In this document: positions 1 to 64,000 of the stretch, piece by piece
Layout: each line of letters starts with the position of its first letter
How positions within the stretch are numbered: position 1 is the first letter of the stretch
DNA from: Xiphophorus maculatus
Taxonomy: Eukaryota > Chordata > Actinopteri > Cyprinodontiformes > Poeciliidae
DNA length: 64,000 nucleotides
NCBI RefSeq assembly: GCF_002775205.1
Contig: NC_036458.1
Coordinates: 3,378,560 to 3,442,559, forward strand
Reading direction: 5' to 3'
The notes under the pieces: model-generated
Seen by the model: only the letters and a program-made list of their open reading frames with translations
Told to the model about the DNA's origin: nothing
Database searches by the model: none
Translations under genes and position numbers: made by a program

Positions 1-1561
1 GCAGAAAATTCACGCCATTCCAGCTATTACTTTTGGTGGGATTCGGGATTAACATGGCGACATAATTCGCAAAAAACTACGAAAAAAACCCCATTATAAC
101 TCAATGGGAAAAATCCTAGAAATACCCTATTTTTGAGGATTTGCTGTGTCGTCACAAATTCACCTAGAAATGCCATTCAAATTTCATTTTGTAGATACGT
201 CTGTGATCTCTTCGAAAGTGAAGACGGCTCGTCGATACCAGTTATGGTTTGTCCACAATTTGCCTCTAAGCGACCCAAAGTTTCTCATTTTTGCTCATAT
301 TAGAGTGACAGCCGACCTCGGTTCATATCTGGGCACAACATTTCTTTCTCTCATCACTGTAAATGCTCTGAGTGAGGTACAGATATGAATCTCGGGACTA
401 TCGCAGAAGACACATTGAACTGTCATACGCTTAAAACGCTTTTCGAATATGTATTACGGTTCCCGAACAAGAAGGATTTGTTTCCAATGCTTTTTTTCAG
501 TAAAGTGTGTTTGCTCAAACACACTTGTGTGTTTGAGAGCTCACAGCTCAGAGCTCACACCTGCTGAGACCATTATTTGCCATAGCAACGGAACTCAAGA
601 GGCTATTGGCTGCTGGTTAGGACTACGAATACGCATCGTTGTAGTTCTATCTATCCTCAGTTGAAACAGATCAGGACTGAGAACTGGCCTTTACAACTAC
701 TTGCTGCTTTGGGCTGTATATAACTGATTTAACTCAGTAACTGTTACACATGGGATTAGTTTTACACTTTAAAATTAAGCATATTGAAAATTTCACAATA
801 AAAGCCCTGAATATTTTTACATGACGTAATTGCTCTTTTTTGGCTTTATTTGACTTTTTCATCCAAAGCACTGTTACACATGGTATTAGTTTGGCCCTTT
901 AAAATGAAGCTTAACAAAAATTTCAAAATAAAAGCCTTGAATATTTTTACATCAGCTACTTGTGTTTTGAGCATTATATAACTATTTTAACCGAAGGACT
1001 ATTACGCATGGGATTAGTTTGGCCCTTTGAAATGAAGCATCCTGCAAATTTCAAAATAAAAGCCTTGAATATTTTTACATGACGTAATTGCTCTTTTTGG
1101 CTTTATTTGACTTTTTCATCCAAAGCACTGTTACACATGGTATTAGTTTGGCCCTTTGAAATGAATATTAACAAAAATTTCAAAATTAAAGCCTTGAATA
1201 TTTTTACATCATGTAATTGCTCTTTTTGGCTTTATTTGACTTTTTCATCCAAAGCACTGTTACACGTGGTATTAGTTTGGCCCTTTGAAATGAAGCTTAA
1301 CAAAAGTTTCAAAATAAAAGCCTTGAATATTTTTACATGACGTAATTGCTCTTTTTGGCTTTATTTGACTTTTTCATCCAAAGCACTCTTACACGTGGTA
1401 TTAGTTCAGAACTTTAAAATGAAGCATACTGAAAATTTCAAAATAAAAGCCTTGAATATTTTACATGAAGTAATTGCTCTTTTTGGCCGTATATGACTTT
1501 TTCATCCAAAGCAATGTTACACATGGGATTAGTTCGGAACTTTAAAATGGAGCATAATAAT
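1..1561. repeat. Complex satellite array, left part
   Basis: Positions 1-740 are one copy of the ~0.8-kb core that recurs at 19,380, 21,610 and 23,400. Positions 741-1,561 are about seven diverged copies of a ~129-bp AT-rich unit, recognised by the phrases TTACACATGGGATTAG, TTCAAAATAAAAGCCTTG and TTCATCCAAAGCACTG. The array is interrupted at 1,562 by the retrovirus and resumes at 18,523. The short open frames in it are not supported as genes: they start at GTG or TTG and simply recur with the repeat. Confidence 0.9.
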
Positions 1562-1565
1562 AATT
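1562..1565. repeat. Target-site duplication, 3' LTR side (AATT)
   Basis: AATT precedes the LTR here and recurs directly after the other LTR at 18,523-18,526. Joining the flanks across one AATT recreates the normal satellite phrase (ATAATAATAATTTCAAAAT), which proves the insertion point. Confidence 0.9.
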
Positions 1566-3281
1566 TGAAGGTTATCCTGCAATAGTCAGCCCCGCCCACT
1601 CCTCACTACTACCCAGGGCTGCCTACTGACCAGTTCTCTGTCTAACAGGTCCGGAAAATCTCTGAGACCTGGGTATTACCCTAAAAGTACTCTATAAGAG
1701 ATAATCTATTTAAACTGGTGGCGAAAGTGATTCGTCTAGCTCTAACTACCTCCAATCCAGAAGTTATGACCCTTTACAGTTAAGAAACAATCAGCTGAGT
1801 AGCCCTCACAGCTGCATAATTCCAATAACCACTTCTGTTAACGGTAGCCCACTTTCTAAATCATAACTTGCACTTGGAACCGGCTAGATTATGTTTAGTG
1901 ACTTAGATGTAAGTCCCAGGGTCATTATTTATTCTCACCAAAGGAAATTATGAAGCCTCCTATTTACTGGAATCATGTACATTAGTTTTCCCTTAATTAA
2001 AAGAACTGAACGAAGATTAAATGACTCTATTAATTCCAATGTCCACCAACCTCTTTAGAATTTTATAGTATAAATTTATTAAGCAAGCTTAAGCAGGGAT
2101 ATGCGACATACAAATCAATAATCAATCGTAAATAATTCAAAAACAGTGTAATAAAATTTACATGTACAATCATACTACCCTGTCCTCTTTTCCCTGACTA
2201 AAGTCGCAAGTTCTGAGATGGAATTTCAATGAGCAGATTCAACTCATACCCAGACGATGGTGGATCTTTGGCAACAGGAATTTCTAGCATCCTTGGTTGA
2301 GGTCTTTGCCTTGTGTGGAAAAAACCCTCTTTAGAAAAGAAACAAAGCAGAACGGGTCCGAATCCTTTGGCAAAACCCAGTTCCTCATCCCTGAGGGAGC
2401 TTTGTCCTTCCTCCAAGTCTTGTTGCAGAGTTTGTAATTGCTGGGCTGAGACGAGACCGACGATCGAATGAAGAACCAGGGATGGGGCGATGGAACCCAG
2501 TCCTTCCTTGGCGGTGTGAAGTCCGAACTCTCCCGTGGTTCTGAAGTGCGGTCCGTGGCTCAATCTGCTTCAGCAAGTTGTCTCTCCTTCTGCGCCGTCG
2601 GACTGGGAACAACTGGTTCCTCTTCTCAGCCCCTTTTTATGCATCTCTCCACCATGTGTGTGTATGGGGAGGTTTGGCCTACGTGACTTTCTCCACATCT
2701 GCTGTTTCTCATGAAAAAGTCCTCACATTGCCCAATCTATTTCTGCTGACCATGGTGGAAAGTCCCGTACTTCCCCTTTCTCCGTTGCTTCAGCCAAACT
2801 CAACACTCCAACCATCCTGTGCGCTCTGACCATCTGTTCAGAACTGCTTGCGACATTTCCTGTTTCAGGACTGTGCTGTATTCCTCTCTTTTTCTATAAC
2901 CCACTATTATGTATTATAGCTCATTAAACACATTAAATCTGTTGTTAAACCTGTTTGAATTAATTTCAAATGATTACAACTTCACATCATCACAAGTTTG
3001 ATCCTTAGTTAACAATCAATCACATCTCTTACTTATTATAATTCATCAACCATAATCTTTCCACAGTTAATTCATTACAGAAATCATTACAGATCACATT
3101 TCAGATAATACATTTCAGAAGGTTATTATGTGATTACTTGTATTCATTTTACTATTCCTTCATATTCAATTTAATTAGCTTTTAATCAAACTACAAGATT
3201 ACTTATTTTCTCTCAGGCCTCTATGCACCTTTTCTGCATGCACCCGGAAAGATCTCACACCCCATGCCAGTTTTCTTGACA
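1566..3281 (-). repeat. 3' LTR of the retrovirus
   Basis: This 1,716-bp repeat matches 16,807-18,522 at a constant offset of 15,241 bp. On the coding strand it starts TGTCAAGAAAAC and ends GATAACCTTCA. It contains a TATA-like box (complement of 2,633-2,640) and an AATAAA (complement of 2,075-2,080), which suggests U3 of about 0.65 kb and a long R. The open frames inside it begin at TTG and are not annotated as genes. Confidence 0.95.
2075..2080 (-). terminator. Candidate polyadenylation signal of the 3' LTR
   Basis: AATAAA on the minus strand, about 560 bp downstream of the TATA-like box. A second AATAAA is at 1,928-1,933, so the end of R is uncertain. Confidence 0.4.
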
Positions 3282-3291
3282 CCCCCTCCAT
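3282..3291 (-). other. Polypurine tract
   Basis: The coding strand reads ATGGAGGGGG directly before the TGTCAAG start of the 3' LTR, the standard position for plus-strand priming. Confidence 0.85.
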
Positions 3292-3331
3292 GAGATCGGA
3301 CGGTGCTTCGCAGAAAACACAGAGTCCAAAG

Positions 3332-4165
3332 TCAAAAGAGATCAAGTCCATCATCACAAGTGATAGTGAGGATGTCCCGCTCATAGCAGGTAACCGGAGA
3401 CAATGAAGGTGTCCAGGAATCCACAACCGCATACTCCGACAGATTGGATGGCGGAGAAAGCCAACGTTCTGCGCCCAAATCGTTGTCAAGTGTAGAGTCA
3501 CCTGAGACGGAAAGGGTGGAACGTTCCAGCGGAGGCGGCAGAGGCGAAGGCAAGTCCATGCCGAAGTCGGGCAGCGTTGATGGATTGTTGCAGTAGTCGT
3601 CCAACTCTGCCAGCAGATTCTGGAAATCCATATCACTTGGTGATGGAGATGAAGGGGAAAGGGTATCCTCATTCTGGCATGCTTGGGGAGATGAACTGAG
3701 GTTCTCAGTTTGGGTACCTCTCTCGTTAGTCGCACTGCTGGCTTGGCATCCGACGTCGATAAACAAATCCGGAGACACGGGACGTGTAGGCGGAAGATAA
3801 TCGCCCACCGCCACAATTCGGCCATCCAACAGATGTAAAGTTGGGAGGCATTGCCGAGTAAGTTGGTGTTCCCACAACTTATGAATTACGGGCAGCCGTA
3901 GCCCCGTATACAATGGATATGCTGGGAAGTCGTCGTCGGCTAGGCCAAATGCAGAGGTCCACACGATTTTGTGCACCCGTTCCAGGGATCTAGATGTGGA
4001 ATCCGCTATGTAGGGCAAATCCTCCAGCCCTGTAGCGCAGAGAATTGCCGTTACATCATTAAAATGGCTGCTCACGCATTTGTGACACCAGCGGGCGGAC
4101 GATGCCACCCAAATGAATCCATAGGATTCTGCGGTGATCCCACATCCCACACAGCAGGTTGATGC
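3332..4165 (-). CDS. orfD: spliced transactivator-like ORF
   Basis: An exon of 277 codons preceded by a good splice acceptor (pyrimidine tract then CTCCTCAG, exon from 4,165). It has no ATG near its start, so an upstream coding exon, not identified, must supply the start. The N-terminal part is Cys-rich (CCVGC, then CHKC and further His/Cys), a candidate zinc site. The C-terminal half is Ser/Pro-rich and acidic with hydrophobic/acidic patches (DFQNLLAELDDY and the terminal DDGLDLF), typical of activation domains. Position next to the 3' LTR and architecture suggest an LTR transactivator analogous to foamy Tas. The function is inferred from composition. Confidence 0.6.
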   Translation of the reverse strand, partial: ASTCCVGCGITAESYGFIWVASSARWCHKCVSSHFNDVTAILCATGLEDLPYIADSTSRSLERVHKIVWTSAFGLADDDFPAYPLYTGLRLPVIHKLWEHQLTRQCLPTLHLLDGRIVAVGDYLPPTRPVSPDLFIDVGCQASSATNERGTQTENLSSSPQACQNEDTLSPSSPSPSDMDFQNLLAELDDYCNNPSTLPDFGMDLPSPLPPPLERSTLSVSGDSTLDNDLGAERWLSPPSNLSEYAVVDSWTPSLSPVTCYERDILTITCDDGLDLF

Positions 4166-4275
4166 CTGAGGAGAAACAGTAACCCAGGTAACTTCATGAT
4201 TAGTGGTTATTGATTAACTACATGTACTTACAATGACGAAAATGCTAAAGCGAAAGCTGAGAGAGTAGGCTGGTT

Positions 4276-4983
4276 TTAAGCCCGTGTGCCAGCTTGTTTT
4301 GCGAGCCAAGGTGAATTAATCACAGGAGCCGAAATGTCATGATCTGGTGCCGGTTCACCTCGATCATAGACATGAGCTGAATCATGGAATATTGCCGCGT
4401 AGGTCATCAGCCATACAACAATGGCGAGGTCCGAGGTTTCATGAAGCCAGTAGAGGACCACCAGGATCCCCCAAACCGTTGCCCAAAGAGCCAGAATTAC
4501 CCACTTTTGCATCCAAATTCGCCGTCCTCGACCCTTGATAGCCAAGGCCTGGCGCGCTAAGTAGATGAGGATAGATACTGCGAAAAGCCCTTCTAGAATG
4601 GCTGTGAGAATCTTAAATGGGGCGGCTCGTGTAGCTTGTGCGCCCCCCAGGACCAATTCCAGTATCAGGGCTGCGGTGTCGGTGATGAGCCACAGGCAGA
4701 CCACAACGCCCCTGCGCCAATTGATGCGAGTACGGCCCATCAAGTAACAGGCAAAGAGGGACGAAGCCAACCCCCATCTGTGGAGAATGATTGGACGGAG
4801 GATAAGCTTGGCATATCCTTGTAGCGCGACGAAGATCCTCATAGGATGTCCCTTGGGCCAAGGACCGGTGTGGCAGAAGACTACCCAGGCCAGGGTAATC
4901 CCTAAGTGCTCAATGGTACTCACTTGAATCGGTGCAAAAAGTGAGTTGGGATTTGATGAGTTGGTCGAAGAGTTGTTTTCCAT
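4276..4983 (-). CDS. orfC: polytopic membrane protein
   Basis: A 235-aa frame from the first ATG (4,983, adequate Kozak context ATCATGG). Four to six hydrophobic segments cover most of the protein, including GITLAWVVFC, VVVCLWLITDTAALILELVL, AILEGLFAVSILIYLA, WVILALWATVWGILVVLYWL and LAIVVWLMTYAAIF. The N-terminus is Asn/Ser-rich and the C-terminal ~35 residues are hydrophilic. No family is recognised. The frame is the same as env and is stop-free back to the env TAA at 5,071, so either separate initiation or low-level readthrough of the env stop could express it. Polytopic accessory proteins are unusual in retroviruses. Confidence 0.7.
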   Translation of the reverse strand: MENNSSTNSSNPNSLFAPIQVSTIEHLGITLAWVVFCHTGPWPKGHPMRIFVALQGYAKLILRPIILHRWGLASSLFACYLMGRTRINWRRGVVVCLWLITDTAALILELVLGGAQATRAAPFKILTAILEGLFAVSILIYLARQALAIKGRGRRIWMQKWVILALWATVWGILVVLYWLHETSDLAIVVWLMTYAAIFHDSAHVYDRGEPAPDHDISAPVINSPWLAKQAGTRA

Positions 4984-5070
4984 GATGTGAGATGATGGTC
5001 GCTCTGGATCAGATCCTGTCGGCAGCTGCGATGAAGGTTGAATGGGTCGCAGGCACACGGCAGCTCTCTC

Positions 5071-7071
5071 TTATGCAGGAGTAGGCTCCTCCTTAGGGGG
5101 GAGGGGCTGGTAGTTCCTCTTTTTGCAACGACAAAGTGCTTTCAGCCACGCCTCCAAGACGATTTTGCCGATGAGTATTGCTACGGCGACGCCCAGGAGT
5201 CCTAAGAGATATGGCCATAGCACGCTCAAAGCGTCTAGCAGCCACTGTTCAACAATGTTGAGGCCTTCTTCCACCACATGAGCAATTTCTTCCACAACCT
5301 CGGTGGCGACGGCCACCAAAGTTGCTCCCATAGTCTCATACCAGAAACAGTCATGTCTATTAGAGCCTTCTCCACATTGCTGCCAATGCTCCATAGTGGT
5401 GGAGCAGGTGAGATTGGAATACAACAGGTTGGGTCCTACCCAGTCAAACCCTGAGTCGATGTTCCCTTCACACAGACTTTTCCGAAAAGCATGTCCTTCG
5501 GCGATGGCTATAAGGGGATTTGGAATGAACGGAACGGGTAGTCCAAGAATGCTCTTGCGCTTCTGAAGATGATATCCTAGGATTGCGTCGGTGCATGTCC
5601 GTCCGCTCACTATGGCCCTCCGCCATGTGCCATTGATTTTCCGCCAAGTAACCTCAGAAGAGTGAGTGTCATACTCCTCTGCATAATGTTCCTCGCAGTA
5701 GCTTTCCCAACCTCGAACGGTTTGGCAGGGTCTCCTGGCCAAACTGATCGTGCATTCGAGGACCCGTCTTGTCGTGTTTCTACAGGTCATGCGCCAAGGT
5801 CTTGGGTTGACATAACTGTCAGGTCTCCAAAAAACTCCAGGCCATATCATGCGGTCTTTCGAATAAACCGTGGCGATGTACTGGTACTTGACCCAGTAGT
5901 TTGTTGATTCCGTGAGGCATGGTGTTACCCAAGCTTCAAACTCATCTTGTTGGAGTCCCCACCACTCGTAGTCCCAATTTCGAGTGTAATCCTCGTACCA
6001 GGCTCGCAAAGCCCATTTGGCAGTAGGTGCTTTTTCAGGATCAGGGCAGTTGTACCTCCAGGTGGAGTGAAGAGCGTTCCCCGTTTGCCAGAGGTCACAA
6101 CGTGGCGATGAGTGGGTTTTCCTCCAACAGGTGTCATTAAGGCTCTCAAAAATTCTTTTGGCGACACATTTGTCAATTTTTGCAAAGTCATTTTTAGGAA
6201 CTTTCAGAAGGTCATCAGGAGTTGGAAGGGGTTGTGTACGCAAATTGGCAATGTGTAGCTCCTCCAAACCAGTATGAGAGCGAACCGTTCCCTCCGGGAA
6301 GTCTCCCATAAAGAACGTCTGGTCTTTGGCTATGTATGTCCATGGGAATGAGTTGTTCAGCCAGGTTTCAACCTCTGTACGGATTGTGCGTGTAGAGTGC
6401 CACAAATCAGCCCAGTATTCTTCTATGGCTGTAACTATATAATTCCGTCCTGCACATTGCACAAACTTATTCCAGAGGCAAGGATTCAACCAACTAAAGT
6501 GGTGTCTATAACAGTGCTTTTGCTCCTCATCATACATAAACCGTCTAGGTCCTTGTCTGATCAGGAAAGCCGTCATGTTGGTCAAATTGGCTGATGTAGG
6601 CAGCATCGTTGTATTGACTGGAAGATTACCTCGGGAGGCATTTCGATAGGTCCAGTTGCCCGTTGGTGCTGTAGGGATGATGTCATCCTTTCTGCAGTTC
6701 AGGTGGATGTCTCCCCAAAACTCCCCTCGTGGAAGCCAGGCCCGACAGCCTGAGGACCTGTGTGGGGCTGGGTATACTACTTCGGTATCCCAGTACCCTT
6801 GACTTGGCATCAATAGCAGCGATCGACAAGCCATGTTGCAATGCCATTCTGGCATACCTCGGTCCGGGTGAATCCAGTTGCATCTGACGGTCCGTCGTTC
6901 TTTGTTTTGCAGAACCCGTATCCAGCAGAGCACTCCAGTCTCGAGGAAGTCATAGTTGTAGATCTCCCAGGTGCGATTCAGAAGGTCGTCCAGAGTGGAG
7001 TCGTTCAATCCGAAGGCTCGGCGCTCCACGTACTTTTTCCCGTTGTCTTTGGCGAACAACCCGGTTCGGTT
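5071..7071 (-). CDS. env: Env glycoprotein, main frame
   Basis: Surface glycoprotein frame of about 666 codons, open from 7,071. The first possible start codon is a TTG at 7,059, so it has no proper start of its own and probably continues the leader by frameshift or splicing. Visible features are about a dozen N-X-S/T sequons, many cysteines and Trp-rich segments, a basic KRKS stretch about 160 residues before the end that might be a protease site, an amphipathic helix (VATEVVEEIAHVVEEGL), one hydrophobic membrane span about 25-50 residues from the C-terminus, and a short tail with CRCKK and a Pro-rich end. The Env call rests on architecture and position, not on a recognised family motif. The frame remains open past its TAA into orfC. 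Confidence 0.85.
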   Translation of the reverse strand, partial: NRTGLFAKDNGKKYVERRAFGLNDSTLDDLLNRTWEIYNYDFLETGVLCWIRVLQNKERRTVRCNWIHPDRGMPEWHCNMACRSLLLMPSQGYWDTEVVYPAPHRSSGCRAWLPRGEFWGDIHLNCRKDDIIPTAPTGNWTYRNASRGNLPVNTTMLPTSANLTNMTAFLIRQGPRRFMYDEEQKHCYRHHFSWLNPCLWNKFVQCAGRNYIVTAIEEYWADLWHSTRTIRTEVETWLNNSFPWTYIAKDQTFFMGDFPEGTVRSHTGLEELHIANLRTQPLPTPDDLLKVPKNDFAKIDKCVAKRIFESLNDTCWRKTHSSPRCDLWQTGNALHSTWRYNCPDPEKAPTAKWALRAWYEDYTRNWDYEWWGLQQDEFEAWVTPCLTESTNYWVKYQYIATVYSKDRMIWPGVFWRPDSYVNPRPWRMTCRNTTRRVLECTISLARRPCQTVRGWESYCEEHYAEEYDTHSSEVTWRKINGTWRRAIVSGRTCTDAILGYHLQKRKSILGLPVPFIPNPLIAIAEGHAFRKSLCEGNIDSGFDWVGPNLLYSNLTCSTTMEHWQQCGEGSNRHDCFWYETMGATLVAVATEVVEEIAHVVEEGLNIVEQWLLDALSVLWPYLLGLLGVAVAILIGKIVLEAWLKALCRCKKRNYQPLPPKEEPTPA
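6995..7041 (-). promoter_or_regulatory. Candidate -1 ribosomal frameshift signal in env
   Basis: The minus strand has the canonical slippery heptamer G GGA AAA at 7,041-7,035, in register with the leader frame (codon starts at 7,040 and 7,037). A 5-nt spacer is followed by a perfect 6-bp stem, GTGGAG (7,029-7,024) with CTCCAC (7,000-6,995). Its loop contains a second small hairpin (CCGA/TCGG) and the leader-frame stop codon. A -1 slip enters exactly the main Env frame. Confidence 0.6.
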
Positions 7072-7352
7072 TTAGAATGTCCATAGGTGACCCTTGTATG
7101 CGTAAGATACCACGGTCCAACTCCGATGAAGTAGAAGATAGTAGCAAGAACAGCAGCAGCAAACAGCAGGGCAAGAAGCGTTAGCAGCCCTTTCAGGCAT
7201 AGGGTTTTTCTGGTTATCGTAGTCGTTTTCCGTAGCAAGGGTTCGTTAGAGATTTCCGAGTCGTCGTCGGTGTCAGTAGAGCTGTCTGATTCCGATGTAA
7301 CATCCAGCAACTCCGGGTCTGTAGGTCGGCGCCTCATGCCGATAGCATCCAT
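7005..7352 (-). CDS. env: Env leader frame (type II membrane segment)
   Basis: A 115-aa frame from a true ATG that overlaps the orfB stop by 19 nt. An acidic N-terminal domain (about 40 residues with SESDSSTDTDDDSE) is followed by one strong hydrophobic segment at about residues 53-76. This matches the layout of a foamy-type Env leader, with a cytoplasmic N-terminus and then a membrane anchor. The frame closes within a hairpin loop at 7,005, and the main Env frame lies in -1 relative to it. The break may be natural, because a frameshift signal sits in the overlap and no other gene of the provirus is broken. A separate small membrane protein is the alternative. Confidence 0.7.
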   Translation of the reverse strand: MDAIGMRRRPTDPELLDVTSESDSSTDTDDDSEISNEPLLRKTTTITRKTLCLKGLLTLLALLFAAAVLATIFYFIGVGPWYLTHTRVTYGHSKTEPGCSPKTTGKSTWSAEPSD

Positions 7353-8437
7353 CCTGGCCAGATTAGTGCCTCTCTGGGATCCGCTGTATCAGGCGCTGTA
7401 CAGATTTTTCTCAAAGAGTTGAGGTGGCCTTGGTTGGCAGGGTTCTTTCCAACCCGTCTGGTGGCCCTTCTCTGCTGCAGGGCTGTATATATGGGAGAGG
7501 GGTAGGGTAAATCAGGCTCCAACCCCCTCCACACCCACTTCCAGTGGAACACCCTCCAGTAGTCCGGCCTAGGGAATGGGCCTGGGGCGGTTCCATTTTT
7601 CAGCGCCTGGTCTTGCCAGGATTCGTGTTTGTACCCTATTGGGGCAGGTACTGAGATATAGGTGTACAATGATTGTCCATGCAGAGTTAGTCTAGTGCGG
7701 TACCCCCAGGTTGACGGAGTAAAAATCCTCTGGTGTGGTGGATTGGGGTAGACCCTGTCTATTTCCAATTTCAATGGAAGCCTGGTGTTATTAAATATAT
7801 AACATTCTGGATTTATTTCCCTCTTTACTATAGTTCTCGCCATACTTCGTGAAGTGGTCCAAATGACCATGTCATTGAGTGAAATTTCACAATACAGTCC
7901 TTGCAGTGGTTCAAGATAATGGGGACCCCACCTAATCCGTAGCTCGATCCCCTGTAACCTGAAATACACTGTATTAAAAGTCCACGGTAGAGATCTTGGG
8001 CACATAGGGGAGATTGATGCAACATTAACCGTGTTGTCGGATCCTCTTCCTTTCCAAGCGGGCGGTGCGGTAGGGATAAATAAATGTGGCTTCATGGCCG
8101 GGGGCGTCGTGTATTCTTCACTTTCCCCCACCTCTTTTACGTTTTGGAAATTGGTGGGTCGGAGATATATGAGATACTTAAGAAAATAGGCCTCAGTGAG
8201 CGGATTGGAAACAGTGAAATCTTCTCTTGGCATATCTAGTAGAATGGAGGTGGTAGGGAGTTTTAAAAACGGGCCTCTGTCTGATAGTCCCGATGAGACT
8301 CCAACCCCCACTTTGAACAATCTAGTCACAAAACACTGTCTCCCCTTTCGTTTTTTGGTTTTTTGCTGACCTGCAGACTCGACGACTCGTTTTCCTCCTT
8401 CCGGTGCGTCCATCAGTCTTGGTTTGTCTTTCTCCAT
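7334..8437 (-). CDS. orfB: unrecognised basic retroviral protein
   Basis: An intact 367-aa frame starting at a true ATG inside the end of orfA (25-nt overlap) and ending 19 nt inside the Env-leader frame. I do not recognise it. It opens with a strongly basic stretch (KTKKRKGR, residues 26-33) that could be a nuclear-localisation or RNA-binding signal. The body is rich in Trp, Tyr and Pro with alternating hydrophobic strands, like a compact beta-rich domain, and the C-terminal part contains RRATRR. No membrane segment was seen. Overlaps on both sides indicate a compact, multiply spliced region. Confidence 0.78.
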   Translation of the reverse strand: MEKDKPRLMDAPEGGKRVVESAGQQKTKKRKGRQCFVTRLFKVGVGVSSGLSDRGPFLKLPTTSILLDMPREDFTVSNPLTEAYFLKYLIYLRPTNFQNVKEVGESEEYTTPPAMKPHLFIPTAPPAWKGRGSDNTVNVASISPMCPRSLPWTFNTVYFRLQGIELRIRWGPHYLEPLQGLYCEISLNDMVIWTTSRSMARTIVKREINPECYIFNNTRLPLKLEIDRVYPNPPHQRIFTPSTWGYRTRLTLHGQSLYTYISVPAPIGYKHESWQDQALKNGTAPGPFPRPDYWRVFHWKWVWRGLEPDLPYPSPIYTALQQRRATRRVGKNPANQGHLNSLRKICTAPDTADPREALIWPGWMLSA

Positions 8438-9780
8438 GGAAATGCTGAGGCGAGCTTCTGCCAGGCGTGAGTTTTGGATTTCTTCTTGGGAGGCTCCGGC
8501 TCCGTACTGGACACGGTGGCGTGAGTCTGCTCGTCTGGTACCACTTTGATGGCTGCTCCGACTGAGTAGATCCCTTTATAGGGGACGGTGATCATGCGCA
8601 CTGACAGCTGGACATGACAGGAGGTGCTAGGATCAGAGGGCGTACTCGCCCTGTGAGCCACGCCTCCCGGGTGTTGCAAAACTCCATCCCGAAACTGGGA
8701 TTCCGCTGTCACCCAGTACAGGCAGGACTTCTCTTTTGGTCTCACCGCATTGCTGCCCCATCCTTCCACCTCTGTGGTGTAGTAATACATATCCGAGCTG
8801 CGCACCCCATCTTCTCTTGGTACATCCGGCAGATCCACTATGGGTATCGTGCAGTCATTGATGACCTCCAAAATTAGATGTGCCCAGGTGGTTAGTTCCC
8901 AGGGGCCTGTCCACCCACCGTTAACGGCTTGCTCTCGGGCGTCATCTGGGAGTGCACTTAGCTCCTCAGCTGATGGTTGGTATGCGTGAGGCCGATGTAC
9001 CCGGAAGACCACCGGAGAGTGGTTGGCATTCAATGGTGGACATGACAGGGATGCTCTAGCAGCGTCATATGGCCAGGCGGCTTGAACAGAATCCCACAGG
9101 ACATCATGGGGCCCTTCTTCCCTCTTCCACACCCATGGGTCCAATTCCTCTGGAGTGTTCGGAGGGGCGGAAGGTCCTGGTAATATTATCGGTATGGAGC
9201 TCCCATAGTTCGGCTGCACTTGCCCATAGGTTCTGTAATATCGCAGCGAGCTGTAAAATCTTGTCACTTGCCACCCTTCAGCTTCGCCTGTCAGTGTTAC
9301 CTCTCCCCTCTTCAGCTGTTCCTCGCACACAGGGCAGTGGTGTAGCTCATCTCCGTCCCACGTGCAATAACAAGTTCTTGGTTTTTCCTGGAGCCACCCC
9401 CATTGGGTTTCCAACTTAAGCCGGGGCAGGTAACCCACTCGGCAGTTCCCACAGACTGTGTTGTTCAATACCGTGACTGGGGAGACGCGAAGGTGTTGTA
9501 GCATCTCTGCGGTAGCCTCCTGGTGTCTTGGCTTCTCACGGCCCGGTCCTTCCCAGATAATGGGAAGATGGTGGTCGGCTAAACAAACCGGGCAGCCGCT
9601 TTTAGCTTTTCTCCAAACCAGCATCTCTCTGTCCTCCGACAGGACTCCATTTTTGGCCCAATCCAATTTCTTCAGGGCTCGTCCTGCCCAAATCCCTGAA
9701 GGGGTTCTTCTAATTACAACCACCCCTTTCACGGTGGCCAGTCCGAGATAGGGTGGAATGGTACATGATTCACTGGCCAT
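8413..9780 (-). CDS. orfA: unrecognised Cys-rich retroviral protein
   Basis: An intact 455-aa frame from a true ATG, starting 21 nt after the pol stop. I do not recognise a family. The N-terminal third has three CxxC pairs (Cys63/66, Cys110/113, Cys149/152) with His70-71 and His147-148 nearby, which suggests zinc binding. The middle is Trp/Pro-rich. The C-terminus has a nuclear-localisation-like cluster, PKKKSK (431-436), followed by a basic tail. No signal peptide or membrane segment is evident. It overlaps orfB by 25 nt. The position between pol and env recalls lentiviral vif/vpr genes, but no similarity to them was seen. The long open frame in an otherwise intact provirus supports function. 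Confidence 0.8.
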   Translation of the reverse strand: MASESCTIPPYLGLATVKGVVVIRRTPSGIWAGRALKKLDWAKNGVLSEDREMLVWRKAKSGCPVCLADHHLPIIWEGPGREKPRHQEATAEMLQHLRVSPVTVLNNTVCGNCRVGYLPRLKLETQWGWLQEKPRTCYCTWDGDELHHCPVCEEQLKRGEVTLTGEAEGWQVTRFYSSLRYYRTYGQVQPNYGSSIPIILPGPSAPPNTPEELDPWVWKREEGPHDVLWDSVQAAWPYDAARASLSCPPLNANHSPVVFRVHRPHAYQPSAEELSALPDDAREQAVNGGWTGPWELTTWAHLILEVINDCTIPIVDLPDVPREDGVRSSDMYYYTTEVEGWGSNAVRPKEKSCLYWVTAESQFRDGVLQHPGGVAHRASTPSDPSTSCHVQLSVRMITVPYKGIYSVGAAIKVVPDEQTHATVSSTEPEPPKKKSKTHAWQKLASAFPWRKTNQD

Positions 9781-9801
9781 TTCACCGGCTTCTGTTTCGC
9801 T

Positions 9802-12800
9802 TTAGTCAGGAACCGGCTTGAGCTGCTCAACTCCTTGGATCCCTTTTCTTTCCAGCAATACTGTGTTCCTATCCAGTACTTTTTTGACGATGTCAGTTGT
9901 CTCAAACTTGGGTTTTACTGCTGCATGTACAGGTTGCTCTCTTGCTTTGACCCACACGCGCTGTCCCTCTCGGAATGGCACTCTGGGCGTCAGCTTCTCC
10001 TTTTTGTCGCTGGAGCCCCGCCCCACTTCCTTCGTGGTGAACGGCCGTTGGTTGAGTTCCATCGCAGGGGCGGGTCTTTCGGCTCTGCTTCTGTCGTTCA
10101 GGGCCTGCCCTATTTCCACCGCTTGGGTGCTCCAACTGTTGGTGTTAGCATTTTTAGCTATCCAGCTTTTCACTAACCCTATGGCTCGTTCCACCACTCC
10201 GTTAGCTTGTGGGGTATAGGGTGGCGAGTAAACTCGCATTACTCCATACTTCTGACACCACTGGTCAACCTGTGAATTACGGAAATGAGTCCCATTGTCC
10301 GTGCGCAGCTCTTTCGGGATTCCCAGGGCACTGCATACTTGTTCCAGCATGCCGACAACGCTATTGCCGTTTGCTTTCCTGGCTGCTTTTGTAGTTACAA
10401 ACCCCGACATGGAATCCACCAGCACTAAGAGGTACTTCTCACCTCTCCTTCCTGTTATCCCCATGGGTCCTGCAACATCCATGCAGACTGAGCCCCAGGG
10501 GACCGTGCTTTTGATGGACAACCCATCCATCCGCTGCCCTCGGCGACCTGCGTTGTATTGACCACACACTTCACAGTCCCTTAGCACGCGTTGGACTTGT
10601 TTCACTGGGATCCAAAGGTCTTGCTCCTCCAGTTCCTTACGGGTAGGTCGCACGCCTGCATGTCCAAGGGCCTCATGCACGCTCCGCACGACCTCGACCA
10701 CGTATTCTTTTGGGACCTCCCGTCCTTTGGGAGTTCTGTCCCACTTCTCGGTACCGACAAAGACGATCTTCCTTTGTTGGACATAACAGTCCACTTCATC
10801 ATTCCCACGCCAATGAGCTCCCTCATGCGTGTGTGCTCTTTGGTGCTGCACTTCTATTTCCAACTGCAGCTTCAGCTCAGCAATTTTTTTCCACAAATCT
10901 TTGTGTGCCACTGGCTTGCCCTTTGCTGTCTCGAAACCATTTTCTTCCCAAATGGCCAAGTCTTCTCTGAGAGCCTGAGCGCAGTAGTAACTGTCGGTTA
11001 CTAACCTGGCACTTTTGATTTTCCTTTTCACCAGCTCCAGCAATCCTTCCAGTACTGCCGTCACTTCTCCGGCTTGAGCACTACCGGGGGCCTTTCCTTT
11101 CTGGCGGCCTTTCTCTTTGCCGTCCTGCTTCAGAATAAATCCCCAGTATGCCGACTGGTCGGACCCCTTTCTGGATCCATCAGTGTAGATTGTCCATTCC
11201 GGTTGTCCTGGCTTCTCAAGTGTTTCTTGTGGTTTTTTCTTACTGGTAGGTTGTGCTGGCCCAATTTCAAGCTCCGGGTCCAGCAAGATGTCCTCCCATC
11301 TTCCCCACCGAGTATTGGTTGCTTTAGTACTTTCCACAGTTCCTTTTCTTAGGTACTTGTGAACTTGGCTTTGTGTGATGACTTTGACTGGTTGTCCTTG
11401 TGCTAAATCTTTCAGCACACCCCAATAGCGGGCTAACACCGCTAGCTCTTTTTCTTCCTGCGGGTATTTCTTTTCAACAGAAGTTAGAGTGTAACTCCAC
11501 AGGGTAACCAAGCCTCCATTTTCGTTACTCACTTTGATCATGGCATCGTCATTCTCGCAGCTGATCTCTGCCACCAGCCTTTCTGACAAACTCCTTGGCT
11601 CCAATCTCACAGCTGCTTGAATGGCCCTTCTCAGTTCCTCTAGGTTCTGTTGATTTGCTGCTGTCCAAACCCAGGGTCTTTTTCCGTCTTTCTCGTCGTC
11701 CTCACTTTTCCTCAGGCAGTGGTACAAGGGTTTGGCATATTTCTGATAGTTGGGTACATGGTCTCTGACATAGTTGCACAGTCCCAATATTTTCTGCAGG
11801 TCATTTTCTGACTGTGGTGGTTGAATGTTTGTCAGCTTTTCTCTGTACCCATCCGAGAGTCCCAAGTCCGACGTGACTTGGAAACCCAGATAATTCACTT
11901 GGAACTGTCCAAATTGACATTTCTTGAGGTTTAGCTTCAAACCTGCTTTGGTGAGATTTTTAACCACTTTTCGTAGCCTCTCTAGGTGTTCTTCTTCTGT
12001 GTCATCAGCAATAAAAACATCATCAATGTACACAGTTGCACCCACGTCCCCCAACACTTCCATCACTGCTGACTGGAACACGTTTGGGGAGTTCTTGTAC
12101 CCCTGGGGTAACCTTTGCCACACATAGCTCTTGCCTTTGTGGGTGAATGCAGTTTTACCTTGCGACTGTCTGGCGAGGCGTAGAGAGAAAAATCCATTGG
12201 CTAGGTCGATGCAGGACTTGAACTTTTTGACTCGAAGAGTTTTCAACGCTCCTTGTGGATTGATCAAACTGGCTCGGTTTGCTATTGTTCTCCGATTCAG
12301 GGCCTTGAAGTTGATGACTGGCCTCCAACCCCCTCCAGCCGATTCAGGTTTCTTCACCGCCTGGATGGGGCTGTTGGTGATCGGGTTGAGCTCCTCTCTG
12401 ATGATCTCTAGGGCGCCCAGCTCCTTCACGATCTTGTCCATCTCCTCGACTGCTCCTGGGTTCAACGGGTACTGCCGAACAGGTGGATGAACCCCACCTT
12501 CGATGTGATGAACAAACTTTGGGCCCAAATCTCCACAATCATTTTTGAACCGTGCTACCTGTGCTGTAGCGATGATTTCACGTAGCTCCTCTTTCCCAGC
12601 CGGGGAGAAGTCACTCTCTTCAAGTTTCTGTTCTGTCACCGTTGGTATGTCGACCGGTTTGTACCAGTCTTGCTTCTCTGATCCTGTTTGTGTTGGGCCG
12701 ACTTTCACCAATCTTGCTTTCAAGCTCGTCAGCCTTCTCTCCAGCCTACGATGTGTGCTTTTCTTTTTACTGAGTTCGTCTAAGTCTTTTACTGTAAGGA

Positions 12801-13032
12801 GATTGTAGGGACCTTTCACCCATACTACTCCTTTCCAGGTCCCATATGGCATTTCTTCTATTTTCCCATTGGCAAACTGAACCTTCAGGTGTCCTGCTGT
12901 TTTTAGGTCTTTGCGGGTCATCGACACCTCCGCTCCGGTGTCCACTAGGTAGGGCACTCCTTCCACTTTAGCATAGATTTCGTCCCCTTCCCAGTAGGCA
13001 TTGTCTAAAACGACCCGCGACCTGGACGCCAT
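9802..13032 (-). CDS. pol: Pol polyprotein (protease, RT, RNase H, integrase)
   Basis: A 1,076-aa polyprotein with all enzymes intact. Protease is at the extreme N-terminus with DTGAE at 31-35. RT spans about 185-430, with Asp276 in IDLANGF and YIDD at 335-338. A connection segment follows. RNase H is at about 610-755 with Asp618 (YTDGS), Glu656, Asp680 (VTDSYY) and Asp748. The integrase zinc motif is His786/His791/Cys820/Cys823 and the core triad Asp852, Asp912, Glu948 has the standard 35-residue spacing. RT connection and RNase H look foamy-like. The ATG overlaps the gag stop as TAATG, in the -1 frame relative to gag, and the pol frame is closed only 10 codons upstream. Pol is therefore probably made from its own spliced RNA, as in foamy viruses, or by reinitiation, and not by gag-pol frameshifting. 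No broken catalytic residue was seen. Confidence 0.97.
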   Translation of the reverse strand: MASRSRVVLDNAYWEGDEIYAKVEGVPYLVDTGAEVSMTRKDLKTAGHLKVQFANGKIEEMPYGTWKGVVWVKGPYNLLTVKDLDELSKKKSTHRRLERRLTSLKARLVKVGPTQTGSEKQDWYKPVDIPTVTEQKLEESDFSPAGKEELREIIATAQVARFKNDCGDLGPKFVHHIEGGVHPPVRQYPLNPGAVEEMDKIVKELGALEIIREELNPITNSPIQAVKKPESAGGGWRPVINFKALNRRTIANRASLINPQGALKTLRVKKFKSCIDLANGFFSLRLARQSQGKTAFTHKGKSYVWQRLPQGYKNSPNVFQSAVMEVLGDVGATVYIDDVFIADDTEEEHLERLRKVVKNLTKAGLKLNLKKCQFGQFQVNYLGFQVTSDLGLSDGYREKLTNIQPPQSENDLQKILGLCNYVRDHVPNYQKYAKPLYHCLRKSEDDEKDGKRPWVWTAANQQNLEELRRAIQAAVRLEPRSLSERLVAEISCENDDAMIKVSNENGGLVTLWSYTLTSVEKKYPQEEKELAVLARYWGVLKDLAQGQPVKVITQSQVHKYLRKGTVESTKATNTRWGRWEDILLDPELEIGPAQPTSKKKPQETLEKPGQPEWTIYTDGSRKGSDQSAYWGFILKQDGKEKGRQKGKAPGSAQAGEVTAVLEGLLELVKRKIKSARLVTDSYYCAQALREDLAIWEENGFETAKGKPVAHKDLWKKIAELKLQLEIEVQHQRAHTHEGAHWRGNDEVDCYVQQRKIVFVGTEKWDRTPKGREVPKEYVVEVVRSVHEALGHAGVRPTRKELEEQDLWIPVKQVQRVLRDCEVCGQYNAGRRGQRMDGLSIKSTVPWGSVCMDVAGPMGITGRRGEKYLLVLVDSMSGFVTTKAARKANGNSVVGMLEQVCSALGIPKELRTDNGTHFRNSQVDQWCQKYGVMRVYSPPYTPQANGVVERAIGLVKSWIAKNANTNSWSTQAVEIGQALNDRSRAERPAPAMELNQRPFTTKEVGRGSSDKKEKLTPRVPFREGQRVWVKAREQPVHAAVKPKFETTDIVKKVLDRNTVLLERKGIQGVEQLKPVPD

Positions 13033-16000
13033 TACTTTGGTGACCCTCCGGCCCCGGCTTTACGGGACTCACGGAGGGCCGTCCTCTCTTCTGGGCTCAA
13101 TTTCCTATACTCCTCATCTGTCAGGAACTGACCTTTCCCTGGCTGATTTGATGAAGCCGGAGGGTTGGTCGGTTTCCCTTGTGGTCCTGGTGGTTTCTGC
13201 TGGAACGGTCGGTTCCGGAAGTTGGGTGGCGGTGTTCCTTGTTGAAACGGTCTGCTCTGGAAGTTGGATGGCGGTGCTCCTTGCTGGAACGGTCTACCCT
13301 GGAAGTTGGATGGTTGTCTGATGTTAACCCTTCCAGGTGGCTTTGCCGGTTGGCTAGCCTCCTTCTTCCTTTTGTCCTCGTAGTACTGTTGTTCCAGGTC
13401 GAATCCTTGCACTGCTACATCCATCTGAGCGACTGTTGTGCTTCTCACTGGCAACTTCACGAACACGATCTCTCCTCTGCGTCCTTTTGTCACCTCACGC
13501 AGTACTTTCACATATCTCGCAGGGGAAACGGTCTGCTTAAGTGTGTGCCAAAGCGGTTCCAACCGGCTTCCCTTGTCCAGCCGTCCTCTGGCTCTCTTCA
13601 CCTGGGACTCTTCATCATCCATGTCCTCCAACACCAGCCTCTCATAGTTGCTCTGTGCTGAATCTGTTCCAACCATCGGGTCCGCAGTCACGCTGGTCAG
13701 CCACAACTTTTTGGCTCCCTCGTGGTTGGTGGTAGACAACACAGTTGGCCAAACATCTTTTAGATATTCTTCATTGTTTTCGTCTGCGTTTTTACTCCTA
13801 ATCACCAGCCTTAGATTCTTCAATTCGGCGTAAGCATCCTGTCCCGTATTAGTGGCAGGTAGCTGAGTCAACGCCCCTGGTGGTCTCACCGGGATCTGTG
13901 GTCCTGGCTCCGAAGACGTCGCCTGAGGTTCCTCTTCATCAGCCGACACTTCGTCCAGCTTCTGTCGAGCCTCCCTGGAGTATTTGAAGGCAGCTTTCTT
14001 CAGTCGTCGCAGCATCACATCATACATAATTCCAATGTATGCATTCCTGAAGTTGGTAGTCAGGGAATAGTGTGCTGTCAGAGTGGAGCAGGATGGTGTC
14101 ATCAGGATGTTAGCCCATTCTCCGATTGTTGCTTCCACCTCGAGCTGCACCCGGTCTCCCAATCTGCTGGCCCATCCTGCCGGGATCTGGTACTCGGTTT
14201 GGCCGACCTCTGGTACATACGTACGCCGTCCGTCCTTAGCCTGCACGGGACCCCAGGTCACGTCTCTTGCCAGTCTCTCAGAAGATCCTTCGATGTCAAA
14301 GGTTTCTATTTCTTTCTTCTTACCCCGATGCTGTCCTGTTCGGAGTGTCTTATGCTCGGCCGGTAGTTGCTTTGGGTCGGAGAAGACGCTGCCGTGATCG
14401 CTCTCCTCTTCTTCTTCTCCAGGATGTTCGATCTCCGGTTGCTCCTCTTCGTCCTCCGAGTCACTGATGTCCTCATACTGCTGTTGTCGAAGAGGTTCTC
14501 TCCTGGGGGAGTTCAGCGGTCGAATCTTGGCTGGTTTCATCGGTCCTTCTTCTTTCGGGACCGTCGGCTGCTCATTCTTGACTTTTCCCGCATTGGGTTT
14601 TTTCAGTTCACTGTGGCTCTCTTCAAACGAGAACTCCTTAACGTACTTTGCTGCGGAGAACCCTGGTTCAACAGGTGTCTCCTTTATCTTTATCCTGGGT
14701 GGCTGCACGGCCTTGGCTTTTCCTATCTGGGTGGTGTTTAAAACCTCACTTTGGGGAATTTTTAAGGGATATTTCTTGATTTCTTGCGATGGATGGCTAA
14801 TGCGGCATTGCTCCTCCATCTCAGCTGCCAATTTCACCCCTTGCTCAGTGCGGAGTCGATGCAGACGGGGGTCAACCACCACCACCACTTCTTTGAACAC
14901 AAAGAAATGACTGTTGGTCTTGGCTATATTCACCACTCCGTTCTCCGCTATTGATCTGGCGGTGTCCCTTGGCAGATCCGGCGATCTCAGTCCTTGTACA
15001 CTCACTATGACTCTTCTCATGCATTCGTTGCTGGCCGCCGCTAAGCCCCGCTCGAGTCCATGCCACATCTTCTTCCGATATTCCTCCAAACCCTCTCCTT
15101 TTCGGTAGACGTCAATCGGGACTAGGATTACAGCACCATAAGGGAGACTATAGCCGTTCATCAAGACTACTTCTCCCCTTGTCTTTGGGCTACAGGTGGC
15201 TTCTAGCAATTTTGAATCCGCTTGGTAATATTGCCCTGCTTGGTCCTCAAGGCTGCGTCTGAACTTTCGATTGTGGATCTTGTATCTGTCATTGGTGAAC
15301 ACAATCAGTCCGTCACCCTCAAGATCCCATATTCTTCCAATAACCTGATAAATCCGGAGGCCGGTCTGCAGTCTAAAGTTGCTGGCCCCCGGTGGTATTT
15401 CGGCTAATTCTCGGGCCATCCTCCAGGTGTCCGATTTCTGAGTCTTCTTCTTAGGGCGACCGGGGTCCCGCTGCTCCTCGTCCGATTCCTCCCTGTCCTC
15501 GTCGGAACTGCTGGCCGCTGGGGTCTCCGTAGGTGGTAGTGGATGCCTTCTCTCCGTGCTGTGGGCTCGGGGATGAAACCCGGGCTCCAGACCTCGTCGC
15601 AGGGACCAGTCCCTGGCCGCTTGCTCCAACTGCTCCTCAGTGAGGCCGCCGACGAGCGCTTCCTCGGGGTCTTCCTCATTGGCTGGTGCAGGTGGGATGT
15701 CCTCGTTCCGCGATGGACCTGGTGGAGCTGAGGGACCTCCATCGCTGTCGTCGCTGCTGTCACCGCCGGCGTTGTCGTCGCTGCCGCCCGTCAGGTCTAT
15801 CAGATACCTCGGAGGTTGCTTCGTCTGGCGAGTCGGTGTCGTGGTTCTGCTGGGCAGTCGGGACGGAGGCTCAGCCACCTCCGACCCTGCCTCTTCGAGG
15901 GCTCGCTCCTTTTCCTTGCCCTCTTTGTAGGTTGAAAGTCTCTGCATGGCCTCAGCGTAGTCTTTGTACTGGTTCACCCCCTTGGCGTTTGGGTCCACCA

Positions 16001-16487
16001 GGATTCCATCGATGCCCGCCGCCAAGGTAGCTGTTTTTACTACGCGGTCATACTTTTCGGAGGGGCTGTGGACAATTCGTAGCTCACCATCCGCCCATCC
16101 TTCAAGGAGGTCAGCGAACCATTCCAGCCATCCTCTAACCTCCGGCTTCTTAGCCACTTTCACTGGGCATCTGACGACCCCCAGTCGGTGGCCGTGTCTA
16201 AGCTGGGTGCAGTAGTATATCCGTTTTTGCACTATGATTTCCATTGGGCTCCGAGCAACGTCCTTGCTCATGGTGAAGTGAGAATCAAAGAACATCTTTT
16301 TATTTATCTCAGTCCAGGATTCCAATCCATCACCAAGTAATATCAACATTACAGGAAATTGCGATAATGCAGATTTGGAAAGATGGGATTGATGATTCTT
16401 CCCATCCCGGCTGATGTTGCTTGCCTCTTGTTCCATTGCTGGCTTTTGTAGGGGCTCCAGTTCCCCTCTTTCTTCTTCTTCACTCAT
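13032..16487 (-). CDS. gag: Gag polyprotein with internal macrodomain-like region
   Basis: Structural polyprotein of the retrovirus, 1,151 aa from a true ATG at 16,487-16,485. It is much longer than usual Gag. Residues 45-180 may be the membrane-proximal part. Residues 205-360 are an acidic, Ser/Pro-rich linker with two late-domain motifs, PPRY (225-228) and PSAP (252-255). Residues 375-540 resemble a macrodomain: a GDGLIVFTND strand, TRGEVVLMNGYSLP, a loop equivalent at SVQGLRSPDLP followed by a helix, and a final hydrophobic strand. Residues 770-1,030 are the likely capsid region. Residues 1,059-1,100 hold three PSNFQ-RPFQQ repeats. No CCHC knuckle is present; the Arg/Gln/Pro-rich tail may bind nucleic acid, as GR boxes do in foamy Gag. 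The stop overlaps the pol ATG. The Gag assignment rests on position and architecture. Confidence 0.88.
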   Translation of the reverse strand: MSEEEERGELEPLQKPAMEQEASNISRDGKNHQSHLSKSALSQFPVMLILLGDGLESWTEINKKMFFDSHFTMSKDVARSPMEIIVQKRIYYCTQLRHGHRLGVVRCPVKVAKKPEVRGWLEWFADLLEGWADGELRIVHSPSEKYDRVVKTATLAAGIDGILVDPNAKGVNQYKDYAEAMQRLSTYKEGKEKERALEEAGSEVAEPPSRLPSRTTTPTRQTKQPPRYLIDLTGGSDDNAGGDSSDDSDGGPSAPPGPSRNEDIPPAPANEEDPEEALVGGLTEEQLEQAARDWSLRRGLEPGFHPRAHSTERRHPLPPTETPAASSSDEDREESDEEQRDPGRPKKKTQKSDTWRMARELAEIPPGASNFRLQTGLRIYQVIGRIWDLEGDGLIVFTNDRYKIHNRKFRRSLEDQAGQYYQADSKLLEATCSPKTRGEVVLMNGYSLPYGAVILVPIDVYRKGEGLEEYRKKMWHGLERGLAAASNECMRRVIVSVQGLRSPDLPRDTARSIAENGVVNIAKTNSHFFVFKEVVVVVDPRLHRLRTEQGVKLAAEMEEQCRISHPSQEIKKYPLKIPQSEVLNTTQIGKAKAVQPPRIKIKETPVEPGFSAAKYVKEFSFEESHSELKKPNAGKVKNEQPTVPKEEGPMKPAKIRPLNSPRREPLRQQQYEDISDSEDEEEQPEIEHPGEEEEESDHGSVFSDPKQLPAEHKTLRTGQHRGKKKEIETFDIEGSSERLARDVTWGPVQAKDGRRTYVPEVGQTEYQIPAGWASRLGDRVQLEVEATIGEWANILMTPSCSTLTAHYSLTTNFRNAYIGIMYDVMLRRLKKAAFKYSREARQKLDEVSADEEEPQATSSEPGPQIPVRPPGALTQLPATNTGQDAYAELKNLRLVIRSKNADENNEEYLKDVWPTVLSTTNHEGAKKLWLTSVTADPMVGTDSAQSNYERLVLEDMDDEESQVKRARGRLDKGSRLEPLWHTLKQTVSPARYVKVLREVTKGRRGEIVFVKLPVRSTTVAQMDVAVQGFDLEQQYYEDKRKKEASQPAKPPGRVNIRQPSNFQGRPFQQGAPPSNFQSRPFQQGTPPPNFRNRPFQQKPPGPQGKPTNPPASSNQPGKGQFLTDEEYRKLSPEERTALRESRKAGAGGSPK
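14868..15365 (-). other. Macrodomain-like segment of Gag (residues ~375-540)
   Basis: The order of elements follows the macrodomain fold: beta strand with GD and FTND in place of the VxxTN strand, helix, Cys, a GE-V-(x)2-GYSLP strand with the hydrophobic VILVP strand after it, a long helix, a VIVSVQG strand and phosphate-loop equivalent ending LP, then helix and terminal strand (VVVVVD). The Gly-rich loop that normally follows the first Asn is missing, so ADP-ribose hydrolysis is doubtful; binding or a structural role is possible. This was recognised by eye and needs a profile search. Confidence 0.7.
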
Positions 16488-16788
16488 AGTTGTCTTTGTC
16501 TTTCGAGTCGCCTATCCCCCAAAGCCTCTCTTTGCGCTTTCGAGTAGGGATGGGTCCAGGCTGTGTTGGCTACTGGCTTCACTGTCTGGATCTGGTCATT
16601 CTATCCTCAGTAGAAGCTTTCCCTCACCTGTATGCTATACAGTTACTGCGAGGGTTGTGACTGATGGCCTTGTCAGTCACCACTAACTCTCTTCCCTAAG
16701 AGTTAGAAACCCAAGTGAGCTATTCAGAGTCTCGCATCTGTTTTCACTGACTTGGTGTCTTTGGGGCCCGCCTACTCAGTTGTGCGCC
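16488..16788 (-). promoter_or_regulatory. Retroviral leader with major splice donor and hairpin
   Basis: Untranslated leader between PBS and gag. A strong splice donor, ACAG|GTGAGG, has its exon end at 16,628 and GT at 16,627-16,626, before the gag ATG, as expected for a major 5' donor. Just upstream, 16,657-16,680 forms a perfect 8-bp hairpin (GTGACTGA/TCAGTCAC), a candidate dimerisation or packaging element. Confidence 0.6.
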
Positions 16789-16806
16789 GCCCCACGTTGG
16801 GCGCCA
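16789..16806 (-). other. Primer-binding site, tRNA-Lys1,2
   Basis: The 18 nt directly after the 5' LTR read TGGCGCCCAACGTGGGGC on the coding strand, an exact match to the 3' end of tRNA-Lys1,2. Foamy viruses use this primer, as do some lentiviruses and betaretroviruses. Confidence 0.95.
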
Positions 16807-18522
16807 TGAAGGTTATCCTGCAATAGTCAGCCCCGCCCACTCCTCACTACTACCCAGGGCTGCCTACTGACCAGTTCTCTGTCTAACAGGTCCGGAAAAT
16901 CTCTGAGACCTGGGTATTACCCTAAAAGTACTCTATAAGAGATAATCTATTTAAACTGGTGGCGAAAGTGATTCGTCTAGCTCTAACTACCTCCAATCCA
17001 GAAGTTATGACCCTTTACAGTTAAGAAACAATCAGCTGAGTAGCCCTCACAGCTGCATAATTCCAATAACCACTTCTGTTAACGGTAGCCCACTTTCTAA
17101 ATCATAACTTGCACTTGGAACCGGCTAGATTATGTTTAGTGACTTAGATGTAAGTCCCAGGGTCATTATTTATTCTCACCAAAGGAAATTATGAAGCCTC
17201 CTATTTACTGGAATCATGTACATTAGTTTTCCCTTAATTAAAAGAACTGAACGAAGATTAAATGACTCTATTAATTCCAATGTCCACCAACCTCTTTAGA
17301 ATTTTATAGTATAAATTTATTAAGCAAGCTTAAGCAGGGATATGCGACATACAAATCAATAATCAATCGTAAATAATTCAAAAACAGTGTAATAAAATTT
17401 ACATGTACAATCATACTACCCTGTCCTCTTTTCCCTGACTAAAGTCGCAAGTTCTGAGATGGAATTTCAATGAGCAGATTCAACTCATACCCAGACGATG
17501 GTGGATCTTTGGCAACAGGAATTTCTAGCATCCTTGGTTGAGGTCTTTGCCTTGTGTGGAAAAAACCCTCTTTAGAAAAGAAACAAAGCAGAACGGGTCC
17601 GAATCCTTTGGCAAAACCCAGTTCCTCATCCCTGAGGGAGCTTTGTCCTTCCTCCAAGTCTTGTTGCAGAGTTTGTAATTGCTGGGCTGAGACGAGACCG
17701 ACGATCGAATGAAGAACCAGGGATGGGGCGATGGAACCCAGTCCTTCCTTGGCGGTGTGAAGTCCGAACTCTCCCGTGGTTCTGAAGTGCGGTCCGTGGC
17801 TCAATCTGCTTCAGCAAGTTGTCTCTCCTTCTGCGCCGTCGGACTGGGAACAACTGGTTCCTCTTCTCAGCCCCTTTTTATGCATCTCTCCACCATGTGT
17901 GTGTATGGGGAGGTTTGGCCTACGTGACTTTCTCCACATCTGCTGTTTCTCATGAAAAAGTCCTCACATTGCCCAATCTATTTCTGCTGACCATGGTGGA
18001 AAGTCCCGTACTTCCCCTTTCTCCGTTGCTTCAGCCAAACTCAACACTCCAACCATCCTGTGCGCTCTGACCATCTGTTCAGAACTGCTTGCGACATTTC
18101 CTGTTTCAGGACTGTGCTGTATTCCTCTCTTTTTCTATAACCCACTATTATGTATTATAGCTCATTAAACACATTAAATCTGTTGTTAAACCTGTTTGAA
18201 TTAATTTCAAATGATTACAACTTCACATCATCACAAGTTTGATCCTTAGTTAACAATCAATCACATCTCTTACTTATTATAATTCATCAACCATAATCTT
18301 TCCACAGTTAATTCATTACAGAAATCATTACAGATCACATTTCAGATAATACATTTCAGAAGGTTATTATGTGATTACTTGTATTCATTTTACTATTCCT
18401 TCATATTCAATTTAATTAGCTTTTAATCAAACTACAAGATTACTTATTTTCTCTCAGGCCTCTATGCACCTTTTCTGCATGCACCCGGAAAGATCTCACA
18501 CCCCATGCCAGTTTTCTTGACA
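16807..18522 (-). repeat. 5' LTR of the retrovirus
   Basis: Second LTR, upstream of gag and directly abutting the primer-binding site. It has the same 1,716-bp length and the same ends as the 3' LTR. It should carry the active promoter of the provirus. Confidence 0.95.
17874..17881 (-). promoter_or_regulatory. TATA-like box of the 5' LTR
   Basis: The minus strand reads GCATAAAAAGGGGC. This is the best TATA-like sequence in the LTR and places the probable transcription start about 25-30 bp downstream, near 17,845-17,855. The same sequence is at 2,633-2,640 in the 3' LTR. Confidence 0.5.
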
Positions 18523-18526
18523 AATT
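18523..18526. repeat. Target-site duplication, 5' LTR side (AATT)
   Basis: Second copy of the 4-bp duplication. It is followed by TTCAAAATAAAAGCC, the continuation of the satellite unit broken at 1,565. Confidence 0.9.
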
Positions 18527-19196
18527 TCAAAATAAAAGCCTTGAATATTTTTACATCAGGTAATTGCTGTTTTTGGCTTTATTTGACGTTTTCATCCAAA
18601 GCACTGTTACACATGGGATTACTTTGGAACTTTGAAATGAAGCATACTGAAAATTTCAAAATAAAAGCCTTGAATATTTTTACATCAGGTAATTGCTGTT
18701 TTTGGCTTTATATGACTTTTTCATCCAAAGCACTGTTACACATGGGATTAGTTTGGAACTTTAAAATGGAGCATAATAATAATTTCAAAATAAAAGCCTT
18801 GAATATTTTTACATCAGGTAATTGCTCTTTTTGGCTTTATTTGACTTTTTCATCCAAAGCACTGTTACACGTGGTATTAGTTTGGCCCTTTGAAATGAAG
18901 CATTCTGAAAATTTCAAAATAAAAGCCTTGAATAATTTTACATGACGTAATTGCTCTTTTTGGCTTTATTTGACTTTTTCATCCAAAGCACTGTTACACG
19001 TGGTATTAGTTTGGCCCTTTGAAATGAAGCATACTGAAAATTTCAAAATAAAAGCCTTGAATATTTTTACATCAGCTACTTGTGTTTTGAGCATTATATA
19101 ACTATTTTAACCCAAGGACTATTACGCATGGGATTAGTTTGGCCCTTTGAAATGAAGGTTAACAAAACTTCCAAAATAAAAGCCTTGACAACATTT

Positions 19197-19380
19197 TAAA
19201 TCGTACCGAACGGTGCACGTCCGCCTCGCTTAACGTTCTTGCGGTTCTCCGCGTGCCACTGATCACGTCGCGGCGTCCTTTGGCGTCGACGCCGATTTGT
19301 GGCGCGACGACGCCGGGCCCATGCCCGACGGGCGCGCCTTGGCAGGCCCCGGCTAAATTTCTTCCGAAATTTTCTAGTTA
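19197..19380. repeat. CpG-rich block of the satellite (first complete copy)
   Basis: A GC- and CpG-dense segment (GTCGACGCCG, GCGCGACGACGCC and similar) in otherwise AT-rich satellite. It recurs at about 21,427-21,600, 23,216-23,395 and 25,708-25,890. Function unknown. Confidence 0.8.
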
Positions 19381-22114
19381 TTATTATAGAACTTTATTTT
19401 TCTTCCGTAACCGTTAATGCGGCTCATACCGCTTGGTGCACACCTACAAATGAGGTATCAAAACCTGCAGAAAATTCACGCCATTCCAGCTATTACTTCT
19501 GGTGGGATTTGGGCTTAACGTGGCGACATAATTCGCAAAAAACTACGAAAAAACCCCCATTATAAGTCAATGGGAAAAATCCTAGAAATACCCTATTTTT
19601 GAGGATTTGCTGTGTCGTCACAAATTCACCTAGAAATGCCATTCAAATTTCATTTTGTAGATACGTCTGTGATCTCTTCGAAAGTGAAGACGGCTCGTCG
19701 ATACCAGTTACGGTTTGTCCACAATTTGCCTCTAAGCGACCCAAAGTTTCTCATTTTTGCTCAAATTAGAGTGACAGCAGACCTCGGATCAGATATGGGC
19801 ACAACATTTCTTTCTCTCATCACTGTAAATGCTCTGAGTGAGGTACAGATATGAATCTCGGGACTATCGCAGAAGACACATTGAACTGTCATACGCTCGA
19901 AACGCTTTTCGAATATGTATTACGGTTCCCGAACAAGAAGGATTTGTTTCCAATGCTTTTTTTCAGTAAAGTGTGTTTGCTCAAACACACTTGTGTGTTT
20001 GAGAGCTCAGAGCTCAGAGCTCACACCTGCTGAGACCATTATTTGCCATAGCAACGGAACTCAAGAGGCTATTGGCTGCTGATTTGGACTACGAATACGC
20101 ATCGCTGTAGTTCTATCTATAGTGGAATACTCAGTTGAAACAGATCAGGACTGAACTGGCCTTTACAACTAATTGCTGCTTTGGGCTGTATATAACTGAT
20201 TTAACTCAGTAACTGTTACACATGGGATTAGTTTTACACTTTAAAATTAAGCATATTGAAAATTTCACAATAAAAGCCCTGAATATTTTTACATGACGTA
20301 ATTGCTCTTTTTTGGCTTCATTTGACTTTTTCATCCAAAGCACTGTTACACATGGTATTAGTTTGGCCCTTTAAAATGAAGCTTAACAAAAATTTCAAAA
20401 TAAAAGCCTTGAATATTTTTACATGACATAATTGCTCTTTTTGGCTTTATTTGACTTTTTCATCCAAAGCACTGTTACACATGGTATTAGTTCAGAACTT
20501 TAAAATGAAGCATACTGAAAATTTCAAAATAAAAGCCTTGAATATTTTTACATCATGTAATTGCTCTTTTTGGCTTTATTTGACTTTTTCATCCAAAGCA
20601 CTGTTACACATGGTATTAGTTTGGAACTTTAAAATGGAGCATAATAATAATTTCAAAATAAAAGCCTTGAATATTTTTACATCATGTAATTGCTGTTTTT
20701 GGCTTTGTATGACTTTTTCATCCAAAGCACTGTTACACATGGGATTAGTTCGGAACTTTAAAATGAAACATACTGAAAATTTCAAAATAAAAGCCTTGAA
20801 TATTTTTACATCATGTAATTGCTCTTTTTGGCTTTATTTGACTTTTTCATCCAAAGCACTGTTACACATGGGATTAGTTTGGCCCTTTGAAATGAAGCAT
20901 ACTGAAAATTTTAAAATAAAAGCCTTGAATATTTTTACATGACGTAATTGCTGTTTGTGGCTTTATGTGACTTTTTCATCCAAAGCACTGTTACACATGG
21001 GATTAGTTTGGAACTTTAAAATTAAGCATACTGAAAATTTCAAAATAAAAGCCTTGAAGATTTTACATGACGTAATTGCTTTTTTTGGCCGTATATGACT
21101 TTTTCATGCAAAGCACTGTTACACATGGGATTAGTTCGGAACTTTAAAATGGAGCATACTGAAAATTTCAAAATAAAAGCCTTGAATATTTTTACATCAG
21201 CTACTTGTGTTTTCAGCATTATATAACTATTGGGATTAGTTCGGAACTTTAAAATGGAGCATACTGAAAATTTCAAAATAAAAGCCTTGAATATTTTTAC
21301 ATCAGCTACTTGTGTTTTCAGCATTATATAACTATTTTAACCCAAGGACTATTACGCATGGGATTAGTTTGGCCCTTTGAAATGAAGTTTAACAAAACTT
21401 CCAAAATAAAAGCCTTGACAACATTTTAAATCGTACCGAATGGTGCACGTCCGCCTCGCTTAACGTTCTTGTGGTTCTCCGCGTGCCACTGATTACGTTG
21501 CGGCGTTCTTTAGCGTCGACGCCGATTTGTGGCGTGACGACGCCGGGCCCAAGCCCGACGGGCGCGCCTTGGCAGGCCCCGGCTAAATTTCTTCAGAAAT
21601 TTTGTTTTTCTAGTATTCTTTATTCTTCCGTAACCGTTAATGCGGCTCATACCGCTGGGTGCACACCTACAAATGAGGTATCAAAACGTGCAGAAAATTC
21701 ACGCCATTGGAGCTATTATTTTTGGTGGGATTTGGGCTTAACGTGGCGACATAATTCGCAAAAAACTGCGAAAAAAACCCCATTATAACTCAATGGGAAA
21801 AATCCTAGAAATACCCTATTTTTGAGGATTTGCTGTGTCGTCACAAATTCACCTAGAAATGCCATTCAAATTTCATTTTGTAGATACGTCTGTGATCTCT
21901 TCGAAAGTGAAGACGGCTCGTCGATACCAGTTACGGTTTGTCCACAATTTGCCTCTAAGCGACCCAAACTTTCTCATTTTTGCTGAAATTACAGTGACAG
22001 CCCATCTCGGTTCATATCTGGGCACAACATTTCTTTCTCTCATCGCTGTAAATGCTCTGAGTGAGGTACAGATATGAATCTCGGGACTATCGCAGAAGAC
22101 ACATTGAACTGTCA

Positions 22115-23024
22115 TACGCTCGAAACGCTTTTCGAATATGTATTACGGTTCCCGAACAAGAAGGATTTGTTTCCAATGCTTTTTTTCAGTAAAATGTGTT
22201 TGCTCAAACACACTTGTGTGTTTGAGAGCTCACAGCTCAGAGCTCACACCTGCTGAGACCATTATTTGCCATAGCAACGGAACTCAAGAGGCTATTGGCT
22301 GCTGGTTAGGACTACGAATACGCATCACTGTAGTTCTATCTATCCTCAGTTGAAACAGATCAGGACTGAGAACTGGCCTTTAGAACTACTGCTGCTATGG
22401 GCTGTATATAACTGATTTAACTCAGTAACTGTTACACATGGGATTAGTTTGGAACTTTAAAATGGAGCATAATAATAATTTCAAAATAAAAGCCTTGAAT
22501 ATTTTTACATCAGGTAATTGCTGTTTTTGGCTTTATTTGACGTTTTCATCCAAAGCACTGTTACACATGTACGCTCGAAACGCTTTTCGAATATGTATTA
22601 CGGTTCCCGAACAAGAAGGATTTGTTTCCAATGCTTTTTTTCAGTAAAATGTGTTTGCTCAAACACACTTGTGTGTTTGAGAGCTCACAGCTCAGAGCTC
22701 ACACCTGCTGAGACCATTATTTGCCATAGCAACGGAACTCAAGAGGCTATTGGCTGCTGGTTAGGACTACGAATACGCATCACTGTAGTTCTATCTATCC
22801 TCAGTTGAAACAGATCAGGACTGAGAACTGGCCTTTAGAACTACTGCTGCTATGGGCTGTATATAACTGATTTAACTCAGTAACTGTTACACATGGGATT
22901 AGTTTGGAACTTTAAAATGGAGCATAATAATAATTTCAAAATAAAAGCCTTGAATATTTTTACATCAGGTAATTGCTGTTTTTGGCTTTATTTGACGTTT
23001 TCATCCAAAGCACTGTTACACATG
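22115..23024. repeat. Recent 455-bp tandem duplication inside the satellite
   Basis: Positions 22,115-22,569 repeat as 22,570-23,024, both ending ACACATG, with no difference noticed. The junction joins a 129-bp unit to the middle of a core, so this is a secondary local duplication. Confidence 0.85.
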
Positions 23025-25904
23025 GGATTACTTTGGAACTTTAAAATGGAGAATAATAATTTCAAAATAAAAGCCTTGAATATTTTCACATCAGCTACTT
23101 GTGTTTTGAGCATTATATAACTATTTTAACCCAAGGACTATTACGCATGGGATTAGTTTGGCCCTTTGAAATGAAGTTTAACAAAACTTCCAAAATAAAA
23201 GCCTCGACAACATTTTAAATCGTACCGAACGGTGCACGTCCGCCTCGCTTAACGTTCTTGCGGTTCTCCGCGTGCCACTGCTTACGTCGCGGCGTTCTTT
23301 GGCGTCGACGCCGATTTGTGGCGCGACGACGCCGGGCCCGAACCCCACGGCCGCGCCTTGGCAGGCCCCGGCTAAATTTCTTCCGAAATTTTCTAGTTAT
23401 AATTCTTTATTTTTCTTCCGTAACCGTTAATGCGGCTCATACCGCTGGGTGCACACCTACAAATGAGGTATCAAAACGTGCAGAAAATTCACGCCATTGG
23501 AGCTATTATTTTTGGTGGGATTTGGGCTTAACGTGGCGACATAATTCGCAAAAAACTGCGAAAAAAACCCCATGATAACTCAATGGGAAAAATCCTAGAA
23601 ATACCCTATTTTTGAGGATTTGCTGTGTCGTCACAAATTCACCTAGAAATGCCATTCAAATTTCATTTTGTAGATACGTCTGTGATCTCTTCGAAAGTGA
23701 AGACGGCTCGTCGATACCAGTTACGGTTTGTCCACAATTTGCCTCTAAGCGACCCAAAGTTTCTCATTTTTCTTCAAATTAGAGTGACAGCCCATCTCGG
23801 TTCATATCTGGGCACAACATTTCTTTCTCTCATCACTGTAAATGCTCTGAGTGAGGTACAGATATGAATCTCGGGACTATCGCAGAAGACACATTGAACT
23901 GTCATACGCTCGAAACGCTTTTCGAATATGTATTACGGTTCCCGAACAAGAAGGATTTGTTTCCAATGCTTTTTTTCAGTAAAGTGTGTTTGCTCAAACA
24001 CACTTGTGTGTTTGAGAGCTCACAGCTCAGAGCTCACACCTGCTGAGACCATTATTTGCCATAGCAACGGAACTCAAGAGGCTATTGGCTGCTGATTTGG
24101 ACTACGAATACGCATCACTGTAGTTCTATCTATCCTCAGTTGAAACAGATCAGGACTGAGAACTGGCCTTTAGAACTACTGCTGCTATGGGCTGTATATA
24201 ACTGATTTAACTCAGTAACTGTTACACATGGGATTAGTTTGGAACTTTAAAATGGAGCATAATAATAATTTCAAAATAAAAGCCTTGAATAGTTTTACAT
24301 CAGGTAATTGCTGTTTTTGGCTTTATTTGACGTTTTCATCCAAAGCACTGTTACACATGGGATTACTTTGGAACTTTAAAATGGAGAATAATAATAATTT
24401 CAAAATAAAAGCCTTGAATATTTTTACATCAGGTAATTGCTTTTTTTGGCCGTATATGACTTTTTCATCCAAAGCAATGTTACACATGGGATTAGTTTGG
24501 AACTTTAAAATGGAGAATAATAATTTCAAAATAAAAGCCTTGAATATTTTTACATCAGGTAATTGCTGTTTTTGGCTTTATTTGACGTTTTCATCCAAAG
24601 CACTGTTACACATGGGATTACTTTGGAACTTTAAAATGGAGAATAATAATAATTTCAAAATAAAAGCCTTGAATATTTTTACATCAGGTAATTGCTTTTT
24701 TGGCCGTATATGACTTTTTCATCCAAAGCAATGTTACACATGGGATTAGTTTGGAACTTTAAAATGGAGAATAATAATTTCAAAATAAAAGCCTTGAATA
24801 TTTTTACATCATGTATTTGCTGTTTTTGGCTTTATATGACTTTTTCATCCAAAGCACTGTTACACATGGCATTAGTTCGGAACTTTAAAATTAAGCATAC
24901 TGAAAATTTCAAAATAAAAGCCTTGAATATTTTTACATCAGGTAATTGCTCTTTTTGGCTTTATGTGACTTTTTCATCCAAAGCACTGTTACACGTGGTA
25001 TTAGTTTGGCCCTCTGAAATGAAGCATATTGAAAATTTCAAAATAAAAGCCTTGAATATTTTTACATCATGTAATTGCTTTTTTTGGCCGTATATGACTC
25101 TTTCATCCAAAGCACTGTTACACATGGGATTAGTTTGGAACTTTAAAATGGAGCATAATAATAATTTCAAAATAAAAGCCTTGAATATTTTTACATCATG
25201 CAATTGCTGTTTTTGGCTTTGTGTGACTTTTTCATCCAAAGCACTGTTACACATGGGATTAGTTTTGAACTTTAAAATTAAGCATATTGAACATTTCACA
25301 ATAAAAGCCCTGAATATTTTTACATGACGTAATTGCTCTTTTTGGCTTTATTTGACTTTTTCATCCAAAGCACTGTTACACGTGGTATTAGTTCAGAACT
25401 TTAAAGTTAAGCATACTGACAATTTCAAAATAAAAGCCTTGAATATTTTTACATGAGGTAATAGCTCTTTTTGGCTTTTTTTGACTTTTTCATCCAAAGC
25501 ACTCTTACACGTGGTATTAGTTCGGAACTTAAAAATGAAGCATACTGAAAATTTCAAAATAAAAGCCTTGCATTTTTTTACATCAGCTACTTGTGTTTTG
25601 AGCATTATATAACTATTTTAACCCAAGGACTATTACGCATGGGATTAGTTTGGCCCTTTGAAATGAAGTTTAACAAAACTTCCAAAATAAAAGCCTTGAC
25701 AACATTTTAAATCGTACCGAACGGTGCACGTCCGCCTCACTTAACGTTCTTGCGGTTCTCCGCGTGCCACTGATTACGTCACGGCGTTCTTTAGCGTCGA
25801 CGCCGATTTGTGGCGTGACGACGCCGGGCCCAAACCCCACGGCCGCGCCTTGGCAGGCCCCGGCTAAATTTCTTCAGAAATTTTGTTTTTCTAGTTTTAA
25901 ATTT

Positions 25905-26575
25905 AAAGTGACTTTTTTTTCCCAAGTCAAGGTTTATTTATATAGCACATTTATAACAGCCTCAACTTCACAACATCACAGGTAGGTAAATGAAAAAATA
26001 GAATTAATATTAAATTTAGTAAAAAATAATAAGACAAGTATAAAATTGTCAGATACCAAAAGCTAATAATATGAATAAAACCCCAAAATTTAGAAATTTA
26101 GCTGCAGCAATTATCTTAATTGCTTTTACATTTTCTCTTTAGCTGTTGAAGGTCATAGAGAACAGATGAGTTTTCTGTCTGGACTTAAACCGACTGACTT
26201 TACAGACAGAAGGAGACTGATCCAGTCTGGCCGCCACAGAGAGACTCTGTCCCCTCTAGGTTTTAGCTGAGCTTTAGGGACAGATAATAAAAGCTGGTCG
26301 GTTGATCTCAGAGCTCTGGGTGGAGTGAAGGGCTGCAAGAACTTATTGAAGTAAGAAGGGCTCATGGAGTTTAGACACTTCAATAAAACCTTAAAATTTT
26401 ATCCTAAAAGCAACAGGAAGCCAATAAAGGATGAGTAAAACTGGAGTAACAGCTTCACACCTCCTTGTTTTGGTCAGCAGACAAGCTGCAGCGTTTTGGA
26501 CGCTCTGCAGTGACTGCAGGCAGTTCTGGTCCAACCCTAAATAAAAGGAGTTTCAATAATCTATTGTAATCTTTT
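25905..26575 (-). mobile_element. 5'-truncated non-LTR retrotransposon, 3' end
   Basis: On the minus strand, six-frame reading recovers the end of a LINE RT region (patterns like LQSVQNAAACLLT, PVLLILYWLPV and SLSVAARLDQS) with stops, then a non-coding 3' tail with TATATAAATAAACC. It resembles the 3' part of L2/Rex-type LINEs common in teleosts. It lies between the satellite edge and the first surviving exon of the first APOL-like gene. Confidence 0.65.
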
Positions 26576-26581
26576 CTACAG

Positions 26582-28306
26582 ATCGGAACTACAGAAGACT
26601 TTGTGTCAGTATTCAACAGAAACTCTCACTTACATCGTAGCTGTGAGAGATTTCTGTGAGATGTTTTCTGAATGGAAGAACTGCAGAGAGCAAGAAATGG
26701 AGAAAATCAGAAAAATCAAAAAAAGGGCTGATAAGATTGACCCGTCTTTCACCAAGTCAAGCTTTATGAAACGTATAAAGAGCAAATTCCAGTTAAATAG
26801 AGACAGGAAACTTGCAGAGCTGGAGAAGGAGCTGGATGAAGTGTTGAAAGAAACACTGGAGGGTTTGGAGAAACTCAAAACCTTCTTGGATGCGGTGGAG
26901 AAGCTGGCGGTCACGTCTCTGCAGGTTTTCACTGAGAACCAGATATTGTTCCTGCCTGATGAGATCAGCTTTGATGAAGTTCAGGATTTGATCAAATCTG
27001 CACAACAGATCTGCCCTCTGCTACTGGAGTTCAAACGAGACGCAGCAACTTTCTTTGCTCCTAAAAGACACAATGTGGAGGTTCTGCTGTACCAGCTGGA
27101 AAAACATATAAACACCAGCGAGAGAATATTTGAAAACCTTTCTGACAGGTAAAATACTTTTCATCAAGAAATAACTTGTTTTTTGTTGTGAACATAACAT
27201 GTTCATAATACTATAATATTTTCAAACAAACATTCAGACTTTGTTCTCTCTTCCACATCCTCAGAATCAACATTTGTCTTAAAATAAGAGAGGATATTGC
27301 TGTTGAATGTGATTTATCTGATGATGTCATGCAAAAAATGACTGATCAGGTCAAACAACTTGATAAAATCAGGTAAGATTCAAACCCCCAATAAATGAAT
27401 TATTACTTAAAGATTTTCCAGTGTTTTCAAATCAAAAACTAAACTTTCTTCTCTAGGATGGACGACGACATTCGGATGATGTTCCTGTTCCAGAGGATCA
27501 GCTACTCAGAATTTGTTAATAAGTACAATGATGAGCTTCCTGAGATGCTGCAGTTTCTTGATCAGATTGAGCAGTGTGCTGTTACGTTAGACAGTGTGAA
27601 TAAGGGAGCAAAGATCTCCAGTGTGGCTGGAAGCTCAGTGGGAGCTGTGGGAAAAATCTTGTCCATTGTTGGCTTAGCTTTAATTCCAGTTACATTTGGT
27701 GCGTCTGTGGGGTTGACAGTTGCTGGTGCAGCTGTGGCAGGAACCAGTGGAGTGAACAGCTTGGTAACCACTTTAGTAGAGGGTGGAGTTAATCATACAC
27801 AAACACAACAAGCAAATACAGCCTTTCAAAGATTCATGTCTGGTGTTCAGAGAATCCAGGACTGTCTGGAAGAGGCGGCCAAACCACCATATGCTGAAGT
27901 TACACAAAGTAGTGAAGATGAGCTTCACATGGCAGGAAATAATGCTGCAGATGGTATTGAAAAGGCTGGTGAATTGATTGTTGATGCAGCTGTTGTTCCA
28001 AATGCAGGTAAAGTTGCACTACAGGAAGGGAAAGCATTGGGTACTGTATCCAGAATGGCCTCAGATGTTCCTGAAATTAGTCAGGCAGCAGTTAAAGGGC
28101 CGCTTGCTCTTACCAAGATGGCCAGAGCTTTCTCTATTGCAGCCAATGCCCTCTTCCTTGGCATGAATATCTACTTCATCACTACAGACAGCATGGCCCT
28201 GGCTGAAGGGACAGAGACTAAGGTCTCTATGTTCCTCAGAGCCAGAGCTGGTCTGTGGCTCTCAGAGATATTGGCCTGGACAAAAAATCTGCAACTCACT
28301 GAGTAG
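26582..28306 (+). CDS. APOL-like gene A, 5' exon missing and 3' frameshift (possible pseudogene)
   Basis: Apolipoprotein-L-like gene with three recognisable exons, 26,582-27,148, 27,265-27,372 and 27,457-28,306, in the same phases as the intact paralogues at 41,313 and 45,821. The last exon carries the APOL signature: NKGAKISSVAGSSVGAVG, a hydrophobic hairpin (ILSIVGLALIPVTFGASVGLTVAGAAVAG) and LVTTLVEGGVNHT. The N-terminal exon encodes a charged helical module. The 14-bp ATG exon found ~745 bp upstream of exon 2 in the paralogues is absent, and LINE and satellite occupy that space. Near the end an indel brings in a TAG, while the usual C-terminus (SKLT...PFYP) remains readable in another frame to 28,367. 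It is either a pseudogene or a gene with altered ends. Confidence 0.75.
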
Positions 28307-28379
28307 CAGCAAACTGACCACAAAGGAAAACAAAGAAATGCTTGAGAAGCCATTTTACCCTGTCTAAGAGCAATCTGTC

Positions 28380-30410
28380 TATTAATGGGTGCATAAATAT
28401 TTGCTTTGGGACTCCCTAACAGAAAAACTTAAACAACAAAAATAGTTTCAATTTGTAACCCAGTTTTTCTACAATAAAGGTAGTTAGACTGTATTGTGTG
28501 ATTATGTTAGTTTAGATACAGGTGACTGTTAGTCTCCATTTCACTAGCATCTTATCAAGATATTCATATTTAAGTTGTTTCTGCACCTTTTACCAGACTA
28601 AACCGATGAGTCGGTCAGTAGCAGCCATAACCTCCACACCAGTATAACACCATCCTGTCCCAGTGAAAAAGGTGAACCACTCTGTTCAATAACACATTTC
28701 TTGGTGTCACAGCAGGGAATCAATTGGCATTTCTCTGTGTTGTTGTTCTTTCTACAATTGCACAAAAACCTGTAGAATTTATTACTGACATAAATTTAAA
28801 CAATCTTTATGAAATGATAATAAAAAACTTCTTCCTGTCTGGACTGGAGACTGAGCAATGTGAACAGTGAGTTTCCTACCTTAGCTTGTATCTAAGTTAG
28901 AAACATAATGCCACTTTCCCTCCTAACTTCTCCACCTTTATTTGCCCAAAATCAATTTACAAAATGCACACAGCATTTTGTTTTTTTGGAAGTTTGGATT
29001 TCGTTATTTACATTTTGTATGTTTCCTGTGAAAGATGCTGGTGGAGAAACCTTTCAGTAAACTAAAAACTAAACCTAAAAATCCATATTTGAAGTCCACT
29101 ATGTCTCATGACAGGCTTTGCAGTCTTATCATGTTATCATGTTGGTTTGGTTTAGAAAGCTAAACTTCAGGAAATTGACCTTTAACAAGAAAATTTGTTT
29201 AAATGTAATTTTAACATTTCACAGGTTAGTTCTAATTTTGCTATATAGTTACCAATGTATGATAAATGTCTTTTATATTTCAAGAATATTTAGAGAATTT
29301 TTTGTTTTATTCATTTATTTTTTGCAATTAATGATTTATGCCTTTAGCAAAATGTTTAAGTTGGCTTTTAATCTTGCTTCAAATAGTGAATTGGATACTG
29401 TATGAATAATTCACTAGCAGTAAATATTGTGCTCATATTCAACCAAAGGAAACGATTCAGTTGTGAGCCTTTAATGTTAGTTTGGTGGGTCAGATGGACT
29501 GAATAGGTTGTGACAGCAACTGTTCAAATGGGGCAATTTTATTTTTTTTATGGGGCATCCCAGGGTGGAAATACTTTTTAAAGTCCAAAACTCCAGCCAC
29601 ACAAACTGAAAGGCTCAACAATCATCTGCAGTTTTCTAACGTTGAATCGCCTGAAGGGATCGATGTGATGAGGTTAACATGAAAGTGCAAAAGCACAGAA
29701 AGGTTCAGTCTGACATGTTTCCCACCAACCTTTCAACAACCAATCATTGTAATTTTGTTTCAAATCTTCTATTGTATAAAACGTGTGTGAACTGAATGAT
29801 TGTTGCTTTTTCTCCTTTGTCATGTTATGTGCTAAGTGTGTGCAAACAAGCCAAGCAGAAAAAAATCTGTCCTTGTGCAAGTAAATTTGAATCTTCAATG
29901 TATTCTCAACAGAGATATTGTTTTGTGATTTGTTTTCATATCCAGAGATCCAGATTAAGGGGAACGGAGAGAATCTGATATAAACTGTTGGGGTTGAGCA
30001 AAATGTATCATCATAATCATAAAGCTATGAATATTTTTACTTCAATATGCAGAATTTTTATTCAGTGATTCATAAATATCTATATAAACATTAAAGCAAG
30101 AAACAATGTAATGTAAATGGAGCTTTGCTGCACATTTAATAAAACTTGATTTATAAATCATTTCTTTCATTTGTTCTTTTTTACTCAACCAACAAAGAGT
30201 TTGTGCATCATACTGATGGAGCAAATGCATTTTGTTTCCCTGATAAGCTGAGTTTCTCTTTTTCGTTTGGTTTTCAGGTTTTTCCATGAGATCAGCTGTC
30301 GTCTAACATTTAGTGCCTCCCAGTGGTTGGATCTTGTAATACACAGAGTGCATTTGATTTACAAAATACATTTTGTGTTTTTTAAACTCTTCTGTCAACA
30401 TCTCCACTTC
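28380..30410. other. Intergenic, nothing recognised
   Basis: AT-rich sequence. A likely AATAAA for gene A is at about 28,473. No open frame longer than ~95 codons and no known repeat was recognised. Confidence 0.6.
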
Positions 30411-30412
30411 CT

Positions 30413-30692
30413 TCACTGTAAAAACACAAAATTTACCAAATATTTTGTCTAATTTCTAGCACAAATATCTTAGTACACTTGAGTAAAACAAAACTAACTG
30501 CAGCAAGATTTAGAAGTTTGTTTTAAGCCAATAATTTCTAAATATTGATGAAAAAGTACTTTATACATTGGCAGATTATTTAGCTTATCACAAGACATTT
30601 TTCCAAATAAATTGCCAATTGAACAAGAACATTTTAATCAAAATTAAGGAATTATTGACTTAAAACAAGCTCCTTTATCTTGCTGAACGTGA
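30413..30692. mobile_element. Palindromic MITE, truncated
   Basis: Begins CACTGTAAAAACACAAAATTTACC and continues with TTGACTTAAAACAAGCTCCTTTATCTTGCTGAA, phrases shared with 43,683-43,815, 62,685-62,985 and 63,136-63,535. The full element is a long inverted repeat widespread in teleosts; the right end is missing here. Confidence 0.6.
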
Positions 30693-30959
30693 TATCAGGA
30701 CGTCTCACCGCTGATACCCGGATATTCGTCTCCTTTTCGTTAGCCCCGATAGCTTAGCCTCCTCGCGTTGTTGACAGACAGTAAAACAGTGAAACGAAAG
30801 TCCGTTTTCCATCTTTTTACCGTTTCGGTTGTGTCATTAGACATTACATCCAATAACGCAGCAAGTTCGAACCATCCCTAAATAATTTTAAGTAACTTGG
30901 ATTCAAAAATTCAAAATATCTGTCAGACAGCCGTTTTGTCGGTTATGTATATGGCCTCA

Positions 30960-31274
30960 CAAGATGGCGCTCATATCCCTACGCCTAGAGCAGTGACGTC
31001 ACGTTCCAAAGCTCTAATCGCGGCTTTTCTTCTGACTCAAAATGGCGTCTCAATATGTCTAGGCTTTTCTTGCCGTCATCTGGCGCTTCATAGAGGATTA
31101 GCATTAGCGTCTTATCATCCAAACAGCCACACAGTTCTGCATACGCCAGTTGGTTTTTCCTATCGATGTCCGGGAGCTTCTTGTACATCAGCTCCCGTTG
31201 CTAGCTCACTTCCCAGAATAGCGTCTTTTAGACCGATGGTTTTTAAGTATGCTAAAAACCTTGCTTCCCAGATG
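30960..31274 (-). pseudogene. Copia-type gag-like retrotransposon fragment
   Basis: On the minus strand a 67-codon frame contains LAYAELCGCLDDKTLMLI and DDGKKSLDILRRHF, a pattern typical of gag-like proteins of Ty1/copia-type elements. The upstream part of the same fragment continues at 32,742-32,935 beyond the inserted hAT element. Only a remnant is left, and the family call is tentative. Confidence 0.45.
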
Positions 31275-31282
31275 TGGTAGCG

Positions 31283-32733
31283 CAGGGGTTCCCAAACTTT
31301 ACCATGCCAAGGCCCCCCTACACCAGTACATTTTCAGCTGAGGCCCCCCATCATATGAAACATGCGTAAACACTCATGTGTAAGCTACAGCGACAGAATT
31401 TAAAAATGAGTCAACAAACAATCTAAATGAAAACACATTTATCTTGTAAAGATGAAGTCACAATTATATTTTATTAACCTTTAATTCATTAATTTAATGA
31501 ATAACATATAACAATAACATAGGCCCACCACTTTAATTTCAATAACCTTTTTTTAAACGATTAACCTCTTTATACGTTGCAAAAACAGAAAGATTTGTGA
31601 ACAAAATAAAAGTTTGTCCCAAATTAAACATGCAGGCATTTTATATAATGCAGGCCTAACAGCAAATGTAGGCTACATGAGAGAGAGAGAGACAGACACA
31701 TACCAGGCAGGTATAATCAGCTGAGCAGTAAATATTAATAGGAGGCAAGCAAGAGCAGAACAGTATTTCCTCTGCAAACTTTTCTCCTTGAAGGAACCTA
31801 ACATAGACCAGCAGTTGCGCTGCATCAGCCACATCAGTGCTTTCGTCCAGTTGCAATGCGAAATAGTCACTTGCTCGTACCTGGTCCAAAAGTTGATTAG
31901 AAACGTCCCCTGCCATGTCACTTATTCGTCTACACACCGTGTTGTCCTAAATGGTATAGCATCCATTTTCTCTGCCGCGTCCTCACCAAGCATTTCCCGA
32001 ACCATGTCTTTGCTTGCTGGAAGTAAGAAACCTTCTCCGTCGGTGTGGGGCTTCTTTGCCCGAGCTTTGTGCTACGATGCCGCATAGGATGCTCTCATTG
32101 CTCTCGGGACGTTAGCTTGCTGCACAAATGTTGTCGTCTGCTTCCTTATTTGTTCCTCCTTGCGTTTGAAATATTCCACTGACTTTTCAGCCTCCGCTGG
32201 ATGTTTCTGTTGTAAATGCCGTTTAAGTTTGGACGGTTTGAAGCACTCGTTTGAAAGAATTTCGAGGCATAGCACACATTTAGGGCACTCCTGTCCGTTT
32301 TTGTGTGTGACCGTAAATCCATAGTTAATATCGTCCTTTTCATACTTGCTCAACTGTTGTGGCCAGTTGCAGCTCCTCTGTGTTTGATCAGATGTTTGTG
32401 GATTGGTGGGGTCTTCGCCAGGTCCTTTTCTTTTCAAAAACTTGTCCATGTTAACATGTTTGCCTGCTATCTGTTTAGCACTATTGTTTTCACGAAGCTA
32501 ATGTCGGCGCAAGGCTAGTCAGGTATGTTTACAGTGCGTCATGGTCATGGCTATGACAAAAATATTATTTGTAAGCTTCATGTGAATGATTTTCATAATG
32601 CAGTTATACCCAGACAGGAATATTTTAATTATTTTGATTCAATAAAATTATTTCATGTACAACTATTATTTTTTTCTCCATCTTCCCGTGGCTCCCTGGC
32701 GCCCCCTTGCGGCCCCCACTTTGAAAACCACTG
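31283..32733 (-). mobile_element. hAT transposon remnant (ZBED-type) with TIRs and 8-bp duplication
   Basis: The terminal inverted repeats are CAGGGGTTCCCAAACTTT at the left and the complement of CAGTGGTTTTCAAAGTGG at the right. An 8-bp duplication flanks the element: TGGTAGCG (31,275-31,282) and TGGCAGCG (32,734-32,741), 7/8 identical. The minus strand codes for a broken transposase: a BED zinc finger with CVLCLEILSNECFKPSKLKRHL plus the His of QQKH (frame 32,072-32,449), then a frameshift, then DMAGDVSNQLLDQVRASDYFALQLDESTDVA in pieces (frame 31,656-31,937). The catalytic C-terminus is missing. It resembles ZBED5/SCAND3-type hAT-derived proteins. It is an old, inactive copy. Confidence 0.85.
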
Positions 32734-32741
32734 TGGCAGCG

Positions 32742-32935
32742 GGCTTCGTCTCCGTGAAACCGCGGCGGAAATCCCCTTCCGTGCACTGCCATACTCGGAA
32801 CTTGCCTGGGCCCATAACCTGTTGGTTCTTCTGCAGCGGATCTCCTATTATTTCCACTGATGAAAGACACTTTGCGGACACATCTGCGCAGAATCGCGGT
32901 ACCGCGGCTGCGCAGATGATCCATTTTCTGTGTTT
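32742..32935 (-). pseudogene. Second half of the gag-like fragment split by the hAT element
   Basis: Removing the hAT element and one target copy joins this segment to 30,960-31,274 in one remnant on the minus strand. The reading is broken. Confidence 0.35.
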
Positions 32936-33214
32936 TTAAGATCGTTAGTAAGTTCGGTTATTGAAGTAATCTGAAAACAACCCTGCCTGTTTTTACTGCT
33001 GCTGGGTGTCAGTCCTGTCTCAGTCGCGCTACAACATGAAGAGCGTTTAGTGACTGGAGGATTCCTTCTCAGCCTCAGAGCCTCTAAAACATGGAAACTT
33101 TCACTTTTCCTCCTTTAAATTAGACATTATTTCTCTGAGCTGCACACAGCTGTTGACATACCTAGCAACGGTTGCTAAGCTGACTCAACCTGCCTTGATG
33201 GAATCTGGTCTGTT

Positions 33215-33254
33215 ATGACATCACAGAGATATATATGACATCACAGAGATATAT
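33215..33254 (+). promoter_or_regulatory. Two direct TGACATCA-containing repeats upstream of the 33,405 gene
   Basis: ATGACATCACAGAGATATAT occurs twice back to back, 150-190 bp before the ATG. TGACATCA resembles a CRE/AP-1-type half palindrome. It is a candidate promoter element; function is inferred. Confidence 0.35.
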
Positions 33255-33404
33255 CACAGATTTCAGACAGCAACTCTTTACTTCTGCTACTTTCTTTAAG
33301 AGACACAGCTGGAGTTTGGTGAGAGATCGAGATAGTTTGCGATTTAAACAAAATAGTTATTTAATTGTCCTAGAGTTTGTTTTACATTGCAAATCCAAGA
33401 AGCC

Positions 33405-34676
33405 ATGAGCCACACAAAGAACGGGAGCCAGCAGTTTAATGTAAACCTGACACCAGATATCCTTGAGAAATTAGACTCTGAGATGACAACAGACGAGACA
33501 TACGACAGCAATCCTGTTTCTGAAAACGAGGAATCGGACTTGAAGATGGTGGATGAATTTATTTTGGAGGAACTTTCAAATTCCACTAATGAAGATGACT
33601 TGAGCTCGACTGAAAGGGAAACAGCTATAAAGATTGTCGATGAATTTATTTTGGAGGAACTTTCAAATTCCACTAATGAAGACGATTTCAGCTCGAATGA
33701 AAAGGAACCAGATATAAAGATGGTGGATACATTTATTTCGGAGGAGTTTTCAAATTCCACTAATGAAGACGATTTGAGCTCGAATGAAAAGGAACCAGAT
33801 ATAAAGATGGTGGATGAATTTATTTCAGAGGAGTTTTCAGATCCGACAAAGGCAACTAATCTTACGTTGAAGGAAAAGGAGTCAAGTCTGGAAATGATGG
33901 AAGACTTAATCTTTGAGGTGCTGCCAAAGGTTGGGGAAGTGAAAAAGTCAATCTCTGACCAACACCATTTAGAGATCCCAGGTAATTCATTGGTTGACCT
34001 TCCACCAACAGAAAACCAAGAGTCTAGCGATCAAGCTGCTCCTCTTCCCCTTGCACAACAGAACAACAAAGCAGATGGAGTCAAAATGAAGGAGAACCTT
34101 CAAAATTACAGCAACGAACAAGGCAATAGGGATTTACCGCCACCAGAGGATGAAGAAACCACAGTACCATCAGTGGAAAACTCAATTTCGGAGGAATCGA
34201 CCCACTCAACATGCAGGGAGTTAGTTGATGCAGAGCAAGAGTCAGTGGTTGCCACACAGGTTGCTGAACCGCTGCCAGCCGCAGAGAAAGAAGAGCGGAA
34301 GTCATCCATCATGCTGCTTGTCAATGCAGTACTGATCAAGGCCATAACAAAATCAAGGATATCATGCACGTACAATCACCTCCAAGTCATTGTAGAGAGG
34401 TTGTCTGAGAAAATCTGTGCTGAGGTCAAGGTGCAAGATCTAAAGGACATTAAAAGTAGTCTGAACAATCTGAGCAAGGACATACTGAGAGCAGTCCCAA
34501 AAAAATTAGGCTGCTCAAAAAAAGATGTTCTTTTACTGTTGGGTTTAAACTGTTCAGCGGTAGATAAGGAATTCATTTCCATTTGCAAAAAGAAAATAGC
34601 AAAACCAGCTAAAAAACCCAGCCTCATTCAACGTTTCTGGGCCTCTATAACCAAGACTCTTCCCAATAAATTGTAG
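33405..34676 (+). CDS. Uncharacterised acidic-repeat protein (423 aa)
   Basis: A single open frame from an ATG in good context (GCCATGA) to TAG. I do not recognise the family with certainty. Residues 47-150 are four 29-residue acidic repeats (87-bp DNA repeats starting at 33,546, 33,633, 33,720 and 33,807) built on MVDEFILEELSNSTNEDD. The middle is Gln/Glu/Ser/Pro-rich and looks disordered. Residues ~303-390 form a distinct helical domain (SIMLLVNAVLIKAITKS, LQVIVERLSEKICAEVK, LSKDILRAVPKKLG), followed by a Lys-rich tail. No signal peptide or membrane span is seen. The absence of introns could mean a retrocopy or a naturally intronless gene. A minisatellite follows 3'. Confidence 0.65.
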   Translation: MSHTKNGSQQFNVNLTPDILEKLDSEMTTDETYDSNPVSENEESDLKMVDEFILEELSNSTNEDDLSSTERETAIKIVDEFILEELSNSTNEDDFSSNEKEPDIKMVDTFISEEFSNSTNEDDLSSNEKEPDIKMVDEFISEEFSDPTKATNLTLKEKESSLEMMEDLIFEVLPKVGEVKKSISDQHHLEIPGNSLVDLPPTENQESSDQAAPLPLAQQNNKADGVKMKENLQNYSNEQGNRDLPPPEDEETTVPSVENSISEESTHSTCRELVDAEQESVVATQVAEPLPAAEKEERKSSIMLLVNAVLIKAITKSRISCTYNHLQVIVERLSEKICAEVKVQDLKDIKSSLNNLSKDILRAVPKKLGCSKKDVLLLLGLNCSAVDKEFISICKKKIAKPAKKPSLIQRFWASITKTLPNKL

Positions 34677-35032
34677 AGGAATATGATTATAAGAATAGTT
34701 AAAAATTATGTTGTTTGGTTGGTTCGCGCTAATATATGTTTAAACCTAACAGAAATGGACTGTGTCAAATGGACTGGGTTAATCTGACCTAGAAGTCAGG
34801 AAGGAATTCAGATTTGGAGAGACGTGGAATATCAATCACTTAAGAGAGGAAAGATGTTAGTTTTAAGCTGTTGTGCAAGAAAGTTCTGGCGCCCAACCTT
34901 TCAACTGCTCACTTGCAAAGGAACCGGGCCGGAGACTGGAGAAAGAACCTCTATTTGGAAAGACATGAAACAAACAATATGACTAATAGTTCGTCTGAAG
35001 TGGAACAGATGTTGAGGTCAAGACATCAAGAC

Positions 35033-36015
35033 GTGAGCTTAGAAGTACGGTAAGAGGCCGTGAGTTTAGTAGTACGGCAAGAGGCCGTGAGTTTGGAAAT
35101 ACGGCAAGAGGCCGTGAGCTTAGAAGTACGGCAAGAGGCCGTGAGCTTAGAAGTACGGCAAGAGGCCGTGAGCTTAGAAGTACGGCAAGAGGCCGTGAGC
35201 TTAGAAGTACGGCAAGAGGCCGTGAGCTTAGAAGTACGGCAAGAGGCCGTGAGCTTAGAAGTACGGCAAGAGGCCGTGAGCTTAGAAGTACGGCAAGAGG
35301 CCGTGAGCTTAGAAGTACGGCAAGAGGCCGTGAGGTTAGAAGTACGGCAAGAGGCCGTGACCTTAGAAGTATGGCAAGAGGCCGTGAGCTTAGAAGTACG
35401 GCAAGAGGCCGTGAGCTTAGAAGTACGGCAAGAGGCCGTGAGTTTGGAAATACGGCAAAAGGCCGTGAGTTTAGTTGTATGGCAAGATTCCTTGAGTTTA
35501 GTAGTACGGCAAGAGGCCGTGACCTTAGAAGTATGGCAAGAGGCCGTGACCTTAGAAGTATGTCAAGAGGCCGTGAGCTTAGAAGTACGGCAAGAGGCCG
35601 TGAACTTAGAAATATGGCAAGAGGCCGTGAGCTTAGAAATATGGCAAGAGGCCGTGACCTTAGAAGTATGTCAAGAGGCCGTGAGCTTAGAAATATGGCA
35701 AAAGGCCGTGAGCTTAGTTGTACGGCAAGATTCCTTGAGTTTAGTAGTACGGCAAGAGGCCGTGAGGTTAGAAGTATGGCAAGAGGCCGTGAGGTTAGAA
35801 GTACGGCAAGAGGCCGTGAGCTTAGAAGTACGGCAAGAGGCCGTGAGGTTAATAGTACGTCAAGAGGCCGTGACCTTAGTAGTACGGCAAGAGACCGTGA
35901 ATTTAGTGGTACGGCAAGAGGCAGTAAGCTTAATAGTACGGCAAGAGGCCATGAGCTTAATAATACGGTAGGAGGCCGTGAGTTTAGAAGTACGGCAAGA
36001 GGCCGTGAGTTTTAA
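35033..36015 (+). repeat. 27-bp minisatellite (~36 copies)
   Basis: The unit is GTGAGCTTAGAAGTACGGCAAGAGGCC with variants. Copies at the left end are nearly identical and those in the middle are more variable. As 27 is divisible by three, two plus-strand frames stay open (303 and 214 codons), but neither has a credible start or context, so I do not call a gene. Confidence 0.95.
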
Positions 36016-36019
36016 TATT

Positions 36020-36555
36020 AAGCCAACTGAATCTGTGAAGAGAGATTGCGATCTCTATGTCATTGATGTAAAAGCGCTGAGGAAAAAGGCTGGTTGGGCG
36101 AACTCCTAGAACCCTCCAGGATCCTGCTGAGGGTGTAGAGCTGGTCCAGTGTTCCACGACCAGGACAAAAACCACACTGCTCTTCCTGAATCTGAGGTTC
36201 GACTATCCGACGGACCCTCCTCTCCAGGACCCCTGAATAGACCTTGCCAGAGAGGCTTAAGAGTGTGACCCCCCTATAATTTGACCACACCCTCCAGTCC
36301 CCCTTTTTGAACAACCCCTATTGGTCCCCCTTTTTCCAACAGGGGTTGGTTCCTCCCAACCACACCCCTCCAGGTCCCACTGCCATTGCCCATGTGAGCG
36401 TTGAAGTCCCCCAGCAGAACAAGGGAGTCCCCAGGAGAGCCACTGTCCAGAACCCCCTCTAAGGACTCCAAAAAGGGTGGGTAATCTGAACTGTCGTGCG
36501 GCCCGTAAGCACAAACAAGAGTCAGGATCCGTCCCTTGATGAGATTGATGATCAA
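36020..36555 (-). pseudogene. Non-LTR retrotransposon fragment (endonuclease plus RT start)
   Basis: On the minus strand, 36,274-36,555 reads as an APE-type endonuclease segment (LTLVCAYGPHDSSDYPPFLESLEG, SLVLLGDFNAHMG). 36,060-36,314 reads as the start of RT (WSNYRGVTLLSLSGKVYSGVLERR, EEQCGFCPGRGTLDQLYTL). The two abut with an internal deletion, so the copy is dead. Confidence 0.85.
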
Positions 36556-36638
36556 AAGTAAAGGTTGATCAAAACTGTAAAGGTTGAAGTTATCCAGCCA
36601 TAAGCTTCACATTCTGTGATCCTATTCAGGGGCTGGAA

Positions 36639-38433
<1,795 letters not shown>

Positions 38434-41180
38434 TCCTCCCTCTGCACACAAACAGAAGAAGATGAAGTTAAATTCACAGGAACATGCAGCAGCTTGCAGT
38501 TCTGTTTTCAGATAAGTTGGGTTGATGAATCAGTGACTGATTCACGACTTTAATAAACCTGGCTGATGTTTTATCTCACTTTCTGTTTAGAGGCAGATAA
38601 TGAGGGCGAGGCAGGTAGAGCCGGAGTTATGGAGATTAAAATAAAATTGTGTTCATATATTTCCTATTAAAACTGCTTTGGCAGATTATTTAGTCACAAC
38701 TCTCATCAGAGTGAAAGTTGTCATATTTGTGACAACTTTCACTCCAACATTTTTTTCTGAAAGGTTGAGTGCTTATAGTCAAATGCTTGATAAATATTTG
38801 CATAGCACTTTTTATTGACATTTCCTTTACTCTTATATTAAATATTTTCTAAATAGTTATAGAATTTCCTTTACTCTAGAGACCAAAATGACCTGAGTAG
38901 ATAATATTAATATAATTGACATCATAGTCCTCTGTCTTTAACTCCAGAAAAGAAAACTCGTAACTCCATCCAAACTATATTATGACCAAAACGAAATGCA
39001 TATCTAGGAGAACATTGTCTGCTTCATCTGGTTTGTTTTACTGAATGTTACTAGTTCTACAAAACATATTGTTCTTCTTTTAACTTAAAAGTGAAATTAA
39101 CCTGCATAAATGCCACTGAAGGCATTATAAAAGGAAACTAAAATGTGCAGCGTTTTAGTTTTCTTGAAGCTGCTTTGATTTGGTTTAATGTGTTTTATTC
39201 TTTCCTGAATCAAGACTTTTTTATTTAAAAGTCAAACTATCAGATATATTGAAGCTTCAGGTTTTACCTTTTCATTTTCTCTTTCCTAGGGAGACATTAA
39301 GCTACTAAATTGCTGCCATATTTGAGATCTTTGCCCCTTTGTTTATCTTATCAAGAACTGCAGATTCCTCCAGCTGACTTAGAAATTTCAATACTGAAAT
39401 CTAAACAAGAAAACCTGAAATAAGAATGTTGCACCACATACAGTAACTCCTGGTTCTGTTTAAAACTAAAATAAAATAAAAATAAATAAATAAGAATGTT
39501 TCACAGAGAGTGAAAATATTTAAATTATTCTTGAAAGTCAATTTGTGCAATGTAATTTTGATCTTCTGCATATTTTTATACTAAAATATTAAACCTGATA
39601 AAGCATCTTTTCTGTTGTCTTTCATCTTCAGCAAAACTTTATCTTTTAGGTCTGATGCAGCTGAGAATCTTTTAAAGTCACAATCAGTAAGTTGTCCTCC
39701 AGACTTTTTAAGCCCTTTACAGTTTACATTTTGATTATGGTTAAATAATTTCACCATCCATTGAGAAATATTCAGAAACAGATTATGCAAATTCTGATCC
39801 ATTGCAACAAGTTTAACTCAGATTTAGGTAATCCCAGAATAAGTTCCAGTAATAATCCTGAGATATGATCACTTTGTTTCTGTTAATCTGGTATTTTCTT
39901 GCATTATGAATAAATTTTTCTGCACACAAACAGAAGAAACTATTGAATTCACAAAAACAAGCAGCAGCTTGTAGTTTTGTTCTTCTCAGACAAGCTTTTA
40001 ATACTTTCACTTTCGACTTTTGTAGATTGATGCAGTGGATAAATTTACACACTTTATTTAAAAATCACAATCTTCTTATCAATGTCTGACATTAAACCAG
40101 GCAAAATGTTTCCCATTTATGGACATTTAGAATTTCCAAAATTTACTGAATGCCAAAATAATGAGAAAGGGGATAAAGCTGTTCAGTTTCTTTTCCTTTA
40201 TGACCCAATAATCTAATCGATTATTGTCATATTGGAGATCTTTGCCCCTTTATTTATCTTATCTATATGAACTGCAGATTCCTCCAGCTGACCTAGAAAC
40301 CACAACACTCACATTAAACTAGAAACCTCATGAAAAATGAAAGTTCAACCATGTTACTCCTGATTCTGCTTAAGAAAAATAAAAAGGTTGTTATTGTTTT
40401 ATAAACTTCTGAAATCAGTTTATGACACGAGTCCAATGCCAGACACAATCACGGATTAAATGTTTGTTTTTTTCTGTCACTTTCTCAGAACAGAATTAAA
40501 ATTCTCAAAACTAGTTGCTCAATCTTCAAATCATTCATGGAAATGCATTTACTGTTTTACAAATTAAGAGGACGATTAAAGAAACGTACAAAAGCAAATG
40601 AGAAAAGCTGTAAGATTTTTTAGCCGACTTCATGTCACCAGACTGGTTCTGTTGAAAAACTTTTAAAATGTTACAAGTTAGCACCAGCAGGGTGCTGACG
40701 TGTGTATTTAAAGATATTTCATTATGAAATTAGATGATTTTGTCATTCTCTCTTTTCCATGAGGAAAAAATGTTATTATTGTCATTTAATAACATTTGTT
40801 TGATGATCTGACACATAAAAACAAACTAAATTAATCTGTAAGGGAGAAATACTTTTAGGAGCAGACATGTCACTCCATTTACATTACAGTCAAACATTTA
40901 TTATAATGAAGTGAAAGGTTAAATACTTTTGCTTTTTATTATATTTTTATTGCTTCAACTTCTTAGACTGATTAGTGTGTTTAAAGTCTGACCTTTAGAA
41001 ACAAGTTCTTTAAAACCTTTAACTGATCACACAGTGACTTTATCAAAGCTATTTTACTACATGCTGCTTGGGTTTTGACTTAAAGTAACAATATGGTTAT
41101 AGAAGGGAAAAATGGCAGCATTGAAACATTTTTACAGAATATATTCCTCCATGCAGCAATAATAAAACAAGCAGATGAGA
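38434..41180. repeat. Intergenic DNA with internal duplications
   Basis: AT-rich, no gene seen. 38,434-38,640 together with 36,545-36,638 matches 51,133-51,430. A further partial copy starts near 39,915. 39,330-39,440 matches 40,225-40,330 (shared TTGGAGATCTTTGCCCC-like phrase and CTGCAGATTCCTCCAGCTGAC). These look like by-products of tandem gene duplication. Confidence 0.6.
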
Positions 41181-41217
41181 CAATAAAGCGGCAGGTGTGT
41201 CTCTAGATAAACAGGCA

Positions 41218-41228
41218 GAAAGTGAAAC
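41218..41228 (+). promoter_or_regulatory. ISRE-like site of APOL-like gene B
   Basis: GAAAGTGAAAC fits the interferon-stimulated response element core GAAANNGAAAC. It lies 85 bp before the ATG. The context AACAGGCA-GAAA is shared with gene C. Confidence 0.6.
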
Positions 41229-41312
41229 AAACATTCATTAAGTAATAAGATCCTCAAGCAGAAACTTTGAAGACCTCAAGAAAAATCAAGACAATTTGCA
41301 GTGAAAAACAAA

Positions 41313-44300
41313 ATGTCTGCAGAAAGGTAATTTACAGAATTTATTTACATTAGAGATAAATTAAAGTTTCACCAAGAGAAGTTAAATTTAATCAAACATT
41401 TTCACTTGGAATCTTTGAATTAAAACTGTGTGAATGGATTTATTTTACAATATTATTTTTTCAAATCTAAAGAAGCTGTGAAATGTTGTCAATAAATTCT
41501 TAATCTGGTTTTCTCAAGATAAAGAAATGATCAAAATGTATGGAAGATTAAAAGGGACCAAATTAAATAAACACTTCATTAAGTAATTACAATGTACCAT
41601 TACATAATTAAATGTTTAATCATTACAGTTTATTTAATTACAGACAATTAATTTAACAAACATCTTTAGATCATTAAAATGCAAAACTTAATTGTATATA
41701 TAATTACTTTATACTTTCTGTTCCTGCAGCGTCACCATAAAATAATTTTATCTGTCGTTCTGCTCTAGTTTAAAGAGAACTCAGACACTAACAACCTGGT
41801 CTAGATTATTTTACACCAACTGCAAAATATTTATGATATAGCTTGTGATTTTTGTGAATGTCAAAAAACAGAAATAAATAACAAAAATGTAGTTAATTCA
41901 ACATCATCAGTTTAATTACGGTTGTTATCTGGTGGCTTCTAATGTGGCCAAGTAGAAACCACCAATAAAAAAATAAATAATTTTAAAAATATTTCTAATA
42001 GCAAACAAATATTTGCAACACATATTATTAGAGCAGAGTTTGTCAGTTTCTGTAAACAGTTTCATGTCCTCCAGGTGGAAACTGCAGGCCTCCCTGTGGC
42101 AGTACATCAACCATACTCTGACTTACATGGCAACAGCGGCAGATTTTTATAAGAAATTATCTGAATGGAACGATTGCAGAAAGAAAGAGCATGAAAAAAT
42201 GATAGATATCCAAGAAAAGGCTGACAAACTTGATGCCAGTTTCACCAAGTCAAAGGGCAGATTGAAAAAGATTGGTAAATGCATCAAGAGGAGGTTCCAG
42301 AATAATCCAGAGAGCAAAGTTTCAGAACTAGAGAATGAGCTGGCTGAAGTGCTGAATGGCACGCTGCAAGGTCTGGAGAAACTCAACACGTTCTTGGATG
42401 CAGTGGAGAAGCTGGCGGTGACGTCGCTCCATGTTTTCACTGAGAACCAGATCGTTTACCTGCCTGAGAAATTTGACTATGACGCTGTTCAAGCTGTGAT
42501 CAGAAAAGCTCAGCAAATCTGTCCTCCCCTCCTTAAATTCAAAAGAGATGCAAAGACTTTCTTTGTTCCTAACCTTCACAACGTGGAGATTCTGGCATTC
42601 CAGCTGCAGAACTACATCGACACCGTCGAGGAAATATGTTTGAGCTTTGATAAAAAGTAAAATTCAACTTATTATTAACCGATGATATACTGTATTGTTG
42701 CTCTGAATGAAAATAATAAAAACCCAGAACATGAAATGTAACTTTGTCTTTCACAGCTTTAACTTTGAGATGTGCTTGGAAATGGCGAAGGAAATAGTGG
42801 TGGATGCTGATGATATGTGTGAAAACAACATGCGAAAGATGGCAGATCAGATTAAACAACTGGACAAGATCAGGTAAGTTTTTACATATTTTAGCGCAAT
42901 ACAAATATATTTTTCAGAGACATGGAACCTTTTTCACAGCACAATAAAACAACCGTTACATCCCATTATTATGAAAATGTTCTATATATCAAAAATACCT
43001 TTGCATCATATCCATATCTGACACATTTAAATTGGCCCCTGTCTCTTTAAGAACCTCCTGCTCTTTCCAACATGTCATCAAAACAAGCCTTTAGAAACAG
43101 GGGTGTCCAAACTTTTCGCCACTTGGGCCAAAATTGTAGACTCTAAAATAGTTACATGCCAACAAGACCAACCTAAAATATAATGCAATTATTAATATTA
43201 ATATGGTGTTTTACAGCCGTTGTAGATAGGGGGAAAAAATTCCAAAATTTTGTGATTAATCTCAGAAATTTTCTAGAGAACTTGAAAATTTTCTAGAAAA
43301 ATTTAGACATTTGAAATTCAGAAATTTCAAAGTTTTTTGTAGAAAATTTCTGATAATCTAAACATTTTAGTATTTTTCTAGCAAAGTATTTTTTTTTCTT
43401 TTTAATAAAAATTTGTTACTATTTTTTCCTGCTAAAAAATAATAGAAATACAATATTTTAGGGCCATTAAGAACAAGACTTGAGCCGCTTTGCTTCAAGT
43501 TGTTTGCTATATTTAGTCAGATTTAAGGAAGAATAAAAGCTGATTTTGTTGCATCTGTTCAGTAAAAATCTCTGGATAAATTTGGTTTTACATTTTGTTA
43601 AAACTTGGTTATAAAACCTGAATACTGTGAAAAATGTGTTATAAGTTAAATAATCTGACACTGCCATTACTTTATAATCATTATTAATTAATTATTTTCT
43701 TAAAACAAGCTCCTATATCTTGCTGAAAAGTTTAGTCTTATTTTAAGTGTGCTCAGATATTTACAATAGAAACTAAACCAAAATTACTTGGTAACATTTT
43801 GTGTTTTTGCAGTGTACATTAAAAGTTTTAAGTACTGGTACTATAGTGAATTTTCTTGAATGGATTTTGATTACCAAAGACCTTACAACATATTTACTAT
43901 TTTTCTTACAAACGCAGAATAAATTTTCTTCCACAGGATGGACGAGGACGTCCGGGTGGAGTTCCTGTTCCAGAGCGTCTCCTCAGCTGATTTTGTCACT
44001 AAGTTTGATGCTAAAAAGCGAACAATGCTTTCGTCTTTAGATGAGCTGGAGCAGTGTGCTGATCAGTTAGACAGGATGAACAAAGGAGCAAAGATCTCCG
44101 CTCTGGCTGGGGGCTCAGTGAAAAAAGCAGGAGGCGTCCTCTCTGCTGCTGGTTTGGCATTAACGCCCTTCACAGCCGGCGTGTCTTTAGGCCTAACATT
44201 CACCGGTGCAACGATGGGGTTAGCAAGTGAAGCCAACAGTGTGGTAACCACCTTAACACAGGCTGGAGTTAATCACACTCATCGGAAAAAGGCAGATGTA

Positions 44301-44948
44301 GTTTTAAAAACGTTCATGGAGGATTTCCAAATGATCCAGGATTCTCTGGACGATGGGATGAAATATACGACAGTCAATCTGAAGCAAAGTAAGATGGGTG
44401 TGTTGGTCACAGTAGGCAAGAGTGTTTCTAAATTAGATCCCATAGTAATGGGTGTCAGCTCCGTCATGAATGTGGCTTCTGCTCTTATAAAAGTGGTTGC
44501 AGGGAAACAGAAAAAAAATGGAAATGCAACACCCAGCGCAGCTCCAGCTGTTCCTGAAAACTCAGCTGTTCCTGAAAACTCAACTGTTCCTGAAAACTCA
44601 GATGTTCCTGAAAACTCAGATGTTCTTGATTCCTCCGATGTTCTTGATGTTGGTCAGACTGTAGTTGCAGAGTCTCTTTCTCTGTCCAGTGAACTTCTTG
44701 GTATCACACCTGGAGCTGTATTTGCTGCCAGAAATATCTACTCTGCTGCCAAACAAGGCATAAAAGTGGCCAAAGGCAGCAAGACTAAAGCCTCCAAGTT
44801 CCTGACAGCTAGAGTTGCGTTATTTCGTTCACAGATGGAGTCGTGGGAGAAGATCCGTAACTCTTTGTGTCAAAGCAAACTGACCAAAGAAGAAATCAGA
44901 AATATTTTCACGCAGCCATTTTATCTAGGGGACAAAGAAGAACAATAA
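41313..44948 (+). CDS. APOL-like gene B (574 aa)
   Basis: Complete four-exon apolipoprotein-L-like gene: 41,313-41,326 (ATG, 14 bp), 42,075-42,656, 42,757-42,873 and 43,937-44,948. All introns are GT-AG and in phase, and total 1,725 nt with the stop. Exons 2-3 encode a charged helical module of about 235 residues. From residue ~239 comes the APOL part, with MNKGAKISALAGGSVKKAG and a hydrophobic hairpin at ~300-345 (GVLSAAGLALTPFTAGVSLGLTFTGATMG), then TLTQAGVNHT. APOL proteins form membrane channels and are interferon-induced defence factors in mammals. Unlike its neighbours, B has a VPENS-type repeat (VPENSAVPENSTVPENSDVPENS) at 44,550-44,640, in place of the conserved central block. An ISRE-like site precedes it. 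Confidence 0.88.
43220..43440. repeat. AT-rich interspersed repeat in gene B intron 3
   Basis: Phrases such as GATTAATCTCAGAAATTTTC and GAAATTTCAAAG recur in diverged form at 56,690-57,080 in intron 1 of gene D. The family is not identified. Confidence 0.5.
43683..43815. mobile_element. Half of the palindromic MITE
   Basis: TTAAAACAAGCTCCTATATCTTGCTGAAAAG through ACTTGGTAACATTTTGTGTTTTTGCAGTG is the right arm of the element seen complete at 63,136. It lies about 120 bp before the exon 4 acceptor of gene B. Confidence 0.6.
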
Positions 44949-44949
44949 C

Positions 44950-45700
44950 TAAAGACGCACAAAGACTAAAAGTGGAAGATTTGACAGGTAGACATAAAAA
45001 AACAGATGTAAATCGGCCATAATTACACTGATTCAGTGTTTTAATAATAACTTTCAGACTTTCTCACTAACTGAAAGGAAAAAACAAAAAGGAATCAGTT
45101 GGGGGTTTATTGTGACTTCTTGTATTAATGTGTCTTAATCAAATCAAGAATCAGATTGTTTTCTGTAACATTTAATTTTAAAAATAGTCACTTAAGAATT
45201 GGATTTGTTAATTTGTTGTAAAATATCAGATGACTTAAAATAATCTGAACATTTGTTTCTAGAAAGTCTTTTTTTGTGTTTCTTTGTATTTGAGTAACAT
45301 TTTGTGACGATGGGAAACAGAACAAATCTGTAAGAAGGAATAATTTTTCTCAGCAATATGTGTGTATTAAATCCAACTATAACAGACGTTACAGACATTT
45401 AGGAATAATAAATGATTAACCTTTTTATCATCTTTTATATTACTCTTACTTGCAGTAGAGCTGCTGGGCGTTTAAACAAATGTCCTCCCTTTGTCAATAT
45501 TTAATCTTTTACAACCTGCTTTATGACTAGATTTTATGTATTAAAACCATATTTATTACATGCTGATCTATTTTTTACATGAACTAAGATCATAGAAGAG
45601 GAAAAAGCTGCAGCATAGCTTTTTCCTTCCTGAAGGCTGTGCTGCTTTTGTTGGGCGACAAAAACAAAGCAAAAATCAACTGAGATTGTAAAGAAGGTTT
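44950..45700. other. Intergenic spacer between APOL-like genes B and C
   Basis: AT-rich. Apart from the ISRE-like site at its right end nothing was recognised. Confidence 0.6.
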
Positions 45701-45714
45701 AGGATAAACAGGCA

Positions 45715-45725
45715 GAAACTGAAAC
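45715..45725 (+). promoter_or_regulatory. ISRE-like site of APOL-like gene C
   Basis: GAAACTGAAAC, matching GAAANNGAAAC, 96 bp before the ATG, in the same AAACAGGCA-GAAA context as gene B. Confidence 0.6.
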
Positions 45726-45820
45726 CAACTACTTTGGTTTAATTATAGGACGATTCTTAATCAGTAGCTCTGGAGAGCTGAAGACGCAGCAGGAGGGCAG
45801 GCTGTGAGAATCCAACAAAA

Positions 45821-48667
45821 TGTTTGGAGGAAGGTAAAGAAAAGAAATAATTTAATTTACACAATTTATTTACATCTGTGATTAATTAATCAACAATCTT
45901 CACAGCATAAGAAATGAAATTTACTTATTTTTGTTCTCTTGAAGTTCTTTAAGTTAAACTTTGTGAACACATATCCATCATTTTTAAAATCTTTTTTAAA
46001 TGAGAAGCAGAGAGAAGATGCTTTCTGATCAAATATGGTTAATGTGCTTTTCTCAAGATAAAAGAAAAACTATATTCTGTTAATAATGATCTGATTAAAA
46101 ATGATGTGAATATTTCCACTTTTTTACTCCAAGCTTTGTTTTAGCCAACAATCTGCTGTACAGCATGTCTGCCTTGATATAACCGTCTGTCTGACACAAA
46201 CATATTGAACTTGATGTAAGCATGTGATGCATTTAAGATCATTCAAGTGGTTAAAATTACATTTAAATAGGAGAATGTGCCATGCTTGGAAAAATCTCAA
46301 ACTGTTTAAAAGATATAATGTACAGTGAGTGAGTTACTGTACATGTCAAGACAAAGTTTAAATTATACTAACAATAAAACTGTTTTGCACTTTGCTGCAT
46401 CATATAAGGTCCAACAGAAGCCAGCAAGAAAATAAATAGATTAATTGTTCCTAATAGCAACTATTTACATATTTTGTTAGACAGACTGTTTATCTCTAAT
46501 ATATCTATTATTAGACATGTGTATCTTAGTTTTGCTTGTTTCTTTTTGTATTATAAAACATTTCCTGTCCTGCAGGTGGAGACTAGAGCGCACCTTGTGT
46601 CAGTACGTCACTGATACTCTGACTTGCATGGCAACAGTGAAAGATTTTTATGAGATATTCTCAGAATGGAAAGATTGCAGGGAAATAGAATATGTGAAAA
46701 TGATGAGTATCAAAGAAATGGCTGATAAAATTGACCCCACTTTTGCCAAGTCAGAGGGCAAATGGGCGTCTTTTTGGAAATACGTCAAGAGCACCTTCCA
46801 GCGCAAGGCGGAGAGTAAACTTTTAGATCTGGAAAAGACTCTGGCTGAAGTGCTGAATGGCACGCTGGAAGGTCTGGAGAAACTCGACAGTTTCTTGGAT
46901 GCGTTGGAGAAGCTGGCGGTGACGTCGCTCCAGGTGTTCACTGAGAACCAGATCATTTACCTGCCTGAAAAGATCAGCTTTGATGATGTTCAAGCTGTGA
47001 TCAGCACTGCACAACAAATCTGTCCTCTCATCCTGGAGTTCAAAAGAGATGCAAAGTCCTTCTTCCTCCCTGACCGTCACAATGTGGAGGTTCTGGCTTT
47101 CCAGCTGCAGAATTACATAGACACAGCCAACAGGATATGTGTAATTCACGGCCAGAGGTAATCTGTATTATTAAACATAAAGAATGAACTGTGATATTAT
47201 TTTGAATAAAATAATAACATTTTCAAATTTTATCTTTCACAGCTTTAACTTTGATATTTGCATGGAAATGGCTAAAGAAACTGAAGTGAATACTGACAAC
47301 CTGTATGAAAACGACGTGCAAAAGATGACAGATCAGATTAAGTTACTTCACAAAATCAGGTAATTTCTACATATTTTTCTGTTAAATATTTTCAAGGAAG
47401 CTGGAACATTTGTAGATTCTTTTTATATAAAAAAACTGATAACATCACTTTACAGCAGGGTAGTCAGTCACATCCTGCAATTTTAAAGCTGCAGCATGTA
47501 ATTTTCATTTTTTTTAAAATTTCCACACATTTGTTCAAACTGGAGCGTTTTAGAGCCGTCAATCAGGAAACTTACTGTTCCAGGAAAAGTTTTAAATAAC
47601 CTTCTAACAATACATTTCTTGAATGAATTATAATTATCTTGTATATAATTCTTATTCTGTTTCTTTTCTTTTCCATTTCATGTTAGAATTATATATTGAA
47701 TTAAAATTTGTCCCACAGGATGGACCAGGACTTTCGGATGGAGTTCCTGTTCCAGAAAGTTTCCTCAGCTGGTTTCATCAGCACCTTTAATGAGCAACAA
47801 CCCAAACTGCTAACGTTTCTAGATGAGGTGGAGCAGTGTGCCGTTGAGTTAGACAGGATGAACAAAGGAGCAAAGATCTCCAGTGTGGCTGGCAGCTCAG
47901 TGGGAGCAGGTGGAGGCGTCCTCTCCATTGTTGGTTTGGCGTTATTCCCAGTTACAGCCGGAGTGTCTTTAGGGCTGACCATCGCCGGTGTGTCGATGGG
48001 GGTAACAAGTGGAGCCAACAGCTTGGTAACCACCTTAACAGAGGCTGGAGTTAATTCTACTCAACAGAAAAAAGCAAATGAAGTCTTTGAAAATTTCATT
48101 GAGTATTTCCAAAAGGTCCAGGATTCTCTTGATGAGGTGATGAATCAACGAGGCAATCTGGAGCCAAGTAACATAGACGTGTTGTTGGGAGTGGTCAATA
48201 GTCTTCAGAAAGTCTGTACTATAGGAAAGCGTATTGATTTCATTGTTAATCGTGTTTCTGCTTTGAAGACTTTAAAAACTCAGAATATTGCTGCAGGTGC
48301 AGGTAAAGCTGTACTACAGGATACAAAAGCTCTACGTAATGTACCCAGGGTGGCAGCAGACGTTCCTGATATCGGTCAGGCAGCAGTTAAAGGGCCTCTG
48401 GCTCTCACCAAGGGAGCCAGAGCTGGCTTCATTGCACTTACTGCCCTCTTCCTTGGCATGGATTTATTCTTTATCACCAAAGACAGCATGACTCTGGCCA
48501 AAGGCAGCGAGACTAAAGTCTCAAAGTTCCTCAGAGCCAGAGCTGCATTGTTCCGCTCGCAGATAGAGTCATGGGAGAATCTCTGCAACTCTTTGTGTCG
48601 CAGCAAACTGACCAAAGAAGAAAACAAAAATATCCTACAGACGGCATTTTTTCAAGAGGACAAATAA
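45821..48667 (+). CDS. APOL-like gene C (553 aa)
   Basis: Complete four-exon gene: 45,821-45,834 (ATG), 46,576-47,157, 47,243-47,359 and 47,719-48,667. Exons 1-3 have exactly the same lengths as in gene B (14, 582 and 117 bp). Exons 2-3 encode the helical module (FLDALEKLAVTSLQVFTENQI). From residue ~239 comes the APOL region: MNKGAKISSVAGSSVGAGG, hydrophobic hairpin (GVLSIVGLALFPVTAGVSLGLTIAGVSMG), TLTEAGVNST, a second hydrophobic segment (GFIALTALFLGMDLFFIT), and an amphipathic end (KVSKFLRARAALFRSQIESW). This is the least modified copy. An AATAAA lies at about 48,694. Membrane pore or remodelling activity is inferred from the family. Confidence 0.9.
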
Positions 48668-48929
48668 GAAGTAGATCTGAAGGGTTAAAGAGAATAAAAG
48701 TATGTATGACATTAAAAACTGGTACATAATTATACTGAGACACACCAAGTTTTAATAATTTCACTTTTTACCAACTGAAATGAACGAGACACATAAAACT
48801 AATCGGTTCTGATCAGTTTGTTTTCTGTAACAGGTCATATTAACTTCTGAGTTTTAAATCGACATTTTGAGCTTTACATCATGTTATTAATGTAAATAAT
48901 GTTATTCCCTCATAAAAAAACATACCTGG

Positions 48930-49390
48930 AGTGTCGCTTTGACTCTTTAATGCATGTTTCAGAAATCCTTTAATCTCCATGGCAACCAGTCAGCTGTGAA
49001 AAATGCCTGTTCTCACAAAGCCACATCTCCAGTTGAGCTTCCTCCGCTCAGCTCCTCCAGACTAGCGGCAGCAACAATTAGCAAACACCTGGAAAAACTG
49101 AGATTCTTCTGAGCTAATCATGTGAATGCTCCAAAGAGCGCCGGTAAACGGCATAATGGAGGAGCCATGCTGTGATGCCATGCTGAAGTGTTGGAAAGAG
49201 CAGGAGCTTCTTAAAGAAACAGCAACACAATTTCAAGGTGTTAAAATGCAAAGTTAAATTTCTTTTCACTCATATTTTATATAAACATCATGGTATAACT
49301 GAAGGTTACAAAGTCTTGATTGTGCTATAAAATGACAACCTGTGCCTGGAAAATACATAATACTGCCCCTTTAAGAATTGATTAATTCAT
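48930..49390. repeat. Probable interspersed repeat
   Basis: A GC-richer island ending ATAATACTGCCCCTTTAAGAATTG. A fragment with similar phrases (CTCTTTAAGAACCTCCTGCTCTTTCCAACA, inverted) is at 43,043-43,080. The family is not identified. Confidence 0.4.
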
Positions 49391-49435
49391 TTATTCCTCC
49401 ATATTTCTGTTTCACTGTTCATTGAAAATAAAAAT

Positions 49436-49540
49436 GTCTCTAATTTACAATAAAATATTCGGTAAAATTCTGGCGACCACAGAATTCTACTGTATTTATG
49501 TCGATATTTTACTGTAAATTAGAGACTTTTTTGCAGTGTA
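49436..49540. mobile_element. Short palindromic MITE
   Basis: Arms TCTCTAATTTACAATAAAATAT and the complement of ATATTTTACTGTAAATTAGAGA form a ~22-bp near-perfect inverted repeat around TTCTGGCGACCACAGAATTC. Confidence 0.6.
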
Positions 49541-49787
49541 TACATTGATTTACAGTTTTTGATGGGATTTTATTCATTGCTGTGGTTGGTTCTATACAAA
49601 GAATAAAAAATAAATGTTTGCAATGTTATGTTAAACTTTGTTTTCTCACTATATATTCCACAATCTTTCATATAAATTTTAATTTTTAATTTTAAGTAGA
49701 CAAACCTGTTTTACTTCTGCATGTTTATGTCATTAAAAAGACTGAATGGAGAACAATGCAAGTCCAATTTGATTTCTGTTTGTGCGT

Positions 49788-49789
<2 letters not shown>

Positions 49790-49878
<89 letters not shown>

Positions 49879-49897
49879 TGCGTGTGTGTGTGTGTGA
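49790..49897. repeat. (GT)n microsatellite
   Basis: Dinucleotide tract of about 108 bp with one TCTGCG interruption near its end. Confidence 0.97.
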
Positions 49898-49899
49898 CG

Positions 49900-52800
49900 G
49901 ATGCTGTAAATCTTCAGTATTCATTTAATGAACACATTAAGTAAAACTAGTCAAACTTTCTAAAAGAAGCCAGATGAGCAGCAAAGTGCTGCTGCCAATA
50001 TTTAAGAGAACGTGAAGGAAAAAGAGCCCAAAGTTGTTCATCTGGCATCTGTTATAACTTTCTAAAACACTCTTTACCTGCCAAAATAAGAATTAATTTT
50101 AAATTGTTTGTGTTTGTCTTCAGATAATTTGCATGGACTTGTTTTAAAATTATGAACTAGATTCAGCCCAGAGTGGCCTAGTTAAAGCATTTTTACACCC
50201 AGTCGTAAATGTTTCAAGACTGGAAAAGAAGCACAAAGAAAGTGGAAGGAACTGATTTGATTTTTCAGTTTGACCTCTATGATATGATATATGTGTAAAA
50301 GAAGCTGAAAAGTAATTATTTTATGAAGTTTTAATTTGAACTTGGACTTTTATGACGTGTTTGTGTTTTGTAAATTCTGTTTCTGTTTGACTTCGCTTTG
50401 GAACATTTTTTACGTAATACTACTACGCTTACTATACTTTATACTTCTTTTTCCATTTATACGTACTTTTTTCATCTTGATCAAATCTTTGTAGTTTTCT
50501 GCTGACTTTGAACAACTTCTCCAGATAGTAAACAGAAAATGCAAAACAGTGGAAAGTGGCTTTCTGACTATTTTATCATTATTATTAAATGTAGAATTTA
50601 TTAAATTTAGAAAATAGCTGCAATTTTTCATATTAGTAAATTATATAACCTGTAAGTTTTAATAAGAAAAGTGAGGATTACTTCTTTGTCTTGACACTAT
50701 TTTGGCGCCCCTGGATGCCTGGCACCCTTAGTATAAATCTTTTCCAACTTATGTCATGTTAGCTTTAGCCTGACAGACATCAGTTAGCATTGTCTTCCAA
50801 CACATCGTGTATGTTTAGAATTTTTTTATTGCTTATATAAAAAGATAGAAGTACATGAAAATTTGTGCTTTCTGAAAATATTAGTGTAAGCTTCCTGGTA
50901 AATCACGTCATAATGTAAAATATGACTCATTACTGGATTAATGGCTGATATTTGTAGTTGCTAATTTTGTTGTGTTTTGTTTAGGCTTTATGATAACTTT
51001 ACATTTTCCTCTATCAAACATACTGTGGTGTCTGAGGACATATTTATTCTCAAACAGAAAAGATTTTGTCTTTTTTCGTTTCTGTTTCTATTTGACTGTC
51101 TGGATTTTTTTCCACCAGGTATTAAGAATAATTTAGAGATTGATGATCAAAAGCCTGTCAGAAGGTTTAAGTTATTTCATACTGTGATCCTGTTCAGATC
51201 CTGGTTTTATCCTCTGTAATGAGACGAGACTCAACGTTTCCTCCCTCTGCACACAAACAAAAGAAGATGTGATTAAATTCACAGGAACCTGCAGCGGCTC
51301 CTGCTCTGTTGATCCATCACTGACTGATTCATGTCTTTTTTAAATCCGCCTGATGTTTCGTATCTCACCTTCAGTTTGGAGTCAGATAACGAGGCAGTCA
51401 GAGCAGGAGGTGTGAGAAGTTTGTTAAAAATTTGTGTTTATATATTTTCTCCTTTAAACTGTTTTGCACTGTAAAACATTTGAAAGTAGTTTAACTGGAA
51501 AATGAAAGTCCACCTGCTGTCTTGAAAATGCAGTTAAAGTCAACAAGAAAATTGTTTTGGTTTTACTTATAACTTAAAGTTCATGAAGTTGATTTAACAA
51601 CAAGAGACAAGTTGTCAAAACAATGTTTTTTAAGTTCCTTCATCTTGAAGTGAGTTTTAACTTAATGCTGCAATTTAAATCAAATAATTATTTCACAATA
51701 TGCCAAAAAAATAAAAAAACTGGCCTCACCTCATAAAGGAGAACACATTTCTCTACTATTCTAGTATTTTGACTTTACTTTTCACCCAAATCAATGGCAA
51801 CAACCTCTTACAGTCAATGTTTAGAGTGAGATAGTGTCATCAAGTCAAATAAAGTCATTTGAGTTAAACTCCAGTTTTAGTGACAAGTATTTTGTAATTT
51901 CATTATTAAATTTGTGACTCAAATCCACCTGGAGTTCAGATAATATAACTCAGAAATGTTTTAATAAGCTACACAATCTACATCAATTGAACAAAAATAA
52001 TGTTTTTAGACAATAAAGACAATATCTCTCATTTAATTTGGGGAAATCTTAAATATTTATCATTTATTATGCAGTTGGGGTTGTGTAATCAGACTGCTGA
52101 GCATCATATTATTCAGACCAAATGATAAATTGTGTGCAGCTTTAACTTTTTGACGCTCACCATAAACAACAGCTGCAAACTGATAAAGTTGAAGAGCAAA
52201 TATTTCCCACAGCGTGAAGCGAATGTCTGACTTCTTCTGAGACAGGAAGTCTGACGCGCTCACATCCTGTGGTCAGATCGTTATCTACAGGCGTAAGAAA
52301 GTTCAACAGTTTATCTTTAATTTTAAACTCAAATCTAACAATACAAACTCAATAAAATAACCATCCAAACTGAATGTTCAAGCTGTTTCATGGTGTGAAT
52401 GTAATCCAGTGTAACATGATGTGGGAAGCATCTGAGAAAAATAATGAAACAATGCTGCTGCTGACATTTTATTTAATCATTTACGGGGTTAGTAAGGTAT
52501 TTTACATATTTTCCACTAAATGATTTCCATATTTATATTCTCTAGATGTCTTTGGCTCCTGAAACCCGTTACTGAACATTCATACGGAGAAACATTACGT
52601 ATTTTTCTCTCTTCCTGCAGGTGTGGAAGCAGACTTTTACAGTGTTTTCTTCACAGACTCTTATTTTCTCCTTTTGTTTTCATTATTCCTCCTTTCTTTT
52701 CCATCTTTGTTGCATCTGAAATAAACCCAAAGTAATTTCTAATCATATTTTATACATACAGCTCTGGAAAAAGCCCACTGCACTGAACCCGTTAAAAACC

Positions 52801-53600
52801 TCCACGTTATTCACCAAATGTTGATTTCTGAACTCTTCCTGAGTTAAACATGAGTATTGTTGTTTCTAAATGAATATGAACTTGTTTTCTTTGCTTTACT
52901 GAAATCACTGCGTCTTTTTGTTACTTTGAACATTTCTCATTTTCTGCAAATTAATAATAAATTTGTTCTTTGAATTTCACAGACATGTCAGTAGTTCATA
53001 GAATAAAAGAACAATGTTCATTTTACTCAAACATAAACCTATAAAGATTAAAATCTGAGAAGCTGATCATTTAAGATAATTCTTTCCAGAGCTCTGTAAT
53101 CAAGTGAAACATTATAGTGAAGCTGTAATGCTCCATTTGTAAATCTGTTAGTTTTCTCCTTAGCATTTAATGAATATCAAACTGCTGGACAGAAAATATT
53201 AAATTAATTTTCTTTTTTAAAAGATGTTTTGGATTTCAATGCATTTGCAGAAATTACGCTTTATTAAGGATATATGAAAAAAACTAATTTAAAATAATAT
53301 ATAATTCAAATCTTTTAATTTCATCATAAATCACAGGATTAGCAGCATATTTAGTTTCCCTGCCACATGTCAGTGATGATGACCAGCAGCAATAAGATAC
53401 AATCCTGTAAAATAAATGGTTTTCTATTAGTGCCATTTGGTAAATAATTAAACTTTTAATGGAAAGTTGCATTAAAAGTGCATCAGAAGAATCAACTTTG
53501 CATTAATAGTATCATCATTTACACTTTTAAATGATGACTCCTCACACCAGTCAAACATTCGACTCCTTCATGTTCCTTCAGTTTTATGTTTATGACAGAG
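49900..53600. other. Intergenic region between genes C and D
   Basis: No gene recognised. 51,133-51,430 is the unoccupied paralogue of the sequence flanking the LINE at 36,639-38,433. The remainder is AT-rich and featureless. Confidence 0.55.
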
Positions 53601-53645
53601 TCGTATCAGTTTTATGCACAACCCTTCAGATGAAGCGTCAGCGGT

Positions 53646-56600
53646 TTATTCCTCGTTTCCCATCCCAGCGTCGGGGTAAAACGGCGTTTCCAGCACGGCC
53701 TCCTTCTTCCCGGACGTCGGCACGCCGGCGCTCAGCGATTCGTGGATCTTCCTCCACGACTCTATCTCCGAGCTCCACAGAGCGGACCGGGCTCTGATGA
53801 ACTTCGACACCTCGGACTCGCTGCCTCTGGCCAGACTGATGCTGTCCTTGCAGATGAAGATGATGTCCATGCCGAGGAAGAGCGCGTTGACGGCGATCAG
53901 GCCGGCTCTGGCCGACTTGGAGGCGGCCAGCGATCCTTTAACGGCGGCCTGACCCACATCTGGGATGTCCGACGCCAACCGGGGAAGACTCCGCACAGCG
54001 CTCCCCTCCTGAGCCACCACCTTCCCGGCGCTGGCCACAACCTCCTCGGTTTTTAACAGTTTCGCAGCAGAAGCTAAATCAACGATGGAATCAATACTTT
54101 TCCCGACTGTCCCCAATTTACAAACAACTTTCCCAGCTCCCAGAACCACGTCGATGCCACTGGTTTCCATTTTGGTGATGGTTTGCTGCATCACCTCCTC
54201 CAGGCATTCCTGCAGCTTCGTCACGTCGTCCATGAAGCTCTGGAAAACCTCGCTGGCTTTCTTCTGGTGTGTGCGGTTGACGCCCACCTCAGTGGCGGTG
54301 GTGACGATGCTGTTGACCCCGCTGGTGACCCCCATCCCGATCCCCGTCATGGTCAGGGCGAGAGACACTCCGGCCGTGACCGGGATCAACGCCAAGCCGA
54401 CGATGGAGAGGACGCCGCCGACGGCGCCCACGGAGCTGCCCACCACGCTGGAGATCTTGGCTCCTTTGTTCATGCTGTCCAGCTGGACGGCGTTCGCCTC
54501 CAGCTCGCTCAGGAACGCCGCCATCCGCGGCTCGCGCTTGCTGAACTCCTCCGTGAAGTCGTGATGCGAATCGTCCTGGAACAGGAAGACAGTTCGAAAG
54601 TTTGGATCCGTCCTGAGACCAGAAGAGAGAACGGATAATTTAGACATTTCACTCAAAATATTCATTATTTAGAACAGGAAGTGAAATATCCCCCACTGTC
54701 CTGTAGGGTTCGGACGCTCTTCCCACAAATTCAAGCACTTTTCAAGAACTTTCAAGGTAAGTTTTCACATTTTTCCAGCCCCACATTTTGGAGATAAAGA
54801 AATAATACAAATGAATTAAAGAAGATATTAGGGTGATAGTAAGAAATTATTTAAAAGAAAAAATAACAGAATAAAGTACTAATTTTATGAGAATAAAATC
54901 AAAATAATACAAGAATATTCAAAATATTTTGAGAAGAAAGTCATAATATTACTTTATTCTACAATTTTATGGGTTTTACAATAAAAATGTATAAAACAAA
55001 CACAGTTAACCCCTTAATTGGCGGCGAAAAAGGCAGAGTATTCAAACGAACTAGAATTGCCCCATGGAAGGGACACCGCCAGTTAAAGGGTTAATAAATA
55101 CCACAATATAAGAAACTAAAATAATGAGTTGAAATGAAATGTCTAGTTTTTCCTCCAGAAGCTGCTTCAGGTTGATCTTTTGTTGTTATTCAGGGATAAA
55201 ATCACAAACCTGATTTGATGAAGCTGGTTAATGTGATCCAACATCCTCTGAACATCATTTTCAGGTAAATCCTCGCCGAGGTTCACCTGAGCTTCACCCA
55301 TCAGATTTAAGGAAACGTCACTGAAGCAGCTGTTAAAGACACAGTGACACGTTTTAACAGGAAGTCGTAGTTCAGGACATCAACCACCAAAACGGAAAAA
55401 CTGACAGAGACTCACAGCAGAGACGGGTTAGTTCAGCGGCTGAATCCAAATGCACACATAAGATTTTTTATTTGCTAAAGGAAGCATAAAAAATGTTTCC
55501 TTGAAGCAGTCAGGATCGGTCTGTGGCCTGTAAACCGATACGTTCACCACACTGTTTGCACAAACTCATTCTGAAGTGAGAATTTATTCTGCTCAGGTTG
55601 GAATGAGCCGTTTTAGGGCGTCAACAGATGCACAATTACACAAATGTGCATCTTTGAAAAGCATTAGTGGAGCCTTCTACACAACCAACAAGAACGCAGC
55701 AAGTGGTTTTTGGATGTCAAAACAACAATAAAACACTTTTCGTTGTGCACGAAAGAAAGCACAACAAAATTTTAAGTATCTTAATGAATATAAAATATGG
55801 GGGTTATATATGGAATAAAGAAAAAATAAATGAATAAATAAAATTGTGCAAAATGTGAAGTTTTCATAATAGGTCGCGTTTAAAAGATTTCAAAATAAAA
55901 TAATGCTTCATAAGTGATGCAGTACTTTGTGTTGAATCCCAATGAAACACGTGGAGGATTCTGGTTCCAGATCTTAACTTTGTTACCTTTTCTCCATCTT
56001 GTCACAGATTCTCTTGGCGGTCTGGATGTATCGGTCCAGCTGGTGAGCCATCACATCCACATTCTGGAGTTTAGGCAGGAAGAAGACGCCGGCGTCTCTC
56101 TTAAACACCAGGAGCAGCGGGCAGATGAGACGCGCGGCGGTGACGACCGCCCGGACGCCGTCGGCGCCGACGTCTCCAGGCAGGTGAAGCGTCTGGTTCT
56201 CTGCGAAGACGTGCAGCGAAGTGACCGCCAGCTTCTCCACCGCGTCCAGGAAGCAGGCGAGCTTCTGCAGCCCGTCCAGCGTGTCGCTCAGCACCGCCGC
56301 CAGCTCGCCCTGCAGCTCCTCCAGCCGGCTGTCCGCCGTCAGACCGCTCACCTTGTTCTTCATGTACTCCACAAACGCCTTCCCTTTCTGCTCCGACTGA
56401 GTGACGTGGCTGATGTTTAGGTTCACCTTGTCCGCCCTGTCCTTGATGTCCAGCATCATGTCTAACTCGGTTTCCCTCCACAGCATCCATTTGGAGAACA
56501 TGGCACAGAATCCGCTGGCCAGCTGCGTGGAGGCCAGAGTTTCTGAGACGTAGCGGCTCAGAGCCTCCGCTAGCTCCTTCCTGTGGAACGAAACACAAAT

Positions 56601-58180
56601 TATATGTCAAAATTAACAACAGAAGAGAAAAATAACATGTTCAAACGATGAATATTACATTTTTACAACGGCATATAGAGGGCATTGGAGATGAAAAAGA
56701 AGCAGTGCATTTTTACCAAAAAATATTTTGAGTTCTCAGAAATTTTCCAGTAAGAAAGAAGGAAGTTTCTGAATTTTAAGAGTCAAAAATATTATTTAAA
56801 ATCATTTGAAATTCAGAGATTTTCAAGTTTTTTCTAGTAAATTTCTGAGATTAATCTCAAAACTGTGGAGATTTTTCTTTAGATCTCAGAAATTTTCAAA
56901 AAAAATCTGAAATTGTGAGATTAATCTCAGAAATCTTCTAAAAGGAAAAAGATTTTTTGATATTTTTGAATTTCAAAAATGAAACTTTTGACATTTCCAA
57001 GATTTTTATAGAAAATTTCAGAGTTTTTTCTATCAATTTTTTTACTTTAATAGCTCAGAGATCTCATGTTTTTTGAAGAAAAGTCAGAGTTTTGGGGGCA
57101 GAAATTTGCTCCTTTTTTCTCTATAATGGCCTGAATATGCAGACAAACATAAGTGCAAATATTTCTAAATTAGAACCACTGGGAATAAAAATCTAAAATA
57201 ACAATTCTAGAGGGACTTATTCATGTGAAAATGTGCTCAATATTATTTAGTTTTAAGGACTAATCAAATGAATATTTTTACAGTTTATTAATGTTTTATC
57301 TTTACATTCTGGCTCTTGAAAACATTAATCAGAATTAAAATCAGTTTGACACCCAGACATAAAGTATTGCCACATTATTGTTCGTTCCAAACATAAATGT
57401 GGAAATAAAATAAAGTGTAAACCACAACACTGGTTCTTATAAAGAGAGAAAATACAAAGACTCAACAGTGACTGAGGCTGAAGCCTCAAACCGCAGTAAC
57501 TGCAGTAAAGCTGAACTGAACAACCTGCAGAGTAAATTCTCACCACCATCTTTTCACTTCCTTGTCTTATAAAAGCCTTTTTTTGCTCCTGGCACCGTCT
57601 GAAAACTGGTTATGTTCAAAACATGAGTGGCATTTTAGACATGCGAAGCTTCTAGTTTCAACAACAGGATGGTTATCATTTATTCTGTCTTTTATTCTTT
57701 TATTTCAACTTTTCTTTACCTTCCTTTATAATACCGCTGTCATGTACCTTTTTAATATTTTCAGGATTTAAAGCCCTTTCAATGACGCGTCTTGATGAAA
57801 TATAAATTTTTCTTTATTTACGTTAGTAAATAAAGAAAAATTTACTAAAAAGTTCCAGGAAATGACCACTAGATGTCCCCAAATCTCACTGAACTGAGCT
57901 CAGATCAAAGTTTGTCCCAAATTAATCTAAAAATAAAACTTCAGCATTCATACTTTTAATTCGTCACTGTGTTACTACAGACATGTGGCGCTGTCTCTTC
58001 TCCATATGAAGAGTTTAAAATGGATTTTAAAGCCTTTAAGTTCGCGATAAGAGCGGAGTAAAGGGAAAGTTGCGTAAAAATCAATCGGTTATTGTTTGTT
58101 TGTGAAGATACTACATTTTATTCAGCGTCTTTCTCTCAGTTCAGTTTGTCTGTGCGCTTCTCTTACCTTGCTGCAGACAT
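53646..58180 (-). CDS. APOL-like gene D (564 aa), opposite orientation
   Basis: Complete four-exon gene on the minus strand: 58,167-58,180 (ATG, 14 bp), 55,987-56,580, 55,210-55,329 and 53,646-54,612. All are GT-AG with the same phases as B and C; total 1,695 nt. Exons 2-3 encode the helical module (ACFLDAVEKLAVTSLHVFAENQ). The last exon has MNKGAKISSVVGSSVGAVG, a hydrophobic hairpin (GVLSIVGLALIPVTAGVSLALTMTGIGMG), TEVGVNRT, and AGLIAVNALFLGMDIIFIC. Its coding exons are far richer in GC and CpG than those of A-C. The TAA stop lies inside an AATAAA on the coding strand (53,645-53,650). An ISRE-like site lies 147 bp upstream. Confidence 0.9.
55010..55090. mobile_element. 81-bp piggyBac-like MITE
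   Basis: Inverted ends CCCCTTAATTGGCGG and CCGCCAGTTAAAGGG are flanked on both sides by TTAA (55,006-55,009 and 55,091-55,094). TTAA targets and CCC-starting ends are piggyBac hallmarks. It lies in intron 3 of gene D. Confidence 0.65.
56690..57080. repeat. AT-rich interspersed repeat in gene D intron 1
   Basis: Repeated short palindromic phrases (GAGATTAATCTC, CAGAAATTTTC). Related to 43,220-43,440. Confidence 0.5.
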
Positions 58181-58326
58181 ATTTTCTCCTCTTCCTGTTT
58201 TATTCCTGCATGAATAAAACAAAAATCTCCGAGCGGACAGAAGATTTTATGCGGAGTTACGGAGCTGAACCTGCAAACTGAGCCTCGGTGAGAAAGTTTC
58301 TGGTTTGACCTGCATATCTGAGCTCG

Positions 58327-58337
58327 GTTTCGTTTTC
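58327..58337 (-). promoter_or_regulatory. ISRE-like site of APOL-like gene D
   Basis: The minus strand reads GAAAACGAAAC, matching GAAANNGAAAC, 147 bp before the gene D ATG. Confidence 0.55.
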
Positions 58338-58339
58338 CG

Positions 58340-60800
58340 TTCCTCCACATCAGCAGGTTGAACCGCACCCACCCGCGTTAAGCCGTTCAGCCCCGCAGTC
58401 AGCGGAGCCGCGTCTGTTTTGCTGCTACAGATGAAAACAAAGCAACTTTTCAATCCCACATAAACCAGCGAAACTCCAACAGCCAATCAGATAACACCAG
58501 CTAACTACATCAACCAATCACAGAAAGGGGTTCCTCCCACTCAATATTTCAATAGATTCTTTGTTCCGTTCAAACAAACCGGTTTATTATTATTATTATT
58601 AAACATTTTAAACATTTAAACATTTTAAGCTTTTATAGCTTTCTGGGTGCGCCCCATTTGTCAGCCGGCTCGCGGAGCGGCGCAAAGCGGAGTCTACAGA
58701 TTTTATGATGTTTTGTTGAATTACAGTCACGTTGTCATGAAGTAAAAACGTTACGTTGCTCTGACGGTTCGTTGTTTGACATGATCAGGAAAACCCCGCC
58801 CACATTTTCAGCGCCATTTCATTGCCAGGTCATCCGCCGGCTGACAGTAAACGGGCATATATCATCATTTTCTCACTTTTTCAGTTGCGGATGCCTAAAG
58901 ATGGTTCAGGTTTTTTATAATAAACGGGACCGTTTGTAAAGTTACAAAGTAAAAAACATAAGATCAATATTGGAAAATGTGTAATATCTGAAAATGGTCT
59001 CCATATGTTTGTTTCTAACTTTTGAAATGATTCAGGAAGTAGCTGTACAAGCCGCCAACGCTAGAGGGCGCCGCAGATTCTGCCAAAGTGTTTCTTTTCA
59101 CATGACAGAAGAAAGAGAAAACAACAACAATTCTTTCTGTCTGAGGAGAAAAACACAGAGGAAGAACTGAAGGCTGGAGAGACGGAGAGATTAATTTAGG
59201 ATTAAACTGACAGTTTAACGAGTTCATAGATAATACAGCATTAGCTGCAAATGTAAGGAAATTAGCTTTTTTTTAAACTTGTACTCAAGTAAAAGTTAGA
59301 AGTAATCAGCCAAGAAATTACTCAAGAAAGATTAAAACAGTATTTGGTAAAAAGTAACTGAAGTACTGAGTAACTGATCAAATTATCAATCATTTATTAT
59401 TTAAAAAAATACATAATCAGATGAACCAAAATAAACAATTAAGTGGAAATTTTGGTATTTTTAGGACCAAAATGACAATAATTCATATAAGTAACAAAAA
59501 GTAAAATAAAATCAGGCAAAACATTTTTGTTTTTCATTCAGTGGGTAGAAAATCCAGAAATTTGACTCAAGTAAGAGTAGAAATACTTCATAATAAAAAC
59601 ACTCAAGTAAAAAGGTAAATGTAACTAGTTACTCTGCACTGTGTCAGACACTCTGGGTGGAAACGCTGCTGGCAACGTTTCCACAAACCAAATGGCTCTG
59701 AGGAGACGTAACTTCATACAGGAAGTAAATCTGTTTAAATAAAAAAAAGACCGTCATAATTAAAGTTTTTTTCATCTTATTAGGAGATATGTCCTATAAA
59801 AATTAACTTAACAAAACAAAATAGGGAGAAAAAGATTCATATGTACAAAAAAATCTAAATTTTAGTTTAAGTTTAAAATAAAAACAGTAAAATTGAGATT
59901 AAAAAGATTTTATGTCTATCTCTGTTGTTAGGAAGGAAGAAAGGAAGGAAGGAAGGAAGGAAGGAAGGAAGGAAGGAAGGAAGGAAGGAAGGAAGGAAGG
60001 AAGGAAGGAAGGAAGGAAGGAGGTAAGGAAGGAAGGAAGGAAGGAAGGAAGGAAGGAAGGAAGGTTTGTTTTATGTGAGTTTATCAAAATTTTTCATCTC
60101 TATCTGTATTTTGCTGCTTTTTAAAAATAAATTTGATCACAACCAATCAAAAAAAAGTCACTAAGCAAATTAAGATTATTTTTTCCTCAGATTATTGTTG
60201 GCTGCAGTTATGAAACAGTTTGTTGTAAAGGAGACAGAACATTCTGTTCCAGCACCAGGAGGCCGATTTACTGCTTTCACTGAAATGTTTTAGTTAAAAT
60301 ATAAATTATATAAAGTATTTTAGTATTAATAGGACTACTTTGATATTTATTTGTTGAGATATTTTGTGTAACTTTAGAGGAAAATATGATTTTTAGGGAC
60401 AAGAGGGCATTCGCTGTTTTTATCAGTTGTAGTTACAATGTTTGGCCAGCAGAGGGAGACAGAGTCCACAGAGGGGGCGCTGCAGGGAGCTGTCCTTTCA
60501 GCACCACTCTGCTTAAAACAGCGACTTAACTGCTTCAATATCCGACATTCAAAGATACAAATGTACATTTTATCATCAGATAAAACATTCAATGCCTGAA
60601 TAAAGTGAAAATCTTTACATTTTTGTTCATATTTGCGGTTTCATCAGTTATTTGGTAGGAAGTAAGTGAAGTTGGATGTGCTTCAGAGAGCACGCTGCAA
60701 CAATTGGGTCCAGAAATGCGTAAATCTCACCCACTAATTTTCACTATTTACCAAAAAAACTGAACCAGAAGAAGAGGAGAAGATCCCCCCAGCAGATGTT
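58340..60800. other. Spacer between divergent gene D and cacng2
   Basis: No gene recognised. 59,275-59,635 looks like a MITE pair with TACTCAAGTAAAAGTTAG at one end and ACTCAAGTAAAAAGGTAA near the other. Confidence 0.5.
59931..60064. repeat. (GGAA)n microsatellite
   Basis: Tetranucleotide tract of about 134 bp with one GGAGGTAA interruption. Confidence 0.97.
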
Positions 60801-60829
60801 TTTATTATTTTATTATTTTTTTATGCGTT

Positions 60830-62569
<1,740 letters not shown>

Positions 62570-62684
62570 TGAGCAAGTATTAGCTTCTACCGCTGGTTTG
62601 GTTTTCTTGGGATTTCAGATTTAGGTTTTGGGTCATGATGGGTTTTCCGGACACATTCTGGCGATTTATGGCACAATTAAGTAA

Positions 62685-62985
62685 CTACACTGGAAAACTA
62701 CAATATTTACCAAGTACATTTGAAGTACTTTTGTAGTTTCTATGTTTGAAATAAGACCAAAGTAACTTTTCAGCAAGATATAAGAGCCTGTTGTAAAACA
62801 ATAACTCCTTAATCTTGATTTTAAAAGTAGTTCATGGGAGAAATGTCTGATGAGAGAAATAATCTCCCAGTGGAGCTAATATTTGTTTTAATATCAAGAT
62901 TAAAGAGTTATTGACTTAAAGCAAGCTGCTTTATCTTGTGAAAAGTTAGTTTTGTCTTATTTCAAGTGTAATAGAAACTAGATAA
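62685..62985. mobile_element. Palindromic MITE copy
   Basis: Left arm ACTGGAAAACTACAATATTTACCAAGTAC, right arm with TTGACTTAAAGCAAGCTGCTTTATCTTG. The two arms are roughly reverse complements. Confidence 0.65.
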
Positions 62986-63135
62986 AAGTGCTCACTTCTG
63001 TTACCTTATTCTGATTTGCTCTGTTTTTTGTTGCTGTGTTGCTTTATTTTGGATTTCAAACTTGCTTTTGTTTGTATTTATGAATGTATGACATGTTTTC
63101 CAGACACCTGGTGCCATTTTATAGTACAACCAACT

Positions 63136-63535
63136 AACTACACTGCAAAAACACCAAATTTTACCAAGTACTTTTTATCTGGTTTCTGGAGTAAATATCT
63201 TAGTTCACTTGAAATGAGACAAAACCAACCTAGAAGTAACATTTCAATAAGATAAGAAGTTTATTTTAACTAAATAATTCCTTCGTTCTGGTTCCAGTGG
63301 CTGAATTTTTGACTAGTGACAAAACTTTATCTCCATGTTATGAGTGAAAAAATCTGCCATTGAATGAAGAACTTTTTCATCAATATTAAGTAACTATAGA
63401 CTTAAAACAAACTTGTACTTCTTGTTGAAAAGCTGCTTGTAAGTTAGTTTTGTCTTGTTTCAAGTGAACTAAGATATTTGATGTAGAAACTAGACCAAAA
63501 CTATTTGGTAATATTTAATATTTTTGTGGTTAAGA
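63136..63535. mobile_element. Palindromic MITE copy, nearly complete
   Basis: Runs from ACTGCAAAAACACCAAATTTTACCAAGTAC to AACTATTTGGTAATATTTAATATTTTTGTGG. It is a ~400-bp imperfect inverted repeat of the same family as 30,413 and 43,683. Confidence 0.7.
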
Positions 63536-64000
63536 TGCATCTGTTGTGAAATGTAAATATTGATCGTAACAAGCAGGAGGTTAAAGAAAATGTTACTGTA
63601 ATAACTTTACAGTAACGTTCTGTAAAGTTACACAAATCTTGTAACATACCACAAATCTTAGTTTTTTGTCTTTAAATGAAACAATCCAGAAAAGAACAGC
63701 TTCATTTTGAGGATTCAGAGGATTTTTATCTGTAAGAAGAGAGAAAAACTCAGCCTGGCCGTTGCTTCCTCTGCAGCTCAATTTAAATCTCACTTTCTGC
63801 TCAGTCTGGGATTTCTCCCATTCACTGGGATTCCCTCCGGTAGATTTTCTATAATCAGGGAACGGAAGAAGTTTGCTGATCAAATAACGTTCATTTTTCT
63901 GCGCTGTGTTTATTTGCAGTTTTAGAAACAAACGAATCCGTTCAGTCCGAGTCGGAAATAAAATAATATTTAAGCTCTGTGCTTAAATATTATTCTATCA

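What the first reader, a model, noticed from the sequence alone, without database searches (positions are those of the whole stretch)
14868..15365. Macrodomain embedded in a retroviral Gag
Residues ~375-540 show the macrodomain succession GD...FTND, TRGEVVLMNGYSLP, SVQGLRSPDLP plus helix, and a terminal hydrophobic strand. Macrodomains are known from alphaviruses, coronaviruses and hepeviruses, where they counter host ADP-ribosylation; I know of none in an ordinary Gag. The Gly-rich loop is lost, hinting at a changed ligand.
Basis: partly seen in the sequence, partly recalled or inferred. Interest (0 to 1): 0.9.

Follow-up and report, generated by a model that had tools for sequence, protein, structure and literature searches.

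The report
Macrodomain-like fold in fish retrovirus Gag
A recently integrated foamy-virus-like retrovirus in a fish genome carries, inside its Gag protein, a conserved domain that looks like a strongly altered macrodomain (the fold other viruses use against ADP-ribosylation), which would be unusual for a retroviral structural protein; what it binds is unknown.

Summary
Gag residues 375-540 (window 15365-14868, minus strand) carry the motifs quoted. Several weak signals agree on a macrodomain. Pfam Macro matches 10 of 10 aligned members (best E 4.4e-4; 0 of 10 reach Pfam's cut-off). Profile comparison with the host's macrodomains gives P 7e-4; among 14 Gag slices only the 4 holding residues 438-454 gave P 0.006-0.03, the other 10 gave 0.19-0.61. 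A low-confidence AlphaFold model (pLDDT 44) has its 40 best PDB matches in chains that are or contain macrodomains, though at low TM-scores. The element is a 16,957-bp provirus with identical 1,716-bp LTRs and the layout published for fish foamy-like endogenous retroviruses. All 77 full-length C-terminal Gag matches listed have the domain beside them; it evolves under purifying selection (omega 0.26). The Gly-rich loop is gone; the adenine-contacting Asp remains in 1 of 13 rows; the catalytic-Asn slot keeps Asn in 15 of 15 copies, and the replacement loops are conserved. I read it as a repurposed, probably non-hydrolytic binding macrodomain. Separate macro-domain ORFs in fish ERVs are in print; my searches found no report of one inside a foamy-like Gag. 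Function is untested.

The parts
14853..15374 (-). Divergent macrodomain-like domain, Gag residues about 372-545
   Evidence: Pfam Macro sub-threshold; low-confidence AF2 model, PDB matches covering Gag residues about 398-541
15288..15344 (-). Residues 382-400 (VIGRIWDLEGDGLIVFTND): FTND aligns with the NAAN-type motif; adenine-Asp slot is R or G, catalytic-Asn slot is N
   Evidence: hhalign and MAFFT against host macrodomains; counts in 15 copies; the adenine slot is placed by eye
15258..15284 (-). Loop 1, residues 402-410 (YKIHNRKFR), in place of the Gly-rich loop; conserved and basic
14970..15002 (-). Loop 2, residues 496-506 (SVQGLRSPDLP), assigned by eye to the place of the second phosphate loop (MAFFT did not align this part); conserved
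13032..16487 (-). gag (by position), 1151 aa; no CCHC motif, basic tail with RPFQQ repeats
9802..13032 (-). pol, 1076 aa, own ATG overlapping the gag stop in another frame; best PDB matches named Pr125Pol and peptidase A9/RT/RNase H
8413..9780 (-). ORF 455 aa between pol and env, in the place of acc3 of published FLERVs
   Evidence: PMC5512871 passages
7334..8437 (-). ORF 367 aa, in the place of acc4
5071..7059 (-). env-like ORF, 662 aa
   Evidence: position; no Pfam match at E<=1
7005..7352 (-). 115-aa ORF with one hydrophobic stretch, overlapping the env-like ORF in another frame
4276..5058 (-). hydrophobic ORF 260 aa, in the place of acc1
3332..4150 (-). ORF 272 aa, in the place of acc2
1566..3281 (-). 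3' LTR, 1716 bp
16807..18522 (-). 5' LTR, 1716 bp, identical to the 3' LTR
16789..16806 (-). Primer binding site of tRNA-Lys type (type recalled)

Best explanation
[quoted passage not shown] It is a fixed, selected part of Gag. The Gly-rich phosphate loop and, nearly always, the Asp that holds adenine were replaced by other residues, which are themselves conserved. The slot of the catalytic Asn is still mostly Asn. Most likely mechanism (inferred, not shown): a non-hydrolytic binding module that rides on Gag into the particle and binds a ligand other than free ADP-ribose, such as an ADP-ribosylated or phosphate-rich partner (RNA or protein), in assembly or early after entry. The confidence given is for the identification (altered macrodomain fold within this Gag, unlikely to be a standard hydrolase); for the binding mechanism by itself I hold about 0.4.
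For: Fold: Pfam Macro sub-threshold in 10 of 10 members of A3, in 6 of 10 proteins and in P0001 (E 0.011). hhalign of A3 against host PARP14-like macrodomains gives P 7.3e-4. Of 14 Gag slices, the 4 that hold residues 438-454 give P 0.006-0.03, the other 10 give 0.19-0.61. The AF2 model's elements include the order strand, strand, helix, strand, strand, helix, strand, helix, strand, helix. The first 40 of 40 Foldseek PDB rows are chains that are or contain macrodomains; the SPX entries are fusions with macroH2A. Maintenance: 77 of 77 full C-terminal Gag matches have a full domain match within 4 kb. omega is 0.26 in residues 375-540 against 0.50 in 181-355. Homologues at 52-64% identity occur in Gambusia, Poecilia, Xiphophorus couchianus, Ataeniobius and unnamed assemblies. 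Pocket: Asn slot N in 15 of 15 copies, adenine slot R in 11 and G in 4. Conservation of residues 399-409 and 496-506 is 0.906; circular shifts average 0.816 and 8 of 173 reach it.
Confidence: 0.7

Rival explanations
1. The domain is a working ADP-ribose binder or mono-ADP-ribosylhydrolase of the alphavirus/coronavirus kind that undoes antiviral PARP modification of Gag or nearby proteins.
For: Macrodomain-like fold; Asn kept at the catalytic slot in 15 of 15 copies and 12 of 14 homologous rows. The host genome holds several macrodomain ORFs whose profile matches PARP14 best.
Against: The Gly-rich loop 1 is absent from all 14 rows that cover it; the adenine-Asp slot is Asp in 1 of 13 rows (P0008); Asn is replaced by Asp in P0001 and P0004.
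Confidence: 0.2
2. The domain is a macrodomain fold kept only as a structural spacer or interaction surface of Gag, without a small ligand.
For: Canonical pocket loops are lost; core elements are retained in the model.
Against: The blocks at the former pocket are more conserved than most other placements in the domain (8 of 173 circular shifts reach the value), which suggests a binding role there.
Confidence: 0.3
3. It is not a macrodomain but another alpha/beta domain with similar strand order (for example the threonyl-tRNA-synthetase editing-domain class), and the similarity is convergence of short motifs.
For: Low model confidence and low TM-scores; non-macrodomain rows from rank 41 in Foldseek and 6 of 50 in VIA; all Pfam matches below the cut-off.
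Against: Sequence-only tests, which know nothing of the model, point to Macro at the same residues.
Confidence: 0.1

Closest known systems
Macro domain family PF01661 (macroH2A, PARP9/14, MacroD, viral nsP3/nsp3 macrodomains)
   Same: Core order of strands and helices in the model; GD..LIV..N motif with Asn at the catalytic slot; GYxLPY-type turn before the central strand
   Different: No Gly-rich loop, adenine Asp nearly always lost, conserved KIHN-containing loop instead; below the Pfam cut-off; sits inside a retroviral Gag
Fish foamy-like endogenous retroviruses (AciFLERV, AliFLERV, platyfishEFV; PMC5512871, abstract and passages)
   Same: About 17 kb, gag-pol-acc3-acc4-env-acc1-acc2 order, similar ORF lengths, tRNA-Lys-type primer site
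   Different: The passages I saw do not mention a macrodomain in gag; here it is recognised within that ORF
Fish ERVs with separate macro-domain ORFs (Basta et al. 2009, seen only as cited in PMC4977317)
   Same: A retrovirus of ray-finned fish carrying a macro-domain protein
   Different: Mentioned there as additional ORFs of epsilon-like elements, not as part of the Gag of a foamy-like element
Macrodomains that lost activity in alphaviruses and host PARP14 (PMC10221186, abstract start and passages)
   Same: Viral or host macrodomain kept while catalytic residues are lost
   Different: Alphavirus non-structural protein and host protein; no sequence comparison was made here
SARS-CoV nsp3 Mac2/Mac3 (SUD) macrodomains (recalled)
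   Same: Viral macrodomain folds without the ADP-ribose-binding residues that bind nucleic acid
   Different: Coronavirus replicase; no sequence comparison was made here

Membership tests
Macro domain PF01661 | Score at or above Pfam's curated cut-off (22 bits) | tested here: not met
   Best member 20.6 bits, window slice 17.0
Macro domain PF01661 | Alpha/beta macro fold | tested here: inconclusive
Macro domain PF01661 | Gly-rich phosphate loop after the second conserved strand | tested here: not met
   KIHN-containing loop in 14 of 14 rows that cover it
Catalytic mono-ADP-ribosylhydrolase macrodomain | Asn at the end of the NAAN-type motif | tested here: met
   15 of 15 copies; 12 of 14 homologous rows, Asp in P0001 and P0004
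Catalytic mono-ADP-ribosylhydrolase macrodomain | Asp contacting adenine | tested here: not met
   R in 11, G in 4 of 15 copies; Asp in 1 of 13 rows, P0008
Catalytic mono-ADP-ribosylhydrolase macrodomain | ADP-ribose binding and hydrolysis | not testable with these tools
   Needs purified protein
Foamy-like retrovirus (FLERV) | Pol closest to foamy-virus Pol | tested here: met
   Best five PDB chains are PR-RT-RNase H/peptidase A9/Pr125Pol; that these are foamy viruses is recalled
Foamy-like retrovirus (FLERV) | Gag without CCHC zinc knuckle and pol with its own start codon | tested here: met
   No C..C....H....C in the ORF; pol ATG at 13032 in another frame
Foamy-like retrovirus (FLERV) | About 17 kb with acc3 and acc4 between pol and env, tRNA-Lys primer site | tested here: met
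   Length, order and ORF sizes against PMC5512871 passages; the accessory proteins were not compared by sequence
Foamy-virus Gag | Detectable homology to foamy Gag | tested here: inconclusive
   No Pfam Gag family listed at E<=10, no PDB sequence match for residues 700-1151 at E<=10

The most novel reading that the evidence does not exclude
A lineage of fish foamy-like retroviruses captured a macrodomain into Gag and rebuilt its pocket, so that every particle carries many copies of a sensor or binder for a new ligand (ADP-ribosylated host factor, or RNA) acting in assembly or just after entry. This would be a macrodomain used as a structural-protein module rather than as a replicase enzyme.
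Probability: 0.35. Interest if true: 0.8.

Novelty: new variant of a known kind. Interest (0 to 1): 0.62.

Why it matters
Viral macrodomains are known from replicase polyproteins and stand-alone proteins (PMC9503650 passages). One inside Gag would place it in the particle itself, in about as many copies as the structural protein, at the stage when incoming capsids meet host defences. It would also suggest an explanation for part of the unusually long gag ORF of this foamy-like virus, and would give a natural example of a macrodomain whose pocket changed while the fold was kept.

Tried and rejected
Ideas rejected. Chance motif match: rejected because sequence tests fall on the same residues and 10 of 14 slices away from residues 438-454 give nothing. 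A second macrodomain copy in residues 1-200: hhalign of residues 1-200 and 40-200 with the domain gives P 0.22. Origin from a particular host gene: the host macrodomains found are too distant to show it.

Searches that led nowhere: PDB by sequence with the slice and with the profile; NCBIfam for the Gag ORF and the slice; IMG/VR, one scan; phage records with pol, 460 records, best rows being RNase H regions; C-terminal Gag against PDB; tRNA scan. The single-sequence AF2 job gave pLDDT 36.5. Three old loci, L052, L053 and L054, showed only C-terminal Gag pieces and no macrodomain; they are fragmentary and I count them neither way. In BFVD no match reached E<=0.001; rank 13 is the Gag of a toad ERV at E 0.17, not followed beyond one paper search that listed one unrelated-looking paper.

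Rows dropped: one search used the window and 14 of the 17 copies L009-L025 (L011, L013, L014 have split frames); L026-L028 were left out as decayed, L001-L008 as cut or near-identical. In one search one of the ten A3 rows was lost because two pasted pieces carried the same label; one search used all ten. One search used 17 rows; its strand and loop-1 lines are shifted by one residue against their labels, so the tested blocks are residues 399-409 and 496-506. The coordinate lists were typed. Match counts are lower bounds (one search scored 93 of 106 candidates).

Full report
What is there. The window lies in a 704-Mb genome of 101 contigs, at G000:C16. Window 1566-18522 is a provirus in minus orientation. 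Its two LTRs are 1,716 bp each and identical over their whole length; a primer site starting TGGCGCCCAACG directly follows the 5' LTR, and a possible 4-bp target duplication (AATT) lies in AT-rich flanks. Identical LTRs mean a recent insertion. ORFs run in the order gag (1151 aa), pol (1076 aa, own ATG, other frame), 455 aa, 367 aa, a 115-aa ORF with a hydrophobic stretch overlapping a 662-aa env-like ORF, 260 aa and 272 aa.

Which retrovirus. The best five PDB sequences for Pol are protease/RT/RNase H chains named Pr125Pol or peptidase A9, which I recall as foamy viruses. The layout fits the foamy-like elements of Aiewsakun and Katzourakis (PMC5512871; abstract and passages seen). They report 17.4-17.5 kb inferred genomes with gag, pol, acc3 (465 aa), acc4 (334 aa), env, acc1 (253 and 251 aa) and acc2 (234 aa) in the cichlid element, and name the platyfish element among known ones. 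In those passages ORF-1 is annotated as gag from knowledge of retroviral genome structure. The ORF here has no CCHC motif, as foamy Gag lacks it (PMC3705263, passages). No Gag family was matched by sequence, so 'Gag' rests on position and these features.

The observation. Pfam Macro is the only Pfam family listed for the whole ORF at E<=10 (E 0.17) and the better of two for the 215-aa slice (E 0.0057, 17 bits, cut-off 22). All 10 members of the domain alignment A3 (the window, pieces from three other species' proteins, six divergent genome copies) match Macro at E<=1, best 4.4e-4; DUF1877 matches 4 of the 10, best 0.02. In a separate scan, 6 of 10 proteins matched Macro (P0002, P0004, P0005 and three genome copies) and 4 did not (P0003 as a whole, P0006, P0007, P0008). 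P0001 matches at E 0.011. No one sequence passes the curated cut-off.

Profile comparison. hhalign of A3 with seven macrodomains of the same genome (their profile matches PARP14 best in the PDB) gives P 7.3e-4, probability 26%, and aligns FTND on the NAAN-type motif. As a position control I ran 14 slices of up to 215 aa from 15 Gag copies against the same host profile. The four that hold residues 438-454 (289-503, 355-569, 361-575, 433-647) gave P 0.006-0.03. The other ten gave 0.19-0.61, among them two that overlap only an edge of the region (217-431 and 505-719). The 15 copies are of one genome, so this signal is weaker than that of A3.

Conservation and selection. The genome search with the slice listed 86 matches, 81 of full length. 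Of the 81, 75 lie in open frames of at least 1000 aa and one has a stop inside the match. Of the 91 C-terminal Gag matches listed, 77 span the whole query, and 77 of 77 have a full domain match within 4 kb on the same strand. Two decayed copies at 44-70% identity over their pieces (L026, L027) still show the domain, and L028 shows part of it; three other old loci (L052, L053, L054) show only C-terminal Gag pieces. Over 15 Gag copies, 104 pooled non-independent pairs (Nei-Gojobori), omega is 0.26 for residues 375-540, 0.50 for 181-355, 0.24 for 546-780 (0.445 within 631-690, 0.07 within 721-780), 0.12 for 781-1000 and 0.35 for 1-180. The domain is thus constrained, more than the linker before it, though not more than the whole stretch after it. 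Homologous Gag pieces occur in Gambusia affinis (P0001), Poecilia latipinna (P0002), Xiphophorus couchianus (P0003, which looks like a chimeric gene model), Ataeniobius toweri (P0008) and unnamed assemblies (P0004-P0007): 1 of 1308, 3 of 7996 and 5 of 7995 scored candidates in three searches, at 52-64% identity to the window's piece.

The pocket. In 15 copies the slot of the catalytic Asn is N in 15; the slot of the adenine Asp is R in 11 and G in 4. Among 14 homologous rows (ten of A3, P0004, P0005, P0006, P0008) Asn is kept in 12 and is Asp in P0001 and P0004. The adenine slot is Asp in 1 of the 13 rows that cover it (P0008), which suggests, but does not show, that the ancestor had it. The Gly-rich loop is replaced by a loop with KIHN in 14 of 14 rows; in the 15 copies Y, K, I, H, N and F of YKIHNRKFR are invariant. 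The place that I assign by eye to the second phosphate loop reads SVQGLRSPDLP; MAFFT did not align that part with the host domains. Residues 399-409 and 496-506 together are more conserved (mean 0.906) than circularly shifted blocks (mean 0.816; 8 of 173 shifts reach it). The names of the adenine and catalytic slots follow general knowledge of macrodomains, not a call.

How it may work. Shown: a conserved, selected domain inside the gag-position ORF, with sequence similarity to macrodomains and altered pocket loops. Inferred: the fold; presence in the particle as part of Gag; a binding rather than hydrolytic role; a ligand other than free ADP-ribose. I put about 0.9 on the macrodomain fold and less than half on any single function.

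What is known. PMC4977317 (passages) says that epsilon-like sequences of ray-finned fish occasionally include extra ORFs, for example for CNPase or macro-domain proteins, citing Basta et al. 2009, which I have not seen. In a survey of NAD/ADP-ribose domains in viruses (PMC9503650, passages) the word retrovirus occurs in one place, on 2H domains. [quoted passage not shown] Searches: macro domain with foamy, endogenous retrovirus and fish (1 paper); macrodomain with gag, retrovirus and ADP-ribose (30 papers, 20 listed); foamy-like with teleost, accessory and gag (10 papers, 9 listed); Basta with macro domain (1 paper); macrodomain, spumavirus, foamy virus, gag, three of four terms (196 papers, 10 listed); Appr-1-p with endogenous retrovirus and fish (0); macrodomain with foamy virus (1 paper, on chikungunya virus, listing only); macrodomain with endogenous retrovirus and fish (6, listings only). 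What I saw of them shows no macrodomain in a foamy-like Gag; the listed papers were mostly not opened, and the library lacks most subscription papers.

Verdict. A real and, as far as these searches show, undescribed feature of a known kind of virus: a new variant of a known kind, interesting mainly because of where the domain sits and how its pocket changed.

Noticed in passing
window 15948-16370 (Gag residues about 40-180): A second conserved N-terminal block of Gag (LILLGDG..W, SPSEKYD.VVKTATLAAGIDGILV.P) with no Pfam family listed there and no resemblance to the macrodomain (P 0.22); its fold is unknown.
   Followed up: partly
window 1566-18522: Provirus with two identical 1,716-bp LTRs, one of many near-identical copies: seven domain matches in the genome, the window's own included, share the top score and lie in open 1159-aa frames, so recent activity is likely.
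   Followed up: partly
window 5071-7352: A 115-aa ORF with a hydrophobic stretch and the env-like ORF overlap in different frames; whether by design or by damage was not examined.
   Followed up: no
window 18523-20958 and before 1566: 129-bp tandem repeats next to the provirus, which seems to have inserted into such an array.
   Followed up: no
L033-L035 (G000:C7 28.86-28.90 Mb): Three host macrodomain ORFs of the PARP14-like set have NPST where others have NAAN, that is no Asn at the catalytic slot, so loss of that residue also occurs on the host side.
   Followed up: no
BFVD entry A0A2U9K508: The Gag of a cane-toad endogenous retrovirus appears as a weak structural match (rank 13, E 0.17); it may be worth testing for a similar insert.
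   Followed up: partly
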